A stretch of DNA of 64,000 bases from Bdellovibrionota bacterium. Lineage in GTDB: Bacteria > Bdellovibrionota > Bdellovibrionia > Bdellovibrionales > JAMPXM01. Numbering within the stretch: the stretch's first letter is position 1; the number at the start of each line of letters is the position of its first letter. The stretch lies in NCBI GenBank assembly GCA_963170185.1, contig CAUJGS010000051.1, positions 1-64,000 of the forward strand. The letters are read 5' to 3'. Position numbers and translations under genes: made by a program. This document shows, piece after piece, positions 1-64,000 of this stretch. Under the pieces are notes generated by a model. That model searched no databases, was not told the origin of the DNA, and saw nothing but the letters and a program-made list of their open reading frames with translations.

Positions 1-267
1 GCTCCGTAAGTTCGAGTGGGCATCGTAAACATGCGTGTAGCGAGGTGCGAGTGTCCACGCAAGCCGGATCAGGTGCAAAACCGAGTCGCTTCGATCAAAT
101 GCGTGCACGGATGAGATTCCATTTTGATTCGTCAGAAGTTCCGCGAAGTCTTTGCGAACCAGCCAGTCGACCTCGGATTCCGGCGCGACACGTTTGATGT
201 GCGGAACAATTTCGAGAGCTTGAAAGATGTCCCCAAAACTGGAGAAACGAACGACTAGAAGGCGCAT
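1..267 (-). CDS. Glycosyltransferase family 9 (heptosyltransferase-like), N-terminal part
   Basis: The reading frame starts with ATG at 267 on the minus strand and stays open to the window edge, so only the first 89 codons are present. The product begins MRLLVVRFSSFGDIFQALEI, followed by a region ending in DWLVRKDFAELL. This is the usual N-terminal Rossmann half of ADP-heptose:LPS heptosyltransferases (WaaC/WaaF/GT9), where the SxGD loop lies near the acceptor site. The family acts at the inner membrane, adding heptose to the lipopolysaccharide core or similar glycans. The acceptor cannot be told from this fragment. No upstream partner is visible; the next gene on the same strand ends 63 bp upstream. 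Confidence 0.78.
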   Translation of the reverse strand, partial: MRLLVVRFSSFGDIFQALEIVPHIKRVAPESEVDWLVRKDFAELLTNQNGISSVHAFDRSDSVLHLIRLAWTLAPRYTHVYDAHSNLRS

Positions 268-330
268 ATTGATGGATCGAAGTCTATCTATGAGGCCGTG
301 GCTTTACAATCTGCTTTGGTGCGTCGGGCC

Positions 331-915
331 TTAAAACGGTATGAAATACAGTCGAAGACCGATTTGCAACTCAGAATAAGTCATCCCGCCGATCGTTCCC
401 ATTCCGTACTTGCCCTCGATCACCGTTCGCATTTTATTTTCTGCCGGCAAGGTGAGCTGGCCAAAAACCTGATAGGTGAGGCCGTCGTAGCTGGTGCGAA
501 TACCATTGGAGTTGCTCTGCACGTTGTCGATGTCGATGCGGTTTTTGGCTAGTCCCACGCCTATGCCCAAGACGCCATAAAACAGGCCCGCTTTTCCGAT
601 CATCGCGGTGTTGGTGGCCTTCTCAAGATAAGTCGTGCTCTGCAGGGCATTTAGCATCTCGTGACGCGTGTATTCGCCTTCGATCATGAAGCCGATGTCT
701 CCTGAGAGTTCAAACTCCATCCCAACAACACCGGCAGCACCCCAGCCGGCGAAGTTCGATTCATTGGAATCGATTTTATAGGCGTTGATCTCGCGAAACA
801 AGCCGCCGCCAACATAGATCTCACCACGTCCGCGGCGTCGAGCTTCGGCTGTTTCGTGCAGAAGACTTAAGCTTACAAAAGCGATGATCATAAGAGCCAG
901 GCAAGATCTTTTCAT
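331..915 (-). CDS. Exported beta-barrel-like outer-membrane protein
   Basis: The 194-residue product has a clear Sec signal peptide (MKRSCLALMIIAFVSLSLL, cleavage expected near AEA at about residue 25). Alternating glycine- and aromatic-rich strands follow, ending in LRLYFIPF, a terminal aromatic typical of outer-membrane barrels. Its start codon overlaps the stop of the lipoprotein gene upstream (912..1988) by 4 bp, so the two are probably co-translated. The size fits a small 8-stranded barrel of the OmpW/OmpX/OprF-N type. Function is unknown; an envelope role shared with the lipoprotein is an inference from the overlap. Confidence 0.6.
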   Translation of the reverse strand: MKRSCLALMIIAFVSLSLLHETAEARRRGRGEIYVGGGLFREINAYKIDSNESNFAGWGAAGVVGMEFELSGDIGFMIEGEYTRHEMLNALQSTTYLEKATNTAMIGKAGLFYGVLGIGVGLAKNRIDIDNVQSNSNGIRTSYDGLTYQVFGQLTLPAENKMRTVIEGKYGMGTIGGMTYSELQIGLRLYFIPF

Positions 916-1988
916 GGAGCGATCTCGAGTCCCGACACGCTGCGTGTGTAGTTATTGGTGTTGATAAACGGTACGGTCCCGACTTTGTCGAGCTCTCCAT
1001 TCGAATTGAGCGTGAATCTTTCGATATTGTTATAGGTGCTCGCGCCATTGGCGACAAAGATGTCGCCAGTCGATTGGTCGATCGTCATTTCGCTAGGGCC
1101 GTACACGATGGCGGTGTCTTGCCAAGCTTCGGTTTCGTTTGAAATAACGCCCGAGTCGAGGTCGACATCATAACTGTAGATCGCGTTGCTGCTAGATGTT
1201 GTCGACCCGTAGGCCACAAGAAGTTTTCCCGAAAGCTGATGATAAGCCACAGCGGTCGGTAGGGCTGTGGCGACCGGAGCACTTTGAGCTGCCAAGCAAT
1301 CGGCACCGGCCGCGTACCCGGTCTCCGAAATCACTCCGACTTTGTTATTGGGGCTTGCCGCCGCGTGCGCGTAGACGATTTTCCCATTGGGGAGTGTGAT
1401 GGTCGATGTCATAGCGGTGGTCGATGTTGCACAAGAACCAGCCGGCGCGTTGACGAACGCGCTTGCGCCTTGCGTGACCCGCGCGCGACTTGGTGAAAAC
1501 TTCTCGATCGCGGAGGCCTTGGTTACGAGCAGTGACGAATCCGCCAAGACTACAAGGTCGCGAAGGATAGCGTTTAGTGCCGTCGTGTTGGTGAGATAGG
1601 TAGTGAGTTCGGTGCCGTCGTTTTTCAGAATGTCGATACGCCGTCCGGCCGTGTTTTCGACGCTTACAAGGAAATAGTTCGCTCCAAACTGTCTGAATGC
1701 TGCGGGCTGGTCGCCGGGTCGGGTGTTGTAGTCGGCGACGACTCCCGAAAACGCTCCGGAGTCCAGGTCAAACTTTGCCACCGTCGCTGATCCTGTCGAG
1801 ACCGCAACGCCGCCCGTATAGCAGGCTCCGCTTGCGACGTAGAGATACTTTCTTCCTAAAACGACCGAGTTAAACTCTTTGCTGGGAAGTGACTCTGCAC
1901 ATCCGATTATAAGCGAAACGGCAATTAGCAATGCGAGGATCGCGGGGGAAAGTTCATTCTTAAAAATGCCGTTCCTGTATTCCATCAT
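912..1988 (-). CDS. Lipoprotein with predicted beta-propeller-like body
   Basis: The 358-residue product carries a lipoprotein signal: a hydrophobic stretch ending in LIIGC puts the lipidated cysteine at residue 30. The body has repeated short strands with recurrent patterns such as KLLVAYGS, GDIFVANGAS and RKYLYVASGA, each followed by Asp/Gly turns. This is what beta-propeller proteins (NHL/YncE-like) look like, but no individual blade motif is diagnostic. It is the first gene of a two-gene operon with the outer-membrane protein at 331..915. It probably sits in the periplasm or outer membrane as a scaffold. The function is not recognised. Confidence 0.55.
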   Translation of the reverse strand: MMEYRNGIFKNELSPAILALLIAVSLIIGCAESLPSKEFNSVVLGRKYLYVASGACYTGGVAVSTGSATVAKFDLDSGAFSGVVADYNTRPGDQPAAFRQFGANYFLVSVENTAGRRIDILKNDGTELTTYLTNTTALNAILRDLVVLADSSLLVTKASAIEKFSPSRARVTQGASAFVNAPAGSCATSTTAMTSTITLPNGKIVYAHAAASPNNKVGVISETGYAAGADCLAAQSAPVATALPTAVAYHQLSGKLLVAYGSTTSSSNAIYSYDVDLDSGVISNETEAWQDTAIVYGPSEMTIDQSTGDIFVANGASTYNNIERFTLNSNGELDKVGTVPFINTNNYTRSVSGLEIAP

Positions 1989-2228
1989 CCCGTTTTCGAC
2001 TTAGTCGAAATTCCTTAGGTCATGGTGTGACACGTCATTGTGTCTCATTTCATATCGGCTTGCTTCGTACGGGATTGAATCACCGGCACACAATTTCTCG
2101 GCAATCTCGACCAAGCGACTGGGGCCACCTCAAGAGATTCGAATTTGACCTCGGACAAAGGGCTTGCTCTACTTTTCGGCGAAACAGCGAAAGCGAAAGC
2201 CTGAAGGGCTATCTTAAGAGGTTGTAAG

Positions 2229-2672
2229 ATGAAGTCGAAAATCGATTGGCTAGGAAAGATGAAGTTTGCCGGAGGTCCGGAGGGTTTTTCGATCCCGCTG
2301 GATACCACGCCTCCTCTTGGCGACAACACAGGCATGAGTCCCAAACAGATGCTCTTGGTCTCAATCTGTGGTTGCACGGGTATGGACGTCGTCGCTCTTC
2401 TCAAAAAATACAAACAGCCGCTTGAGTCCATGTCGATCGAAGCCGAGGCTGAAACGACGGACGCTCATCCGCGTATCTTTCAAGAGGTTCACGTGCGCTA
2501 CACGCTGACAGGCGAAGTCGATGTCGAGCGAGTGAAGTCAGCCGTCGAACTCTCCATGCAGCAATACTGCGGTGTTTCGGCGATGATCGCCAAGGCTTCG
2601 CCGATTCGCTACTCCGTGATTCTGAATGGGCGTGCGGTGCATTCCGGGCAGGCCTTCACTCAGCAGTCGTAA
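2229..2672 (+). CDS. OsmC/Ohr family protein
   Basis: The 147-residue protein matches the OsmC fold in length and pattern. The first active-site cysteine region reads SICGCTGMD (Cys47 and Cys49) and the second reads QQYCGVSAM (Cys114). OsmC/Ohr enzymes reduce organic hydroperoxides in the cytoplasm with a cysteine pair; the YhfA/YlxR-like subgroup has less clear substrates. The extra cysteine at 47 is unlike the single GCxA of Ohr, so this is more likely a general OsmC-like protein than Ohr itself. Its stop codon directly abuts the stop of the convergent haemoglobin gene with no gap. Confidence 0.82.
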   Translation: MKSKIDWLGKMKFAGGPEGFSIPLDTTPPLGDNTGMSPKQMLLVSICGCTGMDVVALLKKYKQPLESMSIEAEAETTDAHPRIFQEVHVRYTLTGEVDVERVKSAVELSMQQYCGVSAMIAKASPIRYSVILNGRAVHSGQAFTQQS

Positions 2673-3098
2673 TCAACTCTTGTTTTCCATGGCGTGGCGG
2701 AAGGCTTCGTCTTTCGCCGTCAGTGCAAAACCGATGCGTTTTGCGATCATGATCCACAATGCCGCTTGATCCGGCTGAAGGCGGTCTGTCAGCGTCGCCT
2801 CAAACAGTCCAAGCCAGCGCTCAAGCAAGTTCGCATTGAAGCCAGCGTAATAGTGTTTCGCCACCGGGTTGTACTCGGCAAACATGTACGGACGGCCGCC
2901 AAATCGAATCCACCAAAAATGCGTCAACCTTCGAATGTGATCTGGCCAATCGTGGACGGACAAAAAAGGAATCGAAAGTTCCGCATCCTGCTGCACGCGA
3001 CCGTAGAAGTCTTCAACCACTTGATGGAAGTCGTCATGGGAAAACGAGACGCCGTTCACGATGAGTTGCTCAGTGGGGAGTGGTGCTGGATTAGACAC
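2673..3098 (-). CDS. Truncated haemoglobin (group III-like)
   Basis: The 141-residue product has the group III truncated globin pattern: IPFLSVHDWPDHIRRLTHFW, then RFGGRPYM and a histidine in AKHYYAGF that is the likely proximal haem ligand. Such globins bind O2 or NO and often accompany NO-detoxification genes, and here nnrS diverges from it. I prefer the GTG at 3098 as start because AAGGAAGG lies about 7 bases upstream. The longer open frame to 3152 would translate the regulatory palindrome. The palindrome at 3128..3154 covers its predicted promoter, so NO-responsive control by the NsrR-like protein nearby is likely. Confidence 0.75.
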   Translation of the reverse strand: MSNPAPLPTEQLIVNGVSFSHDDFHQVVEDFYGRVQQDAELSIPFLSVHDWPDHIRRLTHFWWIRFGGRPYMFAEYNPVAKHYYAGFNANLLERWLGLFEATLTDRLQPDQAALWIMIAKRIGFALTAKDEAFRHAMENKS

Positions 3099-3127
3099 TT
3101 GCGAAGCCTTCCTTGTTGAGATAGGAC

Positions 3128-3154
3128 AAATGTTGTATATCATATACAACATTT
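3128..3154. promoter_or_regulatory. Perfect 13-1-13 palindrome, predicted NsrR-type operator
   Basis: The half-site AAATGTTGTATAT is followed by one C and its exact reverse complement. It lies between the divergent haemoglobin and nnrS genes. On the minus strand it covers a possible -35 (TTGTAT, 3149-3144) for haemoglobin, with TCCTAT 17 bases on. On the plus strand TACAAT at 3158-3163 could be the nnrS -10. NsrR-family operators are 11-1-11 AT-rich palindromes, and an NsrR-like gene lies 1.2 kb away. The assignment to that regulator is an inference. Confidence 0.7.
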
Positions 3155-3216
3155 AGTTACAATAAATCGTCAATTCCCGATTCACTTAGGATCGCGGACA
3201 CGGGAAAGCGGGAACT

Positions 3217-4380
3217 GTGTCGATGAATCTTGCGCCGTACCAGATTTTCTTTCCGTTTGGAGTATTCAGTGCGCTGATCGCGGTCGGTGTGTGGAATGTG
3301 CAAACTCTGGGTTGGTTTGCTGCGCCAGCGCTGTTTGTGCATTCTCGTCTCATCGCGGGTGGGTTTCTTTGGAGCTTCATCGTGGGTTTTTTGATGACGG
3401 CGATACCACGCATGACAGGCACTGAACCGGCAAAAAGGCTCGAGACACTAGCTGCGATGGTGTTGATGTTGGTTCTGTTCGGAAGTTCGTGGCTGGTGGA
3501 AAGTCAGCCCTTTTATGGCACGGTTGCGGCGATCAACATTTTTTTGGTGTTTTATGCCGGACAAAGGCTCCTACGCAGCGTGAAACGGGTGCCCGTGTTT
3601 TTCTCGCATGTCGGACTTGGCTTGGTGGCGTCGTTATTGGGAGCTTTCTTTTATTTCGAAGGTGACAGTTTCAAAGGCCTTCATCTCTTTCATGTCGGCT
3701 CGGTCTTGCTTTTGGTTCTTGGAATCGGTGCACGATTTTATTCTTTTCTCTCAGGTCTTCCGTCGGACTTTGAATCAGCACCGAGGTGGCAGCATAACAT
3801 CTTCCATGGCCTCGGTGTGCTGACAGGGACTTTCTTGTTCTTAGCGGGCAGTGGGTCTCATTTGGCCTATTTGGGGCTCACCGCGGTGTCTGTGATCTAC
3901 CTCGTCTTTGTCTGGAGAATTCAGCGTCCAGCAAACCGGGTGTCTCCGTTAAGGTGGGCGGTTCAGGCCGTCGCCTGGATGATTCCTCTTAGCTTCGCCT
4001 TGTGTTGGTTTCAGCCGTCGCTGATCGTGACCTGGCTTCATCTGATATTCCTCGGGAGCTTTGCGATGATCACTTTTTCGGTTTCGACCCGAGTGATTCT
4101 CGCACATGGGTCCTATCCCTTGGAAATGGAGCTTAGTTCAAAGGCCTCCGAAACCGATCGCGCCGTCGACACATCCGTGTCGACACCACTCAAATGGCTT
4201 GTCCTTTTCTTGCTGGCGGCACTCGTCGCACGGGTGGGGTACGGGCTCGCGAGCGGGGTCTGGCGAACGGTTTTTTTGCATCTTTCCACGGCGTGTTGGT
4301 TCCTCGCAGTGGGAGGCTGGATGAAAGCGTGTTTTGCTAAAATCTTTGTCTCGGGCCCCCTCAAAAAGCCAGGATGCTGA
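3217..4380 (+). CDS. nnrS: NnrS family haem/copper membrane protein
   Basis: The 387-residue product is almost entirely hydrophobic with about 10-12 membrane segments. It carries the NnrS hallmark near the N-terminus (FVHSRLIAGGFLWSF, then GFLMTAIPRMTG) and further segments such as HVGLGLVASLLGAFF. NnrS proteins bind haem and copper in the inner membrane and protect against nitrosative stress. The GTG at 3217 and the ATG at 3223 are in frame and neither has a strong ribosome site. The gene is followed 18 bp later by the Rrf2 regulator, so the two probably form an operon from the palindromic promoter. Confidence 0.85.
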   Translation: MSMNLAPYQIFFPFGVFSALIAVGVWNVQTLGWFAAPALFVHSRLIAGGFLWSFIVGFLMTAIPRMTGTEPAKRLETLAAMVLMLVLFGSSWLVESQPFYGTVAAINIFLVFYAGQRLLRSVKRVPVFFSHVGLGLVASLLGAFFYFEGDSFKGLHLFHVGSVLLLVLGIGARFYSFLSGLPSDFESAPRWQHNIFHGLGVLTGTFLFLAGSGSHLAYLGLTAVSVIYLVFVWRIQRPANRVSPLRWAVQAVAWMIPLSFALCWFQPSLIVTWLHLIFLGSFAMITFSVSTRVILAHGSYPLEMELSSKASETDRAVDTSVSTPLKWLVLFLLAALVARVGYGLASGVWRTVFLHLSTACWFLAVGGWMKACFAKIFVSGPLKKPGC

Positions 4381-4398
4381 GATGTGCAGGAGGTTGTT

Positions 4399-4869
4399 AT
4401 GTATTTAACCGACCATACAGATTACTCGCTTCGGGTCCTGATGTACCTCAATCAGCGGCGCAACCTCGTGACACTCAATGAACTGGCGGTGAGTTTAAAG
4501 ATCTCAAAAAACAATTTAATCAAGGTCTCTCATCAGCTGGCAAAAATCGGCCTCATCGAAACATCGCGTGGCCGATCGGGCGGAATTTGGATTCATCCAG
4601 GGGCGGGAGAGAAAAGCTTGCGTGAGATCGTTCTTCAGACGGAAGAAAGTTTTCGTCCGGCCGAGTGTTTTTCTGGCCGGAAATGCGAGTGCACGTTTCT
4701 CCCAGCTTGCGGGCTAAAAAAGACGCTTGCCGGGGCATTGACGGCATTCTTGGACGCACTTGCGATGACGACCCTCAACGACGTGACGCCTAGAAGTTTG
4801 GGCGCATCTCTGCAGCCTCGTGCTCGGGGCAATCCAAGCGAAGCTCGCCGTCGGAGAACGCCGAATTGA
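4399..4869 (+). CDS. Rrf2 family regulator, NsrR-like
   Basis: The 156-residue product starts MYLTDHTDYSLRVLMYL with a strong CAGGAGG ribosome site. It has the Rrf2 winged helix (LNELAVSLKISKNNLIKVSHQL, then the RGRSGG wing). Cysteines 90, 96, 98 and 104 lie where NsrR holds its iron-sulfur cluster ligands; C98-x5-C104 matches the last two NsrR cysteines in spacing. NsrR represses NO-detoxification genes until NO attacks the cluster, which fits its position after nnrS. The C-terminal 27 codons run antisense over the end of the convergent marR gene and look low in information, so the gene may have been extended at its 3' end. Confidence 0.8.
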   Translation: MYLTDHTDYSLRVLMYLNQRRNLVTLNELAVSLKISKNNLIKVSHQLAKIGLIETSRGRSGGIWIHPGAGEKSLREIVLQTEESFRPAECFSGRKCECTFLPACGLKKTLAGALTAFLDALAMTTLNDVTPRSLGASLQPRARGNPSEARRRRTPN

Positions 4870-5413
4870 TGTAATCACAGTGATGAGGTTTTTTACTGCC
4901 AGCGTGAGCATTGGGTCGGAAGAAACGGCAATTGGCACACATACGAGGAACAGAAACCGAGCCCTGATCCTGGAGATTTGCGATGATTTTCGAAAGCACT
5001 CGCAAGAGCATGTGTTTCTCCTCGGTGTTGAGGTCGTCGAGCGATTCCTGCAAAGCCGTGGGCCAATCGGCGAGACCGTCTGAGCGTCTTCGACCTTTGG
5101 CGGTCAGTTCCAAGATCGTCGCGCGAGAATCCTCAGGGCTGCGGCGTTTTTTTAGAAGTCCTTTGTCTTGAAGGGCAGTGAGTGAGTCGCTGAGGCTGGC
5201 GCGGCTGACGCCGATCCGCTTGGAGATTTCAGACGGCGACTGAATGCCGTCTTCTACCAGCAGCAGGGCCTTGGCTTGCGTCGGTGACAGCCGGACTTCA
5301 AAGGATTGCTTTTGCTCCTCTGCACGAAACGCCAGGCTGATCTTTGCAAGCCCTGTCAGCAGCTTAGTTTCCAAGTCGCTGTCTTTATGTCGGCCTTTAT
5401 CTCTATCTTCCAA
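4790..5413 (-). CDS. MarR family regulator with C-terminal four-cysteine motif
   Basis: The 207-residue product starts at a TTG with GAGGAG upstream. Residues 40-110 form a MarR winged helix (SPSEISKRIGVSRASLSDSL, then KKRRSPEDSRATILELT). A separate tail contains Cys159, Cys162, Cys179 and Cys195 in CANCRFF, HHCDY and LDCPEH, suggesting a bound metal or Fe-S cluster that could sense redox or metals. It diverges from the two thioredoxin-fold genes at 5582 and 5838, whose promoter region holds a 7-1-7 palindrome. Repression of those genes is a reasonable inference. The 3' end overlaps the convergent Rrf2 gene by 80 bp. Confidence 0.8.
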   Translation of the reverse strand: MEDRDKGRHKDSDLETKLLTGLAKISLAFRAEEQKQSFEVRLSPTQAKALLLVEDGIQSPSEISKRIGVSRASLSDSLTALQDKGLLKKRRSPEDSRATILELTAKGRRRSDGLADWPTALQESLDDLNTEEKHMLLRVLSKIIANLQDQGSVSVPRMCANCRFFRPNAHAGSKKPHHCDYINSAFSDGELRLDCPEHEAAEMRPNF

Positions 5414-5542
5414 AGCGAGAACTCCTCAAACAAGCTTCAGGCTGAGTCGAACTTATGGCAAGAGGCTTGATTTCGCAACACGTCGAATGATTCTTAAAAA
5501 TTTCTAGCATTCGCGGAATGTTCCCGCTACTTATATTAAATA

Positions 5543-5557
5543 GTTAGGACTCCTAAC
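5543..5557. promoter_or_regulatory. 7-1-7 palindrome, candidate MarR operator
   Basis: GTTAGGA, a central C, then TCCTAAC form a perfect inverted repeat 25 bp before the start of the redox gene at 5582 and about 130 bp from the divergent marR start. TATATT at about 5532 could be a -10 element directly upstream. MarR dimers bind short palindromes in divergent promoters, so this is the natural binding site for the adjacent regulator. That link is inferred. Confidence 0.55.
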
Positions 5558-5581
5558 AAAATAAAAAAGGGAGAAAAGAAG

Positions 5582-5815
5582 ATGAAAAAAGCAGTATTTT
5601 ACCATGCAGGATGTCCGGTTTGTGTGTCGGCTGAGAACAAAGTGATCACTTTGATCGATCGCAAGAACTTCGATCTCGAAGTCGTGCATCTCGGCGAAGA
5701 AAAAACACGATTGGCTGAAGCCGAACGAGCGGGAGTCAAATCGGTCCCAGCTCTTGTCTTGGAAGGCGAAGTTCTTCATATCAATTTCGGCGCTTCGCTG
5801 TCAGACCTAAGATAA
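5582..5815 (+). CDS. Small thioredoxin/glutaredoxin-fold protein (CPVC)
   Basis: The 77-residue product starts MKKAVFYHAGCPVC, a beta strand running straight into a CxxC redox motif at Cys11/Cys14, and has the fold's cis-proline region in VKSVPALVL. The size fits glutaredoxin-like or TusD-like small disulfide proteins. It lacks a signal peptide and is expected in the cytoplasm. A clear GGGAGAAAAG ribosome site precedes the ATG. It is followed 22 bp later by a second thioredoxin-fold gene and preceded by a MarR-type palindrome, so it probably forms a redox-responsive two-gene operon. The substrate is unknown. Confidence 0.75.
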   Translation: MKKAVFYHAGCPVCVSAENKVITLIDRKNFDLEVVHLGEEKTRLAEAERAGVKSVPALVLEGEVLHINFGASLSDLR

Positions 5816-5837
5816 CGGATCATCGGAGAGGGTTAGG

Positions 5838-6314
5838 ATGTCAGGGCAGGTTGAGCAGATTGCACCCGAATTAGAGGTTCAAGAGTGGCTAAATGGCGAT
5901 CCGATTCTGCTTTCGCAGTGCAGGGGGCGGGTGGTAGTCGTTTACGCTTTTCAGATGCTCTGTCCCGGTTGTGTGCATCACGCCACTCCGCAAATTTCCC
6001 GATTGCACGAGATGTTTTCAAAGTCCGATGACGCTGTCGTCATCGGACTTCATACGGTCTTTGAGCACCACGATGTCATGGGCCCTGAGGCCTTAAAAGT
6101 TTATATCCACGAAAACCGCCTGAATTTTCCAGTCGCTGTCGATCGGCCGACAGCAGGCAGTCGAATCCCCCGTACGATGGCGACCTACGAGCTCCAAGGC
6201 ACTCCCACAATCGTCTTGATCGATCGGCATGGTCAGTTCCGAGCCAAATACCTCGGCCCCGTCGAAGACATGAGCCTCGGAGTTGCCATCGGTCGCCTGC
6301 TGGCAGAGAGTTAG
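5838..6314 (+). CDS. TlpA/AhpC-like thioredoxin-fold protein (CPGC)
   Basis: The 158-residue product has the TlpA/ResA-like core: VVVYAFQMLCPGCVHHATPQ with the active CxxC, a middle VIGLHTVFEHHD strand and the cis-proline segment LQGTPTIVLIDRHG. No signal peptide is seen, so a cytoplasmic location is expected, unlike classical TlpA. Such proteins act as thiol-disulfide oxidoreductases or peroxidase-like enzymes. It is co-transcribed with the CPVC protein upstream. Its last codons lie in the first copy of a 15-bp tandem repeat. The gene ends about 70 bp before the left end of the integrated element and is chromosomal. Confidence 0.78.
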   Translation: MSGQVEQIAPELEVQEWLNGDPILLSQCRGRVVVVYAFQMLCPGCVHHATPQISRLHEMFSKSDDAVVIGLHTVFEHHDVMGPEALKVYIHENRLNFPVAVDRPTAGSRIPRTMATYELQGTPTIVLIDRHGQFRAKYLGPVEDMSLGVAIGRLLAES

Positions 6315-6345
6315 TTGGCAGAAACTTAGTTGGCAGAGAGTGACG
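6301..6345. repeat. Three tandem copies of a 15-bp unit
   Basis: The units 6301-6315, 6316-6330 and 6331-6345 share TGGCAGA and mostly the rest (TGGCAGAGAGTTAGT; later copies differ at a few bases). The stop codon of the preceding redox gene lies in the first unit, so the array looks like a slippage duplication of the gene end. It is about 40 bp outside the element's left end. Confidence 0.8.
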
Positions 6346-6377
6346 AATTTCGAATTTTGAAGTTTGAGTTGGTGGAG

Positions 6378-6399
6378 GTGGGGCAAGGCTAAGTACACC
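6378..6399. other. attL of the element
   Basis: This holds the chromosomal half-site ending gtggggcaa, the proposed crossover dinucleotide GG at 6387-6388 and the element-internal arm ctaagtacacc. Together with attR it reconstructs a palindromic attP. The exact core could be shifted by a base because the flanking bases also include G. Confidence 0.75.
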
Positions 6400-6427
6400 A
6401 CTTCGGTCGGTCCTGTTACCTCATGAT

Positions 6428-6865
6428 ATTATTCGGTTTTTCTCAAAGTCGCGGGAACAGGTTTTTGAGGTTTCCGCGCCTCTTTACGAAGCTGGTTACA
6501 CTTTACGCGAGATAGAAAGCAAAACAGGTTTTGCGAGAAGCTCTATTCGGGAGGCGCTCACTACCGGGGGATCGACTCTGAGAGTGGGGACTCGAAAGCC
6601 AGCTCAAAAGGACAAGCGCGCCATCAGAGCGAGTTTATCTGTCCAACGCTACGGATACACAAGGCTTGAAGGCCAACTTGTTAAAGACCCGCGAGAATAT
6701 CGGAATGTCCTTCAAATCATAAAAATGTGGCAGTCAGGCAAGAGCCTAACAGCCATCGCAAAGCACTTGAATGAACAAAAAGTGCGGCCTCGTCGCGGCC
6801 AACGCTGGCATCACGAGACAGTCCATCAAATCATTAAACACGAAACCCACGACAAGGAGAAATAG
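6428..6865 (+). CDS. HTH protein with recombinase-like C-terminal domain, non-ATG start
   Basis: The frame reads IRFFSKSREQVFEVSAPLY, then a helix-turn-helix (YTLREIESKTGFARSSIREA). Its last 85 residues resemble the DNA-binding Recombinase domain of large serine recombinases (RYGYTRLEGQLVKDP, IAKHLNEQKVRPRRGQRW). No catalytic serine domain is present, so it may be a recombination directionality or regulatory partner rather than a recombinase. No ATG exists in frame; ATT at 6428 gives the most protein-like start, and GTG at 6584 would lose the HTH. The frame is open leftwards across attL, so its start may differ in the circular form. It is the first gene inside the left end. Confidence 0.6.
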   Translation: MIRFFSKSREQVFEVSAPLYEAGYTLREIESKTGFARSSIREALTTGGSTLRVGTRKPAQKDKRAIRASLSVQRYGYTRLEGQLVKDPREYRNVLQIIKMWQSGKSLTAIAKHLNEQKVRPRRGQRWHHETVHQIIKHETHDKEK

Positions 6866-6867
6866 CC

Positions 6868-7044
6868 ATGATCCCGATCCCATCCAAACTTATTCAAGCA
6901 GCCGTTGCCACAGCTCTTCTCGCCGCTGCGACTGGGCAGCTCCCCAAGTTCATCCGGACCGTGCGTGTGGTGCAGTATCAGCTACTCAAGGACTCACAAG
7001 CGTCCAAGTGGGGCAAACCCATGCTTCTACCAGTAAAGAAGTAG
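6868..7044 (+). CDS. Small protein, 58 residues, one probable membrane segment
   Basis: ATG at 6868 follows a strong AAGGAGA ribosome site 9 bases upstream and lies 2 bp after the preceding gene's stop, so it is very likely translated. The product begins MIPIPSKLIQAAVATALLAA, a short hydrophobic segment, then a basic stretch ending in VKK. It may be a small membrane or membrane-associated protein. I recognise no family. Its place next to the left end, with the zinc-ribbon protein downstream, suggests an accessory function of the element. Confidence 0.6.
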   Translation: MIPIPSKLIQAAVATALLAAATGQLPKFIRTVRVVQYQLLKDSQASKWGKPMLLPVKK

Positions 7045-7310
7045 CAACAGGCAAAAGCGAGGTTTTGCCGGATTCGTTTGGCATCTCCTGACTCTTTAGG
7101 TTGCTGGCGGTCGTGCCGGCAAATTCCCTGATTCGTCCCTCCGCAGCCCTCGCGCCATACGCTAAAGCTCCTGGCACTCCGTCTGCCGCTTTCGCTTGGT
7201 CGTGCCGAGGGACTTTGCCTCCTCTCCCTTTTTCCCCCGTCGGGCTTCCTGGCCGGGGCGAAGAAGCCCTCACAACGAGGGAAAACGACAACGCTAAAGA
7301 GGAGATGACC
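7045..7310. other. GC-rich untranslated segment with hairpin potential
   Basis: This 266-bp stretch is clearly richer in G and C than the genes around it. It holds a 7-bp perfect stem (gggcttc near 7242 with gaagccc near 7264) and pyrimidine-rich runs. The open frame from 7101 is in phase with the next gene, but its composition (Pro, Ala, Ser rich) and the strong ribosome site at 7299-7304 argue that translation begins at 7311. It may be a structured leader. Confidence 0.45.
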
Positions 7311-7748
7311 ATGAAAAACGAAATCCAACAAAAGCTCGAACAAATTGCCCTGAGCCGCTCCATTCCGTTCTGTTACGGATGCTACAAGGAAGCCCCCACT
7401 GGCTGCTGTAGCTCCTGTGGTAGTGACGATCTTATGCGTCTACTGCCCGGAGTCGGATGTGAATGGGGAACAGACTGGGTCATTCGACATATTCTCGAAA
7501 CAGAGCTTGATGCCGTCGATCTCGAAGAGGCGTTTGAGGAGTCTATACGCGAGTTCTATCCCGAAGAAACCACGGTTGGATGGATGACGTTTGATACCAT
7601 CACCCTCATGAAAGAAAATGATCCCGTTGGCTGGCGCTGTGCTCTTGCGGATCACATCTCTAATGAAGAATCTGATGGAACCATCATCTCCTTCGACAAC
7701 GGTGCGACGTACTATCGCACAGAAGACATTGCAGATTTCGTGCAGTGA
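7311..7748 (+). CDS. Conserved mobile-element protein with zinc-ribbon-like motif
   Basis: The 145-residue product begins MKNEIQQKLEQIALSRSIPF and carries CYGC at about 20-23 and CCSSCGSDD shortly after, a likely zinc-binding ribbon. The remainder is acidic with aromatic motifs (GCEWGTDWVI, VGWMTFDTI) and no membrane segment, so a cytoplasmic protein is expected. GAGGAG ends 6 bases before the ATG. Proteins with this arrangement occur in mobile elements of several proteobacteria, as far as I recall, but no function is known to me. Binding nucleic acid or a host factor on entry is a guess from its location. Confidence 0.6.
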   Translation: MKNEIQQKLEQIALSRSIPFCYGCYKEAPTGCCSSCGSDDLMRLLPGVGCEWGTDWVIRHILETELDAVDLEEAFEESIREFYPEETTVGWMTFDTITLMKENDPVGWRCALADHISNEESDGTIISFDNGATYYRTEDIADFVQ

Positions 7749-8049
7749 TTGAAATCTCGCCACTGGCTGTGGAGGCCGGTGGCGATCCATTCATCATCTC
7801 CTTCGGGAACGGGTAGCTCTTAGAAATTCAAGAAAGAAAATCGAATTTTTCTCGCCAAACAGAATTTGTTGGTCGTCTCAATTTAGAAATAGAGGCTGAC
7901 GGCAGCTCACCAAAAGTTCGTCACTTCAAAAAAATAAAACGGCGTTTGTGATTTTCTGAATAAAGATTGCTCCAGAAACCTCCGATTCAGTCCATGTCCC
8001 ACGCATTGCACGAATGACTCTTGTTGAACGTCGGTTGGAGGATTTCAAG
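7749..8049. other. Intergenic region upstream of the giant PKD protein gene
   Basis: About 300 bp without a convincing gene. The first part after the zinc-ribbon gene repeats a short stretch (catctccttcg at 7687 and 7796), which may be a local duplication. The rest is AT-rich and should hold the promoter of the gene starting at 8050, but no clear -35/-10 pair can be picked. Confidence 0.4.
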
Positions 8050-11000
8050 ATGGCAGACATTTATAAGCTCGCAGCTATGCGTTCTCGTATATCTAAACTT
8101 GCTCTTCTGTTTGTTACCACAAGCCTTGCCGTTTTCTCCTCCGTAAATGCCGCGCCTGTTGGCAACGAAGATCAGATCACTCTATTGGGGCCAGAAACTT
8201 TTCATGCACCACTGATTGGAACCAAAACCACAACCAACACATTTGTGTCGACTCCACAGACTGGCTATCTCTATTTAAAAAACGGATCCGGAGAAGACCT
8301 CTCTCCGAAAGAATGTAATGGCTTGCCGTTACTTAAACGCCTAGCCTGTGCCGCACTGAATGTGGCCAATCTTGTTCGCCTGGAACTTGAGCGCCCTTCC
8401 TCTGTCGAAATCCGCCTCAACGGGTCGGTGGTCATAAGCAGTCTTCCAAAGACCACAAACAACCTACTGCTTTCAATTCCTCTTTTGAACCAAAACCAAC
8501 TTTCAGTAAAAATCAAAGGTTCGATTTTTTCCTCGGTCACGGTCGCGGTTCGCGCATCGTCGCGTACCAACCTACTCCCTCTTGCAAGAATTAACGTGGA
8601 TCGAACCGAAATCATTCTCGGGCAAAGCATCAGTCTTTCGGGCCAGGCTTCACAGGCTCTCAATGAAGGTGCGACTATCGTGAGATATGAGTGGACGCTT
8701 CCAAATGGAAATACCTTTGAAGGCATGAACCAAGTCGTCACATTCTCACAGGCAGGTTTGAAGACGATTTCTCTAAAGGTGACGGACTCCCTCGGTCTTG
8801 TATCACTGCCTTCTGAAATCCAAGTCAACGTGCGTGCCCTCGAAAAGCCCATCGCTCGAATGGGGATGTCCGTCGTGAGTCCAATTGTACCGACCACCAT
8901 TCAACTGGATAGTTCGACAAGCTCAACAAGTAACCCCGGCGCAAGCATCATTGGAACACGCTGGCACATCACCGCACCAAACGGTACAGACTTTTGGCAG
9001 CATGACATCGAAGCTCCCGTCATCAACATTGATACAATGGATACCTATACGATTTCCCTTGAAGTGCGAGATAGCTACAATCAAATTTCGGATCCTGTAG
9101 TTCACACATTCACAGCCATAAATACTCAACCGGTCGCTCGCATCGTACAAGTCGAACCATCAACCGAGCCTGCGTTTGTTACTTTCGATGGCTCACAAAG
9201 TTTCGATCCCGATGGGCATCTACTTACAAACTGGGTTTGGACATTTTCAGACGGCGTCGAGCTCTACGGCCCCAATCCGCAGCGGACTTTCTTTTTCCCC
9301 GGCGAATACACCGCGACCTTGAGTGTATTGGACGAACATGGTGCCTGGTCTGAGCCGGCATCCATTCAGGTACTCGTGAACCCAAACTCCGCCCCCACAT
9401 CAGTTATCTCGGTGAGTGAAGTGCCTGGAAATAAATTCCAGAGGTTTTTGGACGGTAAGGGGAGCTTCGATGTGGATGGTACCGTAACTCGGTACTACTG
9501 GTGGATACTCGGGTTAGAAGGCATTATCGGAGAGGGGCCCGAAATCACTTATACATTTCCTAATACTGGTGAATACGATGTCTATCTCGACGTATTCGAT
9601 GACAGTGGACTAAGAGGAACAAGCTCAGTCAGAGTTTCCATCCCCGCTACATCTGTTCCGCCGATAGCTAGAATACAGGCGACACCTAGTTTAACCGAAG
9701 CATTTGAGATTCACTTTTCTGGCTCTGACTCGACGGATGACGGACAAATCAGAAGTTATCGCTGGGATTTCGGAGATGGCAACATCCAGTACGGAGAAAA
9801 TACATCACACACTTTCCCAAGCGCGGGATTTCACGACATCCATCTTATGGTCACCGACGATGAAAACCTGCTCGGCTTTCAAACCATCACGATACAGGTA
9901 TCCGATCATCGCGATCGGCCGCCTCTCGCGATCATATCCGGGAAGCTAGATGAAAACCATTTGGACGAAGAACTTAACCCGACAGATTTTTCCATCAATC
10001 GACTGCCGGCATATGTTGTTCTATCAGCACACGCTTCGGACATCTCACCTTCTGCACTGAGCGGCGCTAAATACAGTTGGCAAGCCGGTGAACTAGGAAC
10101 ATTTGAAGGCGACAATGTTCGCCTCCGTGTGAACCGAACAGGAGAGTTTCCGGTTACATTGCAAGTTATCGACGGGAATGGGCGATCATCACAGTCCACG
10201 ACCATGATTAAGTCCCATGCAGAGAGCTGTTTTCAGTACGATGGAGACAACATTTGCCCCTTTGTCATAGGTAATCGCCCCGACATTATTGATCTTACTA
10301 ACCCGACGGTAGTTTTCTCGACTAATCAATCGGGCGAACTGGATCAGATTTCAGTCAATAACTCCACATCGGTGACACTCGAATCCTCGTCGGGCACAAC
10401 CGTAGATCTTTCAGCCGTCGCGACAGCGAACGGACCAAATATCGAAATTCTATCTTCAGAAATTGAAAGTCGTGTCCAGGGTCTTGAGGAACCATTTATC
10501 CTACGAATAGGAGTCGTCGCTTCGAGCGCTGAAGGAGTTGTCGTTGGCGGCCTAAAAGATATCCGAATAGCGAAAAGACGTGTTTCCGTGAGAGTCCCTC
10601 AGAATGCCACGAATCTGGTTGTGGTCGGATCGGCTTCAGGAATTGAGATGCGAATCAAAGAACCCAATACGAATTTCGATCTCGGAGGACTTCCTTTCGA
10701 CACATATGCCGTGTCGGTTCTCACGGAAAGCGGCGACCTTAGTAAATCATTCGATTTCAATTCGACATCTTCCGATCTCTTTGATTTGACCATACCCAGC
10801 ATCCCGGCATCTATTCAGATGAGTTCAAAGTCTTCTCCAACTGGACTGAATACTCAGCAGAGCGTTGGCTCCGAATATCAGTATCGATTTACAAATGTCA
10901 TCCCATTCAGTTCAAGCATGCCCGGGTACCCGCTATCGAACGATGGCTTCTCAAACAAATCTCTAAGTGGCCCAATGCAATTGCTTTCCGCTGAAGAGCC

Positions 11001-13200
11001 TCCCGCACCATTTACATCTTGGTGCGGCCAGGTCGCTCCGTTTCCAATCATTCGTCGCGGCCCAAATTTGATTCCCGTTGATCGGACATATGGGAAGTTC
11101 CTATCGAACAACCTAAATGGAGTCGAAACTGATGCCAGAACATTTACTCCCGTCGCGGCTCGTTCGGCGAAGGAAGGGAAAATTGCTGGCTATTGTCAGT
11201 TCCAATCTCCGACATACATGGGTGCCCAGTTCTATGAATGGTTGCACGCTGCCAATCGCCGATGCTGTCGGCCAGAACATGGCTCAAATTGTTTGAGCGA
11301 CCAGACAGCTAACTATAATGCTCTAACAGCCGGCCGAGTACTCGAGTCTGCAAACATTCAATTCGTAGCCGAATTTAAAGACGAGGGAGATTCGGCAAAA
11401 CCCATTAGATCCTGGTCAATCACGACATCTTTTCAGGCCGCCGCTCAACAAGCCGGATACAGCAGGGCCACGATGTCATCAACATTGGGGCTTCCAGCAG
11501 ATGGCAACGTCCCAGGCTGGGCCGTACCATTCCGTTTTGAGATTCCAATTCCTACTGACATGGTTACGCCTAATGTACGCGTTAACGTAAACTCGATTTA
11601 CCCGAGAGAATATCCTAGAGAGTTCGGATCGCACTTCTACTATTGCTGGATCGAAACCGGCCCCACTGAAGTTCTTTTTGATCTAAAAATTGGTGCTCAA
11701 CATAACACCACGACCGATTTCACAAACGTCGCGCAGAACAATGCGCGAAATTCCATGCGAGACGAACGCCTGATTCCTGTCTCAAAAGACAATAGATCCA
11801 ACTTCAACTTCTTCGGAACATCGTCGGAAAAGTGGCAGTATTCCCCTCTCTTCAGGCTGTCGGCTCGTGGAACATTCAATCAGGCCGAATTTAATTCGGC
11901 AAACGTGTCTCTGCTTGTCCCGAAGGTGACAGTAGTTGTAGCCGGCGACTCAACCGAGTATGACGTTGGCGGACAGGTATCCATCTCAAATTACAGTTGT
12001 CCAACCTCCGGAAACTGCTACGGACAATTGAATTTTGATGGTGGTCGAATTTTCGAAAATGTCCCGCAGTTTGCTATTGCAAATCGAAAGCTCGCGCAAA
12101 CTCCAACGATTCCCGGAGTAACATTGCGGTACAAGGTTTTGATTTCCAACAATGGCAAAACTTATGACCCAGAAGACACTTCGAATCACAAACTCAACTA
12201 TGATCTCGCACCAGAAACTCCCGCTATCGCCGGAGTGGATCGTCTAAAAAACTCTGACTCCTACATGTGTGGCTGGGGCTATAGTGAACAATGGTCGACC
12301 TATGGAAAACTAAAAATGGCTGAGTTTATAAAGGACGGCCTGATGAACGTCGTCCGCAACTCTGGCAACTGGTTGATGTGCAATGATGGAGCCTATCCAT
12401 TTGGTGGCTCATTCGACCCACACGGCGCGCATCAACTTGGTCAAAACCTCGACGTACGGCCGTTCAATTCAGATTTGAACTTCGCGAACACGTTTCACCA
12501 AAGCAGGGCGGCAAAGAAGGCTGCTGCATACTCTCTCCTTCGAGCGTACCGAGTAGCAATCGACTCATGGCCGTGCACCGGAGATGAGAATACTGAGTGT
12601 GTCACCCCAATTGGCGCTGTCCGCAAGAGCCAAGAATACTGTTGGAAGAATCTTGATAGAGATGAGGCGTTCATTGGAACCAACTGTCCGCTGCCGGTGA
12701 TTCCATCCTCAGTGCTACAGCACTACACTCATGCCACGCGTCGTCAGGCAATTGATGATCTTAGCAAATATATAGATGGTATGCGAAACGCCATCGAGGT
12801 GTTATTGCATCCGAACACCCCAAAAAGACCATCAAGACTGATACATTCTGACGGCGCATTAGATGACGTGGCTTATTTGTATGCAAACCAACAATACATC
12901 GAACCACAAGGTGTCTCGTGGAACTCGAGCCTGATTTTCGATGGCGAACTGTTTTATCGAATAGGTCCCTCCATTTTGACTCCAGGCCCAGCAATACTTA
13001 GACGCGTGCAGATATATCGAAATGGTGCACCGATTCTCTCAAATAGTTGCAGTTCGAGCGATAGTTACTGGAGAATGGGAAGTGGATGCCATCGGGTACT
13101 GCCAAAGACCACTGTCGAAGGGGTTTATGATGCTAATTTCCTACACTTTGCGCCAATCAGCGGCCACTTGGACCACATTCACATTGAGGTTTACGACTAG
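8050..13200 (+). CDS. Giant secreted PKD-repeat protein with C-terminal LAS-type metallopeptidase signature
   Basis: The 1716-residue product has an N-terminal signal (ISKLALLFVTTSLAVFSSVNA) and about five PKD-like Ig domains between residues 175 and 620, with motifs such as FDPDGH, YRWDFGDGN and YDVYLDVFD. A long middle region follows, and the end reads HQLGQNLDVR (His1461, Asp1468) and, at the C-terminus, LDHIHIEVYD (His1709, His1711). HxxxxxxD plus HxH is the zinc site of LAS peptidases (M15 and MepA), which cut peptidoglycan stem peptides. The 240-residue gap between the motifs is longer than usual, so an insertion is likely. GGAGG before 8050 favours this start over 8014. It is element cargo, probably exported to act on cell walls or surfaces. 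Confidence 0.7.
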   Translation: MADIYKLAAMRSRISKLALLFVTTSLAVFSSVNAAPVGNEDQITLLGPETFHAPLIGTKTTTNTFVSTPQTGYLYLKNGSGEDLSPKECNGLPLLKRLACAALNVANLVRLELERPSSVEIRLNGSVVISSLPKTTNNLLLSIPLLNQNQLSVKIKGSIFSSVTVAVRASSRTNLLPLARINVDRTEIILGQSISLSGQASQALNEGATIVRYEWTLPNGNTFEGMNQVVTFSQAGLKTISLKVTDSLGLVSLPSEIQVNVRALEKPIARMGMSVVSPIVPTTIQLDSSTSSTSNPGASIIGTRWHITAPNGTDFWQHDIEAPVINIDTMDTYTISLEVRDSYNQISDPVVHTFTAINTQPVARIVQVEPSTEPAFVTFDGSQSFDPDGHLLTNWVWTFSDGVELYGPNPQRTFFFPGEYTATLSVLDEHGAWSEPASIQVLVNPNSAPTSVISVSEVPGNKFQRFLDGKGSFDVDGTVTRYYWWILGLEGIIGEGPEITYTFPNTGEYDVYLDVFDDSGLRGTSSVRVSIPATSVPPIARIQATPSLTEAFEIHFSGSDSTDDGQIRSYRWDFGDGNIQYGENTSHTFPSAGFHDIHLMVTDDENLLGFQTITIQVSDHRDRPPLAIISGKLDENHLDEELNPTDFSINRLPAYVVLSAHASDISPSALSGAKYSWQAGELGTFEGDNVRLRVNRTGEFPVTLQVIDGNGRSSQSTTMIKSHAESCFQYDGDNICPFVIGNRPDIIDLTNPTVVFSTNQSGELDQISVNNSTSVTLESSSGTTVDLSAVATANGPNIEILSSEIESRVQGLEEPFILRIGVVASSAEGVVVGGLKDIRIAKRRVSVRVPQNATNLVVVGSASGIEMRIKEPNTNFDLGGLPFDTYAVSVLTESGDLSKSFDFNSTSSDLFDLTIPSIPASIQMSSKSSPTGLNTQQSVGSEYQYRFTNVIPFSSSMPGYPLSNDGFSNKSLSGPMQLLSAEEPPAPFTSWCGQVAPFPIIRRGPNLIPVDRTYGKFLSNNLNGVETDARTFTPVAARSAKEGKIAGYCQFQSPTYMGAQFYEWLHAANRRCCRPEHGSNCLSDQTANYNALTAGRVLESANIQFVAEFKDEGDSAKPIRSWSITTSFQAAAQQAGYSRATMSSTLGLPADGNVPGWAVPFRFEIPIPTDMVTPNVRVNVNSIYPREYPREFGSHFYYCWIETGPTEVLFDLKIGAQHNTTTDFTNVAQNNARNSMRDERLIPVSKDNRSNFNFFGTSSEKWQYSPLFRLSARGTFNQAEFNSANVSLLVPKVTVVVAGDSTEYDVGGQVSISNYSCPTSGNCYGQLNFDGGRIFENVPQFAIANRKLAQTPTIPGVTLRYKVLISNNGKTYDPEDTSNHKLNYDLAPETPAIAGVDRLKNSDSYMCGWGYSEQWSTYGKLKMAEFIKDGLMNVVRNSGNWLMCNDGAYPFGGSFDPHGAHQLGQNLDVRPFNSDLNFANTFHQSRAAKKAAAYSLLRAYRVAIDSWPCTGDENTECVTPIGAVRKSQEYCWKNLDRDEAFIGTNCPLPVIPSSVLQHYTHATRRQAIDDLSKYIDGMRNAIEVLLHPNTPKRPSRLIHSDGALDDVAYLYANQQYIEPQGVSWNSSLIFDGELFYRIGPSILTPGPAILRRVQIYRNGAPILSNSCSSSDSYWRMGSGCHRVLPKTTVEGVYDANFLHFAPISGHLDHIHIEVYD

Positions 13201-13672
13201 TATATTTCTGATTTTTTCTGTTCTTGGATTGTACCCGAGTATCGCAGACGGCAAGAGTTTGAAATTCAATGAGGATGCAATGTGCATCCCAGCGGGAGAC
13301 CCAATTTGGGAAACTTTGGGGGTCGTTGGTGATGTTGTCGACTTTGTAGTAAAAGAGAAATTTACTCTTGGTCCAGCAGAGATTGTTCCAGGGTGCAGGA
13401 TTGGCTTTGGGTACAGTTCGGAACTTACGAGTCTAAACCCTAAAGAAATCGCAGAAAAGCGGGTTGTTACATCAATAACAAACTGTGAATTCAAAATGGC
13501 CGGAGTTAGCATCCAGTTTGCTGTACTTGATCTGGAAGGGTGTTTGGACGGATACCAGTACGTCACCTCTCCAAAAAATATTTGCAAGGCTAAGAAAGGG
13601 AGTTCCGGTACAGGCCGATACTTTTTCGAAGGTGGATTTTTACGCTGTGACCACAAACCCAAGCAACCTTAG
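13130..13672 (+). CDS. Small exported cysteine-containing protein
   Basis: The reading frame overlaps the end of the PKD protein gene by about 70 bp, so translation is probably coupled. Starts at ATG 13127/13130 or TTG 13184 are possible; the TTG gives a compact signal peptide (RFTTSIFLIFSVLGLYPSIA), but no strong ribosome site is seen for any. The mature part of about 150 residues has six cysteines (MCIPAG, PGCRIG, TNCEF, EGCLD, NICKA, RCDHK), which suggests disulfides in the periplasm or outside the cell. I do not recognise a family. It may act with or protect against the upstream metallopeptidase, on position alone. Confidence 0.55.
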   Translation: MLISYTLRQSAATWTTFTLRFTTSIFLIFSVLGLYPSIADGKSLKFNEDAMCIPAGDPIWETLGVVGDVVDFVVKEKFTLGPAEIVPGCRIGFGYSSELTSLNPKEIAEKRVVTSITNCEFKMAGVSIQFAVLDLEGCLDGYQYVTSPKNICKAKKGSSGTGRYFFEGGFLRCDHKPKQP

Positions 13673-13781
13673 ATTACATAAGGTAAATCACAGAAAAGAA
13701 AAATGAAGAGGTCATCTGGATGAAGTGGAATATGCCTTCATAGGGTCTCCAGGAGTTTTTCCGTCATGATCGTGGGCCAAG

Positions 13782-14957
13782 TTAGCTACGCACTTTTGAC
13801 ATAAAACCAATGACAGACGCTAGAGCAAATGTGGCGGCCGAAATCCCCCAGGCCGTTTGCACCGATAGTTGATTGATGAAAGTCGCGCTTACGAAATAGC
13901 TGACGGCAAAGATCGCTTCGGTAGAAAAGTTCATTACAGACAAGCCCGTGGTACGAACTCGTTCAGGGAACTCTTCGTGCTGAATCGCTTGCACGGCGGG
14001 AAGAAACGCTCCGCGCGCTCCGGCCATCGTCCACACGCCAAACAGGGCTAGCCAAACATTTTCAGCTAATACGCAGATCAAAGACCCTAAAGCCATGCAA
14101 GCTAATGAGTATGCGATTCTCGGCATGTACGAAACGGGTCGTTCTTTCGATGAGAAAAAATGATTCACCACATATCGAAGCAAATACGAACCTGTTGCTA
14201 AGGCGGAAAACCAGCGGGCATCGCCACCTCCCAAGTCTTTAATCCACGGCAGCCACAGGACTCCGAGGATAGTTTCAACTTGGTGAAGGATGCGGATCGG
14301 TAGGAGTGTCTTGAGCTGCATTGATTGACGGATGGCCGACAGGCCTTCCCGAGTGCGAACGATAAACTCCTTTCTCGTTGAATGGAATTCTCGTTCAGGT
14401 GGCAGCTCTTGAATTAGGAGGGCGATGAATAGCGCGGCTAGAAGATAAAAGGCTCCTGCAATGAGAAACGATCCTCTTCCGAACCACTCGCTCAGAAATC
14501 CAACCGAGACGCTGGCGACAATGTAGCTTGCAACGGCGATTTTTTCGGTCACTGAGAAATAGCGATTTGAATTGAAGCCCTCGCCATCTTGATCTTTGTT
14601 CATACCAAACAAAAGTGCTGACAAGGCTCCGGAGACGTAGCTTGAGCCAAGCCCGTAGAGGGCAAACCCGGAAAGAACCTGCCACGTTTCGGTCGATCCA
14701 ATCCCAAGGATAACAAGCGAGAGGGTCTGCAGCAGGCCGCCGATGACTGCTGACTTTCTTGCGCCGAAAAGATCAGCCCAAACGCCTGTTGGGATTTCTG
14801 CGATAGCGAGAATTGAGTAAAGGACCCCAAAGCCAAGCGAGATCACTTGAAAGCTGACGCCAGCATCGTGGAGTACGGGGGATGCTGCGATGGTGAAGAC
14901 CATCGCAGCAAATCCTCTTAACCCGGTGACTACCTGAGCTTTGGTGAGTGCTCTCAT
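13782..14957 (-). CDS. Major facilitator superfamily transporter
   Basis: The 391-residue product has about 12 hydrophobic segments and the MFS loop 2-3 region (ADLFGARKSAVIGG). There is a GLYGLGSSYVSGALSALLFG helix and a C-terminal half typical of drug or metabolite exporters. Its ATG overlaps the stop of the transmembrane regulator gene by 4 bp, so it is the third gene of a minus-strand operon with the XRE and DUF4423-like regulators. The substrate cannot be read from the sequence. Efflux of a signal or inhibitor sensed by the regulator is an inference from the operon. Confidence 0.8.
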   Translation of the reverse strand: MRALTKAQVVTGLRGFAAMVFTIAASPVLHDAGVSFQVISLGFGVLYSILAIAEIPTGVWADLFGARKSAVIGGLLQTLSLVILGIGSTETWQVLSGFALYGLGSSYVSGALSALLFGMNKDQDGEGFNSNRYFSVTEKIAVASYIVASVSVGFLSEWFGRGSFLIAGAFYLLAALFIALLIQELPPEREFHSTRKEFIVRTREGLSAIRQSMQLKTLLPIRILHQVETILGVLWLPWIKDLGGGDARWFSALATGSYLLRYVVNHFFSSKERPVSYMPRIAYSLACMALGSLICVLAENVWLALFGVWTMAGARGAFLPAVQAIQHEEFPERVRTTGLSVMNFSTEAIFAVSYFVSATFINQLSVQTAWGISAATFALASVIGFMSKVRS

Positions 14958-16075
14958 TCAGCGGACTTGCTTTCAATTTGAAGTCTTTGAATTAAAAGGT
15001 CGGCTTGTTTTTCGGCTTCAGTGCATAGCGGATGACCACTGTCACCACAGGCACTCATGAAGTCGATCAACTTTTTCAGCTTGCATGTCCGTTTTGATGA
15101 AATCGGCAAATATTGTCCACCGTATTCAAAGAAGCACTCCGGCCCCGTGGCTGAAGGATCATGCCCTCCGCCTCCCGGAGGAGTTGGGTCATGTCCGCCG
15201 CCGCCGGTTTGACCAGGAGGGACTACGGAATCCAAAGAGGGCATCGCTATCGAAGCATAGCTGCTCACCATAGTTGTCGGATCGTTGCCGCCGCCTACAT
15301 AGCGTGCTGTGTTCAGGAAATCCAAAGTCGATATCGGGTTGACCCTGAACATTGTGATTATTGGATCATTGCCACCTGCATAAGACTTGCTTGAAATCCC
15401 CAGTACCATTGCAAAGGCAAAAAGAACTGCGAACGTCATGTCGTAGAACTTCATTCGACGAAACTTCAGTCCGTCGATAGATTTCTTCTTTGCATTTTCG
15501 TTGGCGAACTCTTTTGCTTTGATTTTGATGGATTTGAACATTTCAAGAAGCTCATCGCTTTGTTCCTTCGAGTAAAAGGCATCCATCGAGAAGTACGTCT
15601 TGTCCTTCCAGAACTCGGACTTTCCGGTAAACTCCTTCATGATCTCAAAGACTTTCGAGTCTTTTCTGGCTTCAAGGTCTCCGTCGTATCTGTAATGAGA
15701 GTAGTTAATGTAGTTGTCTGGGAAATTTGAGTAGTATGCACCATCTGGCGTAATGTGAATCAAGCCCACCTTGAGAAAGCGGTCCAAAACAGATTGTGCC
15801 TTCTTTGGCTCAGGTTCGGCAAACTGCCGTTTGATGTCATTCAGAGTCATCGGTTGAACGCGAGTGGCATAGAAAAGCGTGAGTGTGTACTCGTCCACAT
15901 GAATTTCTTCAATCTGCTCAGGTGAAAGCCGAATACTCGGTACCTCTGTCGAATTGACCTTGGCGGCGTCCGAATTCTTGGAATCGAGTCCAGATTTTGA
16001 GACGTCGGAAATCATGGCGCGCTTGTCATGTGATCCGCGCGCATTCTGTACACTGCTATTTTTTTCTATTTCCAT
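14954..16075 (-). CDS. DUF4423/TIGR02147-like regulator fused to a transmembrane and external domain
   Basis: The 373-residue product has three parts. Residues 55-210 resemble the second half of TIGR02147/DUF4423 regulators (VLDRFLKVGLIHITPDGAYY, then TYFSMDAFYSKEQSDELLEM). One membrane helix follows at about 215-235 (MTFAVLFAFAMVLGISSKSY). The C-terminal 135 residues carry four Gly/Asp-Pro motifs (AGGNDP, GGGNDP, GGGGHDP twice) and four cysteines (ECFF, RTCKL, SACGD, PLCTE). This layout suits a one-component receptor with a cytoplasmic DNA-binding part and an external sensor. The TIGR02147 HTH half is missing and may be supplied by the XRE gene just upstream. DNA binding by this half alone is uncertain. 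Confidence 0.6.
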   Translation of the reverse strand: MEIEKNSSVQNARGSHDKRAMISDVSKSGLDSKNSDAAKVNSTEVPSIRLSPEQIEEIHVDEYTLTLFYATRVQPMTLNDIKRQFAEPEPKKAQSVLDRFLKVGLIHITPDGAYYSNFPDNYINYSHYRYDGDLEARKDSKVFEIMKEFTGKSEFWKDKTYFSMDAFYSKEQSDELLEMFKSIKIKAKEFANENAKKKSIDGLKFRRMKFYDMTFAVLFAFAMVLGISSKSYAGGNDPIITMFRVNPISTLDFLNTARYVGGGNDPTTMVSSYASIAMPSLDSVVPPGQTGGGGHDPTPPGGGGHDPSATGPECFFEYGGQYLPISSKRTCKLKKLIDFMSACGDSGHPLCTEAEKQADLLIQRLQIESKSAE

Positions 16076-16087
16076 AGAACCCCCTCA

Positions 16088-16546
16088 CTATTCAGATTCA
16101 TTTTTAAAAACTCGTTTCTTCTCTGCAAAATAACTGCGCGGCCTTCTGTCCTCTTGTGCGAACTGCGTCAAAAAGCCTACCAGGTTTTCTAGATGCGCCT
16201 TGCGACTTGGTGCTGCGTCTTTAGATGCAAAGTAAACCGATGCCTCGATGGTTCGTAGGATTCGGCTATAGTCGGCAAAGGCTATTTCCCTGAGTGCTTC
16301 GATGACTTTCATTTCATCCAGATACACGAACGAGTCAGAGCCCTTTATCAACATATCAAGAGTGATACCTAAAGCATGAGCGATACGAACGAGTTCGCTT
16401 GCCGTCGCTTCACGTTTTCCAGTTTCAATTTTCGAGATCGAAGTACGAGGCAGCTCGGTCCTTTCATCAAGCTCGGCTTGCTTCAAGTTCCTTGCGATGC
16501 GCAGGGTACGAATTCGATCTGCAATAAACTTCGGATCGCTCTGCAT
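16088..16546 (-). CDS. XRE family transcription regulator
   Basis: The 152-residue product has a standard XRE helix-turn-helix at residues 9-65 (IRTLRIARNLKQAELDERTE, then RTSISKIETGKREAT). An 85-residue helical tail follows, which may dimerise or contact the membrane regulator encoded next. It is the first gene of a minus-strand operon ending in the MFS transporter; 12 bp separate it from the second gene. An 18-bp site upstream (16559-16576) recurs at 16683-16700, and both are candidates for its operator. Autoregulation is likely but inferred. Confidence 0.85.
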   Translation of the reverse strand: MQSDPKFIADRIRTLRIARNLKQAELDERTELPRTSISKIETGKREATASELVRIAHALGITLDMLIKGSDSFVYLDEMKVIEALREIAFADYSRILRTIEASVYFASKDAAPSRKAHLENLVGFLTQFAQEDRRPRSYFAEKKRVFKNESE

Positions 16547-16558
16547 GGGGCGGTGAAT

Positions 16559-16576
16559 AGCTAAAATGGCGAATTA
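16559..16576. promoter_or_regulatory. Repeated 18-bp site A, candidate XRE operator
   Basis: The site agctaaaatggcgaatta matches 15 of 18 bases of site B at 16683-16700 in the same orientation. It lies 13-30 bp upstream of the XRE start codon, where bound repressor would block its transcription or translation. TAGCTA-like cores also occur at about 16645. Confidence 0.5.
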
Positions 16577-16665
16577 ATGTCAATAAAAAAGATTTGACGA
16601 AACAGAAAGTAACCCCGTATACGCCACAGAAGCCGTTTTAAATAAGCTATTTTGGAGGTGGATAC

Positions 16666-16869
16666 ATGAGGCAGCATGAATTAGCTAATTTAGCGAATTA
16701 TAAGAGGGGGAATGCGCAAGATACCAAAAACAAGCTGCTTTCAAAGGCTTTGGATACCCTGGCCGAATTGTTGGGCATCGAGTTCGGAAGTCTTACGGTT
16801 CACTTCCATAAAGGAAAGTGGAGCCCTCGAATCGAGATCAAAAAAACCGTCATTCAGGACGTTGAGTAA
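16666..16869 (+). CDS. Small protein of unknown function, 67 residues
   Basis: ATG at 16666 follows TTGGAGGTGG, a strong ribosome site, and diverges from the XRE operon. The product begins MRQHELANLANYKRGNAQDT and continues with a helix (LLSKALDTLAELLGIEFGSL) and a basic, aromatic end (HFHKGKWSPRIEIKK). It is soluble by composition. No family is recognised. Codons 6-12 overlap the second copy of the 18-bp repeat, so its expression is probably under the same regulator as the XRE operon. It precedes the sigma-like and secretion genes and may be a small control protein. Confidence 0.6.
   Translation: MRQHELANLANYKRGNAQDTKNKLLSKALDTLAELLGIEFGSLTVHFHKGKWSPRIEIKKTVIQDVE
16683..16700. promoter_or_regulatory. 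Repeated 18-bp site B, candidate XRE operator
   Basis: The second copy, agctaatttagcgaatta, lies within the first codons of the gene at 16666 and differs from site A at three positions. Paired sites 124 bp apart on either side of a divergent promoter would allow control of both directions. Confidence 0.45.
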
Positions 16870-17010
16870 CTGAAATCAGCCATACCCGAGACAAAGGGCG
16901 GCAACCGAAAGTCTGGGAAGAACACGACCATTCGAGATGGATGTTTTCCCGTGAAGTTGGCATCACGTCGAAACAAGGATCGACACGCGCAACTTCCGAA
17001 AGAGGTCCAT

Positions 17011-17592
17011 ATGGACTCTAAAGTTTTGCCCGCTCAGATTACTGAGCAAGAATCAATCATCGTTCAACCAAAGGCCCCTTGGCTTCAACAAAATGGCAAG
17101 CCTGTACCGGATGAGCTTCTCAAAACTCTGGCTCCGTCATGGAGCGCAGAGGTTTGGGAAAAGTACCTAGTCTGGTTTGAAAACCTAAATGGTTCTCGTG
17201 GAGAGTCCCTAGTTATTCCCAAACGGTATGATCGGATCTGCGAATCCGAAGAAGAATCCATCTTCAGTGCGTTTGCGCAAACCGATGCTGATGATGAACT
17301 TAAATCCATTGTCAGCAGATTTCTCTTAAGACTCACTCCTCAGCAGCGACGTGTGGTCGAAATGATTTTCTGGGAAGGTCGGAGCGAGCGTTACGTCGCT
17401 CAATCTCTGGGGATCAATCAGCAGCCAGTGAATCGCCTGAAGAAGCGAGCACTGAGTAAAATCAAGCACTTAATCTCGGAGGGTGTCAGCTCCCGTATTA
17501 TGAGAGGGGAACAATCCTCGCTCATCAACAAAGGGGACGCCGATGCAGAGATTCTTTTGTTGGCTGAAAGCCATTTGGCAGAGGCTGGCTAA
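17011..17592 (+). CDS. Sigma-70 region 4-like transcription factor
   Basis: The 193-residue product starts at ATG 17011 behind GAAAGAGGT. Its C-terminal half contains LTPQQRRVVEMIFWEGRSE, then VAQSLGINQQPVNRLKKRA, a sigma-70 region 4.2-type helix-turn-helix. The N-terminal 100 residues do not look like sigma region 2, so this may be a sigma-like activator rather than a full sigma factor. It is the first of three overlapping genes (17011, 17543, 17671) just ahead of the secretion operon, so control of transfer gene expression is a reasonable inference. Confidence 0.7.
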   Translation: MDSKVLPAQITEQESIIVQPKAPWLQQNGKPVPDELLKTLAPSWSAEVWEKYLVWFENLNGSRGESLVIPKRYDRICESEEESIFSAFAQTDADDELKSIVSRFLLRLTPQQRRVVEMIFWEGRSERYVAQSLGINQQPVNRLKKRALSKIKHLISEGVSSRIMRGEQSSLINKGDADAEILLLAESHLAEAG

Positions 17593-17674
17593 AGAAAGTG
17601 ACCCAACGATTGAAGACTGGCAGCGACTTGAGTTTCGAGATCATCAGCCCACAAAAAACCGGGAATATGAATGA
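17543..17674 (+). CDS. Small 43-residue protein between two sigma-like genes
   Basis: ATG 17543 lies inside the end of the sigma-like gene, with AAGGGGAC about 6 bases upstream, and the frame ends at a TGA overlapping the next ATG at 17671 by 4 bp. The product begins MQRFFCWLKAIWQRLAKESD and continues with acidic and basic residues. Overlaps at both ends are typical of coupled translation and support a real gene despite its length. The N-terminal part is amphipathic with several tryptophans and could contact a membrane or a partner protein. Unknown function. Confidence 0.5.
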   Translation: MQRFFCWLKAIWQRLAKESDPTIEDWQRLEFRDHQPTKNREYE

Positions 17675-17952
17675 AGCCGGAGAACTTAAAGTCGCCAGCC
17701 GATCTTTTACCCGCAAGAGATTCTGAGAGAGAAAAGAACATCCAAAAACTCTACGAACTGATGCCAGACCTTGGCGATAAAGCGATCCTAGCGATCTACT
17801 TCCGATTCTGGGAGCAACTTCTAATCGAAGAAATTGCCAAGATCCTCGGCCTGTCGTGGAAGGAAACAGACCAGCTTATCGAAGAGTCCATTAAGGAACT
17901 TCGACAAGGATTTTTAGCGAACCAATTGAGTACGCAGCTCATGGCTGCTTAG
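17671..17952 (+). CDS. Second sigma region 4-like HTH protein
   Basis: The 93-residue product has an HTH resembling region 4 (LLIEEIAKILGLSWKETDQL, then IEESIKELRQGFL). An N-terminal linker precedes it, and there is no region 2. It is translationally coupled to the 43-residue gene and ends 39 bp before the next gene. With the larger sigma-like protein upstream it could form a heteromeric activator, as split sigma systems do; this is an inference from size and order. No RNA polymerase core-binding part is visible. Confidence 0.6.
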   Translation: MKPENLKSPADLLPARDSEREKNIQKLYELMPDLGDKAILAIYFRFWEQLLIEEIAKILGLSWKETDQLIEESIKELRQGFLANQLSTQLMAA

Positions 17953-17991
17953 GAACATAAAACGAATTTTTAGAAACGAGAGGTTTTTCCT

Positions 17992-18432
17992 ATGGAAAAG
18001 CAGACGAATACTATTGCAAAAAATGGCAACGAATCGAACCAATATTTCCGCTTCCAGGTCTTTCAAGGAACCAAAGATCCAAGTGGCGGGGTTAAGAAAA
18101 CAAAAAGCGTAGGTATGGCTTACCTCAAGGAAGGCCAAAGCATTTTGAGTCTCAGGCTATGGACCTTTTCTTGGGAGCGCTACTTCATTCTTCCGCATAA
18201 AACGGAACCATCGAAGTATCTCGTGATGACACGCGAGCCGAATCGTAGCTCTCATGCGAAGACAAAATATTTTTGGAACATCGTTGGAAATGGGACTGTC
18301 GACTCTGTTCACGGCTTCATCGAATTGGACTTCGACCTATTGAATAAGCCCATCTATGTCAGCATTCATCCGGAGCCTTCGGCTTATACAAGTGACTTGC
18401 CTGAGCCAGAGTCCATTGAGCAAGCGGCATAG
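17992..18432 (+). CDS. Conserved-looking protein of unknown function in the transfer region
   Basis: The 146-residue product starts MEKQTNTIAKNGNESNQYFR behind a GAGAGG ribosome site. It is rich in aromatic and basic residues (LRLWTFSWERYFILP, TKYFWNIVGNGTVD), without a signal peptide or membrane helix, and ends in an acidic tail. It could be a single-strand DNA-binding-like beta protein, but no motif proves it. It is followed 65 bp later by virB2, so it is probably expressed with the secretion genes. Confidence 0.6.
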   Translation: MEKQTNTIAKNGNESNQYFRFQVFQGTKDPSGGVKKTKSVGMAYLKEGQSILSLRLWTFSWERYFILPHKTEPSKYLVMTREPNRSSHAKTKYFWNIVGNGTVDSVHGFIELDFDLLNKPIYVSIHPEPSAYTSDLPEPESIEQAA

Positions 18433-18497
18433 ATTTCAAGAAATATCTGCGCATACATTTGAGATTTTTTTGGAATCTTCAATAGGAGTTCTAAGAA

Positions 18498-18785
18498 ATG
18501 AAGATCGAAAAACATCTGATTTTATTTAGTCTTGTGATTTCGTCGATGATGCTTGTTCCAGACTTCGCCCATGCGAGTCTGGAATCAAGTCTCATCGGGA
18601 TCAAGTCAAAGTTGACAGGAGTGATCCTGCCGCTTCTCTCTGTGATCGGGATTGCGATTGCGGCAATTTCCTTTTTCACGGGTAACCCGAATGCCAAGCA
18701 GCACATCGTTTATGCGGTGCTTGGCTGCATGTTCGGATTCGGAGCGCAGGCCATTGTGGATTTTATCGCCCAAACGGTTCGCTAA
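18498..18785 (+). CDS. virB2: VirB2/TrbC-like pilin
   Basis: The 95-residue product has a signal peptide (ILFSLVISSMMLVPDFAHA) and two further hydrophobic helices (LTGVILPLLSVIGIAIAAIS and a C-terminal VYAVLGCMFGFGAQAIVDFI). That is the size and topology of VirB2-type conjugative pilins, which form the extracellular pilus. AGGAGT precedes the start. It opens a run of overlapping secretion genes, with virB3 12 bp downstream. Confidence 0.82.
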   Translation: MKIEKHLILFSLVISSMMLVPDFAHASLESSLIGIKSKLTGVILPLLSVIGIAIAAISFFTGNPNAKQHIVYAVLGCMFGFGAQAIVDFIAQTVR

Positions 18786-18797
18786 GGACGGTGAACA

Positions 18798-19124
18798 ATG
18801 GACGATGAACTACTCACGAGTAGAGTTCCAAGGGCCTTGGAGATGAAATCAAAACTGTTCGGATATGAACTGTCCGACCTGCTTTTGATCTTCATGAACC
18901 TCGCGGTCACGAATCTTGTCTTTGGAGCCACGTCTTTTCGCTATCTCATGGTCTGGGGAACAACGCTGACTTTGGCGTTGTTCCTTTTCTTTGCGAAGCG
19001 AGGGCGACCCGACAACTACTTGCAGCATGTTATTGAGCATTATGTGCGGCCTGCCTACTTCTCGGCAGGCCGTGGCGACACACTTTACCGACGCTACTTT
19101 AAAAAGGAAACGAAGGATGAGTAG
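18798..19124 (+). CDS. virB3: VirB3-like inner-membrane protein
   Basis: The 108-residue product has the VirB3 pattern: a short N-terminal segment (LTSRVPRALEMKSKLFGYEL) followed by two close membrane helices (LLLIFMNLAVTNLVFGATS and YLMVWGTTLTLALFLFF). It has a basic tail with RPAYFSAGRGDTLY. VirB3 sits in the inner membrane and works directly with the VirB4 ATPase. Its stop overlaps the virB4 start by several bases. Confidence 0.8.
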   Translation: MDDELLTSRVPRALEMKSKLFGYELSDLLLIFMNLAVTNLVFGATSFRYLMVWGTTLTLALFLFFAKRGRPDNYLQHVIEHYVRPAYFSAGRGDTLYRRYFKKETKDE

Positions 19125-21633
19125 AAAGCTAAAAGATGCAGCTCTCGCGGAAGAGTTGCCGTATTGGGATTTTATTGATGGTTCGACGGCGCACGCAATC
19201 CTCTTTGATGGTTCCCTCGTGGGCGGCATCAAAGTGGGATTGATCGACGTTGAGTGTTTTGACGAGAATAAAATGAACCATCTAACAATGGGACTTCGCT
19301 CAGCTCTGAACTCCATTTCAGAGGGAACGAGCTTGCAGTTTGTTCTCAGAGTGAAGTCGGACTATTCGGATGTCCTGTCCGCCCATTCTAAGGGGAAGGT
19401 GGCGGAACTTCACCCCCTTGTTCGGAGTATCGCAGAATATCGCGAGAACAAGCTGAGCCAGGCAATGAAGAATGGTGAACTCTATCGGCCGGAGCTGTCG
19501 CTTTACGTTCGTGTTCCTGCCATAGATACTCAGCCCGTCAGCATCTTTAAGAAACAGGAGCTGTTTTCAGAGAAGGCCGCAGAAGCCTACGAAGAGACAC
19601 TCGAAGTCTTGGAACAAAACATCGAAACACTTGTTTCGAGTTTTGAGGCTTTAGGGCTTTCATGCCAAGAGCTAACCCGTGAGGAAATTCTGAAGAATAT
19701 CTATGAGTTCTTAAATCCCAAGCGATCTGCGAGTGAACCTACTCCTGCCGTCACGACATTCGATGAAAAAGACATCGAAAAAGATGTATTGGATGAGGTG
19801 AGTTGGCTAGCGCCACAATCGCCAAGGGAGCAACTTGTTTTTGGTGATCTGGTTTTGGGGTTCGATCAGTTTACCCTTGATGGATTCTGTCATCGAGTCA
19901 TCACTCTCAAAACACTGCCAGAGATCACTTATGCCGGAATGATTGCGGACTTCCTACATCTGCCGTTCCACTACGATTTGATCTTGTCTTTTGATGTGCC
20001 TCCTCAGGCCTCTGAGATGGCAAGGCTTCAGCAGAAACGAAAGATGGCCCATTCTATGGCGGTCACGAGCGGCAATAAAGCCAGTGATCTTGAGAGCGAG
20101 ACGAAACTTTCTTCGACTGAGGATCTGATTCGGGAGCTTTTGAATACGGGCCAGCGTATTTACGCCGTTCAATTGAGCGTCGTTCTGAAAGCCCCCGCGA
20201 CCCCCGAAGGTGCTAAGCGTTTGAATCGTAATGTGCGTGAGGCTCTGGCGCGGTTTCGCGCATTGCAGGGAGCCGAAGGGTTGGAAGAAAGCGTTGGCGC
20301 ATGGAAAGTGCTAAAGGGCAATCTTCCCGCAGCTCCGCTTTCGCTGGAGCGAGCGCGGAAGATGAAAACCAACAACCTTGCGGATTTCCTTCCGGTTTAT
20401 GGGCCGCGTGAGGGCGACCGTGATCCGGTGGTACTATTTCGCAATCGCTTGAATGGACTGGTGAGTTTTGACTCCTTTGATCCTTCTTTGCCGAATTACA
20501 ATTCACTTGTAACGGGGGCATCTGGAGCGGGTAAGTCGTTCTTGAATAACTGCATACTTCTTCAAGAACTGGCTCGCGGTCGACGTGTGTTCATCATCGA
20601 CATTGGAGGATCGTATAAGAAGCTCACGGAGGCTTTGGGCGGTCAATATCTTGAGATCAATCTCTCAGAGCAATACCGGATCAATCCGTTCGATCTTCGC
20701 GATCCTACTCAAGAGCCTGGCAGTCAGAAGATCAAGTCATTACTTGCCTGTGTGGAAAGCATGGTAGGTGAGGACGACAAAGCAAAAATACCAAAACTTG
20801 ATCGTGCCCTATTAGAACGGGCGATTATTGAACTTTACAAAATTCGCAGATCAAAGGGCGAGGTTCCAACGCTCAGTGACCTCGCCCGCTATCTTGCGGA
20901 TTTTGAGGAAGACTCTATGAGGGCTATCTCCAAGATGCTTTATCTCTGGACGGGAGAACGTCCTTATGGCCGCCTTCTTGATGGGATGGGAAGCATTCGG
21001 ACGGATGCTTCGATCTGCACTTTCGATTTGAAGGGTCTGTCGGCCTATCCCGATCTTCAGAGCGTGATGATCCTCATTCTAACGGATTTCATTCTGACTC
21101 AGATTGAGGAAGATCGAACGACAAAGAAGCGAATCATTCTTGATGAAGCATGGGAGCTTTTAAAATCCAATGCAGCCGCTTCTTTCATGGAGTATTGCGC
21201 CCGTACCTTGAGGAAAACAGGATCAGGAATCACCTTTATCACTCAAGGTGTTGAGGAGATCGGGGCAAGTCCTGTCGGTCCTGCTATTCTCAACAACACC
21301 GCGACAAAGTTCATCATGCTTCAACGTGGGGACTCTGAAACCTTGCGAGAGATACTGCAACTAAACAGACAAGAGCTGAGCTTGATTCATTCTTTAGGAC
21401 AAAAGAAGGGTGAGTTTTCAGAAGGCTTCATGCTTGAGGGAGATCATAGCCAAGTCGTGCGAATTTATCCGAGTCCTTTTGAATATTGGCTATCGACTTC
21501 AGATGCTCAAGACAATGCGTATCTGACAAAGATTCAGGAATCTGGATTTAGTTTGATTCAAGCTATCGAGAAAGCGGCCGCCGTCTATCCCAACGGCGTG
21601 ACTCAAGGGACTGTAAAAGGAAGTGCGGCATGA
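19117..21633 (+). CDS. virB4: VirB4 secretion ATPase
   Basis: The 838-residue product has the VirB4/TraC layout. An N-terminal domain includes a WDFIDGSTAHAILFDGSLVG segment, and the C-terminal P-loop domain has Walker A GASGAGKS (467-474) and Walker B IILDEAWELL (Asp676-Glu677). A FITQG motif and an HSLGQKKGEF stretch near the end are typical of the family. It energises pilus biogenesis and substrate transfer at the inner membrane. ATG 19117, 9 bases after AAAAGGAA, is preferred to the longer frame from 18991, which would overlap all of virB3's end. Confidence 0.93.
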   Translation: MSRKLKDAALAEELPYWDFIDGSTAHAILFDGSLVGGIKVGLIDVECFDENKMNHLTMGLRSALNSISEGTSLQFVLRVKSDYSDVLSAHSKGKVAELHPLVRSIAEYRENKLSQAMKNGELYRPELSLYVRVPAIDTQPVSIFKKQELFSEKAAEAYEETLEVLEQNIETLVSSFEALGLSCQELTREEILKNIYEFLNPKRSASEPTPAVTTFDEKDIEKDVLDEVSWLAPQSPREQLVFGDLVLGFDQFTLDGFCHRVITLKTLPEITYAGMIADFLHLPFHYDLILSFDVPPQASEMARLQQKRKMAHSMAVTSGNKASDLESETKLSSTEDLIRELLNTGQRIYAVQLSVVLKAPATPEGAKRLNRNVREALARFRALQGAEGLEESVGAWKVLKGNLPAAPLSLERARKMKTNNLADFLPVYGPREGDRDPVVLFRNRLNGLVSFDSFDPSLPNYNSLVTGASGAGKSFLNNCILLQELARGRRVFIIDIGGSYKKLTEALGGQYLEINLSEQYRINPFDLRDPTQEPGSQKIKSLLACVESMVGEDDKAKIPKLDRALLERAIIELYKIRRSKGEVPTLSDLARYLADFEEDSMRAISKMLYLWTGERPYGRLLDGMGSIRTDASICTFDLKGLSAYPDLQSVMILILTDFILTQIEEDRTTKKRIILDEAWELLKSNAAASFMEYCARTLRKTGSGITFITQGVEEIGASPVGPAILNNTATKFIMLQRGDSETLREILQLNRQELSLIHSLGQKKGEFSEGFMLEGDHSQVVRIYPSPFEYWLSTSDAQDNAYLTKIQESGFSLIQAIEKAAAVYPNGVTQGTVKGSAA

Positions 21634-22334
21634 AAAAACTGAAGCGTTTTTTTGTCATTGGAATGTTGAGTTTGACGATTGTTATTCCAAAACAGGCCAA
21701 TGCATTCTCATTCGGTGCTGATGTGGCTGTGTTGGCACAGATTCTTGCGAATGCCATCCAACAACTCGTGCAACTGAAGCAGATTTTGTCCACTGGTAGC
21801 GACACTCTGGGCTTAATGAGAGACATCAACCGAGGTATTAGGGATGGAATTACGGTCCTGCGGATCATCAATCCCAAATTCAACCCAGGAATTTACGGGA
21901 ATCTTGAGACAGCCGATCAGGTCTTACGGATCATTGACGATCTGTATGGGAAGATCCCGCAGACCGCAGAGCTTCGTCTGCAACAGGCGCAAGACCAATC
22001 TGCATCTGAGAGTATTTCCATGAATGGAACTCTTTTTAGGTTCGCAGACCAAGCAGACGAGGAGAGTAAAAGAATCTTTGCTCACTCGCAAAACGTCAGT
22101 CCCCAGGGAGCAGCTAAACTCACGGCGCAGAGCCTTGCCGTTTTAATTGGGGTCACAACCCAAGTGCTTCGCACTAACTCGATGATGCTAAAGGCTATGG
22201 GGGAAAACATGGCCTTGCAGAATCGGAAGGAGAAGCTGCAATCGTCGCAGTTTAGGGCACAGTACGATGGGTTGTCTGATGGCTTTGACAAACTTCCGAG
22301 GAATACCAAGCTCAGTCCTCTAAAGGGAGACTAG
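21630..22334 (+). CDS. virB5: VirB5/TrbJ-like minor pilus protein
   Basis: The 234-residue product has a signal peptide (FFVIGMLSLTIVIPKQANA) and a mostly helical, glutamine-rich body. An early ILANAIQQLVQLKQILSTGS segment and a late ENMALQNRKEKLQSSQF segment resemble TrbJ/VirB5. VirB5 proteins cap the pilus and help adhesion. Its ATG overlaps the virB4 stop by 4 bp, and virB6 follows after 3 bp. Position between virB4 and virB6 is the usual one for virB5 and supports the call more than motifs do. Confidence 0.72.
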   Translation: MKKLKRFFVIGMLSLTIVIPKQANAFSFGADVAVLAQILANAIQQLVQLKQILSTGSDTLGLMRDINRGIRDGITVLRIINPKFNPGIYGNLETADQVLRIIDDLYGKIPQTAELRLQQAQDQSASESISMNGTLFRFADQADEESKRIFAHSQNVSPQGAAKLTAQSLAVLIGVTTQVLRTNSMMLKAMGENMALQNRKEKLQSSQFRAQYDGLSDGFDKLPRNTKLSPLKGD

Positions 22335-22337
22335 ATT

Positions 22338-23228
22338 ATGCCAGACTTTAATTTGATGGGGGCATTGATGCGTGAACTCCATCAAGAGTTTGTGCGGATG
22401 TACTACCTGATGCTGCCTGTATTCTTCTGTCTTTCCATTGCGATCACATGGATGCGATCTTCCGGTGGAAGTTTGGAATTTGTTGATATTCTGAGACGTG
22501 CAGTCATTTCCACTCTGCTCTTGGCGGCGTTTCCTGAGATCAGTCGCGCCATAATCTTTATTGCGGATGGAGTCGCTGAGAAGATCGACTCCATGAACAC
22601 GCTTGATGCTGTGATCCAGATGGCAAAGGAAAAAAGCGATAGCTATCCGGCAGGAACCTCAGGCATCTTGCTCGGGTTTAACGATCTGCTCATGGCGACA
22701 CTTTCATTTTTGAGTTTTTTGATTCTCTATGTAGCCCGCTACTTGATGATTGCGATGTATCACTTCTTCTGGGTGTTCTACATCGTCTCAGCTCCTCTTT
22801 TGTTACTTTTCAACTTGTTCCCTTCCACGGGAAATATCACGGCGAATCTCTTTAGAGGAATGATCGAGGTCGCCTGTTGGAAGATCGTCTGGGCGATACT
22901 GGGCGCTATGCTGGCGTCACTAGCCTTCGGGGATTCCTATAAGGCCGAAGGCAGCTATGTGACCATCATCGTGATGAACTTCGTTATTGCTATTGCTATG
23001 TTGGCAACGCCTCTCTTTGTTAAGTCATTGGGAAGTCAAGGGGTGCAGGCCATGTCGTCAGGTCTTGCTCAACAAGCTACTGCCGCCATGACGGCGGTTC
23101 CAACCAAAGGGATGTCGCTTGCGGCAAAGGGGAGAGCGGCGTATTCGGGAGCATCCTCCTACGTCGGTAAGAAATATGCGAACTACCAAGCTGAGAAGAA
23201 AAGGAAACTCGACATGTACCGTTATTAA
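22338..23228 (+). CDS. virB6: VirB6/TrbL-like polytopic membrane protein
   Basis: The 296-residue product has at least five membrane segments, including YYLMLPVFFCLSIAITWM, FWVFYIVSAPLLLLFNLFP and a long C-terminal NFVIAIAMLATPLFVKSLGS. A short charged tail follows (VGKKYANYQAEKKRKL). VirB6 forms the inner-membrane channel part of type IV secretion. The conserved tryptophan-rich central stretch (EVACWKIVWAILGAMLAS) fits the family. It ends 10 bp before virB8. Confidence 0.8.
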   Translation: MPDFNLMGALMRELHQEFVRMYYLMLPVFFCLSIAITWMRSSGGSLEFVDILRRAVISTLLLAAFPEISRAIIFIADGVAEKIDSMNTLDAVIQMAKEKSDSYPAGTSGILLGFNDLLMATLSFLSFLILYVARYLMIAMYHFFWVFYIVSAPLLLLFNLFPSTGNITANLFRGMIEVACWKIVWAILGAMLASLAFGDSYKAEGSYVTIIVMNFVIAIAMLATPLFVKSLGSQGVQAMSSGLAQQATAAMTAVPTKGMSLAAKGRAAYSGASSYVGKKYANYQAEKKRKLDMYRY

Positions 23229-23238
23229 AAGGACCTCT

Positions 23239-23826
23239 ATGGAAGAAACCGTAAAACTAAAAATCAGAAAGCTGCCCAATGCCCTGGCTGAGCTTTCTCA
23301 CTCAAACCAATTCTTGAAGATTTCAGCCTTTTCGTTGTTTTGTCTGACTGGGGTGATGCTGATGATTCTCTTATATCAGGCAACTAAGGCGCCAGTCGTT
23401 TTGCCGATGACCCAAGATGCTTCTGTCTACATGAGCGCCCCCATGCCTGATCCAAAGGTCGAGATTGAAAGGGCTGTGCGCGAATACTTGAAGCATCGCT
23501 ACAACTGGACATCAAAGACAGTGACGACCCAGGTTGAAAAGGCTGGAGATTTTATTCTCCCTTCAACGAAACGAGCCTTTAACAGCTCTATGCAAAACGT
23601 CATTCGATTTTCCGTGGATAAAGTCGTCGCACAGCGGGTTTACCCTATTGAAATACGAGTGGACATGAAGAAAGGCGCCGTCGTTATTGAGGGAGATCGA
23701 ATCACATCAATTCAAGGCTTGAAGGCCGCAGGCGATCTTCGTTTGGAACTCGGCTTTGAGTCAGGCCCACGCACAGAACGGAACCCGTGGGGCGTGTATA
23801 TATCGAAAGAAAAAGAGTTCCAGTAG
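23239..23826 (+). CDS. virB8: VirB8/TraE-like assembly protein
   Basis: The 195-residue product has a short cytoplasmic start, one membrane helix at about residues 27-48 (ISAFSLFCLTGVMLMILL) and a periplasmic domain with VEIERAVREYLKHRYNWTSK. Length and topology match TraE/VirB8, which nucleates the secretion channel in the periplasm. AAAAGGACC lies before ATG 23239; the longer frame from 23119 overlaps virB6 and is rejected. A short GGCATC/GATGCC hairpin lies right at the stop. The usual next gene, virB9, is displaced by a cyclase-like gene. Confidence 0.78.
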   Translation: MEETVKLKIRKLPNALAELSHSNQFLKISAFSLFCLTGVMLMILLYQATKAPVVLPMTQDASVYMSAPMPDPKVEIERAVREYLKHRYNWTSKTVTTQVEKAGDFILPSTKRAFNSSMQNVIRFSVDKVVAQRVYPIEIRVDMKKGAVVIEGDRITSIQGLKAAGDLRLELGFESGPRTERNPWGVYISKEKEFQ

Positions 23827-23893
23827 GCATCGTTGGCAAGTTGATGCCAGAATAAGAGTATGGAATCATCCTGTTTAATGGAGAATAGCCGAC

Positions 23894-24661
23894 ATGCCAA
23901 ATTTTGAGCTTAACTACGACGAATACTATGTGGCTTTTCTGGATGTTTTAGGATTCAAAGAGCTTGTGATGTCGGAGAACAAGAAATCCGAACTTGATAA
24001 GTACTTCAATCTAGTGAGTGGAAGCATCCTAGCCATCAAGAATAGGAAGAAGCCGCTAGAGAGCGTTTTGATTAGCGACTCCGTTGTCTTAGCTTACCCG
24101 AAGCGAAGTGGGGTTATGGATGATCTCCGAGAGCTTTGTTTTGCTGTCGCGCGCATTCAGTATGCACTTGCCGTTAATGGGTTTTGGCTTCGAGGTGGGA
24201 TAAGTTCCGGCAAGCTGTCTATCGAGCAATCAAAGAATATTGTCGCAGGTCCGGCGCTCGTAAAGGCATATCGGCTTGAGAATATAGCTGTTTATCCACG
24301 CGTGATCGTTGACCCGTCTTTGATTCTTGATTTCAGTACGATAAAAAGAGAGTTCACTACTGCTTTGAATACGCATCAGACGCCGGATTGGGATGGCAAT
24401 TTAATTTGGCGCGATTCGGGAGGGCACGTCCTTCTCAACCTGGATGACGATGTGATGTTTATTGACTACTTTGCTCCATTGAAAACTAACTTTAGTATTG
24501 CCAGAGATGATGTCTTTTGGAAAATTCGAGATCAGATTTATCGAAAGCAAGAGAACTATGCGAAGTACAGATGGCTCGCACAATACCTACTGCTTTCGAT
24601 TGATGAAGCTCAGTTGAAGGCCGACCCCGCTTTTGAAAAACAGATCACTGGAATTTTCTAG
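23894..24661 (+). CDS. Class III nucleotidyl cyclase-like protein embedded in the secretion operon
   Basis: The 255-residue product has AFLDVLGFKELV with Asp17, then SVLISDSVVLAY with Asp62. The 45-residue spacing is that of the two metal-binding aspartates of class III adenylyl/guanylyl cyclases. RGGISSGKL and GPALVKAYRLEN follow where the family's later strand and dimer motifs lie. Pycsar anti-phage cyclases belong to this class. No transmembrane or CHASE-type sensor is seen. It is flanked by short non-coding gaps (67 and 69 bp) unlike the tightly packed virB genes, so it looks inserted cargo. No cyclic-nucleotide effector gene is adjacent, so a defence role is only a suggestion. Confidence 0.62.
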   Translation: MPNFELNYDEYYVAFLDVLGFKELVMSENKKSELDKYFNLVSGSILAIKNRKKPLESVLISDSVVLAYPKRSGVMDDLRELCFAVARIQYALAVNGFWLRGGISSGKLSIEQSKNIVAGPALVKAYRLENIAVYPRVIVDPSLILDFSTIKREFTTALNTHQTPDWDGNLIWRDSGGHVLLNLDDDVMFIDYFAPLKTNFSIARDDVFWKIRDQIYRKQENYAKYRWLAQYLLLSIDEAQLKADPAFEKQITGIF

Positions 24662-24730
24662 TTCCTGCGGATATTTAGTCTAATCGAAAAACGATTTGAG
24701 ACATAAGACACCTCTTTATCGGAGGCTTTT

Positions 24731-25447
24731 GTGTTTTCACGAATTGTCTTTGCGATTCTGATGTTCTTGTTGCCGTCAGGTACCTGGGCCAATACCAGAG
24801 TGCGAACGGTCGAAGTTAAAAAGGATCAGATCGTCACGGTTAGGACGGCACTTGGAGTCGCAACGATCATTCAAGTGCCGGATCGACCGAACAGCCTTGT
24901 GGTTGGCGATCAATCTGCGTTCAAAGTTGAGTATCTGGACCAGGCCATTACGATCAAACCCCTTCACCGAAACGCGCGGAGCAATCTCTACATCTACACC
25001 GAGTACAGACGCTTCAACGTACAGCTCGTGAGTGGGCCTGAAGTGGCTTCCGATTATGTCGTCAATCTTGAAAACCCAAAAGAGAAAGCGAAAAGTTCCG
25101 CGATTGGTTGGCGAAACTTTCGCAATCACCTAAAAAATGAGTCCCTGGTTTTTGAAACCAAGAGACTCGCAAATACGGTTGACGGTGTTCTCTTGATCGA
25201 GTTTGAGGTGCATTCTGAAATCCGTGAACGTTTTCGTCCCGATTGGTTGTGGCTCACTCAAAACGGAGTTACGCGACCCATTCATAGCATTGCGCTTTCT
25301 GGTCAAGACTTGGGTGCTGGTCGCTCTATCAAAGGCGTGATGCAAGTTCTAAAGAGTGACGCATCCACAGCGGAACCATTGCGAATCGAATTGAGGAGAA
25401 AGAAAACCTCGTATCTCACGATCCCCAAGGGGGTTGCATGGAAGTAG
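24731..25447 (+). CDS. virB9: VirB9-like outer-membrane complex protein
   Basis: The 238-residue product starts at GTG behind TCGGAGGC. It has a signal peptide (IVFAILMFLLPSGTWA) and a VirB9/TraK-type N-terminal beta domain (RTALGVATIIQVPDRPNSLV, then NLYIYTEYRRFNVQL). VirB9 with VirB10 and a lipoprotein forms the outer-membrane core complex. Its stop overlaps the virB10 start by about 10 bp. An AATCG-aaaaa-CGATT inverted repeat precedes the gene and could help restart expression after the inserted cyclase gene. Confidence 0.8.
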   Translation: MFSRIVFAILMFLLPSGTWANTRVRTVEVKKDQIVTVRTALGVATIIQVPDRPNSLVVGDQSAFKVEYLDQAITIKPLHRNARSNLYIYTEYRRFNVQLVSGPEVASDYVVNLENPKEKAKSSAIGWRNFRNHLKNESLVFETKRLANTVDGVLLIEFEVHSEIRERFRPDWLWLTQNGVTRPIHSIALSGQDLGAGRSIKGVMQVLKSDASTAEPLRIELRRKKTSYLTIPKGVAWK

Positions 25448-26421
25448 CGGTGAAATCGTCCCTCATGGAGCGTGTTAAAAACTTCGCTTTCAAAGAGAAA
25501 GTCTATTTTTTGAAACGAAGAGAGATCAACTGGGCCTCACTTGCAAAGTGCGGAGCTATGGCACTCGTGATCGGAGTTGTGGGGATTTTGATGATTCCCG
25601 CACCCCAGGACACAGTCGGGGAGTTTCACGAACATGCCGCATTGGGAGAACGTCCCTCATTGGCTTCAGGCAGCGATCCCACTCACGATGCCGTAAGCCA
25701 GATCGGAGCGGGCCAGGGCTATGCGAGATCAGCCCCATCAAACTTGAGCCATCTCTATGCGCCAGCCTACGGAAGCGGTGGCGGCGCTACCTCTTTTGGT
25801 GACGAACGCAACAGCTCGATGATCCTTGCCCGTGGCGGCTTGGATAGCAAAACCCAACTTCCCCCGGGAAGTCGGATTTCTGTCAGGCTCTACGAGCGAG
25901 CCATCGTTGCGAATCATGGGATGCCTGTTATCGGTGTAGTCATACGCGATTACATTCACGAGGACACGCTTGCGATCCCTCAAGGATCAAAGCTCTTTGG
26001 GGATGTGACCTTTGGTGATGGTGGGGACCGAGCCAATGTGAGCTGGAAGTCTGTTCAATTCCCCGACGGAAGAGAGAGGGAATTCGCGGCCATAGGTGTT
26101 GGTTCAGATGGACAGGTCGGAGTTTCTGGTCGCGTTCATTCTGAAGCCTTAAAGAACACGGTGGGGCAAACGCTCACGCGCTTTATCGGAGCCTATGCGG
26201 AAGGCTCCATGCAGCGTGGGGCTTTAGGTGAGAACCCGGGGGGCGACGACAATGGATGGAAGAACGCCATTGCCGAAACCGCTAAGGACCGAGCCGAGAG
26301 CTGGGCGAGTGATCTCAAGAAGGAGAAGCGATGGATTGAGATTTCAAATCAAACGGAATTTTATGCCGTTCTAACGGCAAATTTCGCTTTCCGCGACCCC
26401 GGAACCACTTATGGCAGATAA
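25438..26421 (+). CDS. virB10: VirB10/TrbI-like channel protein
   Basis: The 327-residue product has a cytoplasmic start, a membrane helix at about residues 38-56 (AMALVIGVVGILMIPAP), a low-complexity Gly/Ser linker and a C-terminal TrbI domain. That domain contains LPPGSRISVRLYERAIV, IPQGSKLFGDVTFGD and NVSWKSVQFPDGRE. VirB10 spans the envelope and links ATPase action to the outer channel. It overlaps virB9 upstream and virD4 downstream by about 10 bp each, so all three are translationally coupled. Confidence 0.88.
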   Translation: MEVAVKSSLMERVKNFAFKEKVYFLKRREINWASLAKCGAMALVIGVVGILMIPAPQDTVGEFHEHAALGERPSLASGSDPTHDAVSQIGAGQGYARSAPSNLSHLYAPAYGSGGGATSFGDERNSSMILARGGLDSKTQLPPGSRISVRLYERAIVANHGMPVIGVVIRDYIHEDTLAIPQGSKLFGDVTFGDGGDRANVSWKSVQFPDGREREFAAIGVGSDGQVGVSGRVHSEALKNTVGQTLTRFIGAYAEGSMQRGALGENPGGDDNGWKNAIAETAKDRAESWASDLKKEKRWIEISNQTEFYAVLTANFAFRDPGTTYGR

Positions 26422-28021
26422 AAAAGAAAGTTCCCAAGTTGGCGATCAAACGCTGCTTTGGGGTGCCGGAATTGTTTTCGGCCTGATGGCTTTGAACAAG
26501 GTCTTTAACTTTTTGAACGTCTGGATCAGAGAGCCACAAAACCAGATCATTCTCCTTGGTCTTTGCGTATTGCTCTTAACGCCGCTTTTTTATTGGTTGG
26601 TAAGAAAGCACGAATCCAATTTGAAGAAGCAAACTCAAGAGAAAGCAGTCATCGGTAAAGCCGAAGGCTCTGTTTTCTGTGGGGTCACGGATAGGCAAGA
26701 GGAAGTTCATATCAAAACCCGCCAGCGAGCGATGCATACTCAAGTGATCGGCACGACCAACGCCGGAAAAACTGAGAGCGTGATCCTTCCCTGGGCAATT
26801 CAAGATATTGAACAAGGGCGCGGTCTGATTCTCATTGATGGGAAATCAGACCGAAGCCTTCTGGATAAACTTTGGGCGTATGCGGTGAAACACAAGCGGC
26901 AAAAGGATTTTCGCTTGTTTTCACTGAGTAGCCCCGATGAGTCACACCAGTTCAACCCTCTTCTTGGTGGCAGCCCCGAAGAAGTGGCTGAGCGCGTGTT
27001 CAATTCTTTTGAATTTGAAAACGAGTATTACCGAAGTGTGCAATTTGAAATCTTCGCTCAGGTGATGCGGATTTTTTCGGAGAGTCAGGAGCTTCCGACC
27101 TTCCTAAAGGTCTTTGAGGCCATCTCGACACCGAACAAGCTAAAGGCTCTGGCTGAGAAATCTGGAAACCAAGGACTGAAGAACTGGGCGAAGCACTACG
27201 CCGGTCTTCCTGCAACGGAAGTTGCGCAAAGGACAAGTGGCCTCACGGCGGCTCTTAGTCATTTTGCTTTTGGAAAGACTTCGGCGTTGTTCAATACGGA
27301 TAAGCCAAGCATCGACCTGGATTGTGCCTTGAGGGAAAATCAGATCGTGTATTTCCAGCTTCCCGTGATGCTTTCGCCTTTCCTGGGGAAAGCATCTGGG
27401 AAGATGATTCTGCAATGCCTTCAAAGTGCGGTCGCAAACCGTCACCGTGGGGAAAATCGGAATCACAAGTTTTACTCGGTCTTCCTCGATGACTTTTCTG
27501 AGTACCTATACCCAGGCTTTGTCACGATCTTGAACAAATCGAGAAGTGCTAACGTTGGGATCGTGTTTGCGCATCAGGCCTTGGGTGATATCAAGACAAT
27601 GGGTGACGCGATTGCCAATTCGATTCTGACTAATGCGAATCTCAAGGTGTTCATGCGCGGCAATGACCCCGAATCGGCGGAATACTTCTCGAAGGTAATC
27701 GGAACCGTCACGAGCATGAAATACACCTCACGCACGAAACGTGGCGTGTTCAGCCAAGAGGACACAGGCGACGCTTCGGCCCGTGAGGTGGATGAGTTTA
27801 TCATTCATCCCAACCGTTTCAAAAGCGAACTTGGTGTGGGACAAGCCGTTATGGTCATTCCACACGAGGCTGGAAGTCGAACCATCAACATCAAGTTCCA
27901 GAAGTTTGATGACCTACCACCTGAGCCATTTTTGAAAGTTGAGAAGACGGCATCAGCCGGACTTACGGATTTACCTGAGACTGAAACGCCTCGATTTCAT
28001 GGAGGTAAAAATGCAGCGTAA
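26411..28021 (+). CDS. virD4: VirD4/TraD-type coupling ATPase
   Basis: The 536-residue product has two N-terminal membrane segments (WGAGIVFGLMALNKVFNFL and IILLGLCVLLLTPLFYWLV). A P-loop ATPase follows with Walker A GTTNAGKT (114-121) and a Walker B-like YSVFLDDFSEYL with Asp360-Asp361. The order and the VIGTTNAGKTESV motif match type IV coupling proteins, which bring the relaxosome to the channel. It overlaps virB10 at its start and the lipoprotein gene at its end. No virB11 gene accompanies it. Confidence 0.9.
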   Translation: MADKKESSQVGDQTLLWGAGIVFGLMALNKVFNFLNVWIREPQNQIILLGLCVLLLTPLFYWLVRKHESNLKKQTQEKAVIGKAEGSVFCGVTDRQEEVHIKTRQRAMHTQVIGTTNAGKTESVILPWAIQDIEQGRGLILIDGKSDRSLLDKLWAYAVKHKRQKDFRLFSLSSPDESHQFNPLLGGSPEEVAERVFNSFEFENEYYRSVQFEIFAQVMRIFSESQELPTFLKVFEAISTPNKLKALAEKSGNQGLKNWAKHYAGLPATEVAQRTSGLTAALSHFAFGKTSALFNTDKPSIDLDCALRENQIVYFQLPVMLSPFLGKASGKMILQCLQSAVANRHRGENRNHKFYSVFLDDFSEYLYPGFVTILNKSRSANVGIVFAHQALGDIKTMGDAIANSILTNANLKVFMRGNDPESAEYFSKVIGTVTSMKYTSRTKRGVFSQEDTGDASAREVDEFIIHPNRFKSELGVGQAVMVIPHEAGSRTINIKFQKFDDLPPEPFLKVEKTASAGLTDLPETETPRFHGGKNAA

Positions 28022-28445
28022 AATGTATGTGATCGCTTGTGCCTTGGTTTCCGTGCTCAGCCTTAATGGATGTGCGACTCAAGGAAAGAGTGCCGGACTT
28101 GGTGGACTTATTGGAGCAACTGGCGGAGCTGCACTAGGCGGTATCGCCGACCCTGGCAAAAAGGGTGAATATCGAACCCGTAATGTGGTAGTTGGCGCGA
28201 CGATTGGTGGAATGGCGGGCCTGATTGCTGGCTCCACTCTCTTTGATGAAATCAAAGCAAGAGAGAGCAAGGCTTACGCGAATGGACGCGGATCGGCTCC
28301 TCGTCAAGTGACGGGAGCGATGCCGTCTTTGCGAGAAGCCAAGATCGAGTCGAGATGGATCGAAGGGCGTGTGGTAGGAAACCGCTACATCGAGGGACAT
28401 TTCGAGCACATCATCACGGAACCAACTCGCTGGGACAGCCAGTAA
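28011..28445 (+). CDS. Glycine-zipper lipoprotein, possible VirB7-equivalent
   Basis: The 144-residue product starts MQRKMYVIACALVSVLSLNG with a lipobox cysteine at residue 21 and GGAGG before the ATG. Residues 27-80 are a glycine-zipper stretch (GLGGLIGATGGAALGGIA, GATIGGMAGLIAGS) like those in outer-membrane lipoproteins. It lies at the end of the secretion operon, overlapping virD4 by 11 bp. Core-complex lipoproteins such as VirB7/TraN hold the channel in the outer membrane, so this is a candidate for that role, though it is longer than VirB7. The C-terminal part is basic and unrecognised. Confidence 0.65.
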   Translation: MQRKMYVIACALVSVLSLNGCATQGKSAGLGGLIGATGGAALGGIADPGKKGEYRTRNVVVGATIGGMAGLIAGSTLFDEIKARESKAYANGRGSAPRQVTGAMPSLREAKIESRWIEGRVVGNRYIEGHFEHIITEPTRWDSQ

Positions 28446-28520
28446 CCAAATGCGGTAAGTTTAAGCCAATTCAGAGCGTAACTTACTGACTTCACGCATT
28501 GCTTGTATTAAGAGACGCGG

Positions 28521-29912
28521 ATGGAAAACGGGACAAATCTCATATCAAATCAGACTTGGGTTATTGCGGACACCAACTACTTTCTGCATTTTCAGTACCC
28601 CGATCAAATTGACTGGAACGCTTTAGTTTCATCAAAGCAAATTATTTTGGTTGTTCCAGTGACCGTAATTGATGAACTCGACAAACATAAAAATGCATCT
28701 TCGGCAAAGCTGCGCTCAAGAGCAAAGTCGACAATTGCGAAACTAAGAGACGTTAGCCGAACTGATACAAAAATGTGGGGTCAGGATATTCGGGTGGAAA
28801 TTGCTCCGAATATCCCCCTGGTTGATATGAAAGATCTTGGGTTAGATGAAGGCCGCGCAGACGACAGAATTATCGCATTTGCGATTTCCTTTGCTAAAAA
28901 TAGAGAAACTGAGTCATCACGAGTTTTTGTTGTCTCAAATGACTTCGGTATGGAGCTAAAGTCTAAAGGGCGCGGTATTCGCTTGTTAGCACTACCCGAC
29001 GATCTTGCTCTTGCTGGCGAGTTAGATCCACTCGAAAAAGAGTTAAGGGATTTGAAGAAGCAAAATGCAGCCCTTACCAGTCGGATACCTAATCTTTCTG
29101 TTACAATGAATGAGTCTGGAAGCCGATTTGACACAACATTATCTCCAGTTCCAAATCTTACCGATGACGAAATTGAGTTAAGAGTTGCTGAAGTTAAGAA
29201 ACTTAATCCGCTTCATGTTGAAGCTCCAATTACTGTTGACGTAAAAGATAAAGAGGTCAGTTCACAGTACAATATAGATCTACAAAAGATTTCCGCTGCG
29301 GTATCCGCGCTCCAGGGGCTGGGACGTCCATCAAAGGAACAGTGGGAACAATATAATTCTAAACTTGAACATTTCTATAGAGAATATCGAGACTATCTTC
29401 GTCAAGAACAAGCCCACAAAGAGCTTGTGGGGCGGTCGATATTTCTAAATCTAGATATCGAAAACGCCGGAACAACTCCAGCCAGCGATGTTCGAGTGAT
29501 TTTGCATTTTCCAGACGGATTTCAGCTGATCGAATATGAAGACTTCCCCGAAGCACCAAACGCGCCTTTAGCTCCCCGAGAGCCTCGTCTGCACAGCCTA
29601 GCCGAAATGATATCCATGAATCATTTGATGCAGTCCGGGCTGTCCAGGCCCATACCGGGGCTAAGCTCACTTGAGATAAATAGGGAGCCACCAAATGTTA
29701 GTGGTTTTTCAATCAAACCCACTAATAGCTTCGAAGTTAAGTTCAATGTTCGAAAGGTGATGCATGGAGACCCTATTTTCTTGAGGTGTTTGGTTGTAAT
29801 TTTTGATTCTGCGGCCGAAGCTCACTCTTTTGCTATAGACAGTAAGATTATCTGTGATGAGTTGCCCGAACCATCACACAGCCAACTTCATGTCATCGTA
29901 AATCGGCAATAA
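28521..29912 (+). CDS. PIN-domain nuclease-like protein with C-terminal beta domain
   Basis: The 463-residue product begins with a PIN domain: IADTNYFLHF (first acidic site), TVIDELDKHK (second), GRADDRIIAFAI (third) and VVSNDFGMELKSKG (fourth). These are the acidic residues of a metal-dependent RNase fold of the PhoH-linked or VapC-like kind. A coiled-coil link at about 165-190 leads to an unrecognised C-terminal region with an Ig-like strand pattern (LDIENAGTTPASDVRVIL). No antitoxin-like small gene is adjacent. The gene is more AT-rich than the secretion genes and lies after the T4SS operon, so it looks like cargo, possibly toxin or defence. Confidence 0.65.
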   Translation: MENGTNLISNQTWVIADTNYFLHFQYPDQIDWNALVSSKQIILVVPVTVIDELDKHKNASSAKLRSRAKSTIAKLRDVSRTDTKMWGQDIRVEIAPNIPLVDMKDLGLDEGRADDRIIAFAISFAKNRETESSRVFVVSNDFGMELKSKGRGIRLLALPDDLALAGELDPLEKELRDLKKQNAALTSRIPNLSVTMNESGSRFDTTLSPVPNLTDDEIELRVAEVKKLNPLHVEAPITVDVKDKEVSSQYNIDLQKISAAVSALQGLGRPSKEQWEQYNSKLEHFYREYRDYLRQEQAHKELVGRSIFLNLDIENAGTTPASDVRVILHFPDGFQLIEYEDFPEAPNAPLAPREPRLHSLAEMISMNHLMQSGLSRPIPGLSSLEINREPPNVSGFSIKPTNSFEVKFNVRKVMHGDPIFLRCLVVIFDSAAEAHSFAIDSKIICDELPEPSHSQLHVIVNRQ

Positions 29913-30030
29913 ATTAGCTCATTTATGTTGAGAGAAAAGTTACGTCTAAAAAAAATGAGTTCTCCAATTGAGTAATCTCATCTCGAAAAAAGGATGATGA
30001 TGCATACTCCTTCACAGAACGCTTTTTAAA

Positions 30031-30795
30031 ATGAGCGGAAAATACATTCCGCACCAAGAAATCATATTTGCGGCTAAAACCGGATTTTTGAGTAAGGATT
30101 TGTGGCTAAAGTATTTCACTGCTCGTTCTCCAAGTCGAAACTCTCGCATATGGAATCGATTCTTAGCGGACGGTTACTTCAAGAAACACGAATCCAAGAT
30201 GTTGCCAGACGTCTTGGTTTTGGATCGCGCTGCTCGTGAAGAGCTTGAAAGGCGAGGAGCCAACGTCGTTACTAGTCCCCATCTGAGCCAGTTCGATCAC
30301 GATGAAAAAGCTGCGAGAATTGCCTTAGCATTACAGAGAACAGAGTTGATCGAGGATTTTACTACAGAAGCAGAACTCAAACGACAGCATTGGTTGTGGC
30401 TCAAAAGCACAAAGGCTGGAGTCGAGGCGAAGTTTCCTGATCTGACACTTAAGCTACCTGTTGGTGCGAAGTTTTTGAAAGTTGCAGTCGAGATCGAGCA
30501 ATCAAAGAAAAATTTTGATCGTTACAAGAAAGTGATGAGCAGCTACGCCAGCTCAAAAGATATCGACCTTGTGGTTTTCATTTCAAACAACCAAGCGATT
30601 TTCAATTCGATCTCTCGGGCAATGAAAGAAGTGAATTATCCTACATGGGAACGACCCGTTGGTTTCGGCAAGATGAATTTGTGGCTCAAGAACCCCGAGT
30701 CAGCGTCCATATACTTGAGTAGATCCGTGACCTCGATATGCGAAATCGTCGCAGATGTGACTAGCAACACAACTAGCAAATCGTTTGCTAGTTGA
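30031..30795 (+). CDS. Replication-relaxation-like protein (candidate relaxase or nickase)
   Basis: The 254-residue product has an N-terminal winged-helix-like part (AAKTGFLSKDLWLKYFTARS). A later core reads FPDLTLKLPVG, then VAVEIEQSKKNFDRYKKVM. PD with 15-20 residues to ExE is a PD-(D/E)xK nuclease-like pattern seen in the Replic_Relax family of plasmids and ICEs. No HUH or MOB histidine triad was found in the element, so this is the best candidate to process the origin of transfer. It ends 51 bp before the 126-bp palindrome. The start at 30031 lacks a good ribosome site, so it may begin elsewhere. Confidence 0.58.
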   Translation: MSGKYIPHQEIIFAAKTGFLSKDLWLKYFTARSPSRNSRIWNRFLADGYFKKHESKMLPDVLVLDRAAREELERRGANVVTSPHLSQFDHDEKAARIALALQRTELIEDFTTEAELKRQHWLWLKSTKAGVEAKFPDLTLKLPVGAKFLKVAVEIEQSKKNFDRYKKVMSSYASSKDIDLVVFISNNQAIFNSISRAMKEVNYPTWERPVGFGKMNLWLKNPESASIYLSRSVTSICEIVADVTSNTTSKSFAS

Positions 30796-30846
30796 GGGAC
30801 AGATCCTCGCACGAAAAATTGAGCAGATTTATATTTAAAAACAATA

Positions 30847-30972
30847 ACTTACCCTCCGTCTCACTTTATGGGGACTGCCCCTGATCGACTCAAGACCCCT
30901 CCCACCCAACGAGTACATTGGTTGAGAGGGGTCTTGAGTCTAGGGGCAGATAAATTTCGGTGGAGGGTAAGT
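30847..30972. repeat. 126-bp nested palindrome, candidate oriT
   Basis: Three sets of arms are nested. The outer 11-bp arms ACTTACCCTCC (30847-30857) pair with 30962-30972, the middle 8-bp arms CTGCCCCT (30875-30882) pair with 30942-30949, and the inner 15-bp arms (30887-30901 and 30926-30940) are perfect. A CCAA/TTGG pair continues in the loop. It lies between the relaxation-like gene and a putative accessory gene, as expected for an origin of transfer or of element replication. No nick consensus was identified. Confidence 0.6.
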
Positions 30973-30989
30973 CTGAAAGGATTAAAAAA

Positions 30990-31625
30990 ATGGATAATTT
31001 AGAGAAGAAGAGAGAAATGCAGGCGGCCTGTGATGTCATAGGAAGTGAGGTGTCAAAAACAAGTGAAGTGCTAAACGAAGTGGTTTCGGTTTCCAATCGG
31101 AGTGGCCGCGGTGTTCAATCGGCACACGGCCTCGACGCTCAGTCGGCGCTCGCCTCGGACAAGACGGCCTTGGGTGTCCACGATTGTGTGGTGGAGGAAT
31201 CTGGTGAGGTCATTGATGAAGCGACTTCGATTTCCAATCGGAGGGGCCGTAAGGGACGCTCAAGCGCCGCGCGGCTTGGAGCCGATCAGTTCGATAGCGC
31301 GGCTGATAACACGCAATATCGCGTTCTGATTTCGCCCGAAGCGAATCTCGCAGTTGACGATCTGATCGGCCATGTCAATTCGGGGTTCGATGGCGGGAAG
31401 GTCACACGGCCTCAGTTGGTGAGCTGGATTCTTTGTAAGTTCGCACGGACCATCGCAGAGCCAGATTTGCAGGAGATTCGTGCCGTCCACTTCGACCGCA
31501 TTGCTTATTTTGAAGCCTTGCTGAAGCGGGCTAAGGAGACGGGCGAAGTACCGCCAGAGCTAGCGGCTTTGCTTCCCGCATCCAATGTTACAATGAACAA
31601 TGGCAGGAAAAAACGATCTGTTTGA
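30990..31625 (+). CDS. Putative accessory DNA-processing protein
   Basis: The 211-residue product starts MDNLEKKREMQAACDVIGSE behind GAAAGGA. Two similar segments, VVSVSNRSGRGVQSA and ATSISNRRGRKGRSS, show an internal duplication of SNR-GR basic motifs. The C-terminal half reads NTQYRVLISPEANLAVDDLI and TRPQLVSWILCKFA, which could be a ribbon-helix-helix-like DNA-binding region. It starts 17 bp after the candidate oriT, as relaxosome accessory proteins often do. The family is not recognised and the role is inferred from place. Confidence 0.5.
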   Translation: MDNLEKKREMQAACDVIGSEVSKTSEVLNEVVSVSNRSGRGVQSAHGLDAQSALASDKTALGVHDCVVEESGEVIDEATSISNRRGRKGRSSAARLGADQFDSAADNTQYRVLISPEANLAVDDLIGHVNSGFDGGKVTRPQLVSWILCKFARTIAEPDLQEIRAVHFDRIAYFEALLKRAKETGEVPPELAALLPASNVTMNNGRKKRSV

Positions 31626-31661
31626 CATAATATCACCATTGATTTTATCATCAATGGTGAT
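31622..31661 (+). promoter_or_regulatory. Promoter overlapped by a 12-6-12 palindrome
   Basis: TTGACA (31622-31627) is followed 18 bases on by TATCAT (31646-31651), five of six matches to the -10 consensus. The perfect arms ATCACCATTGAT (31632-31643) and its complement (31650-31661) fill the spacer and cover the -10. The XRE gene starts 38 bp later, so it probably binds here and limits its own operon, including the recombinase. Confidence 0.6.
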
Positions 31662-31698
31662 GTAAGATGCTCTATAAGGGCTAACGAATGGAATAATG

Positions 31699-31923
31699 AT
31701 GAAAAATGGAGAAATCCTAAAGCTCAGAGAGCGGCTTGGTCTTGATCGCCATCAGTTCGCGGAGTTTTTGGGACTGACCAGTTACCAAAGCATGATGAAC
31801 ATTGAAAATGGTGTCAGGAATCCAAGTCGCTTGGCAATGAAGGTGTTGCGCTACATCGACTCGCTTTCAAAGGCGAAAGCTCTGGCTTTCATTGAGGAGT
31901 TAAATCGCCATGAGCCTAGATAA
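31699..31923 (+). CDS. XRE-type regulator controlling the recombinase operon
   Basis: The 74-75 residue product (ATG at 31696 or 31699) is essentially one helix-turn-helix: LRERLGLDRHQFAEFLGLTS, then MMNIENGVRNPSRLAMKVL. It is small like the Cro/CI-type regulators of mobile elements. The palindromic promoter 38 bp upstream is its likely binding site. The recombinase gene lies 220 bp downstream on the same strand, so it may set the level of excision and integration. That role is inferred from the arrangement. Confidence 0.75.
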   Translation: MKNGEILKLRERLGLDRHQFAEFLGLTSYQSMMNIENGVRNPSRLAMKVLRYIDSLSKAKALAFIEELNRHEPR

Positions 31924-31949
31924 GTTCTGGCAAAACTGTAAGGAAGCTA

Positions 31950-32150
31950 ATGACACACTCTTCGGGCAACGTTGGCAAGAGGGCCAGCTCCGATCAGTTG
32001 AGTGTCCACTTGATTCCGGTCAATAAACAAGTTGCAGATGATCCAATACGACGGGCAGAGATCGTCAGTCTTATCGCGCAGATCGTGCTGTTGGGGAAAT
32101 CGCGTAAGCGTGTGAGCCGAAAGAAAAAGGAAGAGAAGTATGCCGTATAA
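31950..32150 (+). CDS. Small basic protein before the recombinase
   Basis: The 66-residue product ends in IVLLGKSRKRVSRKKKEEKY, a very basic tail, and its stop overlaps the recombinase start by 11 bp, which favours coupled translation. A second, 38-residue frame (ATG 31910, ending 32026) overlaps its first half and starts inside the XRE gene; either or both may be made. No ribosome site is convincing for ATG 31950. The basic tail could bind DNA near the attachment sites, but no family is recognised. Confidence 0.4.
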   Translation: MTHSSGNVGKRASSDQLSVHLIPVNKQVADDPIRRAEIVSLIAQIVLLGKSRKRVSRKKKEEKYAV

Positions 32151-34020
32151 AATTGGTGCTTACGTTCGAGTGTCCACGGAAGAGCAAGCTCAGGTCATGG
32201 ACGGATCACTAGATAGCCAGCAGCATCGCCTAAAGAACTTCGTGCAGTCGAAGATCATACAAGAGAAAAACTGGGGAAAGATCGTTGAAACTTATATTGA
32301 TGACGGGTTTTCCGCAAAAGACACCCGCCGTCCCGCGTATCAACGGATGCTTCGTGATATTCGCTCTGGAAAAATCGACTTGATCTTGGTGACTGATTTA
32401 TCGCGCCTTTCGCGCAATATCTCTGACTTCTGTGGCCTGCTTGAGGATTTAGAATCGCACAGAGCCAAGTTTCTCTCCGTCAAAGAGCAGTTTGATACGA
32501 GCACGCCCGTTGGCGAAATGATGATCTACAACATGATTAACTTAGCTCAGTTTGAGCGTAAGCAAACGTCAGAGCGTGTTTCCATGAATTTCAATTCTCG
32601 CGCCCTGCGTGGGCTGTTGAATGGTGGAACCGCTATTCTTGGGTATGATAAAGACCCAGAAAATTCAGGCAAACTCGTAGTGAATAAAGCTGAGGCACCT
32701 GGTGTGAGGAAAGTCTTTTCGTTGTATCTGGAAACCGGAAGTTTCCAGGCGACAGCCGTAAAGCTAAATGCCACGAGTATTCGACCGAAGGTCGGCAAAA
32801 GCCGAAAAGCTCGACACGCCATCGAGGGCCGCTGGACAGTCGATTCTGTAAGAAGCCTCCTCACGAATCTTGCTTACATTGGAAAGCGCGAGGTTAATAA
32901 GAAGAACAAAGATGAGCCTCAGGAGACTTTGAAACCTTGGCATCGCTACCAAGTCGTAAAGGCTTCGTGGCCTGGGATCGTCGAAGAAAAGGATTTTTTA
33001 GCGGCGCAGAGATTGATTGAGGAAAACTGGAGAAGAGAAAGAAGTCGCATTGCCAAGGGCGAGCGTCGCTTCTTCCCATTGTCCGGTGTTCTACGTTGCG
33101 GCGACTGCGACAGGGCTTTGATCGGCCAAACTTCGCACGGAAGAAATGAAGCGCATCGGTATTACGGTCATAAACTTGTGGTCGGAGAAACCATCAACTG
33201 CAAAACCAAACGCCTCCGCGCTGATGAAGTAGAGGCAGCCACCATCGCGCATCTGACAGAGATTCTTTTCCGTAGTGGTCATTTTGATCTTGTGGAAGAA
33301 AATTTGAAAAAATCCATTAGTGCAGAGGGAAACGATCTCGTGTCCGAGCGTGACCGCGTTCAGCGTGAGATCGTGGGAGTCGAAGGTGAAATCGAAGGGG
33401 CCATGAAGCTCATGGAGCAGGTTTCCCAAAACCAAGACGTTATTAATCTCGTTCAAGAGCGCCTTGAGAAATTAGCCGCAAAAAAGAAGCTCTTGGTCTC
33501 CGACCGTGAGAGTTTGATATTGAAAATTGACGAAATCAACGACGCGAAGGCTAGTCGTTCTGTCATTGAGGCCAATGCCCATGAGTTTAAAAAAGGCTGG
33601 TCAAAAGCCAGCCAAGCCATGAAACGCCGTCTTATTCGTCGCCTTGTAGATAGCCTCGTATACACCCGTGAAGGGCTTTACGCCTACTATGTGACTACCA
33701 AGGAACAGGTCGCTGTCCAGCCAATCCCATCCAAAAAAGTGGCCTCGGAGGAAAACTCCGAGGCCATGCCTAACAATGTCCATTCCATAAAAAAGAACCC
33801 CAAGTGTCCGCCCCGCACCTTTGCGGACGGCGGTGTACTTAGGGTTGGTATTGGTGGACCTGATCGGGATCGAACCGACGACCTCTACCGTGCCACGGTA
33901 GCGCTCTCCCAGCTGAGCTACAGGCCCCTTGCGAATGGAACCCCGATCTTAGCGACTTCACCGGGATTTGAGCAATCAAAATACCTGCTTGCGCCGTCGC
34001 GCCCTCTCGAGTCACGATAG
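32140..34020 (+). CDS. Large serine recombinase (integrase) of the element
   Basis: The product has an N-terminal resolvase domain with the catalytic serine in YVRVSTEEQ (Ser12) and SRLSRNISDF. A Recombinase domain follows (GYDKDPENSGKLVVNKAEAP), then a zinc ribbon (LRCGDCDRALIGQ with INCKTK), a coiled coil at about 400-470 and a basic tail. It catalyses site-specific integration and excision. In the integrated state the frame runs through attR and antisense to tRNA-Ala to a stop at 34020 (626 residues). In the circular form it would instead end at a TGA at 6424-6426 after 580 residues. The extra integrated tail is therefore probably not functional. AAGAGAAG precedes the ATG. Confidence 0.9.
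   Translation: MPYKIGAYVRVSTEEQAQVMDGSLDSQQHRLKNFVQSKIIQEKNWGKIVETYIDDGFSAKDTRRPAYQRMLRDIRSGKIDLILVTDLSRLSRNISDFCGLLEDLESHRAKFLSVKEQFDTSTPVGEMMIYNMINLAQFERKQTSERVSMNFNSRALRGLLNGGTAILGYDKDPENSGKLVVNKAEAPGVRKVFSLYLETGSFQATAVKLNATSIRPKVGKSRKARHAIEGRWTVDSVRSLLTNLAYIGKREVNKKNKDEPQETLKPWHRYQVVKASWPGIVEEKDFLAAQRLIEENWRRERSRIAKGERRFFPLSGVLRCGDCDRALIGQTSHGRNEAHRYYGHKLVVGETINCKTKRLRADEVEAATIAHLTEILFRSGHFDLVEENLKKSISAEGNDLVSERDRVQREIVGVEGEIEGAMKLMEQVSQNQDVINLVQERLEKLAAKKKLLVSDRESLILKIDEINDAKASRSVIEANAHEFKKGWSKASQAMKRRLIRRLVDSLVYTREGLYAYYVTTKEQVAVQPIPSKKVASEENSEAMPNNVHSIKKNPKCPPRTFADGGVLRVGIGGPDRDRTDDLYRATVALSQLSYRPLANGTPILATSPGFEQSKYLLAPSRPLESR
33741..33765 (-). terminator. Hairpin with T-run, minus-strand terminator-like
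   Basis: GGCCTCGGAG and its exact complement enclose a GAAAA loop. On the minus strand the stem is followed by ACTTTTTTGG. It could end transcripts coming leftwards from tRNA-Ala across attR. It lies inside the recombinase coding tail. Confidence 0.5.
33806..33828 (-). terminator. Second hairpin downstream of tRNA-Ala, minus strand
   Basis: GTCCGC (33806-33811) pairs with GCGGAC (33823-33828). Reading leftwards, TTCTTTTTT follows after about 12 bases. With the hairpin at 33741 it could terminate tRNA-Ala transcription using DNA brought by the element. Confidence 0.4.
33832..33851. other. attR of the element
   Basis: The element arm ggtgtacttag (33832-33842), an exact reverse complement of the attL arm, is followed by GG (33843-33844) and chromosomal ttggtat. 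The tRNA-Ala 3' end begins directly after, so insertion leaves the tRNA untouched. Confidence 0.78.
33852..33927 (-). tRNA. tRNA-Ala(GGC)
   Basis: The minus strand folds as a full 76-nt tRNA with encoded CCA. The acceptor stem GGGCCTG pairs with CAGGTCC, including G3-U70, the alanine identity pair. The anticodon loop GTGGCAC gives anticodon GGC. It sits directly outside attR and marks the integration target. Confidence 0.95.
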
Positions 34021-34033
34021 TTGCGGAGGTCAT

Positions 34034-34594
34034 ATGGACAAAGCTCGCCACGTTTCTTTCACCTTGATCCCGTCGTTGGTTGCCAATCTGGCAAGCGCGG
34101 CAAAGGCCCTCGTTCTCACGTCTGCCATAATTCTCAGCACAGGCATGTTCGCGCCTGAGGCGCAGGCCAAAGATCTTTCCAATCGCCTTGGAATCGGATT
34201 TAAGAATCAATCCAGCGTCGAGCTTCCGGGCGTGGCGGTTCAATATTGGCCAGGTGCCGAGCTGGGACTATCTGCCGCCCTTGGACTCGACACACAAACC
34301 AACAACTCGAAGTTCAGCGCAATGCTGAAGCTCTACCGAGTGATTTTCCCCGAGGATAATTTGAACTTTTACCTAGGGGCTGGTGCTGGAATTCTGAGCA
34401 TCGAAGCAGGTGGTGCGAATGAATCTGGATTTGAATTGCTCGGCTTTGCCGGTGTTGAACTGTTTTTGGCAGGGCTAGAAAACGTTGGCTTCAGTTTCGA
34501 AATGGGGACCGCCATCACGTCGATCTCCTCAGGAACACGGTTCCGTACGATGGGTGATTCTCCGGTTCGCGCCGGCATAACCTTTTATTTCTGA
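34034..34594 (+). CDS. Outer-membrane beta-barrel-like protein
   Basis: The 186-residue product starts at ATG 34034 behind GCGGAGGT, with a long N-terminus before a signal-like helix (KALVLTSAIILSTGMFAPEA) and AQAKD as likely cleavage site. The rest alternates short strands (LGIGFKNQSSVELPGVAVQY, FYLGAGAGILSIEA) and ends in RAGITFYF, a terminal aromatic typical of barrels inserted by BAM. It is the first chromosomal gene right of the element. Function unknown. The longer frame from 33968 overlaps the tRNA area and lacks a ribosome site. Confidence 0.65.
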   Translation: MDKARHVSFTLIPSLVANLASAAKALVLTSAIILSTGMFAPEAQAKDLSNRLGIGFKNQSSVELPGVAVQYWPGAELGLSAALGLDTQTNNSKFSAMLKLYRVIFPEDNLNFYLGAGAGILSIEAGGANESGFELLGFAGVELFLAGLENVGFSFEMGTAITSISSGTRFRTMGDSPVRAGITFYF

Positions 34595-34803
34595 GTCGCG
34601 CATTTCGCATTTTTTCCAACAAATGTTTTAATGCCTCCCATAACATTCGATTCTTCGACTAACGTTTGAAGGCCGAGCCCCATTCTGTTTCCACTTGAGC
34701 CCACTTCCAGGGTTTCCGCTACCAGAGCGCCTTTTGGGTAAGAAGGTCTCTCTGGCAATGCGCTTTCTGAAATGACTTCCAAAAAATCGTGAGAAGTTGA
34801 CAC
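34585..34803 (-). CDS. Possible small protein in a 370-bp gap, 72 residues
   Basis: The 371 bp between the outer-membrane protein (to 34594) and the TolQ-like gene (34966) hold one open frame of note, on the minus strand. It begins at a GTG with MSTSHDFLEVISESALPERP and continues with GSSGNRMGLGLQTLVEES. The composition is protein-like, but the ribosome site (GACGGA) is weak and there is no recognised domain. It may be a small conserved gene convergent with the porin, or chance. The rest of the gap should hold the promoter of the motor cluster; I could not pick one. Confidence 0.35.
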   Translation of the reverse strand: MSTSHDFLEVISESALPERPSYPKGALVAETLEVGSSGNRMGLGLQTLVEESNVMGGIKTFVGKNAKCATQK

Positions 34804-34965
34804 TGTCCGTCACCATTTTGATACTCCCTTACGTTCAAATGGACCCATTTTGAAACTACTTGTAGATTCTGGGCCCGCGAGAACGCCCTCTTGGGCAAAT
34901 CGTTTGATTATAAACAGGAATTCTCGTGGGGACGAGAGAACCGGAAAAGGAAAAGGGGAGCAGCA

Positions 34966-35667
34966 ATGCAAATGTTGGCAGAACTCGCAAAGGCATTTAC
35001 AGACGGTGGATTTTGGATGTGGCCAATCCTTGGCTTCCAGATCGTATCATTGGCGATCATCATCGAGCGCTCTGTCGCTCTGTTTGGAAAGCGTCAAGCT
35101 GACCAAATGAGCTTCGTCGCAGGCTTTGAAGACAACATCCGCCGCGGCGAGATGGAAACCGTCTTTCAAAAAGCGGAAGCGGCAAAAGCAGCTGTTCCGG
35201 TAGCACGAGCTGTAGCGGCTGGCGCTGCGGTCGCGAAAAACTTTGGTGGCAAGGAAGAGATCCAAGGGAAGATGGACGAAGTTCTTCTCAATGAGAACGC
35301 TCTTCTCGACCGTCGTGTCGGGTTCCTTGCGATGCTTGGAAACGTCGCGACTCTGACAGGTCTTCTCGGAACCATCACAGGTATGATTCAGGCCTTCGCG
35401 GCCGTCAGTATGGCGAATCCGGCGGACAAGGCGACGATCCTTTCGCAAGGTATCTCGGTTGCCATGAACACCACGGCTTACGGACTAATCGTGGCGATTC
35501 CGGCTCTTGTTGCATTCGCAATCTTGCAGAACCGCGCCAATGCGTTGGCGGAAGATCTGAACCAGGCGGCGCTCAAGGCGTTCAACTGGCTCAGCTACTC
35601 GTACGACGTCGTCACGGACCGCAAAGCTGCCACTAAGCCAGCTCGCGCTCCTGAGGCGAACGCCTAA
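34966..35667 (+). CDS. TolQ/ExbB/MotA-type motor protein (AglR/GltQ-like)
   Basis: The 233-residue product starts at ATG 34966 after AAGGGGAG. It has three membrane helices: WMWPILGFQIVSLAIIIERS, GFLAMLGNVATLTGLLGTIT and NTTAYGLIVAIPALVAFAI. The loop with GLLGTITGMIQAFAAV is the TolQ/ExbB signature. Such proteins form the pentameric stator of a proton-driven inner-membrane motor. It heads a cluster with two TolR-like genes, TPR proteins and an AgmX-domain protein, as in Myxococcus Agl/Glt gliding machinery, which suggests gliding or envelope work rather than iron uptake. No TonB-dependent receptor is near. Confidence 0.88.
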   Translation: MQMLAELAKAFTDGGFWMWPILGFQIVSLAIIIERSVALFGKRQADQMSFVAGFEDNIRRGEMETVFQKAEAAKAAVPVARAVAAGAAVAKNFGGKEEIQGKMDEVLLNENALLDRRVGFLAMLGNVATLTGLLGTITGMIQAFAAVSMANPADKATILSQGISVAMNTTAYGLIVAIPALVAFAILQNRANALAEDLNQAALKAFNWLSYSYDVVTDRKAATKPARAPEANA

Positions 35668-35721
35668 GCGCAGACATTCGTTGTGTCCAGGTAAGTGCTC
35701 GTAAGAGATTTGGAGAATTGA

Positions 35722-36177
35722 ATGGCAAAGGGCAAAAAGAAGGGGTTGGACTTTACGATCGAATTGATCCCGGTGATCTCACTCATGTCAGTTTGTATCT
35801 GCTTCCTCCTTTTGACCGCAGTTTGGATTCGGATCGGTTCGGTCAATGTTAAGCAGGCTGTCGGTGGACAGGCTGCAAGTGAGACGCAAAAGAAGCCAAC
35901 AGTTTGGGTGGCTCTTGATGGAAAAGGGTCAGCTTCGTTTGAAGTTCGTGATTCGCGCGTCCCCGCACGACTTCAGCGTCTCAAGGTTCAGGGTGTCGAC
36001 GGCAAGCCTGATCTGGAAAAGATCAAGACTTTGATTGGCGATCTTAGAACTGCCGAACCAGCTCTCATTACGGCACTTATTCAACCGGATGGGCAAGCCG
36101 TTTACGAGCACATTATTGATGTCATGGATTCGTTCAAAAAGAACGGAGTCATCGACCTTGGTGTAACGCCTCTTTGA
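35722..36177 (+). CDS. TolR/ExbD-like protein lacking the usual membrane aspartate
   Basis: The 151-residue product has one N-terminal membrane helix (ELIPVISLMSVCICFLLLTA) and a periplasmic domain of TolR size with a final LITALIQPDGQAVYEHIID. TolR and ExbD carry an aspartate in the first half of this helix that binds protons; here the equivalent stretch reads PVISLMSVC with no acidic residue. The second TolR-like gene 16 bp downstream does have it. The two may form a heterodimer with only one proton-active partner. It lies 54 bp after the TolQ-like gene. Confidence 0.8.
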   Translation: MAKGKKKGLDFTIELIPVISLMSVCICFLLLTAVWIRIGSVNVKQAVGGQAASETQKKPTVWVALDGKGSASFEVRDSRVPARLQRLKVQGVDGKPDLEKIKTLIGDLRTAEPALITALIQPDGQAVYEHIIDVMDSFKKNGVIDLGVTPL

Positions 36178-36193
36178 TCTAGGTAGGTTTGAG

Positions 36194-36688
36194 ATGTTGA
36201 ATTCAAGTATTGTAAAGGGACAGGCGATGTCCAGCGTGATCGGAGAATCTTCGATCCTGGCGCCGACTGGTACAGATAGAAAGCGGGGGATCACTTCGGA
36301 TCTCTTGCTCACGGCCCTTATCGACGCGTTTTCGATTCTGATCGTTTTCTTGCTCTTAAGCTTTTCTTCGACTGGAGATCTGCTTTCGCTTTCAAAGGAC
36401 ACGGAGCTTCCCAGCGCTGCTGGGGAAGACTTGGAAAGACATCCGGTCGTGAAGTTCGAATCCGGAAAGTACTTCATCGAGAACAAAGAAGTGACCACGA
36501 ACGATCTGGTTCAGGCTCTTCTCGACCTGAGAAAATCGCATCAAGAGATGCGAGCAGGTGAGGAGTTCCCGGGAATTCTGACCGTTCAGGCGGATCGTCG
36601 GGTGAAGTTTGAACAGCTTAGCGCGATCGTGCAGGCCTCGGCTCAGGCAGGGTTTGGAGACATTAAGTTTGCTGTTCTGATGAAGTAG
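36194..36688 (+). CDS. TolR/ExbD-like protein with membrane aspartate
   Basis: The 164-residue product has the TolR/ExbD helix with an acidic residue: LLLTALIDAFSILIVFLLLS. The aspartate is in the expected proton-binding place. A periplasmic domain follows with FESGKYFIENKEVTTNDLVQ and ILTVQADRRVKFEQLSAIVQ, which match the ExbD C-terminal beta pattern. Together with the TolQ-like and first TolR-like proteins it should form a proton-driven motor. A short extra N-terminus before the helix is polar. The gene is followed 22 bp later by a TPR protein. Confidence 0.85.
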   Translation: MLNSSIVKGQAMSSVIGESSILAPTGTDRKRGITSDLLLTALIDAFSILIVFLLLSFSSTGDLLSLSKDTELPSAAGEDLERHPVVKFESGKYFIENKEVTTNDLVQALLDLRKSHQEMRAGEEFPGILTVQADRRVKFEQLSAIVQASAQAGFGDIKFAVLMK

Positions 36689-36710
36689 GACTGCATAAGG
36701 GGGGCGGCAG

Positions 36711-39700
36711 ATGTCGCGAAATTTGGATAAGCATTCTCTCAAAAATCGTCCTTACAAATTCGCTCCTGGCGTGTGCGCGGGAATCGTTCTTGTTTCGATA
36801 GCATTCTTTTCTCTGATCGGAGAAAACAACGCTCAAGCTCAGTTGGCGGACAAAGCGACCCGCGACTTACTGATTCAAAAGCTGACGCAAGTCTACGCGA
36901 CTCTCGCGCCGGCCGATTCGGCTCGAACAGCTCTTACTCTTCGTCTAGCGGATTTGCATGCTGAGCGAGCCCGCCAAGATGCGATGGTCGAACTGCAAAG
37001 CGGTTGCACGGTTTGCAATGCCGGTAAGGATGACCGTCAAAAGGCGCTTCGTTATTACCAGGAAGTTCTTCCTAAGCTGAATGATCAACAAATGGCGAAG
37101 GTGCTTCCGCAGGTTGGTCACCTCTATCAGATGACGGGACAAGAAAAGCTTGCGGTTGAGACCTATGAGAAGGTTATCCGCGACGGGAAGCAACCGGAGG
37201 CGGTTGCTGAGGCTCATCTATCGTTGGCGGAGATGGCGTTTAAAAAACGTGACTATGCCTCCGCGAAAGCCAATTACCTCAAGGTTCTTTCGATTCCTCA
37301 GGCAAGCTCCAAGGGGTTGGCCGCTTATCGTGTGGCTTGGTCGGACTTCAACCAGGGAAATCTTGGACCGGCAATCGACGGACTAAAAAAGGTTCTGACG
37401 ACTCCCGAGCTCTCGTCGCGTTCTACGACGGGCGGAGTTGTTCAGGTCGATAAGCAATTTCAAGAGGAGGTTTCTCGCGACTTGGCGACCTTCCTCGCAC
37501 GCCGTCCTGTTTCAACGGACGACGCAAAACTTCTTTATGACCTGAGCCCTGACACGGTGAAGCTACCGAATCTTGTCTACCTCGCTGGCGAGGTAGAGCG
37601 TCTTGGCCAGGTGAAAGCCGCGGTCGACCTCTGGCGCTTCTCGCAAGAGCGTCAGACTACGCCACGCTCAAAAGTCGAAGGACATCTTCGCATTGCTCAA
37701 TTGGAAATGGAGCTCAAAAACCCAAAAGCTGCTGGGCAAGAATTCGACTTGGCGATGAATCTTTGGGGTGGGGCAGTTGGACAGGCCGAGGACGATCAAG
37801 CCAAAGAAATGAAGGCTCGTCTTCGTAAGCTCGTCTTGGACTGGAACCGTCAGGAGAAAAAGTCTCCGTCTGACGAGCTCGTAGCGGCCTACCGTGTATA
37901 TCTGAAAACCTTCCCACAGGAAGCAGATATGGCTCTTTGGTCGGCGCAGGTCAGTCGCGAACGCAAAGAGTATGCGGACGCCGTCGCTCTTTATAATCAG
38001 GCGGCAGGGCTGTTTTCTCAACAAAGCAAAGTGGCATCAAAGGCCGAAGACAAAAAGGTTGCAGCCGAAGGTGTCGAGAACTCGCTCCTCGGTGCGATCG
38101 AAACGGCCGAGATCTCGAAAGATTCAAATCTTTTGACGTCGGCTTACGACACGTACCTCACTCTTTCGTTGGATAAAAAACGAGAGATCGAAGTTCTCTA
38201 TCAAAAAGCCAATATCTCTTATCAAAAACAAGACTACCCAGTCGCTGCAGAAAAGATGCGTGAGATTGCGTTCCTAACGAACGCAAAGTCTCCAGACGCT
38301 CTTAAGATTCGTATGCAGGCGGCAGACTTGGCGCTGGATTCCCTCGTGATCATGAAGGATGACGAGAAGATCGAAAAATGGGCGAAAGATTTTGCGGGTC
38401 TCTTTCCCAAAGAGGCGACGGAGTATGCAAAGGTCGCTCGTAAATCGGTTCTCACGCAGTCGGCGGCATTGGCTTCCTCTACGGAGCAAGCGGTGTCTCC
38501 AGACTATGAGCGTGCGTGGCAGGTCTTGGCTCGCTTCGATCTGGCGACTTCGACTCCAGAAGACAAAGTCGCTTACTTTAAAAACCGTCTCGTACTTGCG
38601 GAAAAGACCAAGCGCTTTTCGGAAGCTCGCGATTCGGCGGATCAGTTGCTGAAACTTCAAGGCGTGTCGGCTGAAGATCGCCAGTTTGCGCTTTCTCGCA
38701 AAGCATGGCTTGCCGAGCTGATCTTGGATTTCGACTCTGCACTTTCAGCGACCGAGCAGATTCAGGCCACAAAAGAAGTCCCTGAGGATCAGCGTCTTCT
38801 TAAGCTGGCGATGTATGCGGACCTCGCAAACCGCGATACCAAGCCTTACCTTGCTAAGTATTTGGGAGTTTCTCGTGACGAGGACCGAGCGATTACGATC
38901 GCCAGTCAGCTTGTTCGTGAAGCGAAAGAGCCATTGAAGGAGCTTGAAAGGCAAAAGGCGACGCTGCTTAAAAAGCCAGAAGTCTATGCTCGACTGGCTT
39001 TGGAGATCGCTGCCAAGCTAGGCAAGGCAGATATCGCTAAGTCGGCTTTGGCGCAAAAGGGCGTGGTTGGAACCGATGCAGGCCGTTTGTTGGCTCGCAT
39101 GGTAATTTTGGATGAAACTCAAGGCATCAAAGCGAAGTTCGCAGCACATGTCGTAGATGGTTCAAATCAGAAGAAGCTGGCTCAAACTCTGAAGACCCGT
39201 ATCGCAATGATCGAAGGTCTCGAGAAGGTCGCGTCTCGCGCGGTAGAAAGCGGTGATTGGACGGCTCAGCTCGCGACGTTGGATTTACTTGGTAAAGAGT
39301 CTGAGCGATTCTATTCGGAGATCCTGTCGCTTCCAGTTCCAACTGGCCTAAGTGCCGAGGATGAGCAGCAATACCTTGCGCTTCTTTCTCAGCAAGCAGC
39401 GCCTTATCAGATCAAATCGCAAGATGTGAAGAAGAAGGTCGAAGAGTTCTGGGCGAACAAGTCGGCGGTTGCGGCTCTAGAGACCTCTTTGGTTTCGTCG
39501 ACGGGAGCGCTTCGCGCACTTGTTGTGAAAGAGGTAGGTCTTTTGTCGGCAATTGCGCCGGAAGCGATCAAACCACAACTGGAAGCGCTAGCTGCGCGAC
39601 CTGAGGCGAACGTCGATGTGAAACCTAACTTGGCGGAAATCGAAAAGGCTCGCCAGGCGGTTCGCGAGAGCCCGCTAAGTGTCGAGAAACTGAACGCCCT

Positions 39701-39809
39701 TCTTCAGCTTGAGCGTCAGGCAGGTCGGGTCTCGATGGTTTCTTATCTTGAAGGACGTATTCAAACGGCAGGTTCGAATGATGCCGGCATGAAGGAAGGT
39801 GCAAAATGA
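36711..39809 (+). CDS. Large TPR-repeat envelope protein of the motor cluster
   Basis: The 1032-residue product has a signal or anchor helix (GVCAGIVLVSIAFFSLIGE) and then a nearly continuous array of helical tetratricopeptide-like repeats. Examples are VGHLYQMTGQEKLAVETYEK, AHLSLAEMAFKKRDYASAK and YQKANISYQKQDYPVAAEKM. A periplasmic scaffold is expected. Large TPR proteins such as AgmK or GltD/AgmU occur in Myxococcus gliding clusters, so an equivalent part here is plausible, though I cannot choose one. A GGGGGCGG ribosome site precedes ATG 36711. The stop overlaps the next start by 4 bp. Confidence 0.8.
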   Translation: MSRNLDKHSLKNRPYKFAPGVCAGIVLVSIAFFSLIGENNAQAQLADKATRDLLIQKLTQVYATLAPADSARTALTLRLADLHAERARQDAMVELQSGCTVCNAGKDDRQKALRYYQEVLPKLNDQQMAKVLPQVGHLYQMTGQEKLAVETYEKVIRDGKQPEAVAEAHLSLAEMAFKKRDYASAKANYLKVLSIPQASSKGLAAYRVAWSDFNQGNLGPAIDGLKKVLTTPELSSRSTTGGVVQVDKQFQEEVSRDLATFLARRPVSTDDAKLLYDLSPDTVKLPNLVYLAGEVERLGQVKAAVDLWRFSQERQTTPRSKVEGHLRIAQLEMELKNPKAAGQEFDLAMNLWGGAVGQAEDDQAKEMKARLRKLVLDWNRQEKKSPSDELVAAYRVYLKTFPQEADMALWSAQVSRERKEYADAVALYNQAAGLFSQQSKVASKAEDKKVAAEGVENSLLGAIETAEISKDSNLLTSAYDTYLTLSLDKKREIEVLYQKANISYQKQDYPVAAEKMREIAFLTNAKSPDALKIRMQAADLALDSLVIMKDDEKIEKWAKDFAGLFPKEATEYAKVARKSVLTQSAALASSTEQAVSPDYERAWQVLARFDLATSTPEDKVAYFKNRLVLAEKTKRFSEARDSADQLLKLQGVSAEDRQFALSRKAWLAELILDFDSALSATEQIQATKEVPEDQRLLKLAMYADLANRDTKPYLAKYLGVSRDEDRAITIASQLVREAKEPLKELERQKATLLKKPEVYARLALEIAAKLGKADIAKSALAQKGVVGTDAGRLLARMVILDETQGIKAKFAAHVVDGSNQKKLAQTLKTRIAMIEGLEKVASRAVESGDWTAQLATLDLLGKESERFYSEILSLPVPTGLSAEDEQQYLALLSQQAAPYQIKSQDVKKKVEEFWANKSAVAALETSLVSSTGALRALVVKEVGLLSAIAPEAIKPQLEALAARPEANVDVKPNLAEIEKARQAVRESPLSVEKLNALLQLERQAGRVSMVSYLEGRIQTAGSNDAGMKEGAK

Positions 39810-40075
39810 GATCTGTAACACGTAATGTCCTTACGGTCTTGGCGTTGCTACTAGCGGTTGGGACCGCGGTTGAGGTAGCACGCGCACAGGAACAGGCTCC
39901 CGCTAAGAAAAAGAAGTCGACGGAACTCAGTTTCGACGACGTCTTGGTTCAAGGTAAGTACCACTTTTCGGACGAGGCCGTCACAACGGTTGAAGACGAT
40001 AAGATTTTGGACGCTCTTTTGGGAGTTCGCACGGACTTCAAAGACCGTATTAAGAAATCAACAGCACGCCAGTAA
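39806..40075 (+). CDS. Small exported protein of the motor cluster
   Basis: The 89-residue product has a signal peptide (VLTVLALLLAVGTAVEVARA) followed by a lysine-rich stretch (PAKKKKSTELSFDDVLVQGK) and a short acidic end. It overlaps the TPR gene by 4 bp and lies 27 bp before the AgmX-domain gene, so it is certainly part of the operon. FDDVLVQGKYHFSDE resembles a short motif near TonB-like or AglT-type partners, but no family is proven. It may bridge the motor and the periplasmic scaffold. Confidence 0.65.
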   Translation: MRSVTRNVLTVLALLLAVGTAVEVARAQEQAPAKKKKSTELSFDDVLVQGKYHFSDEAVTTVEDDKILDALLGVRTDFKDRIKKSTARQ

Positions 40076-40102
40076 GTTCGGAACCTTTAAGAGGATTTAA
40101 TT

Positions 40103-41269
40103 ATGGAAGCACAGCGATCACAAACAAGGTACTCGTTGGAGAATCTCGAAGGGGTTCATGTCCGGACACTTGCGTTGCCCGAAACCGATTCGGAAACGTT
40201 GAGCGTGGTTCGCCGTCTCGACACCAAGCGTATCGAATTGGTGACCTCGACGGAAGCACTCGAGTCGAAGAAAATTCGTTTCGATCTTTTGGGTACGTTT
40301 GGTCGCGACACCTTGGCGAAAGGTCCGGCTCAGATTGAGGGCGTAGGCCGTTTGATAGAACTCCCAACTGGTTCCGCAGTTCCTGTGATTCGTAACGAAT
40401 CTGTTCGTCAAGACTCGGGACGCGATTGGAAGCGTGCTTTTGCTGGAGTGTTTGTTGCGATGGCGATTCTCATGGGAGGACTTCTTAGCATTCCTCAACC
40501 TGAGAAGATCCTTGAGGAAGAAATCAAGCAGCAGGTCGTTCAGATCGTTAAGACCGTCAAGGTGAAGCCAGTTCAGGTCCAAGCAAACGTCGTAGACAGC
40601 CGTGTCTCCGCGGTTCGCGAGAATGTTCCGTCTACAAATAAAACGGCTTCGATCAAACGAATGGGCGCTCTGGCGGTCTTCGGTTCGATGAAGTCCGGTT
40701 CGCAAAAAGGTGGAGTCAACCTTGGCGCGGTCAACACGACAGCTGGCCCCGGTCTTGGTGGCACGGCTGGTTCGGGCGGCGTTCAAACCTCCATCTACGG
40801 TAAAGGCCTCGTTGCAGCTCCGCTTGGTGCAGGTGGAAACATGCAAGGCGGTGGCGGCTACGGAACCAAAGGAAAAGGCGGCGGTCAGGCTGGGTATGGT
40901 CAGATCTCGCTTGTTGGTTCGGCAGGCACTGCGCCAATTCCACTTGGTCGTGAAGCGATCATCGGTGGTGGTTTGGATCGCGATCTGATCGCGGATGTGA
41001 TCAATCGCAATCTTGGTCAGGTTCGTTTTTGCTACGAGCAAGGGCTCCAAGGCGATCCGGCATTGGCTGGTCGTGTTGCGGTCGACTTTGTTATCGGTGG
41101 AAACGGTCAGGTCAAAACAGCTGCGGTTGGATCGACGACTTTGAACTCGAAAATCGTGGAAGACTGCATTCTTCTTCGTTTGAAAACTTGGAAGTTCCCC
41201 CTCCCAGAGGGCGGAGCCGACGTAAAGGTCTCTTATCCGTTCGCGTTGCGCCGAACTGGGCAAGGCTAA
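40103..41269 (+). CDS. TonB-like energy transducer with AgmX/PglI C-terminal domain
   Basis: The 388-residue product has a cytoplasmic N-terminal part, one membrane helix near residues 110-130 (FAGVFVAMAILMGGLLSIP) and a glycine-rich linker (LGGTAGSGGVQTSIYGKG). The C-terminal domain contains NRNLGQVRFCYEQGLQGDPA and CILLRLKTWKFPLPEGG, the AgmX/PglI pattern that is distantly like TonB. In Myxococcus GltG/GltJ link the AglRQS motor to the outer membrane. The cysteines in FCYEQG and EDCILL are conserved in this domain type and probably pair. The gene lies in the same operon as the TolQ/TolR-like proteins. Confidence 0.85.
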   Translation: MEAQRSQTRYSLENLEGVHVRTLALPETDSETLSVVRRLDTKRIELVTSTEALESKKIRFDLLGTFGRDTLAKGPAQIEGVGRLIELPTGSAVPVIRNESVRQDSGRDWKRAFAGVFVAMAILMGGLLSIPQPEKILEEEIKQQVVQIVKTVKVKPVQVQANVVDSRVSAVRENVPSTNKTASIKRMGALAVFGSMKSGSQKGGVNLGAVNTTAGPGLGGTAGSGGVQTSIYGKGLVAAPLGAGGNMQGGGGYGTKGKGGGQAGYGQISLVGSAGTAPIPLGREAIIGGGLDRDLIADVINRNLGQVRFCYEQGLQGDPALAGRVAVDFVIGGNGQVKTAAVGSTTLNSKIVEDCILLRLKTWKFPLPEGGADVKVSYPFALRRTGQG

Positions 41270-41281
41270 GGGGAGATCGAG

Positions 41282-42634
41282 ATGAAACTAGGAATTGGGC
41301 AAAAGGGGACTCTGATGACAGTCAAAGCAAACACGAAGCTCGGTCTTATGGGTCGGATCGCGATGGTCGCAATGTCGGCTGTCTTGATGTCGGCGTGTTC
41401 CTTCAATCAAGATCCGTTCGAAGAAAAGTCCGAACAGATCAAGAATGGTATCCCGCCAGAGCTCGACAAGGAACCACCTCTTCCCAAGCCACTTGCGAGC
41501 GATGCTCTTCGCATCGACACTTTGGACTTCTACACTTTCAAAGAAGAAGTGGAAGGCGAGATTCAAATCTCTGGTCGCGTTTTGACGGCGAATCCGCAGT
41601 TCGATCTCTCGATCGACTCGAACAGCCTGAAGGACTTCCCGGGCGCCGTGTTTGATCCTAAGACAGGTGTCTTTAAGTGGACTCCACCTCGCGAATCGAC
41701 GGGTGCCGAGTATGGTCTACCTAAGCGTCTTGTTGTTCGATTGACAGCTCCTTCGCCAGTTGGTGGCGCAATCATTGGTACGACGAAGGCGATCTTGGTT
41801 TATGTGACTCGTTCGGAAGTCGATCCTGAGATCGTTTCGATGGATGACCTGGTGAAACTGCCAGTTCGCGAAGGCGAACTTCGCAAGTTCAATGTGGTTG
41901 TTCGCGATCCGGACTCGATTGATGCTGACGGACTCCGTCCACGTTTGGTCGCGGTTCCTTCGGCTCGTGGACCAGCTGACATCTCGGGTTTGATCTACAT
42001 GCAAGAGCCTTCGTTCTCGGAGCCGAACCCTGTTCAGGACCCGATGGACAAGAAGAAGTGGACCTTTAAAATGGTTCTCGATTTGCGTGCACCGGCTGCC
42101 GATATGCGCGGTCGCGATTTCACGCGCATTCAAGATCGGTTCAAGTTTGGCCTCCAGGTCGTGTCGCGTTTTGGTCGTATGGGCATGAAGAGCGACGGCG
42201 AGGCACAAATTTGGACGGAAGTGATGAAACCGGAAGTTAGCTGGTTTGATCCGATGACGGTGGTTGCTGGCCAGGAGAACCTGATTCAGTTTACGGTGTA
42301 CGATCCGTACGCGGAAGGCACACTCTCCATCAACTTGCTCTCGCGTATCGATCTTGAGCTTCCCGGTCCTGCGGTTTGGAAGTGTATCCCATCTTCTCGT
42401 GAAGGGAACCTTCTCTGTAAGTTGAACTGGAAACCGGTTGGCGCGACGAAAGCGGAATACGCGGTTGAGTTTGAAGTCATCAACAAGAGCAAAATTCCTG
42501 GCGACATCAAGGTTCAGAAAGAAACATTCCGCCGTGTTCTTCGCGTGATTCAACCGAGCACTCCGCCGGCTCCACCTGTCGTGGAACCAGCTCCTGCTCC
42601 TTCGACACCGGCGTCTGCGCCGGCGGTTAATTAA
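41282..42634 (+). CDS. Large lipoprotein of the motor cluster
   Basis: The 450-residue product has a lipobox (VLMSACSFN). ATG 41282 puts the cysteine at 39, ATG 41315 (also with AAAGGGGAC upstream) at 28, which is a more normal signal length; both are possible. The body has repeated beta-rich segments (FKWTPPRESTGAEYG, EFEVINKSKIPGDIKV) like Ig or cadherin-type domains, and a proline-rich end. It lies between the AgmX-domain protein and an outer-membrane barrel, so an outer-membrane or periplasmic scaffold is likely. No family name can be given. Confidence 0.65.
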   Translation: MKLGIGQKGTLMTVKANTKLGLMGRIAMVAMSAVLMSACSFNQDPFEEKSEQIKNGIPPELDKEPPLPKPLASDALRIDTLDFYTFKEEVEGEIQISGRVLTANPQFDLSIDSNSLKDFPGAVFDPKTGVFKWTPPRESTGAEYGLPKRLVVRLTAPSPVGGAIIGTTKAILVYVTRSEVDPEIVSMDDLVKLPVREGELRKFNVVVRDPDSIDADGLRPRLVAVPSARGPADISGLIYMQEPSFSEPNPVQDPMDKKKWTFKMVLDLRAPAADMRGRDFTRIQDRFKFGLQVVSRFGRMGMKSDGEAQIWTEVMKPEVSWFDPMTVVAGQENLIQFTVYDPYAEGTLSINLLSRIDLELPGPAVWKCIPSSREGNLLCKLNWKPVGATKAEYAVEFEVINKSKIPGDIKVQKETFRRVLRVIQPSTPPAPPVVEPAPAPSTPASAPAVN

Positions 42635-42658
42635 AGTTTAGAGAGAATGGGGATTGAT

Positions 42659-43375
42659 ATGAAGAACATGAATATCGGAAAAGTTCTCTTGGGCTTGGTG
42701 CTTGCGACGGGTTTGTTTTCTGTAGAGACAGCGATGTCTGCTGACTTGATGAAAGACTTCGATACGCTCGGTGGAAACGATGTCCTTCTTGAAAAAGCGA
42801 AAGCTTTGAACCCGGAAGCACAGATTCGCATCGTTCAAGACCGTGTGGTGAGCCGTCGCCGTCGTGTCGAGCTTGCGCCGGAGTTCTCTTCGGTTCTCGG
42901 TGGTGACGCTTATAATATGACGTCAAATATCGGGATCAATGCTCACTATCACTTCACTCCGCAGTGGAGCGTGGGCCTTAAGTACAGCTACTCGTTCAAC
43001 CAGCTCCGCCAAGAAGGCGAGTACCTGATCAACGACGTGTCGGTCAGCGGCAAGGCGCAGATTCCTCAGATCGACTTCCCGAAACAGCAAGCGCAGCTTG
43101 TTTTGAACTGGTACCCGATCTACGGGAAAATGAACCTCTACGATCTCGGTGTCGTGCACTTTGATGTCTACGCACTCGCGGGTGGCGGACAGATTGAGCT
43201 GAAATCGGGAATGACGACATCGTACACAGCGGGTGGCGGTATCGGTCTTTGGGTTTCTCAGCATCTTTCGACGCGTCTTGAGCTTCGCTATGAAGGTTAC
43301 ACAGCAAAGCGCTACACGGGCGATACGAATATGAATACGACGGTTGCCGGTATTCAGGTTGGGTACATGTTATGA
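42659..43375 (+). CDS. Outer-membrane beta-barrel of the motor cluster
   Basis: The product of about 238 residues (ATG 42659; an in-frame ATG at 42647 is also possible) has a signal peptide (VLLGLVLATGLFSVETAMSA). Alternating strands follow such as QWSVGLKYSYSFNQLRQEG and LSTRLELRYEGYTAKR, with a final AGIQVGYML. This is a small barrel of the OmpA-N or OprF type. In Glt-like gliding systems barrels in the outer membrane link to the motor through TPR and AgmX-like proteins, so this may be the exit end of the machine. It overlaps the next gene's start by 4 bp. Confidence 0.7.
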   Translation: MKNMNIGKVLLGLVLATGLFSVETAMSADLMKDFDTLGGNDVLLEKAKALNPEAQIRIVQDRVVSRRRRVELAPEFSSVLGGDAYNMTSNIGINAHYHFTPQWSVGLKYSYSFNQLRQEGEYLINDVSVSGKAQIPQIDFPKQQAQLVLNWYPIYGKMNLYDLGVVHFDVYALAGGGQIELKSGMTTSYTAGGGIGLWVSQHLSTRLELRYEGYTAKRYTGDTNMNTTVAGIQVGYML

Positions 43376-45030
43376 TGAAAGCCTTGATGAAACATAATGC
43401 CTTGTTTCTCGTTGCGGCAGCGCTGTTCGTCGGAGCAGCTGTTCCGGCTGCGTGGGCGGAAGGTGAGGATGAACTCCTCAGTATCCTTGGAGCCAAGGGA
43501 CCGGAGAAAACGAAAGACGGCGAGAGCCTATTGGCTAACGCTGTGAAGTCGGCTCAAGGTGGGAAACTCACTGCTGAACAAAACATCTTCCTTCAGTTTT
43601 TTGACGCGGGAGATTTTGAGAAGTCGCTTTACCAGTGGCCTGCGGCTTTTGATGGCTCGGCATTTGCGAAAACGGCCTCGGGGCAAGCTTTGAATGCGTT
43701 GGTTCTTTTTAAGAATGGCATTCAGGTGACGTCTCTTGAGATGTTGCTCTCGATCTCGCAACCCAAGCAAATCGACCAGTTTATCGTTCAAAAGTGGCGC
43801 GAGGCTGCTCCGGACAATGCACCGGTTTGGGCTTCGATCAACACGGCGACTTGGAACTCAGAGTGGACGACGGTTTTTGGAATCGGCGCTGAGGTTCGTG
43901 TTCGTGGTCGTCAAGTCTACTCGGCGGACCAAGTTGAAACGGTAAAAGAACTGATTAAGAAAACGCAGATCGACACACGCGAGCGTGCATGGCTTTCGTG
44001 GCAGCTTGTGATCGCCTTGGCTCAAGGCGAGGATCCTGGAGTTGCGGGTAAAGCGTTGGCGGTTTTGATGAAGGCGCCGAACAACCCTGTTAGCCAAGAC
44101 CTTATGACCATGACGGCGGCGCGCCTCCTGTTCCAAAACGGTTTTTTGGATGCCGCAAGCAAGTACTACGAGAAGGTTCCTAAGAGCTCAGACTATTGGT
44201 TTGACGCTCAAGAGGAGATGGCGTGGGCGCAAGTTCGTAAAGGTGAGCCGCAAAACGCGATCGCTATTACAAAGACCCTGGTTGCTCCGGCCTTCCAGTC
44301 GCAAGTCGGTCCGGAACCATTCTTCTTGCGTTCGCTTTCGCAATTGAAAGTGTGTGACTACCCGTCGGTTGTTGGCACTCTCAACACGTATCGCGAGCGC
44401 TTTAAACCTCGTGCAGCGGAATTGGCGAAGTTGACCGAATCGGCGAACACACCAGCGGTTTCTCGTTTGGTTGAGCGTATGAAAAAGGGTCCCGCGAAGT
44501 TGACGGATCTTGGCGCGGATGCGGCGGCACTTCCTCGCTTTGTGACACGTGATGCAGCTCTTGTTCAGAATGTTCAAACCGAAAAAGCTCTTGAGGCAGA
44601 AGCGAAGCTTGCTGGTGAGCTCTATGCACGCTCACTGACTGGTGGAACGGCTCAGGTCGGCTTCCAGGCGCGTTTGGAAAGCTTTAAGAAGGCGGTTGAT
44701 ACACGCACTCAGGCGGCGCGTTCGGCGACATATGGCCGTGTAAAAGCCTTGGCGCAAGAAGAGACGGAAGAGATCGGCGCGATGTTGCAGAAGCTGCACA
44801 TTGTAGAGGCCGAGCTTCTTCAGCAGATCTCGCTTGCGGATCGCGTGATCTCGGCGACTCAAGGGAAGTCGTCGTTGAAGGTTGGAACAACAGGTAGCCA
44901 AGCAAAAGACAAGGTTTGGTTCCCGGCTGAGGGTGAGACTTGGTTCGACGAGTACGCGAACTACAAAGTCGACATCAAAAAAGGTTGCGCAGCGGCTGGC
45001 ACGAATAAGCCGGCTACAGCACGGCCATAA
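43372..45030 (+). CDS. Second TPR-like exported protein of the motor cluster
   Basis: The 552-residue product has a signal peptide (FLVAAALFVGAAVPAAWA) and a helical body with TPR-like repeats (RLLFQNGFLDAASKYYEKVP, EMAWAQVRKGEPQNAIAITK). It ends in a long helix region with TEKALEAEAKLAGELY and no known enzyme motif. A periplasmic scaffold is likely. It overlaps the barrel gene upstream by 4 bp and is followed 12 bp later by the VWA lipoprotein. Similar TPR proteins occur in Myxococcus-type gliding clusters, but a one-to-one match is not claimed. Confidence 0.7.
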   Translation: MMKALMKHNALFLVAAALFVGAAVPAAWAEGEDELLSILGAKGPEKTKDGESLLANAVKSAQGGKLTAEQNIFLQFFDAGDFEKSLYQWPAAFDGSAFAKTASGQALNALVLFKNGIQVTSLEMLLSISQPKQIDQFIVQKWREAAPDNAPVWASINTATWNSEWTTVFGIGAEVRVRGRQVYSADQVETVKELIKKTQIDTRERAWLSWQLVIALAQGEDPGVAGKALAVLMKAPNNPVSQDLMTMTAARLLFQNGFLDAASKYYEKVPKSSDYWFDAQEEMAWAQVRKGEPQNAIAITKTLVAPAFQSQVGPEPFFLRSLSQLKVCDYPSVVGTLNTYRERFKPRAAELAKLTESANTPAVSRLVERMKKGPAKLTDLGADAAALPRFVTRDAALVQNVQTEKALEAEAKLAGELYARSLTGGTAQVGFQARLESFKKAVDTRTQAARSATYGRVKALAQEETEEIGAMLQKLHIVEAELLQQISLADRVISATQGKSSLKVGTTGSQAKDKVWFPAEGETWFDEYANYKVDIKKGCAAAGTNKPATARP

Positions 45031-45042
45031 GAGGGGTTTGAA

Positions 45043-46068
45043 ATGAAACGACTGAAAAGTCTTTCTGTTCTCTTGGTAGCGGCGGCAATGGGCGCATCAG
45101 CTTGTGCGCCAGCTTCTCCGAAGCTTGTTCCGCTCCCAATGGTTAAAAAAGAGAGAGTTCGCAACACAGGTGGTTCGAAGGTTTCCTTTAACCGTGCCGT
45201 AGACATTCTTTTTGTTGTCGACGACTCGGGTTCGATGATGGATCACCAGTCGAACTTGGCGAAGAATATCCAGCTCTTCACACAAGGTATCATGTCGAAC
45301 CAGATTCTCGATTATCATATCGGGGTCACGTCTTCGAATATGGACTCAGACCCGTATCAGCCAAAGCCAGGCTATGGTTGGAAGGGTGAACTCAACGGCG
45401 TAACGAAGTTCGTTTCGCGAGCAACGCCAAATGGTCAGGCGGAACTTGAGCGCAATCTCTTGATCGGTACCGATGGATCAGGGTCAGAAGAGTTTTTCTC
45501 GCCGGTGCAGACGGCTCTTAGTCAGCCGATGGTCGCCGGCGCGAACCGCGGATTTTATCGCCCGGACGCTTATTTGGCGGTGATCTTCCTCACGGATACG
45601 GATGATCAGTCGGGAATCGCGGCTTCGGATTTCTACCGCTTCTTGTTGAATCTTAAGGGCGGCGACGCTTCGAAGATCATCACGTACGGCGTTTATATTC
45701 CGACGATCGATCGCGCTTGTAACCGTTCGGGAGAAGAGCCACCTAAGAAGCTGGAGGAGTTCTTCCATCTTTCCAAGGCGCAAACGCTTGGACTGTGTGA
45801 TGCGGATTACGGGATGAAACTTGCTGAACTTGGTGCGGATCTTGTTCGCCGAGTTGGAAGCGTGCTTTATCTTTCGCGTCCTCCGCAGCCGGATACGATT
45901 TATGTGACGTTCGGGTCGCAGGTGATTCCGAATGATCCGGTTAAGGGTTGGGTTTACGACCCAGTTCGTAACGCCCTTGTTTTTGGTGATGACATCAATC
46001 TTTTGCCGGAACCGACTGGCACACAGGTGGACGTCGACTTTACGGCAGCAGCTGAGTACGAGGAATAG
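45043..46068 (+). CDS. Von Willebrand factor A domain lipoprotein
   Basis: The 341-residue product has a lipobox (MGASAC, Cys21) and a VWA domain starting FNRAVDILFVVDDSGSMM. The DxSxS metal ion-dependent adhesion site is intact, and HIGVTSSNM and LAVIFLTDTDDQSG match later VWA strands. VWA proteins bind protein or matrix ligands through a metal ion, so an adhesin or a clamp within the envelope machine is possible. It is the last gene in the tightly packed cluster before the RidA gene, whose start is directly adjacent to its stop. Confidence 0.85.
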   Translation: MKRLKSLSVLLVAAAMGASACAPASPKLVPLPMVKKERVRNTGGSKVSFNRAVDILFVVDDSGSMMDHQSNLAKNIQLFTQGIMSNQILDYHIGVTSSNMDSDPYQPKPGYGWKGELNGVTKFVSRATPNGQAELERNLLIGTDGSGSEEFFSPVQTALSQPMVAGANRGFYRPDAYLAVIFLTDTDDQSGIAASDFYRFLLNLKGGDASKIITYGVYIPTIDRACNRSGEEPPKKLEEFFHLSKAQTLGLCDADYGMKLAELGADLVRRVGSVLYLSRPPQPDTIYVTFGSQVIPNDPVKGWVYDPVRNALVFGDDINLLPEPTGTQVDVDFTAAAEYEE

Positions 46069-46455
46069 ATGATGGCGACAACGAAGATTCATGTTTCGAA
46101 AGATGCACCGGCTCCGATTGGGCCATACTCCCAAGCCGTGGAAGTGAACGGGTTTGTTTACTGTTCGGGACAGATTCCTTTGGATCCAGCAACGGGTGCG
46201 ATGGTTGGAACGACAGTTGGTGAACAGTCGCATCAGGTGATGAAGAACATCCAAGCGGTTTTGGCGAGTGCTGATCTGACGTTGAAGAATGTTGTTAAGA
46301 CGACGATCTTCTTGGTCGATATGGCGGACTTCCAGGCTGTAAACGAGGTTTATGCTTCGTATATGGGTGAGACGAAACCAGCTCGTTCGACGATCGCTGT
46401 TCAGGGCCTTCCGAAGGGTTCTCGAGTTGAAATCGAAGTTCTAGCGGCTCGTTAA
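46069..46455 (+). CDS. ridA: RidA/YjgF family imine deaminase
   Basis: The 128-residue product matches RidA in length and motifs: IGPYSQAVEVNGFVYCSGQI, the middle NIQAVLASADLTLKNVVKTT and the C-terminal PARSTIAVQGLPKGSRVEIE with the arginine that contacts the substrate. RidA hydrolyses reactive 2-aminoacrylate and related imines in the cytoplasm. It directly abuts the VWA gene, so it may be read through from the motor cluster, though its job is metabolic. Confidence 0.93.
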   Translation: MMATTKIHVSKDAPAPIGPYSQAVEVNGFVYCSGQIPLDPATGAMVGTTVGEQSHQVMKNIQAVLASADLTLKNVVKTTIFLVDMADFQAVNEVYASYMGETKPARSTIAVQGLPKGSRVEIEVLAAR

Positions 46456-46465
46456 GTTCTGTCTT

Positions 46466-47080
46466 GTGCGATCACCCTTTGACTCCGGTAACATTCTAAA
46501 AGAGTTTTCCGAGCCGAAACGTCGCCGCCGATACACATTGGCGGCGATTTTGTTTTTGACGGCGTTGATTTTCGGCATTCGCTTTTACCACGAGTTTGAA
46601 TCTGTTCAGTCGACTCCGATTCATGCCTGGGTTTTGGATCAGAGTGCCGATTGCGCGGTTGTGCTGACTGGCGGATCGGGGAGAGTGAAAGAGGGTATGG
46701 ATCTGCTGGCTCGCCGGTCGATCCGAAAACTCATTATTTCGGGTGTGAATCCACAGGCCGAGTGGCGCGAGATCTTTCCGAACTGGCCATTTTACCAGGA
46801 CGTCCAGGAGTCTGACATTGTGCTCGAGAGGCGTTCTCGCACGACGTTTGGCAATGCTCAGCAGACACTGGCTGTCGCGGAAGCGTTGGGGTGCAGGGAC
46901 CTTTTGGTGATCACATCGCAGATCCACCTTCCGCGGGCGATTAGGACGTTTCGAGCGGAATTTGAGGGCCGCATGCATGTCGAAGGGCGGGCTGTGCAAA
47001 GCGGTCCAGTGGACTCTGGCAGCTTCGAGGTTGCAGTCGAGGTCCTGAAATCGTTCTTCTATGGCCTATGGGCCTACTAG
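46466..47080 (+). CDS. DUF218 (YdcF/ElyC/SanA-like) membrane protein
   Basis: The 204-residue product has one N-terminal membrane helix (YTLAAILFLTALIFGIRFYH) and a DUF218 domain: DCAVVLTGGSGRVKEGMDLL, IRKLIISGVNP and SRTTFGNAQQTLAVAEALG. A LVITSQIHLPRAIRTFRAEF segment follows the usual order. ElyC and SanA act in the periplasm on envelope polysaccharide or lipid carrier homeostasis in Enterobacteria; exact chemistry is unclear. It starts at GTG 46466, 10 bp after ridA, and precedes the Mla operon. Confidence 0.82.
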   Translation: MRSPFDSGNILKEFSEPKRRRRYTLAAILFLTALIFGIRFYHEFESVQSTPIHAWVLDQSADCAVVLTGGSGRVKEGMDLLARRSIRKLIISGVNPQAEWREIFPNWPFYQDVQESDIVLERRSRTTFGNAQQTLAVAEALGCRDLLVITSQIHLPRAIRTFRAEFEGRMHVEGRAVQSGPVDSGSFEVAVEVLKSFFYGLWAY

Positions 47081-47140
47081 TGAAAACCGGGTGGGGTTCT
47101 AGACTCTAACCCTGCGTGATTTCTGGCGATACGATTTTGT

Positions 47141-47998
47141 ATGAACACGTGGACTCGCCAAGCAGATGCCATCGGCGCCGGAATTTTTGATTTCGTGAGA
47201 TACCTTCGGTCTCTCGCGCTCTTGGCATATTTGAGTTTCCGTTCGACGGTGTTCACGAGCTGGCTTGCTTCGAAAGACAGCGGTCTTTCGGCCTTTCATG
47301 GATTCCGCCAAGTTTTCTCGGTCGTTTCGTCGCAGATTTATTTTACGGGTTGGCAGGCCATGCCGCTGATTACGGTGTTGGCGTTGGCGGCTGGCGGGGT
47401 TTCGATCATGCAAAGCTCGGCTCAGCTTTCGATCTTGGGCGGAACCTCGATGCTCGGAAACGTGATGGTCATGATCATCGTGCGTGAGCTGGCACCTTTG
47501 ATCACCGCACTGATTGTGATCGCGCGTTCGGGAACCGCGGTCGCAAGTGAAATCGGAAACATGAAAGTGAATAGGGAAATTGAAGCCCTTCAGATTATGG
47601 GGATCAATCCGCTTTCCTACATTGTATTCCCTAGAATTGCCGGTGGGGTGTTGAGCGTTATTTCGCTCGCGTTTTATTTCAATGCGATTGCTCTGCTCGG
47701 CGGATTTCTTGTGAGTCGCGCGATTCATAACCTGCCGTTTGCCTTCTACTTTGAGTCGCTCTCAAACGCCTTTTCCGGCGTCGACGTGTTTTTGTTTTTT
47801 GTGAAGAACGGTTTCTCGGGACTGATCATCTTCGTTTTGGCCTGTCATCAGGGGTTGAGTGTCGGCACGAGTTCGCACGAAGTTCCGCAAGTCACGACCA
47901 AGGCAGTTGTTCACTCGATCATCGCCGTTACGTCGTTCAATGTTTTGACTTCGATTTTGTTTTACCTCAAAGAGCTCGCGCGATTGGGGATCATATGA
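47141..47998 (+). CDS. mlaE: MlaE-type ABC permease (phospholipid transport)
   Basis: The 285-residue product has about five membrane segments and the MlaE family hallmark: FTGWQAMPLITVLALAAGGV early and ELAPLITALIVIARSGTAVA with the SEIGNMKVNREIEAL loop. This loop contacts the ATPase. MlaE permeases move phospholipids between the inner and outer membranes with MlaD, MlaF and partners. Its stop overlaps the next gene's start (47995) by 4 bp. The ATPase it should work with is strikingly degenerate. Confidence 0.9.
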   Translation: MNTWTRQADAIGAGIFDFVRYLRSLALLAYLSFRSTVFTSWLASKDSGLSAFHGFRQVFSVVSSQIYFTGWQAMPLITVLALAAGGVSIMQSSAQLSILGGTSMLGNVMVMIIVRELAPLITALIVIARSGTAVASEIGNMKVNREIEALQIMGINPLSYIVFPRIAGGVLSVISLAFYFNAIALLGGFLVSRAIHNLPFAFYFESLSNAFSGVDVFLFFVKNGFSGLIIFVLACHQGLSVGTSSHEVPQVTTKAVVHSIIAVTSFNVLTSILFYLKELARLGII

Positions 47999-48726
47999 GT
48001 CAGATCGTGCGCCTTGGGAAAAATCGGATTACGCGATTTGAACTAAACGAGTTCACGTTTCAGTACTCGGCAGGAAACACTGTCTTTGAAAACGTTAGCT
48101 TAGATCTTCCCTTGAACGAAATCCGTCATGTGACGGGGCCTTCGGGCCAAGGGCAGTCGACGCTTTTGAAGCTTCTGGCGCTTTTGACTCCGCCCTCTGG
48201 TGGGGAAATTCGTGTGAACGAGCGCGTGGTCAGCGAGATGAGTTTTGAGGAGTTTCTCCCTTGGCGAATCGAAATTGGTTACACGTTTGAAGGCGGGGGA
48301 CTTTTAGCGAATCGCACGTTGGAGGAAAACCTCGCGCTGCCGCATCTGTATCATAATCTCTCCGATCCGGAAGTGATTCTGGGGGAGATTCGAGAGATCG
48401 CGGCGAGGTTTAAATTTGAGTCGTTCCTCAACCGTCGCCCGGCGTTGGTTTCGGGGGGCTTAAGGAAGTTGATCACGATTCTTCGTCCGGTGCTTTTGCG
48501 TCCGAGCTTTCTTTTGATGGACGATCCGTTTTCGGGTCTTGATCCGCAAACGGCAAAAGAGCTTGAGCGATTGATCAAAGAGCTTCGCGCGAAAGAAGAG
48601 ATTCAGACGATTTACTTTACTTCGCGAGACGAAGTATGGCCGCAGCGGCTGGGTGCAAAGCAGCTATGGGTAGATAGTGGTCGGGTGGAATTGGGTGAAG
48701 AACGTGATGAACGGGCTGCTGGTTGA
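47995..48726 (+). CDS. mlaF: MlaF-like ABC ATPase with degenerate catalytic motifs
   Basis: The 243-residue product has the ABC ATPase plan but every catalytic motif is altered. Walker A reads GPSGQGQST, with glutamine 54 for the essential lysine. The signature reads LVSGGLRK instead of LSGGQ. Walker B reads LLMDDPFSGLD, with aspartate 177 in place of the catalytic glutamate. The switch region reads YFTSRDEV, with no histidine where TH is expected. The fold is otherwise intact and the gene is in operon with mlaE and mlaD, so loss of ATPase power seems selected rather than decay. It may be a structural partner of another ATPase. Confidence 0.8.
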   Translation: MSQIVRLGKNRITRFELNEFTFQYSAGNTVFENVSLDLPLNEIRHVTGPSGQGQSTLLKLLALLTPPSGGEIRVNERVVSEMSFEEFLPWRIEIGYTFEGGGLLANRTLEENLALPHLYHNLSDPEVILGEIREIAARFKFESFLNRRPALVSGGLRKLITILRPVLLRPSFLLMDDPFSGLDPQTAKELERLIKELRAKEEIQTIYFTSRDEVWPQRLGAKQLWVDSGRVELGEERDERAAG

Positions 48727-48756
48727 TTCGGTATTTGGGCTTCTGAGGAGTCGGGA

Positions 48757-49782
48757 ATGATGAAGGTGAAATTCAATCATTTTGAAAGGGTCGCAGGCCT
48801 CTTTGTGATGGTTGCGTTCGTCGGGCTTTTGGCTTTTGCGCTGGCGGTTGCGATTCAGCGCGGATTTTTTGAGCCGAAGGTGCGACTTCAAACCACACTG
48901 CAAAGTGCCGACGGCGTTCGTGAAGGCACTTTGGTAGCGATGCAAGGTCTTCGCATCGGTCAGGTCGATGAAGTCGAGCTTGTTTCGGCGGATGAAGTTT
49001 ATGTGAGTTTTCGTATCGGTAGAAAGTATTTGGACAAAGTTCGCAGCGACAGTGTCGTTCGCGCGGTCCGACCATTTGTGATTGGTGAAAAGACTCTTGA
49101 AATTACCATCGGGAGTTTTGCGGCGCCACCTGTTGCGGAACATGCCATGCTGCTTTCGATGCCATCGGCCGACATTATGGACATTCTCAGCGGTCGTGCG
49201 GTCGGACCATACGTCGAGATCTTGGGGAAGATGACCGAGAACCTGAAGTTTGTTGCCGAAGCTTTCATGGACCCGAAGCGCTCGCGCTCGCTGGTCAAGA
49301 TGTTTGATGAAATGGGACCTCTTGTGCGAAACGCGTCGGCTTTGACGGGTGAGGCGCACACGTTGTTGAAGGCGGCCAATAAAGACCAACAGCTGGTGAA
49401 GGTGATTGGAAACTTGGTTGCTATTACAAATGAGCTTCATAAGGCTATGCCGGAGATCTCGAAACATTCTCCGGAAATGCTGGGGCATCTTTCGAAGATC
49501 GCGCGGAACATGGCGGTTTTGACGGATGAACTGCAAAAGACTCTACCGGCGATGCAAAAGCTTGCGCCTGAAATTCCTCGAGCAAGTGAAAGAGCCATAG
49601 AGGCTCTGGACGAAACAGTGGTGACGCTTAAGGCTTTGCAGAAGTCTTTCTTGCTAAGAGGCAACGCTCGCGAGGTTCGAGAGGAAGAGGCCATTGCTAA
49701 GAAGGTGAAAGAGGACGGCGAGAAGGCTCGTGTTCCGGCAAGTGGTGAGCAACCGGCTTCTGGCGGAGAAAATCCGAAATGA
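48757..49782 (+). CDS. mlaD: MlaD/MCE-domain protein
   Basis: The 341-residue product has one N-terminal membrane helix (FVMVAFVGLLAFALAVAI) and an MCE domain (VRLQTTLQSADGVREGTLVA, MQGLRIGQVDEVELVSADEV). A long helical C-terminal tail with coiled-coil-like segments follows. MCE proteins form hexameric rings that carry lipids across the periplasm. The tail, longer than in E. coli MlaD, could form a tunnel as in LetB or PqiB. The stop overlaps the next gene by 4 bp. Confidence 0.88.
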   Translation: MMKVKFNHFERVAGLFVMVAFVGLLAFALAVAIQRGFFEPKVRLQTTLQSADGVREGTLVAMQGLRIGQVDEVELVSADEVYVSFRIGRKYLDKVRSDSVVRAVRPFVIGEKTLEITIGSFAAPPVAEHAMLLSMPSADIMDILSGRAVGPYVEILGKMTENLKFVAEAFMDPKRSRSLVKMFDEMGPLVRNASALTGEAHTLLKAANKDQQLVKVIGNLVAITNELHKAMPEISKHSPEMLGHLSKIARNMAVLTDELQKTLPAMQKLAPEIPRASERAIEALDETVVTLKALQKSFLLRGNAREVREEEAIAKKVKEDGEKARVPASGEQPASGGENPK

Positions 49783-50267
49783 TAACGACGGAATATCAGT
49801 TGGAAGAGATCGGTCGAACGCTGACGGAGCGAGCTGTGGACGTCTATCAAATGGACGGCATCGAGATTGTTTCCCGTTGGTATCACTCGAGCAACGATTG
49901 CGATCTCATGGTTTGGCTTGATGGCGACAATCTTTTGGTGCGCTTCCAGTTTAATATTTCTGGGCAGATCGTGGATTGGAACAAGCATTCAGGGTTTCGA
50001 ACGGGGTTGATCGTTGAAACCGAGTATTCAAATACCGGCGCCAGCGAGGCTTTGACCTCTGAGACGATTAGCTATGACAAACTGGTTTCCGGCGGTGCGA
50101 TTCGCGCGGCCGCCCAGGTGCTCTTGGCGGCTCGTGAAATCCGAGCGCCATGGCGCGAAAAGATGGTTCGGCTATTGTCTTCTGGCGGCGGAAATCGCGT
50201 GACGACCGTTAGTCGGGAATCGCGTACTCGGTTTTGGAGCCGATTGAAGCATTGGATGGCCGGCTAA
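49779..50267 (+). CDS. Unknown cytoplasmic protein in the Mla operon
   Basis: The 162-residue product begins MITTEYQLEEIGRTLTERAV and has DGIEIVSRWYHSSNDCDLMV, then DGDNLLVRFQFNISGQIVDW, a beta-rich first half, and a helical C-terminal part with RIRAAAQ-like residues. No signal peptide or membrane helix is present, so it should be cytoplasmic. It is translationally coupled to mlaD by a 4-bp overlap, and may be a regulator or partner of the lipid transporter. No family is recognised. Confidence 0.6.
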   Translation: MITTEYQLEEIGRTLTERAVDVYQMDGIEIVSRWYHSSNDCDLMVWLDGDNLLVRFQFNISGQIVDWNKHSGFRTGLIVETEYSNTGASEALTSETISYDKLVSGGAIRAAAQVLLAAREIRAPWREKMVRLLSSGGGNRVTTVSRESRTRFWSRLKHWMAG

Positions 50268-50341
50268 TTTCGGTCGCCTGAGTAATCAAGGTCGTTCTTT
50301 CTTGCTGGATAACTGGAAGTACGGTTAATTCAAAGGCAGCT

Positions 50342-51637
50342 ATGCTCGAGCTGCAGTTTCTAAAACGATTTCTTTTAAGCCCGCGTGCGGGTTCACTTGT
50401 GCGTACGATTGCATGGCTGTCGATCATAAGCGTGGCGATGGGCGTGATGTCGCTCGTTGTCGTTGTCAGTGTGATGAATGGCTTTCATGAGTCGATTCGA
50501 AAGCGTCTGTTGGCGGCGGAACCGCACCTTGTTATCAGCCTCGACAAACGCCCGACAGAAGGTCTTGGGCTTTCGCAAGCATTAGAGAGCCGACTGGTTT
50601 CTCTTGGCGCGGAAATGGATCTTATTGATCGGCAAGACGTTGTGATTCGAACAGCGGAAGGTGTTTTTTCGGGTGCTGAGGCGCGCGGTGTGGAATCCGT
50701 CGCTTTAAAGCGATTGCTGCGCGCCGTGGATGACGCGAGTGCCTTTCATGGAAGGGCGCAGAGCTCGACGGTTGAACTTCCATTGAGTTCGATTGTTGCC
50801 GCGAACCTGATGCCCGGAGAGATCATGATGGGAGCGGAGCTTGCGCGAGGGCTTGGCCTGTTTGAGGGTGACAAGGTTACGGTGATTGCACCGGAGGCGC
50901 TTTTGTTACCACCCGGTGAGGTGCCGCGTTTTGAGCGGCTTACGATTAAGCGGCTGCTTACGACGAATGTGGCGGACCTTGATGGGAAGCTTTTCATGTA
51001 TGGACGAGGTCGTACGCTGAATGGCTTGGGGGCGACGGCCTCTCGGCGGACAGAGGTTGAAGTGTGGCTTCCGCGTACGGAGATGGCACGAGGTCTTAAA
51101 GAAGAGATCTTGGCGGCCGATCACGGTGTGAAACCGAGTTCGATACAGACTTGGGAAGAGAGAAACTCGGCGTTGTTTCAGGCGCTGCATTTGGAGATAT
51201 TCTCGATCGGCCTGTTTTTGAGTTTGTCGACGATGATCGCCGGTTTTTCGATCGTGACGGTTTTGCTGATTTTGATCACGCAGAAGAGAAAAGAGATCGG
51301 CCTATTGATGAGCATCGGTCTTTCCCGGGCAAAGACGAGGTCGCTTTTTACGAGGCTCGGTATTCTCTTGAGTTCGATTGGTATTTTTTCGGGGACGATT
51401 TTGGGTGTGGTGATCTGTCTCACGATCGACTCAGTGGATACGTCGATCCTGCCGGAATTCTATTACGACACGACGATTCCTGCGAAACTCAATCTGTGGT
51501 TTGTCGCCGCGGTTGTGGGTTTGGCGATGTTTTTGGCTTTTTTGGCGAGCTACATACCATCCAAGCGCATTACGGAACTCGAGCCCGCGGATGCGCTTCG
51601 CTCGCGCCTTACCTATGGTGCGGAAGGCGCGCGCTAG
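50342..51637 (+). CDS. LolC/LolE-type ABC permease
   Basis: The 431-residue product has the LolC/E topology. An N-terminal membrane helix (TIAWLSIISVAMGVMSLVVV) is followed by SVMNGFHESIRKRLLAAEPH and a large periplasmic domain. Three C-terminal helices complete it (LEIFSIGLFLSLSTMIAGF, LGILLSSIGIFSGTILGVV, NLWFVAAVVGLAMFLAFLA). LolCDE releases lipoproteins from the inner membrane for transport to the outer membrane. The partner ATPase LolD is not adjacent in this window. The motif ITQKRKEIGLLMSIGLSRAK matches FtsX/LolE coupling helices. Confidence 0.87.
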   Translation: MLELQFLKRFLLSPRAGSLVRTIAWLSIISVAMGVMSLVVVVSVMNGFHESIRKRLLAAEPHLVISLDKRPTEGLGLSQALESRLVSLGAEMDLIDRQDVVIRTAEGVFSGAEARGVESVALKRLLRAVDDASAFHGRAQSSTVELPLSSIVAANLMPGEIMMGAELARGLGLFEGDKVTVIAPEALLLPPGEVPRFERLTIKRLLTTNVADLDGKLFMYGRGRTLNGLGATASRRTEVEVWLPRTEMARGLKEEILAADHGVKPSSIQTWEERNSALFQALHLEIFSIGLFLSLSTMIAGFSIVTVLLILITQKRKEIGLLMSIGLSRAKTRSLFTRLGILLSSIGIFSGTILGVVICLTIDSVDTSILPEFYYDTTIPAKLNLWFVAAVVGLAMFLAFLASYIPSKRITELEPADALRSRLTYGAEGAR

Positions 51638-51642
51638 TTTTT

Positions 51643-52470
51643 TTACGTCGCGACATCGAAGTCACGAAGGGCGTCGGTTAGCGACGTCTTGAGGTTGGTT
51701 GATTCTTTTCTCTGACCGATGATCAAAGCGCAGGGAACTCCGAAGCGTCCGGCGGGGAAGATTTTTTCCGTTGTTCCGGGGATAACGACCGAGTTTTTGG
51801 GGACACGGCCTTTTAGGACGAGCGGGTCTTTACCGGTGACATCGATGATCTTCGTACTGCCGGTGATGGTCACGCCAGCGCCAATTACGGCTCCTTCTTC
51901 GATGTGCACGCCTTCGACCAAGATGGCGCGAGAGCCGACGAAGACATTGTCCTCGACGATCACAGGCGAGGCTTGAACGGGCTCAAGCACTCCGCCGATT
52001 CCGACTCCGCCTGAAAGGTGAACGTTTTTTCCGATGAATGCACACGAGCCGACTGTCGCCCAGGTATCGACCATGGTTCCTGATCCAACGCGCGCGCCGA
52101 TGTTCACGTAAGATGGCATCAAGATCGCGCCGGATTCGACGAAAGCGCCCTCGCGGACGAGGGCATGAGGAACGACTCGGACCCCTTCTTTGCCGTTCCA
52201 TTTTTTAAGGGGAATTTTGTCGACGAAATGAAATGGTCCGACCTCGATGAGCTCCATCTTTTGTAAGCGGAAGTGAAGCAAGATCGCTTTTTTTGCTCGC
52301 GTGTTGACCTGAAAGCCACCTGCTGATTTTTCGACGACGGACTGTGTGCCGTGATCGAGTTCCCGAATGACGTCCGAAACGTCTTTTGCCAGCTGCGCTT
52401 TTTCCGTGTCGGTGAGCGAGGCGAAGCGATCGGGAGTGTCGAATACGTGAGAGATGAAATCTTGTGACAT
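51643..52470 (-). CDS. dapD: 2,3,4,5-tetrahydropyridine-2,6-dicarboxylate N-succinyltransferase
   Basis: The 275-residue product starts at ATG 52470 behind AAGGAG. It has a left-handed beta-helix with hexapeptide repeats (VNIGARVGSGTMVDTWATVG, GKNVHLSGGVGIGGVLEPVQ) and a C-terminal IIGQRKESTNLKTSLTDAL. DapD adds succinyl from succinyl-CoA to tetrahydrodipicolinate in the diaminopimelate and lysine pathway, feeding peptidoglycan. The GGVLEPVQASP stretch is a family signature. It is followed on the same strand by an MpaA-like amidase and MurI, all acting on cell-wall building or recycling. Confidence 0.95.
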   Translation of the reverse strand: MSQDFISHVFDTPDRFASLTDTEKAQLAKDVSDVIRELDHGTQSVVEKSAGGFQVNTRAKKAILLHFRLQKMELIEVGPFHFVDKIPLKKWNGKEGVRVVPHALVREGAFVESGAILMPSYVNIGARVGSGTMVDTWATVGSCAFIGKNVHLSGGVGIGGVLEPVQASPVIVEDNVFVGSRAILVEGVHIEEGAVIGAGVTITGSTKIIDVTGKDPLVLKGRVPKNSVVIPGTTEKIFPAGRFGVPCALIIGQRKESTNLKTSLTDALRDFDVAT

Positions 52471-52499
52471 GAGGGTCTCCTTCAAGGTCGGTCGCGATA

Positions 52500-53225
52500 C
52501 TAGGTCGTGAGGTTGGAGTAGGACATTAGTCCGTCGAATAATGCCGGTAGATGGCGCGCGACGACTTGCTCCGCAGAGAGTCCTCGCTCGATTTCGTAAG
52601 TGATCGTCGGAATCGCACGCTCATAGCCGGCATAGGTGCCAAGGCAGCCCGGCGTCGAGTAGCCGATGGTCGGTTCGATAACGTCACCGGTTTTGCCGGC
52701 GATGGCTTCCGCGACGGTTTGGCAGCGAGTTGAGCCAGGCGGCTCATTCACGTTCAGCATGGGCTTCCAAGAGTGAAGACTGATGATGAAGTCAGGCTTT
52801 TCGTTTCCGATAAAACTCATGAGAGCTTGGTTTTCTGGTTCGCTTCCGGGAGATGGGCCCGGTTGGTAGCGTGGAGTCGTGGCTTCTGGCGACCAATCTT
52901 TCGTAGGAAGGTTGCGATTGAGGTCGACGCCGCTTGAGTTGCCGCGAGTTTTTGCGAGAACGCCATCGAGATTGAAGGCGGGGACGAGAGTCAGGCGAAA
53001 ATCAAATACTTTTAGAAGGTGTTTCGGATTTGCACTCAAGAGCTCGTTCAGAACAGCATTCGCTAGGACGACACCTTCGGATTCGTCTCCGTGTACACCG
53101 CCCAAAAGCAAAAGATGTTTTGTGGAAGTCGGTACATTTGGGAAGCCGAAACGATGTCCGACAATGGCAAGCCCGTTTCGCGTAGTTCCGAATAGAAAAC
53201 TCATCTCTTGGTCATACGATATCAA
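52500..53225 (-). CDS. mpaA: MpaA-like M14 murein peptide amidase
   Basis: The 241-residue product has the M14 zinc carboxypeptidase pattern. LLLGGVHGDESEGVVLA gives HxxE, later IISLHSWKPM gives the third zinc histidine, and ITYEIERGLS gives the catalytic glutamate. GVDLNRNLPTKDW contains the substrate-binding RN pair. MpaA cleaves the gamma-D-Glu-meso-diaminopimelate bond in murein tripeptide during recycling. There is no signal peptide, so it is cytoplasmic as expected. It sits between dapD and murI, consistent with wall recycling. Confidence 0.88.
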   Translation of the reverse strand: MISYDQEMSFLFGTTRNGLAIVGHRFGFPNVPTSTKHLLLLGGVHGDESEGVVLANAVLNELLSANPKHLLKVFDFRLTLVPAFNLDGVLAKTRGNSSGVDLNRNLPTKDWSPEATTPRYQPGPSPGSEPENQALMSFIGNEKPDFIISLHSWKPMLNVNEPPGSTRCQTVAEAIAGKTGDVIEPTIGYSTPGCLGTYAGYERAIPTITYEIERGLSAEQVVARHLPALFDGLMSYSNLTT

Positions 53226-54063
53226 ACGGCTTGAAGTCGAGGGAATCGGGAGCTCCCATCAGTCTTTGTGCCGTGACATTCATGCTAGAGGACGTGTCGG
53301 TTGCAAAGAGATCAAGCGCTCCATCTCGATCGGAATCGTGAGGCTGAAGCAGTCCACTTTTGAAATCGCGCTCTAAGAGCTTGGCAATGGCGAGGCTTGA
53401 GTCGACAAGTTGGACGCCAAAGCCCGTGACCCGCCGAATGGATTCATGAAGTGCTGGGTAATGCGTGCATCCGAGAATGAGTGTGTCGACTTGATTTGAA
53501 AGAAGCGGGCCCAGGTAGCGATAGACGATGAGGTTTGTCAGCGGGTCGCCCTCCCAGCCTTCTTCGACAAGGGGTACGAGAAGCGGTGCCGCAGCCTGAA
53601 ATACGACTGCGCTCTGATCGCGAGTTTCAATGGCATGCACGTAGGCTTTGGAGTCGACGGTTGCACGCGTTCCGAGCACGGCGATCCGTTTGCTAGCCGA
53701 TGCTTCGAGCGCGGCGTCGGCACCGGGCTCGATCACATTGTAGAGAGGAACCGTTTTTCCGTTTTGTGTAAGAGCGTCGCTTAGTATCTTGGTGGCCTCT
53801 TTCGAATCTCGACTGCGTAAGATCGATGTCGAGGCCGAGTTGCAAGCGACGACGATGGCTTTTACGCCCATTTTGCAAAGGGCGCGGATGTTTTGAATGG
53901 TGTAGCGAAAAATCGTGTCGGGGCTCTTTGTGCCGTAGGGAAGTCTGGCTGTGTCGCCAAGGTAGACGAAGTTCTCATGAGGAAATTGACGCCGCGCTGC
54001 TGTTAAAACCGTGAGGCCCCCGAGTCCGGAATCGAAAAAACCAATGGGCCGTGCGTCGCTCAT
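53212..54063 (-). CDS. murI: Glutamate racemase
   Basis: The 283-residue product starts MSDARPIGFFDSGLGGLTVL and contains VACNSASTSILR with the first catalytic cysteine and LILGCTHYPAL with the second. It makes D-glutamate for peptidoglycan in the cytoplasm. A long upstream extension of the open frame to 54393 is rejected: ATG 54063 overlaps the stop of the upstream membrane protein gene by 4 bp, and the extra residues are low in information. It overlaps mpaA by 14 bp. Confidence 0.95.
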   Translation of the reverse strand: MSDARPIGFFDSGLGGLTVLTAARRQFPHENFVYLGDTARLPYGTKSPDTIFRYTIQNIRALCKMGVKAIVVACNSASTSILRSRDSKEATKILSDALTQNGKTVPLYNVIEPGADAALEASASKRIAVLGTRATVDSKAYVHAIETRDQSAVVFQAAAPLLVPLVEEGWEGDPLTNLIVYRYLGPLLSNQVDTLILGCTHYPALHESIRRVTGFGVQLVDSSLAIAKLLERDFKSGLLQPHDSDRDGALDLFATDTSSSMNVTAQRLMGAPDSLDFKPFDIV

Positions 54064-54776
54064 GACTCTATTCGACAGGTGTCTTGAGGAGGGGTCAACT
54101 TTCGGCTGACGAGTTTTAGAACGAAAACGTCGAAAGCGAATTTGATGGCCGACATGCCGACGATTGACCCGATGTGTTGAAGAGGATCGGTGAGAAGCGT
54201 TGAGTGTGCCGAGGCTTCTGTGGCGAAGAAGTACTCTGGTATGAGTGTAACGATGGGAAGTGTCGCGATGAAAAGTGTCAGCAATCTTCTTTGTGAGGCG
54301 AATTGCGAGGAAAGTTTGTGCGCATCGATCTTGCCTCGTTCGTAATCGGGACTGAGGAGGATCAAATACGGTAACGGAGCGAGGCGGACCCACTGCAAGA
54401 GGGCCGGGAGTACGAGAAGTGGAATACGAAACATCACGCTCGCCATAGCGCGCGTGGACTCAATCATGAGGAGGTTCATACGCCTCACGCGAGAAAGTGG
54501 GCTCCGCGGAAGCGCCAGTGTCTCTCGGGCCGCCAGAAGCCTTAGTGCGCCCGAAAATAGCGCCCAGACGGTGGAAACTGCGACAAAGATGGCGAGGAGG
54601 AGCATGGAGTCTTCGCTACCGCCCGACGGATTGCCGAAACGAGCGGCAGCTGGTTCGAAAGTGGCTTCGATGAGGCGGCCGATGGTCTCTAGCGCAAGGT
54701 AAATAGGCAGGCAGCGAAGGGCCTGTCCCAAAATCTCTTGGAGTCGACTTCTGCGTTGGGAGTTCAGTTGAATCAC
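54060..54776 (-). CDS. Multi-pass membrane protein of unknown function
   Basis: The 238-residue product has four to five hydrophobic segments (LLLAIFVAVSTVWALFSGAL, MFRIPLLVLPALLQWVRLAP, LTLFIATLPIVTLIPEYFF) joined by basic loops. No catalytic or transport motif is visible. It ends at the murI start with a 4-bp overlap, so the two are co-translated. A lipid or wall-related role is a guess from the neighbours (murI, mpaA, dapD). Confidence 0.65.
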   Translation of the reverse strand: MIQLNSQRRSRLQEILGQALRCLPIYLALETIGRLIEATFEPAAARFGNPSGGSEDSMLLLAIFVAVSTVWALFSGALRLLAARETLALPRSPLSRVRRMNLLMIESTRAMASVMFRIPLLVLPALLQWVRLAPLPYLILLSPDYERGKIDAHKLSSQFASQRRLLTLFIATLPIVTLIPEYFFATEASAHSTLLTDPLQHIGSIVGMSAIKFAFDVFVLKLVSRKLTPPQDTCRIES

Positions 54777-54855
54777 CGCCTTGACTCATTTATTGTAGTC
54801 GCTAACTTCCGTTGGAATCCAGCAAGATTCGGTTGGATCGATGTGGGTTGCAAAT

Positions 54856-54947
54856 GCCCCGGTGGCGAAATTGGTAGACGCACAGGACTTAAAATCCTGG
54901 GTCTCGAGCAATCGGACGTGCCGGTTCAAGTCCGGCCCGGGGCACCA
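54856..54947 (+). tRNA. tRNA-Leu(TAA)
   Basis: The 92-nt sequence folds as a class II tRNA with a long variable arm and encoded CCA at 54945-54947. The acceptor stem GCCCCGG pairs with CCGGGGC. The anticodon loop CTTAAAA gives anticodon TAA. Its 3' end adjoins a recombinase remnant, so it has also served as an integration site. Confidence 0.95.
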
Positions 54948-55492
54948 ATCGTAACAGTGGTCGAACCGCCACGGGTTGCGAGGGATAGATTTCGAGGTTC
55001 ACAATCACTAAATTTTGAGTTTTTGGGGTTTCCGGTACTGGAATCAGTTCCGGTCGCCTTGTATTGGGTTGGAGGCAGGGTGGGCGCTTTTAAGCCCACT
55101 CTGATCTTGGTTGGATGGATTTCGGCGAACTCGATGAGATTCGAGTAAAGAGGCCGACGGTTTTCCGTTGGCGTTTCCTCAAGCCGAGAAATCGTGGATC
55201 TCAGTTTTTCAATCAACCCCATTTTATCAATGGCCTGACCTTTAAGGCTTGTCGATTTCGACAAAAGATCCTTTCGCAAATTTTCAAACTCAATGACCTT
55301 TTTATTTAACTCCTGAATTTGGCTGTAGAAACCATCCGCAGGAACTTCCGGTGGTAGTTCTGAAACCCTTGTCACCAAATTCTGCGAACGTCTTTTCTTC
55401 TGCTCAATTTCACTTTCAATCGTTTTGATCCTTCCCTCTAGGGCCGGGATTTCCGAATGATTTGATGTCGCATAGACCTCAAGCCACCTGAC
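54926..55492 (-). pseudogene. 3' remnant of a large serine recombinase at tRNA-Leu
   Basis: The minus-strand frame is open from 55492 to a stop inside tRNA-Leu, and the first codons lack a catalytic domain. The text is the C-terminal part of a serine recombinase: a coiled-coil stretch (QKKRRSQNLVTRVSELPPEV, LKGQAIDKMGLIEKLRSTIS), then RRPLYSNLIEFAEIHPTKIR and a tail. The first 300 or so residues are missing and a TGA blocks the frame upstream. The tail running into the tRNA copies the layout of the active recombinase at tRNA-Ala. It marks a second, decayed element. Confidence 0.6.
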
Positions 55493-55628
55493 TCAAGATC
55501 GATGACTCACAGAATCTTGGGAGAACCGCCTCACCTCGAAGACAGTATGATTTGTCGCTGTGGCAGGTGGGGACACAGGGACTAATGAATTTACAGACCG
55601 GTTTAGGTCGCAGAGCTCCTGCAACCAT

Positions 55629-56225
55629 TTACCCAAATCCCAATTTCCCTTTCCACGGCCGGCATAGCTTATGAGCTTGCTCAGGAGTGGTGTCGGGCGA
55701 GAGCCATTCTTCGATGTCTTCTGGATGTAGAATTACGGGCATGCGGTCGTGGTATTTGCTGATCCACTTGTTGGGCTCGCTTGTAAGCATGGTGCAGGCT
55801 TGGACTTTCTTTTCTTTATAAGTTTGTTCGCCCCAAATGCCTGCGATCGCCATGATTGAGTGATCGGGATCTTTGATACCTTTAAACTCTCCATCAATGG
55901 GCTCAAAGAACCTTGATGCCGGAAGAATGCATCGCTGGCTATCGCGCCATGCTCTTGAAAACGTGCGTTTTTCGGGAACGGTTTCGCTTACGGCATTTTG
56001 AAGGATCTTAGAAACGATTTTGGAAGGATCTTTCTTTCCAGGCATGTTTAATACAAACCCCCAAAACCGTGACTCGATTTCTGCTTTATCGCCTCTAGCG
56101 TTTATGATGACGGGAGTTTGATAGCCGGGGTAGATGGTAGCTTTGATGTTTCGAAGATCTGGTTTATCGGTGCGAAAGACTCTCGCCATCTCCGCAGCTT
56201 CGGGTGTTTGGTATCTTGAACACAT
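55629..56225 (-). CDS. SRAP (HMCES/YedK-like) protein
   Basis: The 198-residue product starts MCSRYQT, giving the catalytic Cys2, and contains ILQNAVSETVP (the conserved Asn region), CILPASRFFEP with the active glutamate, and SKYHDRMPVIL with the conserved histidine. SRAP proteins crosslink to abasic sites in single-stranded DNA and protect them during replication. It lies in the tRNA-Leu proximal island region on the minus strand. The gene has its full length and no visible breaks, so it is probably active. Confidence 0.9.
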   Translation of the reverse strand: MCSRYQTPEAAEMARVFRTDKPDLRNIKATIYPGYQTPVIINARGDKAEIESRFWGFVLNMPGKKDPSKIVSKILQNAVSETVPEKRTFSRAWRDSQRCILPASRFFEPIDGEFKGIKDPDHSIMAIAGIWGEQTYKEKKVQACTMLTSEPNKWISKYHDRMPVILHPEDIEEWLSPDTTPEQAHKLCRPWKGKLGFG

Positions 56226-56376
56226 AGGATGCCTCTGTTGATTTAGAATTACCGAACTTAGATCATTTTATCGATGATCAGGTATAGTAATAGAATCAAA
56301 CAAGACAGACCATCTGGTCCGAGATTAACATTGAATCTGGACCGGGTTAAGCCGGCCAGGTCAAGAGTATGGCGAT

Positions 56377-56541
56377 ATGTCGCTCGGCGAGCTTCTCGAA
56401 GACATTGTGCTGCATTCATTCGAAGGTGGATCTGCTCAAACCTTTGGCTCTGAAGACCTGAAGGTCATTGCCGACTTCAAGAAGGTCTATGGTATGAATT
56501 ACGATGTTCATTCAAACTATCGTTTTGTTGAAAAAGCGTGA
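56377..56541 (+). CDS. Possible gene fragment, 54 residues
   Basis: The 373-bp gap between the SRAP gene and the secreted protein holds this frame: MSLGELLEDIVLHSFEGGSA and an end in KKVYGMNYDVHSNYRFVEKA. The composition is protein-like, and in-frame codons upstream (QEYGD) also look coding, which suggests the C-terminal end of a larger lost gene rather than a complete small protein. No ribosome site is visible. Nothing else in the gap is convincing. Confidence 0.35.
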   Translation: MSLGELLEDIVLHSFEGGSAQTFGSEDLKVIADFKKVYGMNYDVHSNYRFVEKA

Positions 56542-56598
56542 TTGCCTCCTGCAGGCACAATACGCCTGCGGGATTGTGATGCTGTTAGACTCTGGATC

Positions 56599-57021
56599 TC
56601 ATTTCGTAACTTGAAGTTTCAGACAAGTGACGCTGGTAACTACTTGAAGCGTGCAATTGGCGCCGTGACACATGATTTTCCCACGATATTGATCTTCACC
56701 GCTCGCAGTTTGAGCTGTTTTAGAATAGAATCGTGCACCGAAACCCATGTATTGAACAGTCGTTTGGATAGTATCGTACTGATTGATCAACATTGGCTTC
56801 GTTGTCATCCCGATACTCCCGCCTAGGTAGCCAAGGGCTGAACAGGTTGCGGTACGATCATCAGAGTAAATGTAGGAACCGTTCAATTTGTCGATCTGAA
56901 TTGTGACCGAATTATCCTTCAAATGATCTTCAAGGGTGATTGTCGTAGCCAAGGCTAAAGGTGATGCAGTGGCTGCGGTAAATAGAGCTGCGATAGTATA
57001 GGCAGTAAAATATCGAATCAT
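56599..57021 (-). CDS. Secreted protein of unknown function
   Basis: The 140-residue product starts at ATG 57021 behind GGGAGAA and has a signal peptide (AYTIAALFTAATASPLALA). The mature part of about 115 residues is beta-rich with four cysteines (ATCSALGYLG, IMCHGANC, VTCLKLQ), probably two disulfides. A small secreted or periplasmic protein is likely. No family is recognised. It lies in the decayed island region beside tRNA-Leu. Confidence 0.6.
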   Translation of the reverse strand: MIRYFTAYTIAALFTAATASPLALATTITLEDHLKDNSVTIQIDKLNGSYIYSDDRTATCSALGYLGGSIGMTTKPMLINQYDTIQTTVQYMGFGARFYSKTAQTASGEDQYRGKIMCHGANCTLQVVTSVTCLKLQVTK

Positions 57022-57291
57022 CGGTGTTCTCCCGTCAATGTTCAAAGAAGTACGAAGCTGTTGATAGCGTAACGAGATCACATTTCTAAGAAAGTTCAAA
57101 CTTTAACGCGCGCCTAAGGTGAGTTCTGCACATTCAGAAACTAACGCGATTCACCGATGGGATTTCGCACTGAGGACTCGATGCGAACAAAAATGCTTCA
57201 GCTACGCGGCAGCCGAGGAGCGAGGATGGAGGCGTCCTATATGGGACGTCGATCTGATCGAGCGACGACGGGAACAAAGTAGATGAACATT

Positions 57292-57528
57292 TTAGAACCG
57301 CCCTGAGGCCATTAGCCAGTTTCCCCACAAGAAGGTGCGAGGAATAGCGATCAGAATTCCACTTAAGAGGGTTGTGATTCCGAGAACAGTGACGAGTGGC
57401 CTTGGAAATCCCCAGCCGCCGAAAAGTTCGAGCATTTGCGGAGCGCCTTGGATCATTGCCAAGCCCTGTTTGATGCCCATGAAGGTTGCTGCGCAAATAA
57501 GTAGGCCACTGAATATTTTCAAGATCAT
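57292..57528 (-). CDS. DoxX-like small membrane protein, probably truncated
   Basis: The 78-residue product begins MILKIFSGLLICAATFMGIK and has a second hydrophobic stretch (TVLGITTLLSGILIAIPRTF) before NWLMASGRF and a stop. DoxX-like proteins usually have four helices and about 120 residues, so the last half is missing. In another frame just after the stop, MFIYFVPVVARS looks like hydrophobic coding text, which suggests a frameshift. It is best read as a decaying gene. Confidence 0.45.
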   Translation of the reverse strand: MILKIFSGLLICAATFMGIKQGLAMIQGAPQMLELFGGWGFPRPLVTVLGITTLLSGILIAIPRTFLWGNWLMASGRF

Positions 57529-57728
57529 ACTTGGATTTCACCAAGAAACGGCATCTCTGCCAAGGCAATTTGCGCAAGTCGTGACGTCTTATCGCGGATG
57601 TACCAGCTTCGAAACAGTTAGCCGATTGTTTGAACCGGAGAGGCTCGACGGTCAGTTTCTTTTTCAAGTAATTAAAGCCTATCGGAATTTTGGAGGCGGC
57701 TTCGGTCTCTGGAGAGGTGTTGGAGCGT

Positions 57729-58292
57729 ATGAAAAAAACGGTTGTTGGCCTGAGCGTGTTTTTGAGTCTGGTGTTTTCGTTTTTGATAGGTTTTTTGCCG
57801 AGAGCGTTTGCTCAAGATGTGACGAGTTCGACGATTGAACCGAAGGTCAATAGGGGTGATGTTATGGTGGGTGGAAGCCTTGGGTTTTCCTATTCCACTT
57901 ATTCCAAACTCACTTTTGAGTTGAACCCGACGGTCGAGTACTTCGTTGCGGACCGCCTTTCACTAGGTGGGACCGTGGGGCTTATGTTCTCTGAATCGTA
58001 TAACTCGTACCTTGTGGGGCCGTCGGCGACTTACTACTTTTGGAAAGAGGATCGTTTGACTGCAAATGTGGGCGCGGAGATTCGTTTCGGATATTTCGAG
58101 TACGATAACGGAGCGGGGCGGGTGACAGAGAACGCAACGACAGGCCGTTTTCGTATGGGACTCAATTACTTTCTTACCCCGGAGGTTTCTCTCGGGCCGG
58201 TGTTTACACTGGATAAAGCTTTTGGAAGCGGGCAATCGTCGACCGCGATCGATAACAGCACGTTGAAGGTGCAGTTTCAGATTCATCTTTGA
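57729..58292 (+). CDS. Outer-membrane beta-barrel-like protein
   Basis: The 187-residue product starts at ATG 57729 with TTGGAGC upstream. It has a signal peptide (VFLSLVFSFLIGFLPRAFA) and strand-rich body (VMVGGSLGFSYSTYSKLTFE, GPSATYYFWKEDRLTANVG) ending in LKVQFQIHL. An OmpA-N or OmpW-size barrel is likely. The transcript ends in the strong hairpin at 58327-58360, which also serves the convergent gene. Function unknown; about six such small barrels occur in the window. Confidence 0.7.
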   Translation: MKKTVVGLSVFLSLVFSFLIGFLPRAFAQDVTSSTIEPKVNRGDVMVGGSLGFSYSTYSKLTFELNPTVEYFVADRLSLGGTVGLMFSESYNSYLVGPSATYYFWKEDRLTANVGAEIRFGYFEYDNGAGRVTENATTGRFRMGLNYFLTPEVSLGPVFTLDKAFGSGQSSTAIDNSTLKVQFQIHL

Positions 58293-58326
58293 ATTTTGTC
58301 GTTGGGCTTTCGGCAGCGATGAAACG

Positions 58327-58360
58327 AAAAAAGCCTCATGAGTTCTCATGAGGCTTTTTT
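58327..58360. terminator. Bidirectional rho-independent terminator
   Basis: Six A, then GCCTCATGAG, TT, CTCATGAGGC and six T form a perfect 10-bp stem with A and T runs on both sides. It can end both the barrel gene to its left and the minus-strand gene to its right. Confidence 0.85.
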
Positions 58361-58381
58361 ACTGTTGATCGGCGGTCAGGA

Positions 58382-58885
58382 TCAGTGTGTGAGGCGGAAA
58401 GAGCCCCACTGAGTGTTGGAAACGTCGATCACGGTACCATCGACAACGACTGTTTGTTCCGCGACGATCGCAAAATCGACGAACTCGGTGCCTAGATCGA
58501 GATCACGGATCGTGAGTGTTGTCGTTGGGTTTGTCTCAAAGCCTTTTAGTTCGATGAATTTGTGTTTGGCCCAGTTTTCTGTTGCGACGAATAGGCGGAA
58601 GTTTGCGTAACGAAGTTCGACGGCCTGACCGTTTGGTGCGGTATAGCGGTGAACTGGCATAGATGTGTCTAGTTTCCATTGGCTACCATCGCAGATGTTG
58701 ATCGCGACTGTGAGATCTTGGCCGTCGAGAGTCGCTGTCATTGCAGTTTGAGGTGCGATCGGCTTTACGGCGTTGACTGGTGGACAGTAGGCGGCGGCTC
58801 CGTCGAAAACTTTGCCGACTTCGGCGGCCTGTGTGTTTTGAGAAACGAATAAGAAAACGAGAAGTGCTGAGAGACGCATCAACAT
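58382..58885 (-). CDS. Secreted protein of unknown function
   Basis: The 167-residue product starts MLMRLSALLVFLFVSQNTQA, a signal peptide. The body is beta-rich with conserved-looking stretches (DGQDLTVAINICDGSQWKLD, NGQAVELRYANFRLFVATEN) and two cysteines (AYCPPVNA, NICDGS). No enzyme motif is seen. A periplasmic or surface protein is likely. It ends at the shared terminator. Confidence 0.6.
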   Translation of the reverse strand: MLMRLSALLVFLFVSQNTQAAEVGKVFDGAAAYCPPVNAVKPIAPQTAMTATLDGQDLTVAINICDGSQWKLDTSMPVHRYTAPNGQAVELRYANFRLFVATENWAKHKFIELKGFETNPTTTLTIRDLDLGTEFVDFAIVAEQTVVVDGTVIDVSNTQWGSFRLTH

Positions 58886-59085
58886 TGAAGCTCCTTGGGT
58901 TTTTGGTCAAAACGGGTGGGCTCAAATGGCCAACTGGCGCAGGCTAGACTGCGCCTCACGGCAAACGCAAGACCATGTTGCAAGAGCTAGTGAATCAGAA
59001 GAGTGCAGCGCGTTACTTGCCGCGGCACTTGGTTGTAGCAGCAGGTTGCAGCGCCGCGAGTTCGATCGTGGCGCTTAATTGCCTC

Positions 59086-59562
59086 TTAAAAGAAGACCGC
59101 GAATGGATCGGTTTCTGGATTGTCCGACGCTTTTACGATGAGGGTTTTGAACTCATCTTGCGTGAGGCCATTTCCGACTTTGGTGGGTTCGGCAACAAAG
59201 AGTGCGTCAAAGGCGCGATTGGCATCCTCGGCCGTCGGACGGCGTTTTGATTTGCGCTTAGTCGTCTTGGATTCACGACTACCTGGTTTGGCCGCCAGGA
59301 TCTCGGTTTTTTGCGGACGATCGTATGAGGCGATGATGTATTGAAAGCCACCGCGAGCCTCTTCGGGGGTTACGATTCCATCGCCATTGACGTCGAGAAC
59401 TTCAAAGAGACGGTCGGCACTGCTTTCGGGGGTTTCAACCTCACCATTGGCGACCGACTTCGGGGCGACCGCACAACCTACGCCGGTGAACAAAGCGAGC
59501 GTGAGTAGGGAGATCAGCATTGCGAGACTTAAACGGAGCGGGCGTTTAGATGACGTAGACAT
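59086..59562 (-). CDS. EF-hand lipoprotein
   Basis: The 158-residue product (ATG 59562 behind AGGGGAAAC) has a lipobox ending FTGVGC at Cys30. One clear EF-hand follows, DVNGDGIVTPEE, with D-x-N-x-D-x-I-x-x-x-x-E spacing for calcium, then a second weaker helix pair (GNGLTQDEFKTLIV). Calcium-binding lipoproteins of this kind are often outer-membrane adhesion or signalling proteins, but function is unknown. About 200 bp upstream of its 3' end holds no gene on either strand that I can support. Confidence 0.75.
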   Translation of the reverse strand: MSTSSKRPLRLSLAMLISLLTLALFTGVGCAVAPKSVANGEVETPESSADRLFEVLDVNGDGIVTPEEARGGFQYIIASYDRPQKTEILAAKPGSRESKTTKRKSKRRPTAEDANRAFDALFVAEPTKVGNGLTQDEFKTLIVKASDNPETDPFAVFF

Positions 59563-59633
59563 TGTTTCCCCTGACAAACGAGAGTTTGAGGTCCGTACTG
59601 TCTCAATAATTTAGGAAGTGAGACGGTAATTGT

Positions 59634-60011
59634 CTACGAGCTTGAACGCTGCGCTTCGAGAATTTTCTGTTCGAGCTCTTCGGGGTCGATACGAAAGAGG
59701 CAGAGCAAGTGGCCGTCTTCTTGTTTGGCGTATTTGCGTGTGCGGGATTTGGAACAGTATTCGTGATGCGTGAAGAGAATTGTCTTTTCACGGCTGGCTA
59801 GTCGGCCAGACGAGGTGAAACGGCGGTAGTTTTCAATGACGTCGATTTCTACGCCACCCCGATGGTCAATGGCGGTGATGATACCAAACGATTCTTGTTC
59901 GCGGGGGAGAAACCAGCCGCGCATCACAAAGCCGACGCGATCACCAACGTGTAGTTCGTTGCCGTCGCGATCGAGGTTTTTTACTTCAAAAATTCCTTGA
60001 GCAGAACGCAC
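59634..60011 (-). CDS. Unknown cytoplasmic protein
   Basis: The 125-residue product begins MRSAQGIFEVKNLDRDGNEL and has strand-like segments (HVGDRVGFVMRGWFLPREQE, SFGIITAIDHRGGVEIDVIE), a basic centre and an acidic end (IDPEELEQKILEAQRSSS). The first part looks like an SH3-type barrel (GDRVGFVMRG, GIITAIDHRGG), which could bind protein or nucleic acid. No signal peptide is present. Function unknown; divergent from the patatin-like gene at 60104. Confidence 0.55.
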   Translation of the reverse strand: MRSAQGIFEVKNLDRDGNELHVGDRVGFVMRGWFLPREQESFGIITAIDHRGGVEIDVIENYRRFTSSGRLASREKTILFTHHEYCSKSRTRKYAKQEDGHLLCLFRIDPEELEQKILEAQRSSS

Positions 60012-60103
60012 CTTTCTTTATCGGTCTAGCTCAACGCCGACTTCAGTCGAGCGATTCAAAGTCTCTCTTTGAGACAGAGAGCCTCCATGGGCGACAATAG
60101 GGC

Positions 60104-61159
60104 ATGACGCGAATCGAGACCGAGACTCAGGGTAACCGCACAGATGGTGTTAGGCGAGTGAATTTGGCGCTACAGGGCGGCGGCTCGCATGGTGCCTTCA
60201 CATGGGGTGTGTTAGACCGGCTGCTGCAAGAGGAGCGACTGGAGTTTGAGGGCGTTTCAGGAACCTCCGCGGGTGCGGTAAACGCCCTGGTTATGGCAAC
60301 AGGCCTTGCTCGTGGCGGTCGCGAAGAGGCTCGTCGTGCCCTCGGGCAGTTTTGGATGGCGATTGCTGAGATGCATCCGCTTGCTCCAGTGAAACGACAC
60401 CCACTGGATGTCGTCTTTGGACGATTTGGGTTTGATCTGTCTTGGTCGTATCATTGGTTTGCTTCGTTTACGCACTTGGTGTCGCCGTATCAATGGAACC
60501 CGCTCAATATCAATCCGCTTCGCGATCTGATTAATAAGCACGTGGACTTTGAGAAGGTTCGCAGTTTTGAGAAGATGAAGTTCTTTGTTTCGGCGACCTC
60601 AGTTGAAACTGGAAGAATTAAGGTTTTTCAACGCCACGAAATGACGGAGTCGGCTTTGCTTGCGAGCACGGCGCTTCCGATGATGTTTCATGCGGTCGAG
60701 GTTGAGGGCGAGCACTTTTGGGACGGCGGATTTGTCGGAAACCCCGCGCTCTTTCCGTTGTTTTATGAGTGCCAATCGCAAGACATTGTGATCGTTCAGA
60801 TCAATCCACTAAAGCGTGAGGCCGTGCCAAAGTCGATTTTCGAAATTCAAGATCGCATGTCGGAGATCTCATTCAATGCGAGTCTCGCTAGCGAACTGCG
60901 AGCGGTTCACTTTGTGAATCGCCTGATTCAAAAAGGGGCTCTTAGTGATGGACGTTATCACCCCGTCTTGGTTCATATGATCGAAAGTGAAACGGAGATG
61001 CGGGGCTTGGGGTCTGCGACCAAGCTTCTGATTGAGCCAAGTTTCATCAAACATCTTTATGAGCTGGGGCATCAAGCAGCCGAATCTTGGCTGAAAGAGA
61101 ACTTTGAGGCGCTAGGCTCGCGCTCGACCGTCGACATTCGCTCGCGGTTTCTTGAATAG
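60104..61159 (+). CDS. Patatin-like phospholipase
   Basis: The 351-residue product has the patatin features. The oxyanion region is LALQGGGSHGAFTWGVL, the nucleophile lies in GVSGTSAGAVNALV (GxSxG), and the catalytic aspartate is in FWDGGFVGNPAL (DGG). These lipases cut acyl chains from phospholipids. No signal peptide is seen; in predators such enzymes may act on prey membranes, but that needs proof of export. A terminator hairpin follows the stop directly at 61166-61200. Confidence 0.9.
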   Translation: MTRIETETQGNRTDGVRRVNLALQGGGSHGAFTWGVLDRLLQEERLEFEGVSGTSAGAVNALVMATGLARGGREEARRALGQFWMAIAEMHPLAPVKRHPLDVVFGRFGFDLSWSYHWFASFTHLVSPYQWNPLNINPLRDLINKHVDFEKVRSFEKMKFFVSATSVETGRIKVFQRHEMTESALLASTALPMMFHAVEVEGEHFWDGGFVGNPALFPLFYECQSQDIVIVQINPLKREAVPKSIFEIQDRMSEISFNASLASELRAVHFVNRLIQKGALSDGRYHPVLVHMIESETEMRGLGSATKLLIEPSFIKHLYELGHQAAESWLKENFEALGSRSTVDIRSRFLE

Positions 61160-61165
61160 AAATGA

Positions 61166-61200
61166 AAAAGCCGACCTCGGGAGAGGTCGGCTTTGGTTTT
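61166..61200. terminator. Rho-independent terminator after the patatin gene
   Basis: AAGCCGACCTC (61168-61178) pairs with GAGGTCGGCTT (61183-61193) around a short loop and is followed by TGGTTTT, with an A run before the stem. It can also end the convergent L,D-transpeptidase gene. Confidence 0.8.
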
Positions 61201-61222
61201 CCGGCAAGCTACGGTGCGGGGA

Positions 61223-62716
61223 TTAGTTTCCGCCGTAGTTGTTTTGCCAGTCGTAGTGGTTGTTATTGTTATTGTTCCAACGACGGCGTGCTTCGCCTTT
61301 TACGTCGGTGTTTGTTGAAACCATGTACTCGGGAACCGGACGATCGCTGTATCCGCCGCGCTTAAGCTGCGATGGGTGGCGATAATTCACGACAGTCCCT
61401 TCGTCGACAACGAAGTGACCTTGGAAAGCGCCATTGCCGAGGCGGTAGAGGTCGCCTTCTGCGACGTCAGGAGTTTGATCGATTTCAAGTACGCCTTGTT
61501 CGATCCACTCTGACTGCGGAGTGCCTTGGCGAAGAACCACGTCGCGGTCTGCAAGTTGGTGGTTGTTCTTTTGCTGATGGCCATTTTTCGTCATGATGTA
61601 TTCCCAACGACCAGCGTTTTTTGGATACATCGCACGCGATGGATCGCGGTACGCTTCGCGAGCGTAGATCTTAACCAGCGGAGTGCCGACTGGAACAAGG
61701 CTACGGAGGTATGCGATGGACTCGTTGTCGACGCGTGTGCAGCCGTGGCTACGGATGCTTGTGAAGAGGTTTACGAGTTTGCCCCAGAAACTCTCTTTGA
61801 AGAGAATGAGATCTTTTTTATCTTTACCCCATCCGCCAGTACCGTGAGTCCATTGACCATCGGCATTTGGTCCGACGAAGGACGTGTACCAACCAAAGGC
61901 TCCACGCATGTCGCCCTCGCCGTTTGGCATATACTGTTTGTCAAACCAAGCGGTGCGGTTTCCTGGCGCTGGAACGTCTGGATAACCCGGCTTGTACCAA
62001 GCGGGATAGGTTTTGCGGCTTCCGCTGTAAACCTCGTAGAACTTCACCCAGTATTGAACTTGGAAGAAGCCAACGTGCGTGCGAGTGCCGTCTTCGTCTT
62101 CACCGTTGACAACATCAGTTTCGAAGATCATGCGGTTGACGCAGCCTTCGTTTGGCAAACAGCGCTCGTAAACACGAATTTTTTCTGTCGCGATGTTCGT
62201 AACGACGAAGAGACGGTTGGCGCGAGGTTGAACGGCTTGGCCTTTGAGTTTTGGCTCGACGGCGCGATCGGGAGCTTGAAGCGACGTCGCAACGGGGTCG
62301 ATCTTCATTGGTTCGGCGTTGAAGTATTTCGACGAGACATAGAGGTCTTGTGAAGAAGAAAGGCTAGCCGTTGTCGAGACAACGCGAACTTTCACGAACT
62401 GGTCTTTGCCAATTGGAGTTGCGTCGAGAACTTCGACCTTGTCGTTCACGCTGAGGCGTCCGGCGATGTTGTCATTGGTCGAAGTATCGGGTGATGTGCG
62501 CACACGAATCGATTCCGCCGAGATGTAGAACTGCTGAGCGGGTTTAACTTGTTCTGGCGGTACGGCACCGACTTGTTCTTCGGTGACCTCATACCCAGTG
62601 TGAGGTGCTGCCATATCCGAAGGTGTAAGTTCGTTCTTCGTACATGCAGAAGCCAATGTCGCGACTGTCAGCATAAGGACAGCGAGCTGGTTCCGTTTGA
62701 AAACACTCGATTTCAT
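61223..62716 (-). CDS. L,D-transpeptidase-family lipoprotein
   Basis: The 497-residue product starts at ATG 62716 and has a lipobox at LASAC (Cys25). A bacterial SH3-like part follows (AESIRVRTSPDTSTNDNIAG), then the YkuD catalytic region with GGWGKDKKDLILF and TSIRSHGCTRVDNESIAYLR; the cysteine in SHGCTRV is the nucleophile. L,D-transpeptidases crosslink peptidoglycan 3-3 or attach proteins to it. A long Asn/Gln-rich tail ends the protein. It is followed upstream by a second L,D-transpeptidase gene. The lipid anchor suggests it acts from the outer or inner membrane. Confidence 0.88.
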   Translation of the reverse strand: MKSSVFKRNQLAVLMLTVATLASACTKNELTPSDMAAPHTGYEVTEEQVGAVPPEQVKPAQQFYISAESIRVRTSPDTSTNDNIAGRLSVNDKVEVLDATPIGKDQFVKVRVVSTTASLSSSQDLYVSSKYFNAEPMKIDPVATSLQAPDRAVEPKLKGQAVQPRANRLFVVTNIATEKIRVYERCLPNEGCVNRMIFETDVVNGEDEDGTRTHVGFFQVQYWVKFYEVYSGSRKTYPAWYKPGYPDVPAPGNRTAWFDKQYMPNGEGDMRGAFGWYTSFVGPNADGQWTHGTGGWGKDKKDLILFKESFWGKLVNLFTSIRSHGCTRVDNESIAYLRSLVPVGTPLVKIYAREAYRDPSRAMYPKNAGRWEYIMTKNGHQQKNNHQLADRDVVLRQGTPQSEWIEQGVLEIDQTPDVAEGDLYRLGNGAFQGHFVVDEGTVVNYRHPSQLKRGGYSDRPVPEYMVSTNTDVKGEARRRWNNNNNNHYDWQNNYGGN

Positions 62717-62904
62717 GGATGGCGCTCCTAAAAGTTTAGATCTGATTCGATTCGTTTTTGACGTTCGTTCGGGACTCGGACTCGCAAACCTTGGGCCGGA
62801 CTTCGAAGCGCTCAGATCGAAATGGGTGTCTAATGAGTCGACCATTCTGAACGCTTTTCAAATGCCACGAGTAAAATCGCGCGAACATCTTGTTTGCGTG
62901 AGCC

Positions 62905-63741
62905 TTATTTCATTCCGGTTTCTTCGAGCGGTAGAATCACGATTCGTTTGGCTTTGTTCGTGGTCACGAAGCTAGCGATCTCGTCGATCTGATTGTCGCT
63001 CATTACGGCAAGACAGCCATTTGTCCAATTGAAGGTGGCATTTAAGAAGCCGAGACAGCGACCCCAGCGCGAAGGGCCGTGGATTCCGACTGCGGAGCCT
63101 GTATAGCCCTTTTCTTTTTGTTGAGCGGTTGGATAACCCACGCCAACGAATTTATAAAATCCGTCGCCTGAGCGGCGAGGGCTTGCGAGGCTGTAGACGC
63201 CGAGTGGAGTTTTTTCGTCGCCTTCTTTACGTTTTCCGGTACCGCTCCAGCCCATAGCGAAGTCGAAATCTTTAACGGTTTTTCCGTCTTTGCAGAGAAA
63301 AAGGATCTGCGAGCCCGTGTCGGCAACGACGGAAGTTCCCTGGTCGATACAGGGGTCTTGCGCGGGTAGTTTTTTGAAGACACGAAAGCGGTCTGGAACG
63401 CTAAAGAAGCAGCCGTTGTCGTCGTCCTCGGAATTGGCGTTATTTGATTTTTCGGATTTCTTGCCGTTTACGGAGTTCATGAGCTGGGTTGAGATCTTCA
63501 TGGCGCCCGGCACGTCGGGACCGTAGGCGGCGGTTCGAAGGAATCCCATAAGTCGTGTGCGCTCGCCATCGCTAAAGCCTTCGAGGCGAATTGAAGACCC
63601 GCTGGAGTCTGTGACGGCAAGCCGTGCTCCGAACGCGGTGGGGCTAAGGGCGATTGAAGTAATAGCCACGACTGTCAAATGACCAGACAATCTTGAGGCC
63701 AGTTTTAAAGTGATCTGCGTGAGAGAAGATTGAACAGTCAT
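62905..63741 (-). CDS. L,D-transpeptidase-like exported protein
   Basis: The 278-residue product starts at ATG 63741 behind AGGAG, with a signal peptide (SRLSGHLTVVAITSIALSPT). The YkuD region reads KTPLGVYSLASPR, GSAVGIHGPSRWGR and NWTNGCLAVMSD, with the catalytic cysteine in NGCLAV. An N-terminal helix pair and a spacer with acidic repeats (EKSNNANSEDDDNG) precede it. It is encoded next to the lipoprotein form, with about 190 bp between them that hold no gene. Many predatory bacteria have several such enzymes acting on their own or prey walls. Confidence 0.88.
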   Translation of the reverse strand: MTVQSSLTQITLKLASRLSGHLTVVAITSIALSPTAFGARLAVTDSSGSSIRLEGFSDGERTRLMGFLRTAAYGPDVPGAMKISTQLMNSVNGKKSEKSNNANSEDDDNGCFFSVPDRFRVFKKLPAQDPCIDQGTSVVADTGSQILFLCKDGKTVKDFDFAMGWSGTGKRKEGDEKTPLGVYSLASPRRSGDGFYKFVGVGYPTAQQKEKGYTGSAVGIHGPSRWGRCLGFLNATFNWTNGCLAVMSDNQIDEIASFVTTNKAKRIVILPLEETGMK

Positions 63742-63887
63742 GAGGCTCTCCTGGAAAGATAGTCGTACAAAGTGGGATTTTAAGGGCATTTTTCGGGCCA
63801 GATGCGCCGAGTTTGTACCGGCTTATAGACGCGACTCAGACGAAGTGTAGGTCGCTCGAACGGAACTGTCGTGAAAATGGGTTTTTA

Positions 63888-63935
63888 AATCCTTCAAAAT
63901 GAGAGCCCAAATTCGGGCTCTCGTTATGAAGGATT
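63888..63935 (-). terminator. Nested hairpin, terminator of the OmpA-like gene
   Basis: AATCCTTCA (63888-63896) pairs with TGAAGGATT (63927-63935), and inside it GAGAGCCC (63901-63908) pairs with GGGCTCTC (63915-63922). It lies just after the stop of the minus-strand gene that enters from the right, so it probably ends that transcript. Confidence 0.55.
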
Positions 63936-63968
63936 CGTTTGGTGGATTCGTTTGGATCGGAGAGAAAA

Positions 63969-64000
63969 TTATCTGTCGACCTCGAACTCCACACGCCGGT
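63969..64000 (-). CDS. Last codons of a probable OmpA-family protein
   Basis: The minus-strand frame at the window edge reads RRVEFEVDR and stops at 63969-63971. NRRVEF-type endings are typical of OmpA C-terminal peptidoglycan-binding domains. Only ten codons are visible, so the call rests on this tail and on the hairpin placed just after it. The gene continues beyond the window. Confidence 0.4.
   Translation of the reverse strand, partial: RRVEFEVDR

Follow-up and report, generated by a model that had tools for sequence, protein, structure and literature searches.

The closest experimentally tested precedent for the locus described here comes from the same phylum: the exported protein Bd3460, whose gene lies downstream of that of the D,D-endopeptidase Bd3459, inhibits this enzyme and shields the producing cell, and the pair was presented as the first case of self-protection in a predatory bacterium (PMC4686830). 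The closest predicted precedent is provided by MepA-like effectors of the T6SS, the WHIX effectors, a MepA-like D,D-peptidase domain being a predicted antibacterial toxin in these proteins (13 in the published table; PMC12135965). Relations between effectors and immunity genes are also documented in V. cholerae, where effector-displacement arrays retain immunity genes (PMC5361080).

The window, i.e. the whole stretch of 64,000 nucleotides that was analysed, carries a gene encoding a giant protein with PKD repeats and a C-terminal MepA-like domain, directly followed by a gene encoding a small partner. With Bd3459, Bd0816 and Bd3460, this locus shares an exported wall endopeptidase, an adjoining gene for an exported inhibitor and the phylum, the inhibitor role being here a prediction; however, Bd3460 is an ankyrin protein, whereas the window partner belongs to no recognised family (PMC4686830). 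The WHIX effectors are delivered by a T6SS (PMC12135965), whereas the window protein displays instead a signal peptide and a PKD scaffold, and no T6SS parts were seen next to its gene. With polymorphic toxins and effector-immunity arrays, the locus and its relatives share a large scaffold, a C-terminal enzyme, an adjoining putative immunity gene, truncated cassettes and arrays of orphan partners with a 3' remnant of the effector gene (PMC3482391, PMC5361080). Unlike classical polymorphic toxins, the scaffold was seen with the M74-like domain only: in five genomes of the phylum, the long centre precedes this domain wherever the end of the gene is visible, and no swap for another C-terminal toxin was seen, though the contig stops within the G103 hit and the profile of the centre is weak outside the family.

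The reading that we favour, with moderate confidence, is a two-gene effector-immunity module, made of an exported peptidoglycan endopeptidase and its cognate immunity protein and directed against rivals or prey. A sequence-only reading of this DNA had proposed, among other roles, an effector that cuts the walls of prey or of rivals; this is still the best class of reading, and it is strengthened by the conserved partner, the cassette insertion and the arrays of partners.

Architecture of the gene and of its peptidase domain

The ORF 8014-13200 (+) encodes 1728 residues from its first ATG. A start at 8050, giving 1716 residues, is the better one because of the GGAGG at 8036-8040, so that the length given in the sequence-only reading is confirmed. 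Residue numbers below are those of the 1728-residue form, from which 12 must be subtracted for the 1716-residue form; the His1461, Asp1468 and His1709 highlighted earlier are thus H1473, D1480 and H1721. The five PKD-like domains previously announced are also found by Pfam, as five stretches with each of PF18911 (E 1.2e-56) and PF00801 (E 3.8e-37). The beta-rich domain that precedes them is N-terminal in the G071 homologue too, as indicated by blastp (Table 1).

Table 1. Position of the features of the peptidase-partner locus and of the surrounding region in the window
Feature	Coordinates	Strand	Basis or remark
Strain-specific region holding the gene	1989..33851	.	congener comparison; right end = tRNA-Ala
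PKD / M74-like peptidase gene	8050..13200	+	ORF scan, GGAGG, Pfam; in-frame ATG upstream at 8014
Predicted signal peptide, MADIYKLAAMRSRISKLALLFVTTSLAVFSSVNA/APV	8050..8151	+	inferred by eye from sequence
N-terminal beta-rich domain	8149..8583	+	blastp G071 20-728 vs window 29-732, E 3.6e-21
Five PKD domains	8584..9933	+	Pfam
Long centre	9934..12213	+	profile match in five phylum genomes
C-terminal M74/MepA-like peptidase domain	12280..13197	+	profile, hhalign, family alignment
Motif 1, H1470-x-x-H1473-x-x-G-x-x-x-D1480	12421..12453	+	aligned with MepA
Fast-changing inter-motif segment, residues 1601-1700	12814..13113	+	48% identity to second copy, dN 0.51
Motif 2, H1718-x-x-H1721-x-H1723	13165..13182	+	sequence; family alignment
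Partner gene, small exported protein, probable immunity protein	13184..13672	+	TTG start overlaps peptidase stop
Conjugation cluster: TraC/VirB4-like, VirB6-, VirB9-, VirB10-like, coupling protein	18991..28021	+	
Serine recombinase	32140..34020	+	ORF runs over tRNA-Ala 33852-33927 (-)

The C-terminal domain carries HxxHxxGxxxD (1470-1480) and HxxHxH (1718-1723), which together correspond to the full motif set of MepA. Shuffling the whole protein 20,000 times produced both motifs together in 3 cases, and 20,000 shuffles of its C-terminal 334 residues produced them in none. The LAS signature noticed earlier, HxxxxxxD plus HxH, is present, but the first His of HxxH and that of HxxHxH had been missed. 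All six motif residues belong to the thirteen columns that are invariant in ten family members. With MepA of E. coli (M74, PF03411; PDB 1TZP and 1U10), the domain also shares the D...P.GG signature located ahead of motif 1 and a profile match over the first half. It differs by its position at the end of a 1716-residue PKD protein, by the partner gene and by the distance between the motifs: D1480 and H1718 are 238 residues apart, versus 83-131 in 25 ordinary M74 proteins of the order. The step between the motifs that had been read as a 240-residue insertion is therefore real, but its excess over ordinary M74 proteins is about 105-155 residues only.

Among PDB entries, a profile built from six relatives matches only MepA 1TZP significantly (E 0.001, aligned over motif 1), the single sequence retrieving only chance matches to CEACAM (E 0.2 or worse). 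In hhalign comparisons with 21 ordinary M74 domains of the same order and with three VanY-type (M15) domains, the probability reaches 97.5% (E 6e-12) for M74 and 0.2% for the three M15 sequences. Membership of M15 (VanY/VanX) is rejected by this value and by a second motif that is HxxHxH and not (E/D)xxH; of the M15/MepA assignment made initially, the MepA part stands and the M15 part falls. PF03411 scores 13.7 bits with the whole protein and 18.9 bits with the domain alone, below the gathering cut-off of 25, and its matches to five of six family members are all sub-threshold. The M74 profile match spans the first half only, the HxxHxH half being assigned by its motif, and AlphaFold gave no usable model, either for the C-terminal domain (five sequences, pLDDT 30) or for that of the L025 member (four sequences, pLDDT 33). 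Since the score is below the cut-off, the match stops before the inserted part and no usable model is available, the domain is, as far as its sequence tells, M74/MepA-like rather than a member of M74.

Judging from its motifs, the enzyme would be of the zinc type, whereas Bd3459 is a serine-type D,D-endopeptidase. Following the logic of LAS enzymes, we take His1709 (1716-residue form) to be the general base, the zinc ligands being presumably His1461, Asp1468 and, as the third, His1711, as in MepA and LytM.

The partner gene, the second copy and the spread of the family

The partner ORF, which the sequence-only reading had overlooked and which is also open from an ATG at 13022, encodes a protein devoid of any Pfam, NCBIfam or PDB match. 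A partner-type ORF starts at the peptidase stop or overlaps it in all ten Bdellovibrionota family loci whose downstream side is visible; these ORFs are on the same strand and encode about 150-340 residues with an N-terminal hydrophobic stretch. By a simple heuristic scan that scored export by hydrophobicity alone and not by a signal-peptide predictor, a comparable downstream ORF was found for 1 of 25 ordinary M74 genes; three more M74 loci were left uncounted, the hydrophobic part being there an upstream extension of a conserved gene with no such start in relatives. Within the order, the profile of the window-type partner matches only beside the peptidases of its own genome, and partners from different genera display no significant homology (hhalign below 4%). 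As these partners are not detectably related, the case for immunity is built on position, arrays and divergence, which indicate that the small exported partner is probably the antidote of the peptidase encoded upstream.

The same genome carries, on contig C104, a second copy of the peptidase gene, whose product is 76% identical to that of the window. There, three partners come after the peptidase gene, the second of them truncated at its N-terminus, and a 3' remnant of a peptidase, 55 residues long, lies between the second and the third, an organization resembling the effector-displacement arrays of V. cholerae (PMC5361080). The genes flanking this 6.9 kb insert adjoin in all four congeners (4/4), and the insert therefore consists of the peptidase and its partners alone. 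A congener, G001, harbours three tandem peptidase-partner cassettes, two of which lack the N-terminal part; as these two are devoid of a signal peptide and one of them also of the first part of motif 1, they may be decayed. Orphan partners or 3' cassette remnants are thus present in both the C104 array and the G001 cassettes. As the cassette is inserted at different places in the genome, a weapon paired with its immunity seems more likely than a component of the DNA-transfer machine next to the window copy.

The long form was found in 6 of 369 genomes of the phylum and is lacking from closely related ones; the G103 member is probably split over two contigs, and another homologue occurs in Bdellovibrio sp. 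CG22. No relatives were found in plasmid, phage and viral collections. Some loci show particularities of their own. At L025 (780-9868), the peptidase-partner pair is flanked by several genes encoding proteins with hexapeptide-type repeats (NAxVxGxA), and the peptidase protein itself starts with such repeats. In G060, one homologue is made of two consecutive ORFs of 390 and 795 residues (L010:4348-7916), and its sister copy (L011) is a single ORF of 1147 residues.

The same chemistry could be turned towards prey: the peptidase would then be a predation enzyme of the Bdellovibrio type that remodels the wall of captured prey, its partner ensuring self-protection as Bd3460 does. This phylum is one of predators, and a D,D-endopeptidase gene with that of a periplasmic inhibitor downstream is a precedent demonstrated by experiment (PMC4686830). 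Neither an ordinary M74 gene (at E 1e-8) nor a VanY gene was found in the genome, though this is equally true of the congeners devoid of the long form. The very patchy distribution of the long form, lacking even from close relatives, and the partner arrays and cassette insertion, which suit competition better, make this explanation unlikely, although it survives better than the others.

It is somewhat less probable that the partner is a chaperone, a secretion adaptor or a required subunit of the enzyme rather than its inhibitor. In that case, too, the two genes would be expected to be strictly coupled at the stop codon, and the partner is of no known family; however, several partners per enzyme in arrays, and partners kept beside a peptidase remnant, are unexpected for a subunit.

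Divergence between the copies and the strain-specific region

The window and C104 proteins are about 66-96% identical over most of their length, with dN of 0.08-0.19. Residues 1601-1700 fall to 48% identity (dN 0.51) and the partners to 59% (dN 0.35), dN alone being used for the fast-changing parts as synonymous sites are saturated there. This fast change of both the inter-motif segment and the partner is consistent with a surface of recognition between enzyme and partner. It is no proof of contact by itself, since the linker made of residues 941-1010 diverges almost as much (dN 0.47); the signal region is also fast-changing between the two copies. Elsewhere in the domain, dN/dS is 0.16 (residues 1401-1500) and 0.09 (residues 1501-1600), indicating purifying selection between copies. 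A pseudogene is rejected because both copies are full length and under such selection.

Adhesins and secreted proteases often contain PKD domains. A secreted adhesin or protein-cleaving protease whose LAS domain is degenerate would also agree with the failure of AlphaFold to give a usable fold; the invariance of all six motif residues and the purifying selection on the domain speak against degeneration, and this explanation appears improbable.

In a congener, the genes located left of ~1990 and right of ~34050 are only ~1.5 kb apart, with a different gene between them; the ~32 kb that hold the peptidase gene, the conjugation cluster and the serine recombinase are therefore strain-specific, and the claim that the gene is mobile holds in outline. 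No direct repeats of at least 14 bases were found with the tRNA-Ala region, and the left end of the element is not fixed. Both here and in a congener (L098), the DNA adjoining the 3' side of the tRNA-Ala is variable. Three other genes of the region deserve mention: that of a Sigma-70/ECF-like factor shortly before the conjugation cluster (16951-17592), that of a 463-residue PIN_4-domain protein, which follows the coupling-protein gene in the conjugation element (28521-29912), and that of a candidate relaxosome protein with a weak match to the MobC family (30031-30795, E 3e-5). The peptidase gene may travel with the conjugative element.

Among the loci read, transfer genes lie near only the window copy and G001. 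Linkage is thus not constant: in the stretches read, it is lacking at the C104, L025, G060 and G103 loci, no recognisable transfer gene being present in the few kb read around the last three. That the peptidase stands in for VirB1 as the wall-opening enzyme of the adjoining conjugation system, as the sequence-only reading had also suggested, would agree with the 5.8 kb that separate it from the TraC-like gene inside one strain-specific region, and with the G001 cassettes, seen by eye near a coupling-protein-like and an integrase-like ORF, but is implausible to the point of rejection, since the module also inserts with its partners alone, as in C104, and mostly lies away from any transfer gene seen, VirB1 enzymes moreover being unlike it in size, PKD array and partner arrays.

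Proposed function and significance of the putative effector-immunity module

If the locus is an effector-immunity module, as we favour, the large protein would be a substrate of Sec export, and the beta-rich N-terminus, the PKD array and the centre would together form a long surface stalk or adhesive scaffold carrying, at the C-terminal end, a MepA-type (M74) zinc D,D-endopeptidase. This enzyme would cleave cross-links in the peptidoglycan of other bacteria, whether rivals or prey. The partner, retained in the periplasm of the producer, would bind the enzyme at the divergent segment by the active site and block its activity, so that the producer's own wall would be spared. Genomes would acquire and lose the module as a cassette, and arrays in which former partner genes are retained would protect against variant enzymes.

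More largely, we give an even chance to the view that these proteins make up a previously undescribed family of giant, Sec-exported antibacterial endopeptidases of predatory Bdellovibrionota, whose fast-evolving periplasmic immunity proteins are gathered in arrays. They would serve as weapons of predator against predator or kin and would be spread by cassettes, sometimes on conjugative elements. About ten ready peptidase-partner pairs are available for direct tests of binding specificity. If the Bdellovibrionota do possess such an enzyme-antidote cassette, it would mean that predators also carry interchangeable weapons, perhaps used against one another.
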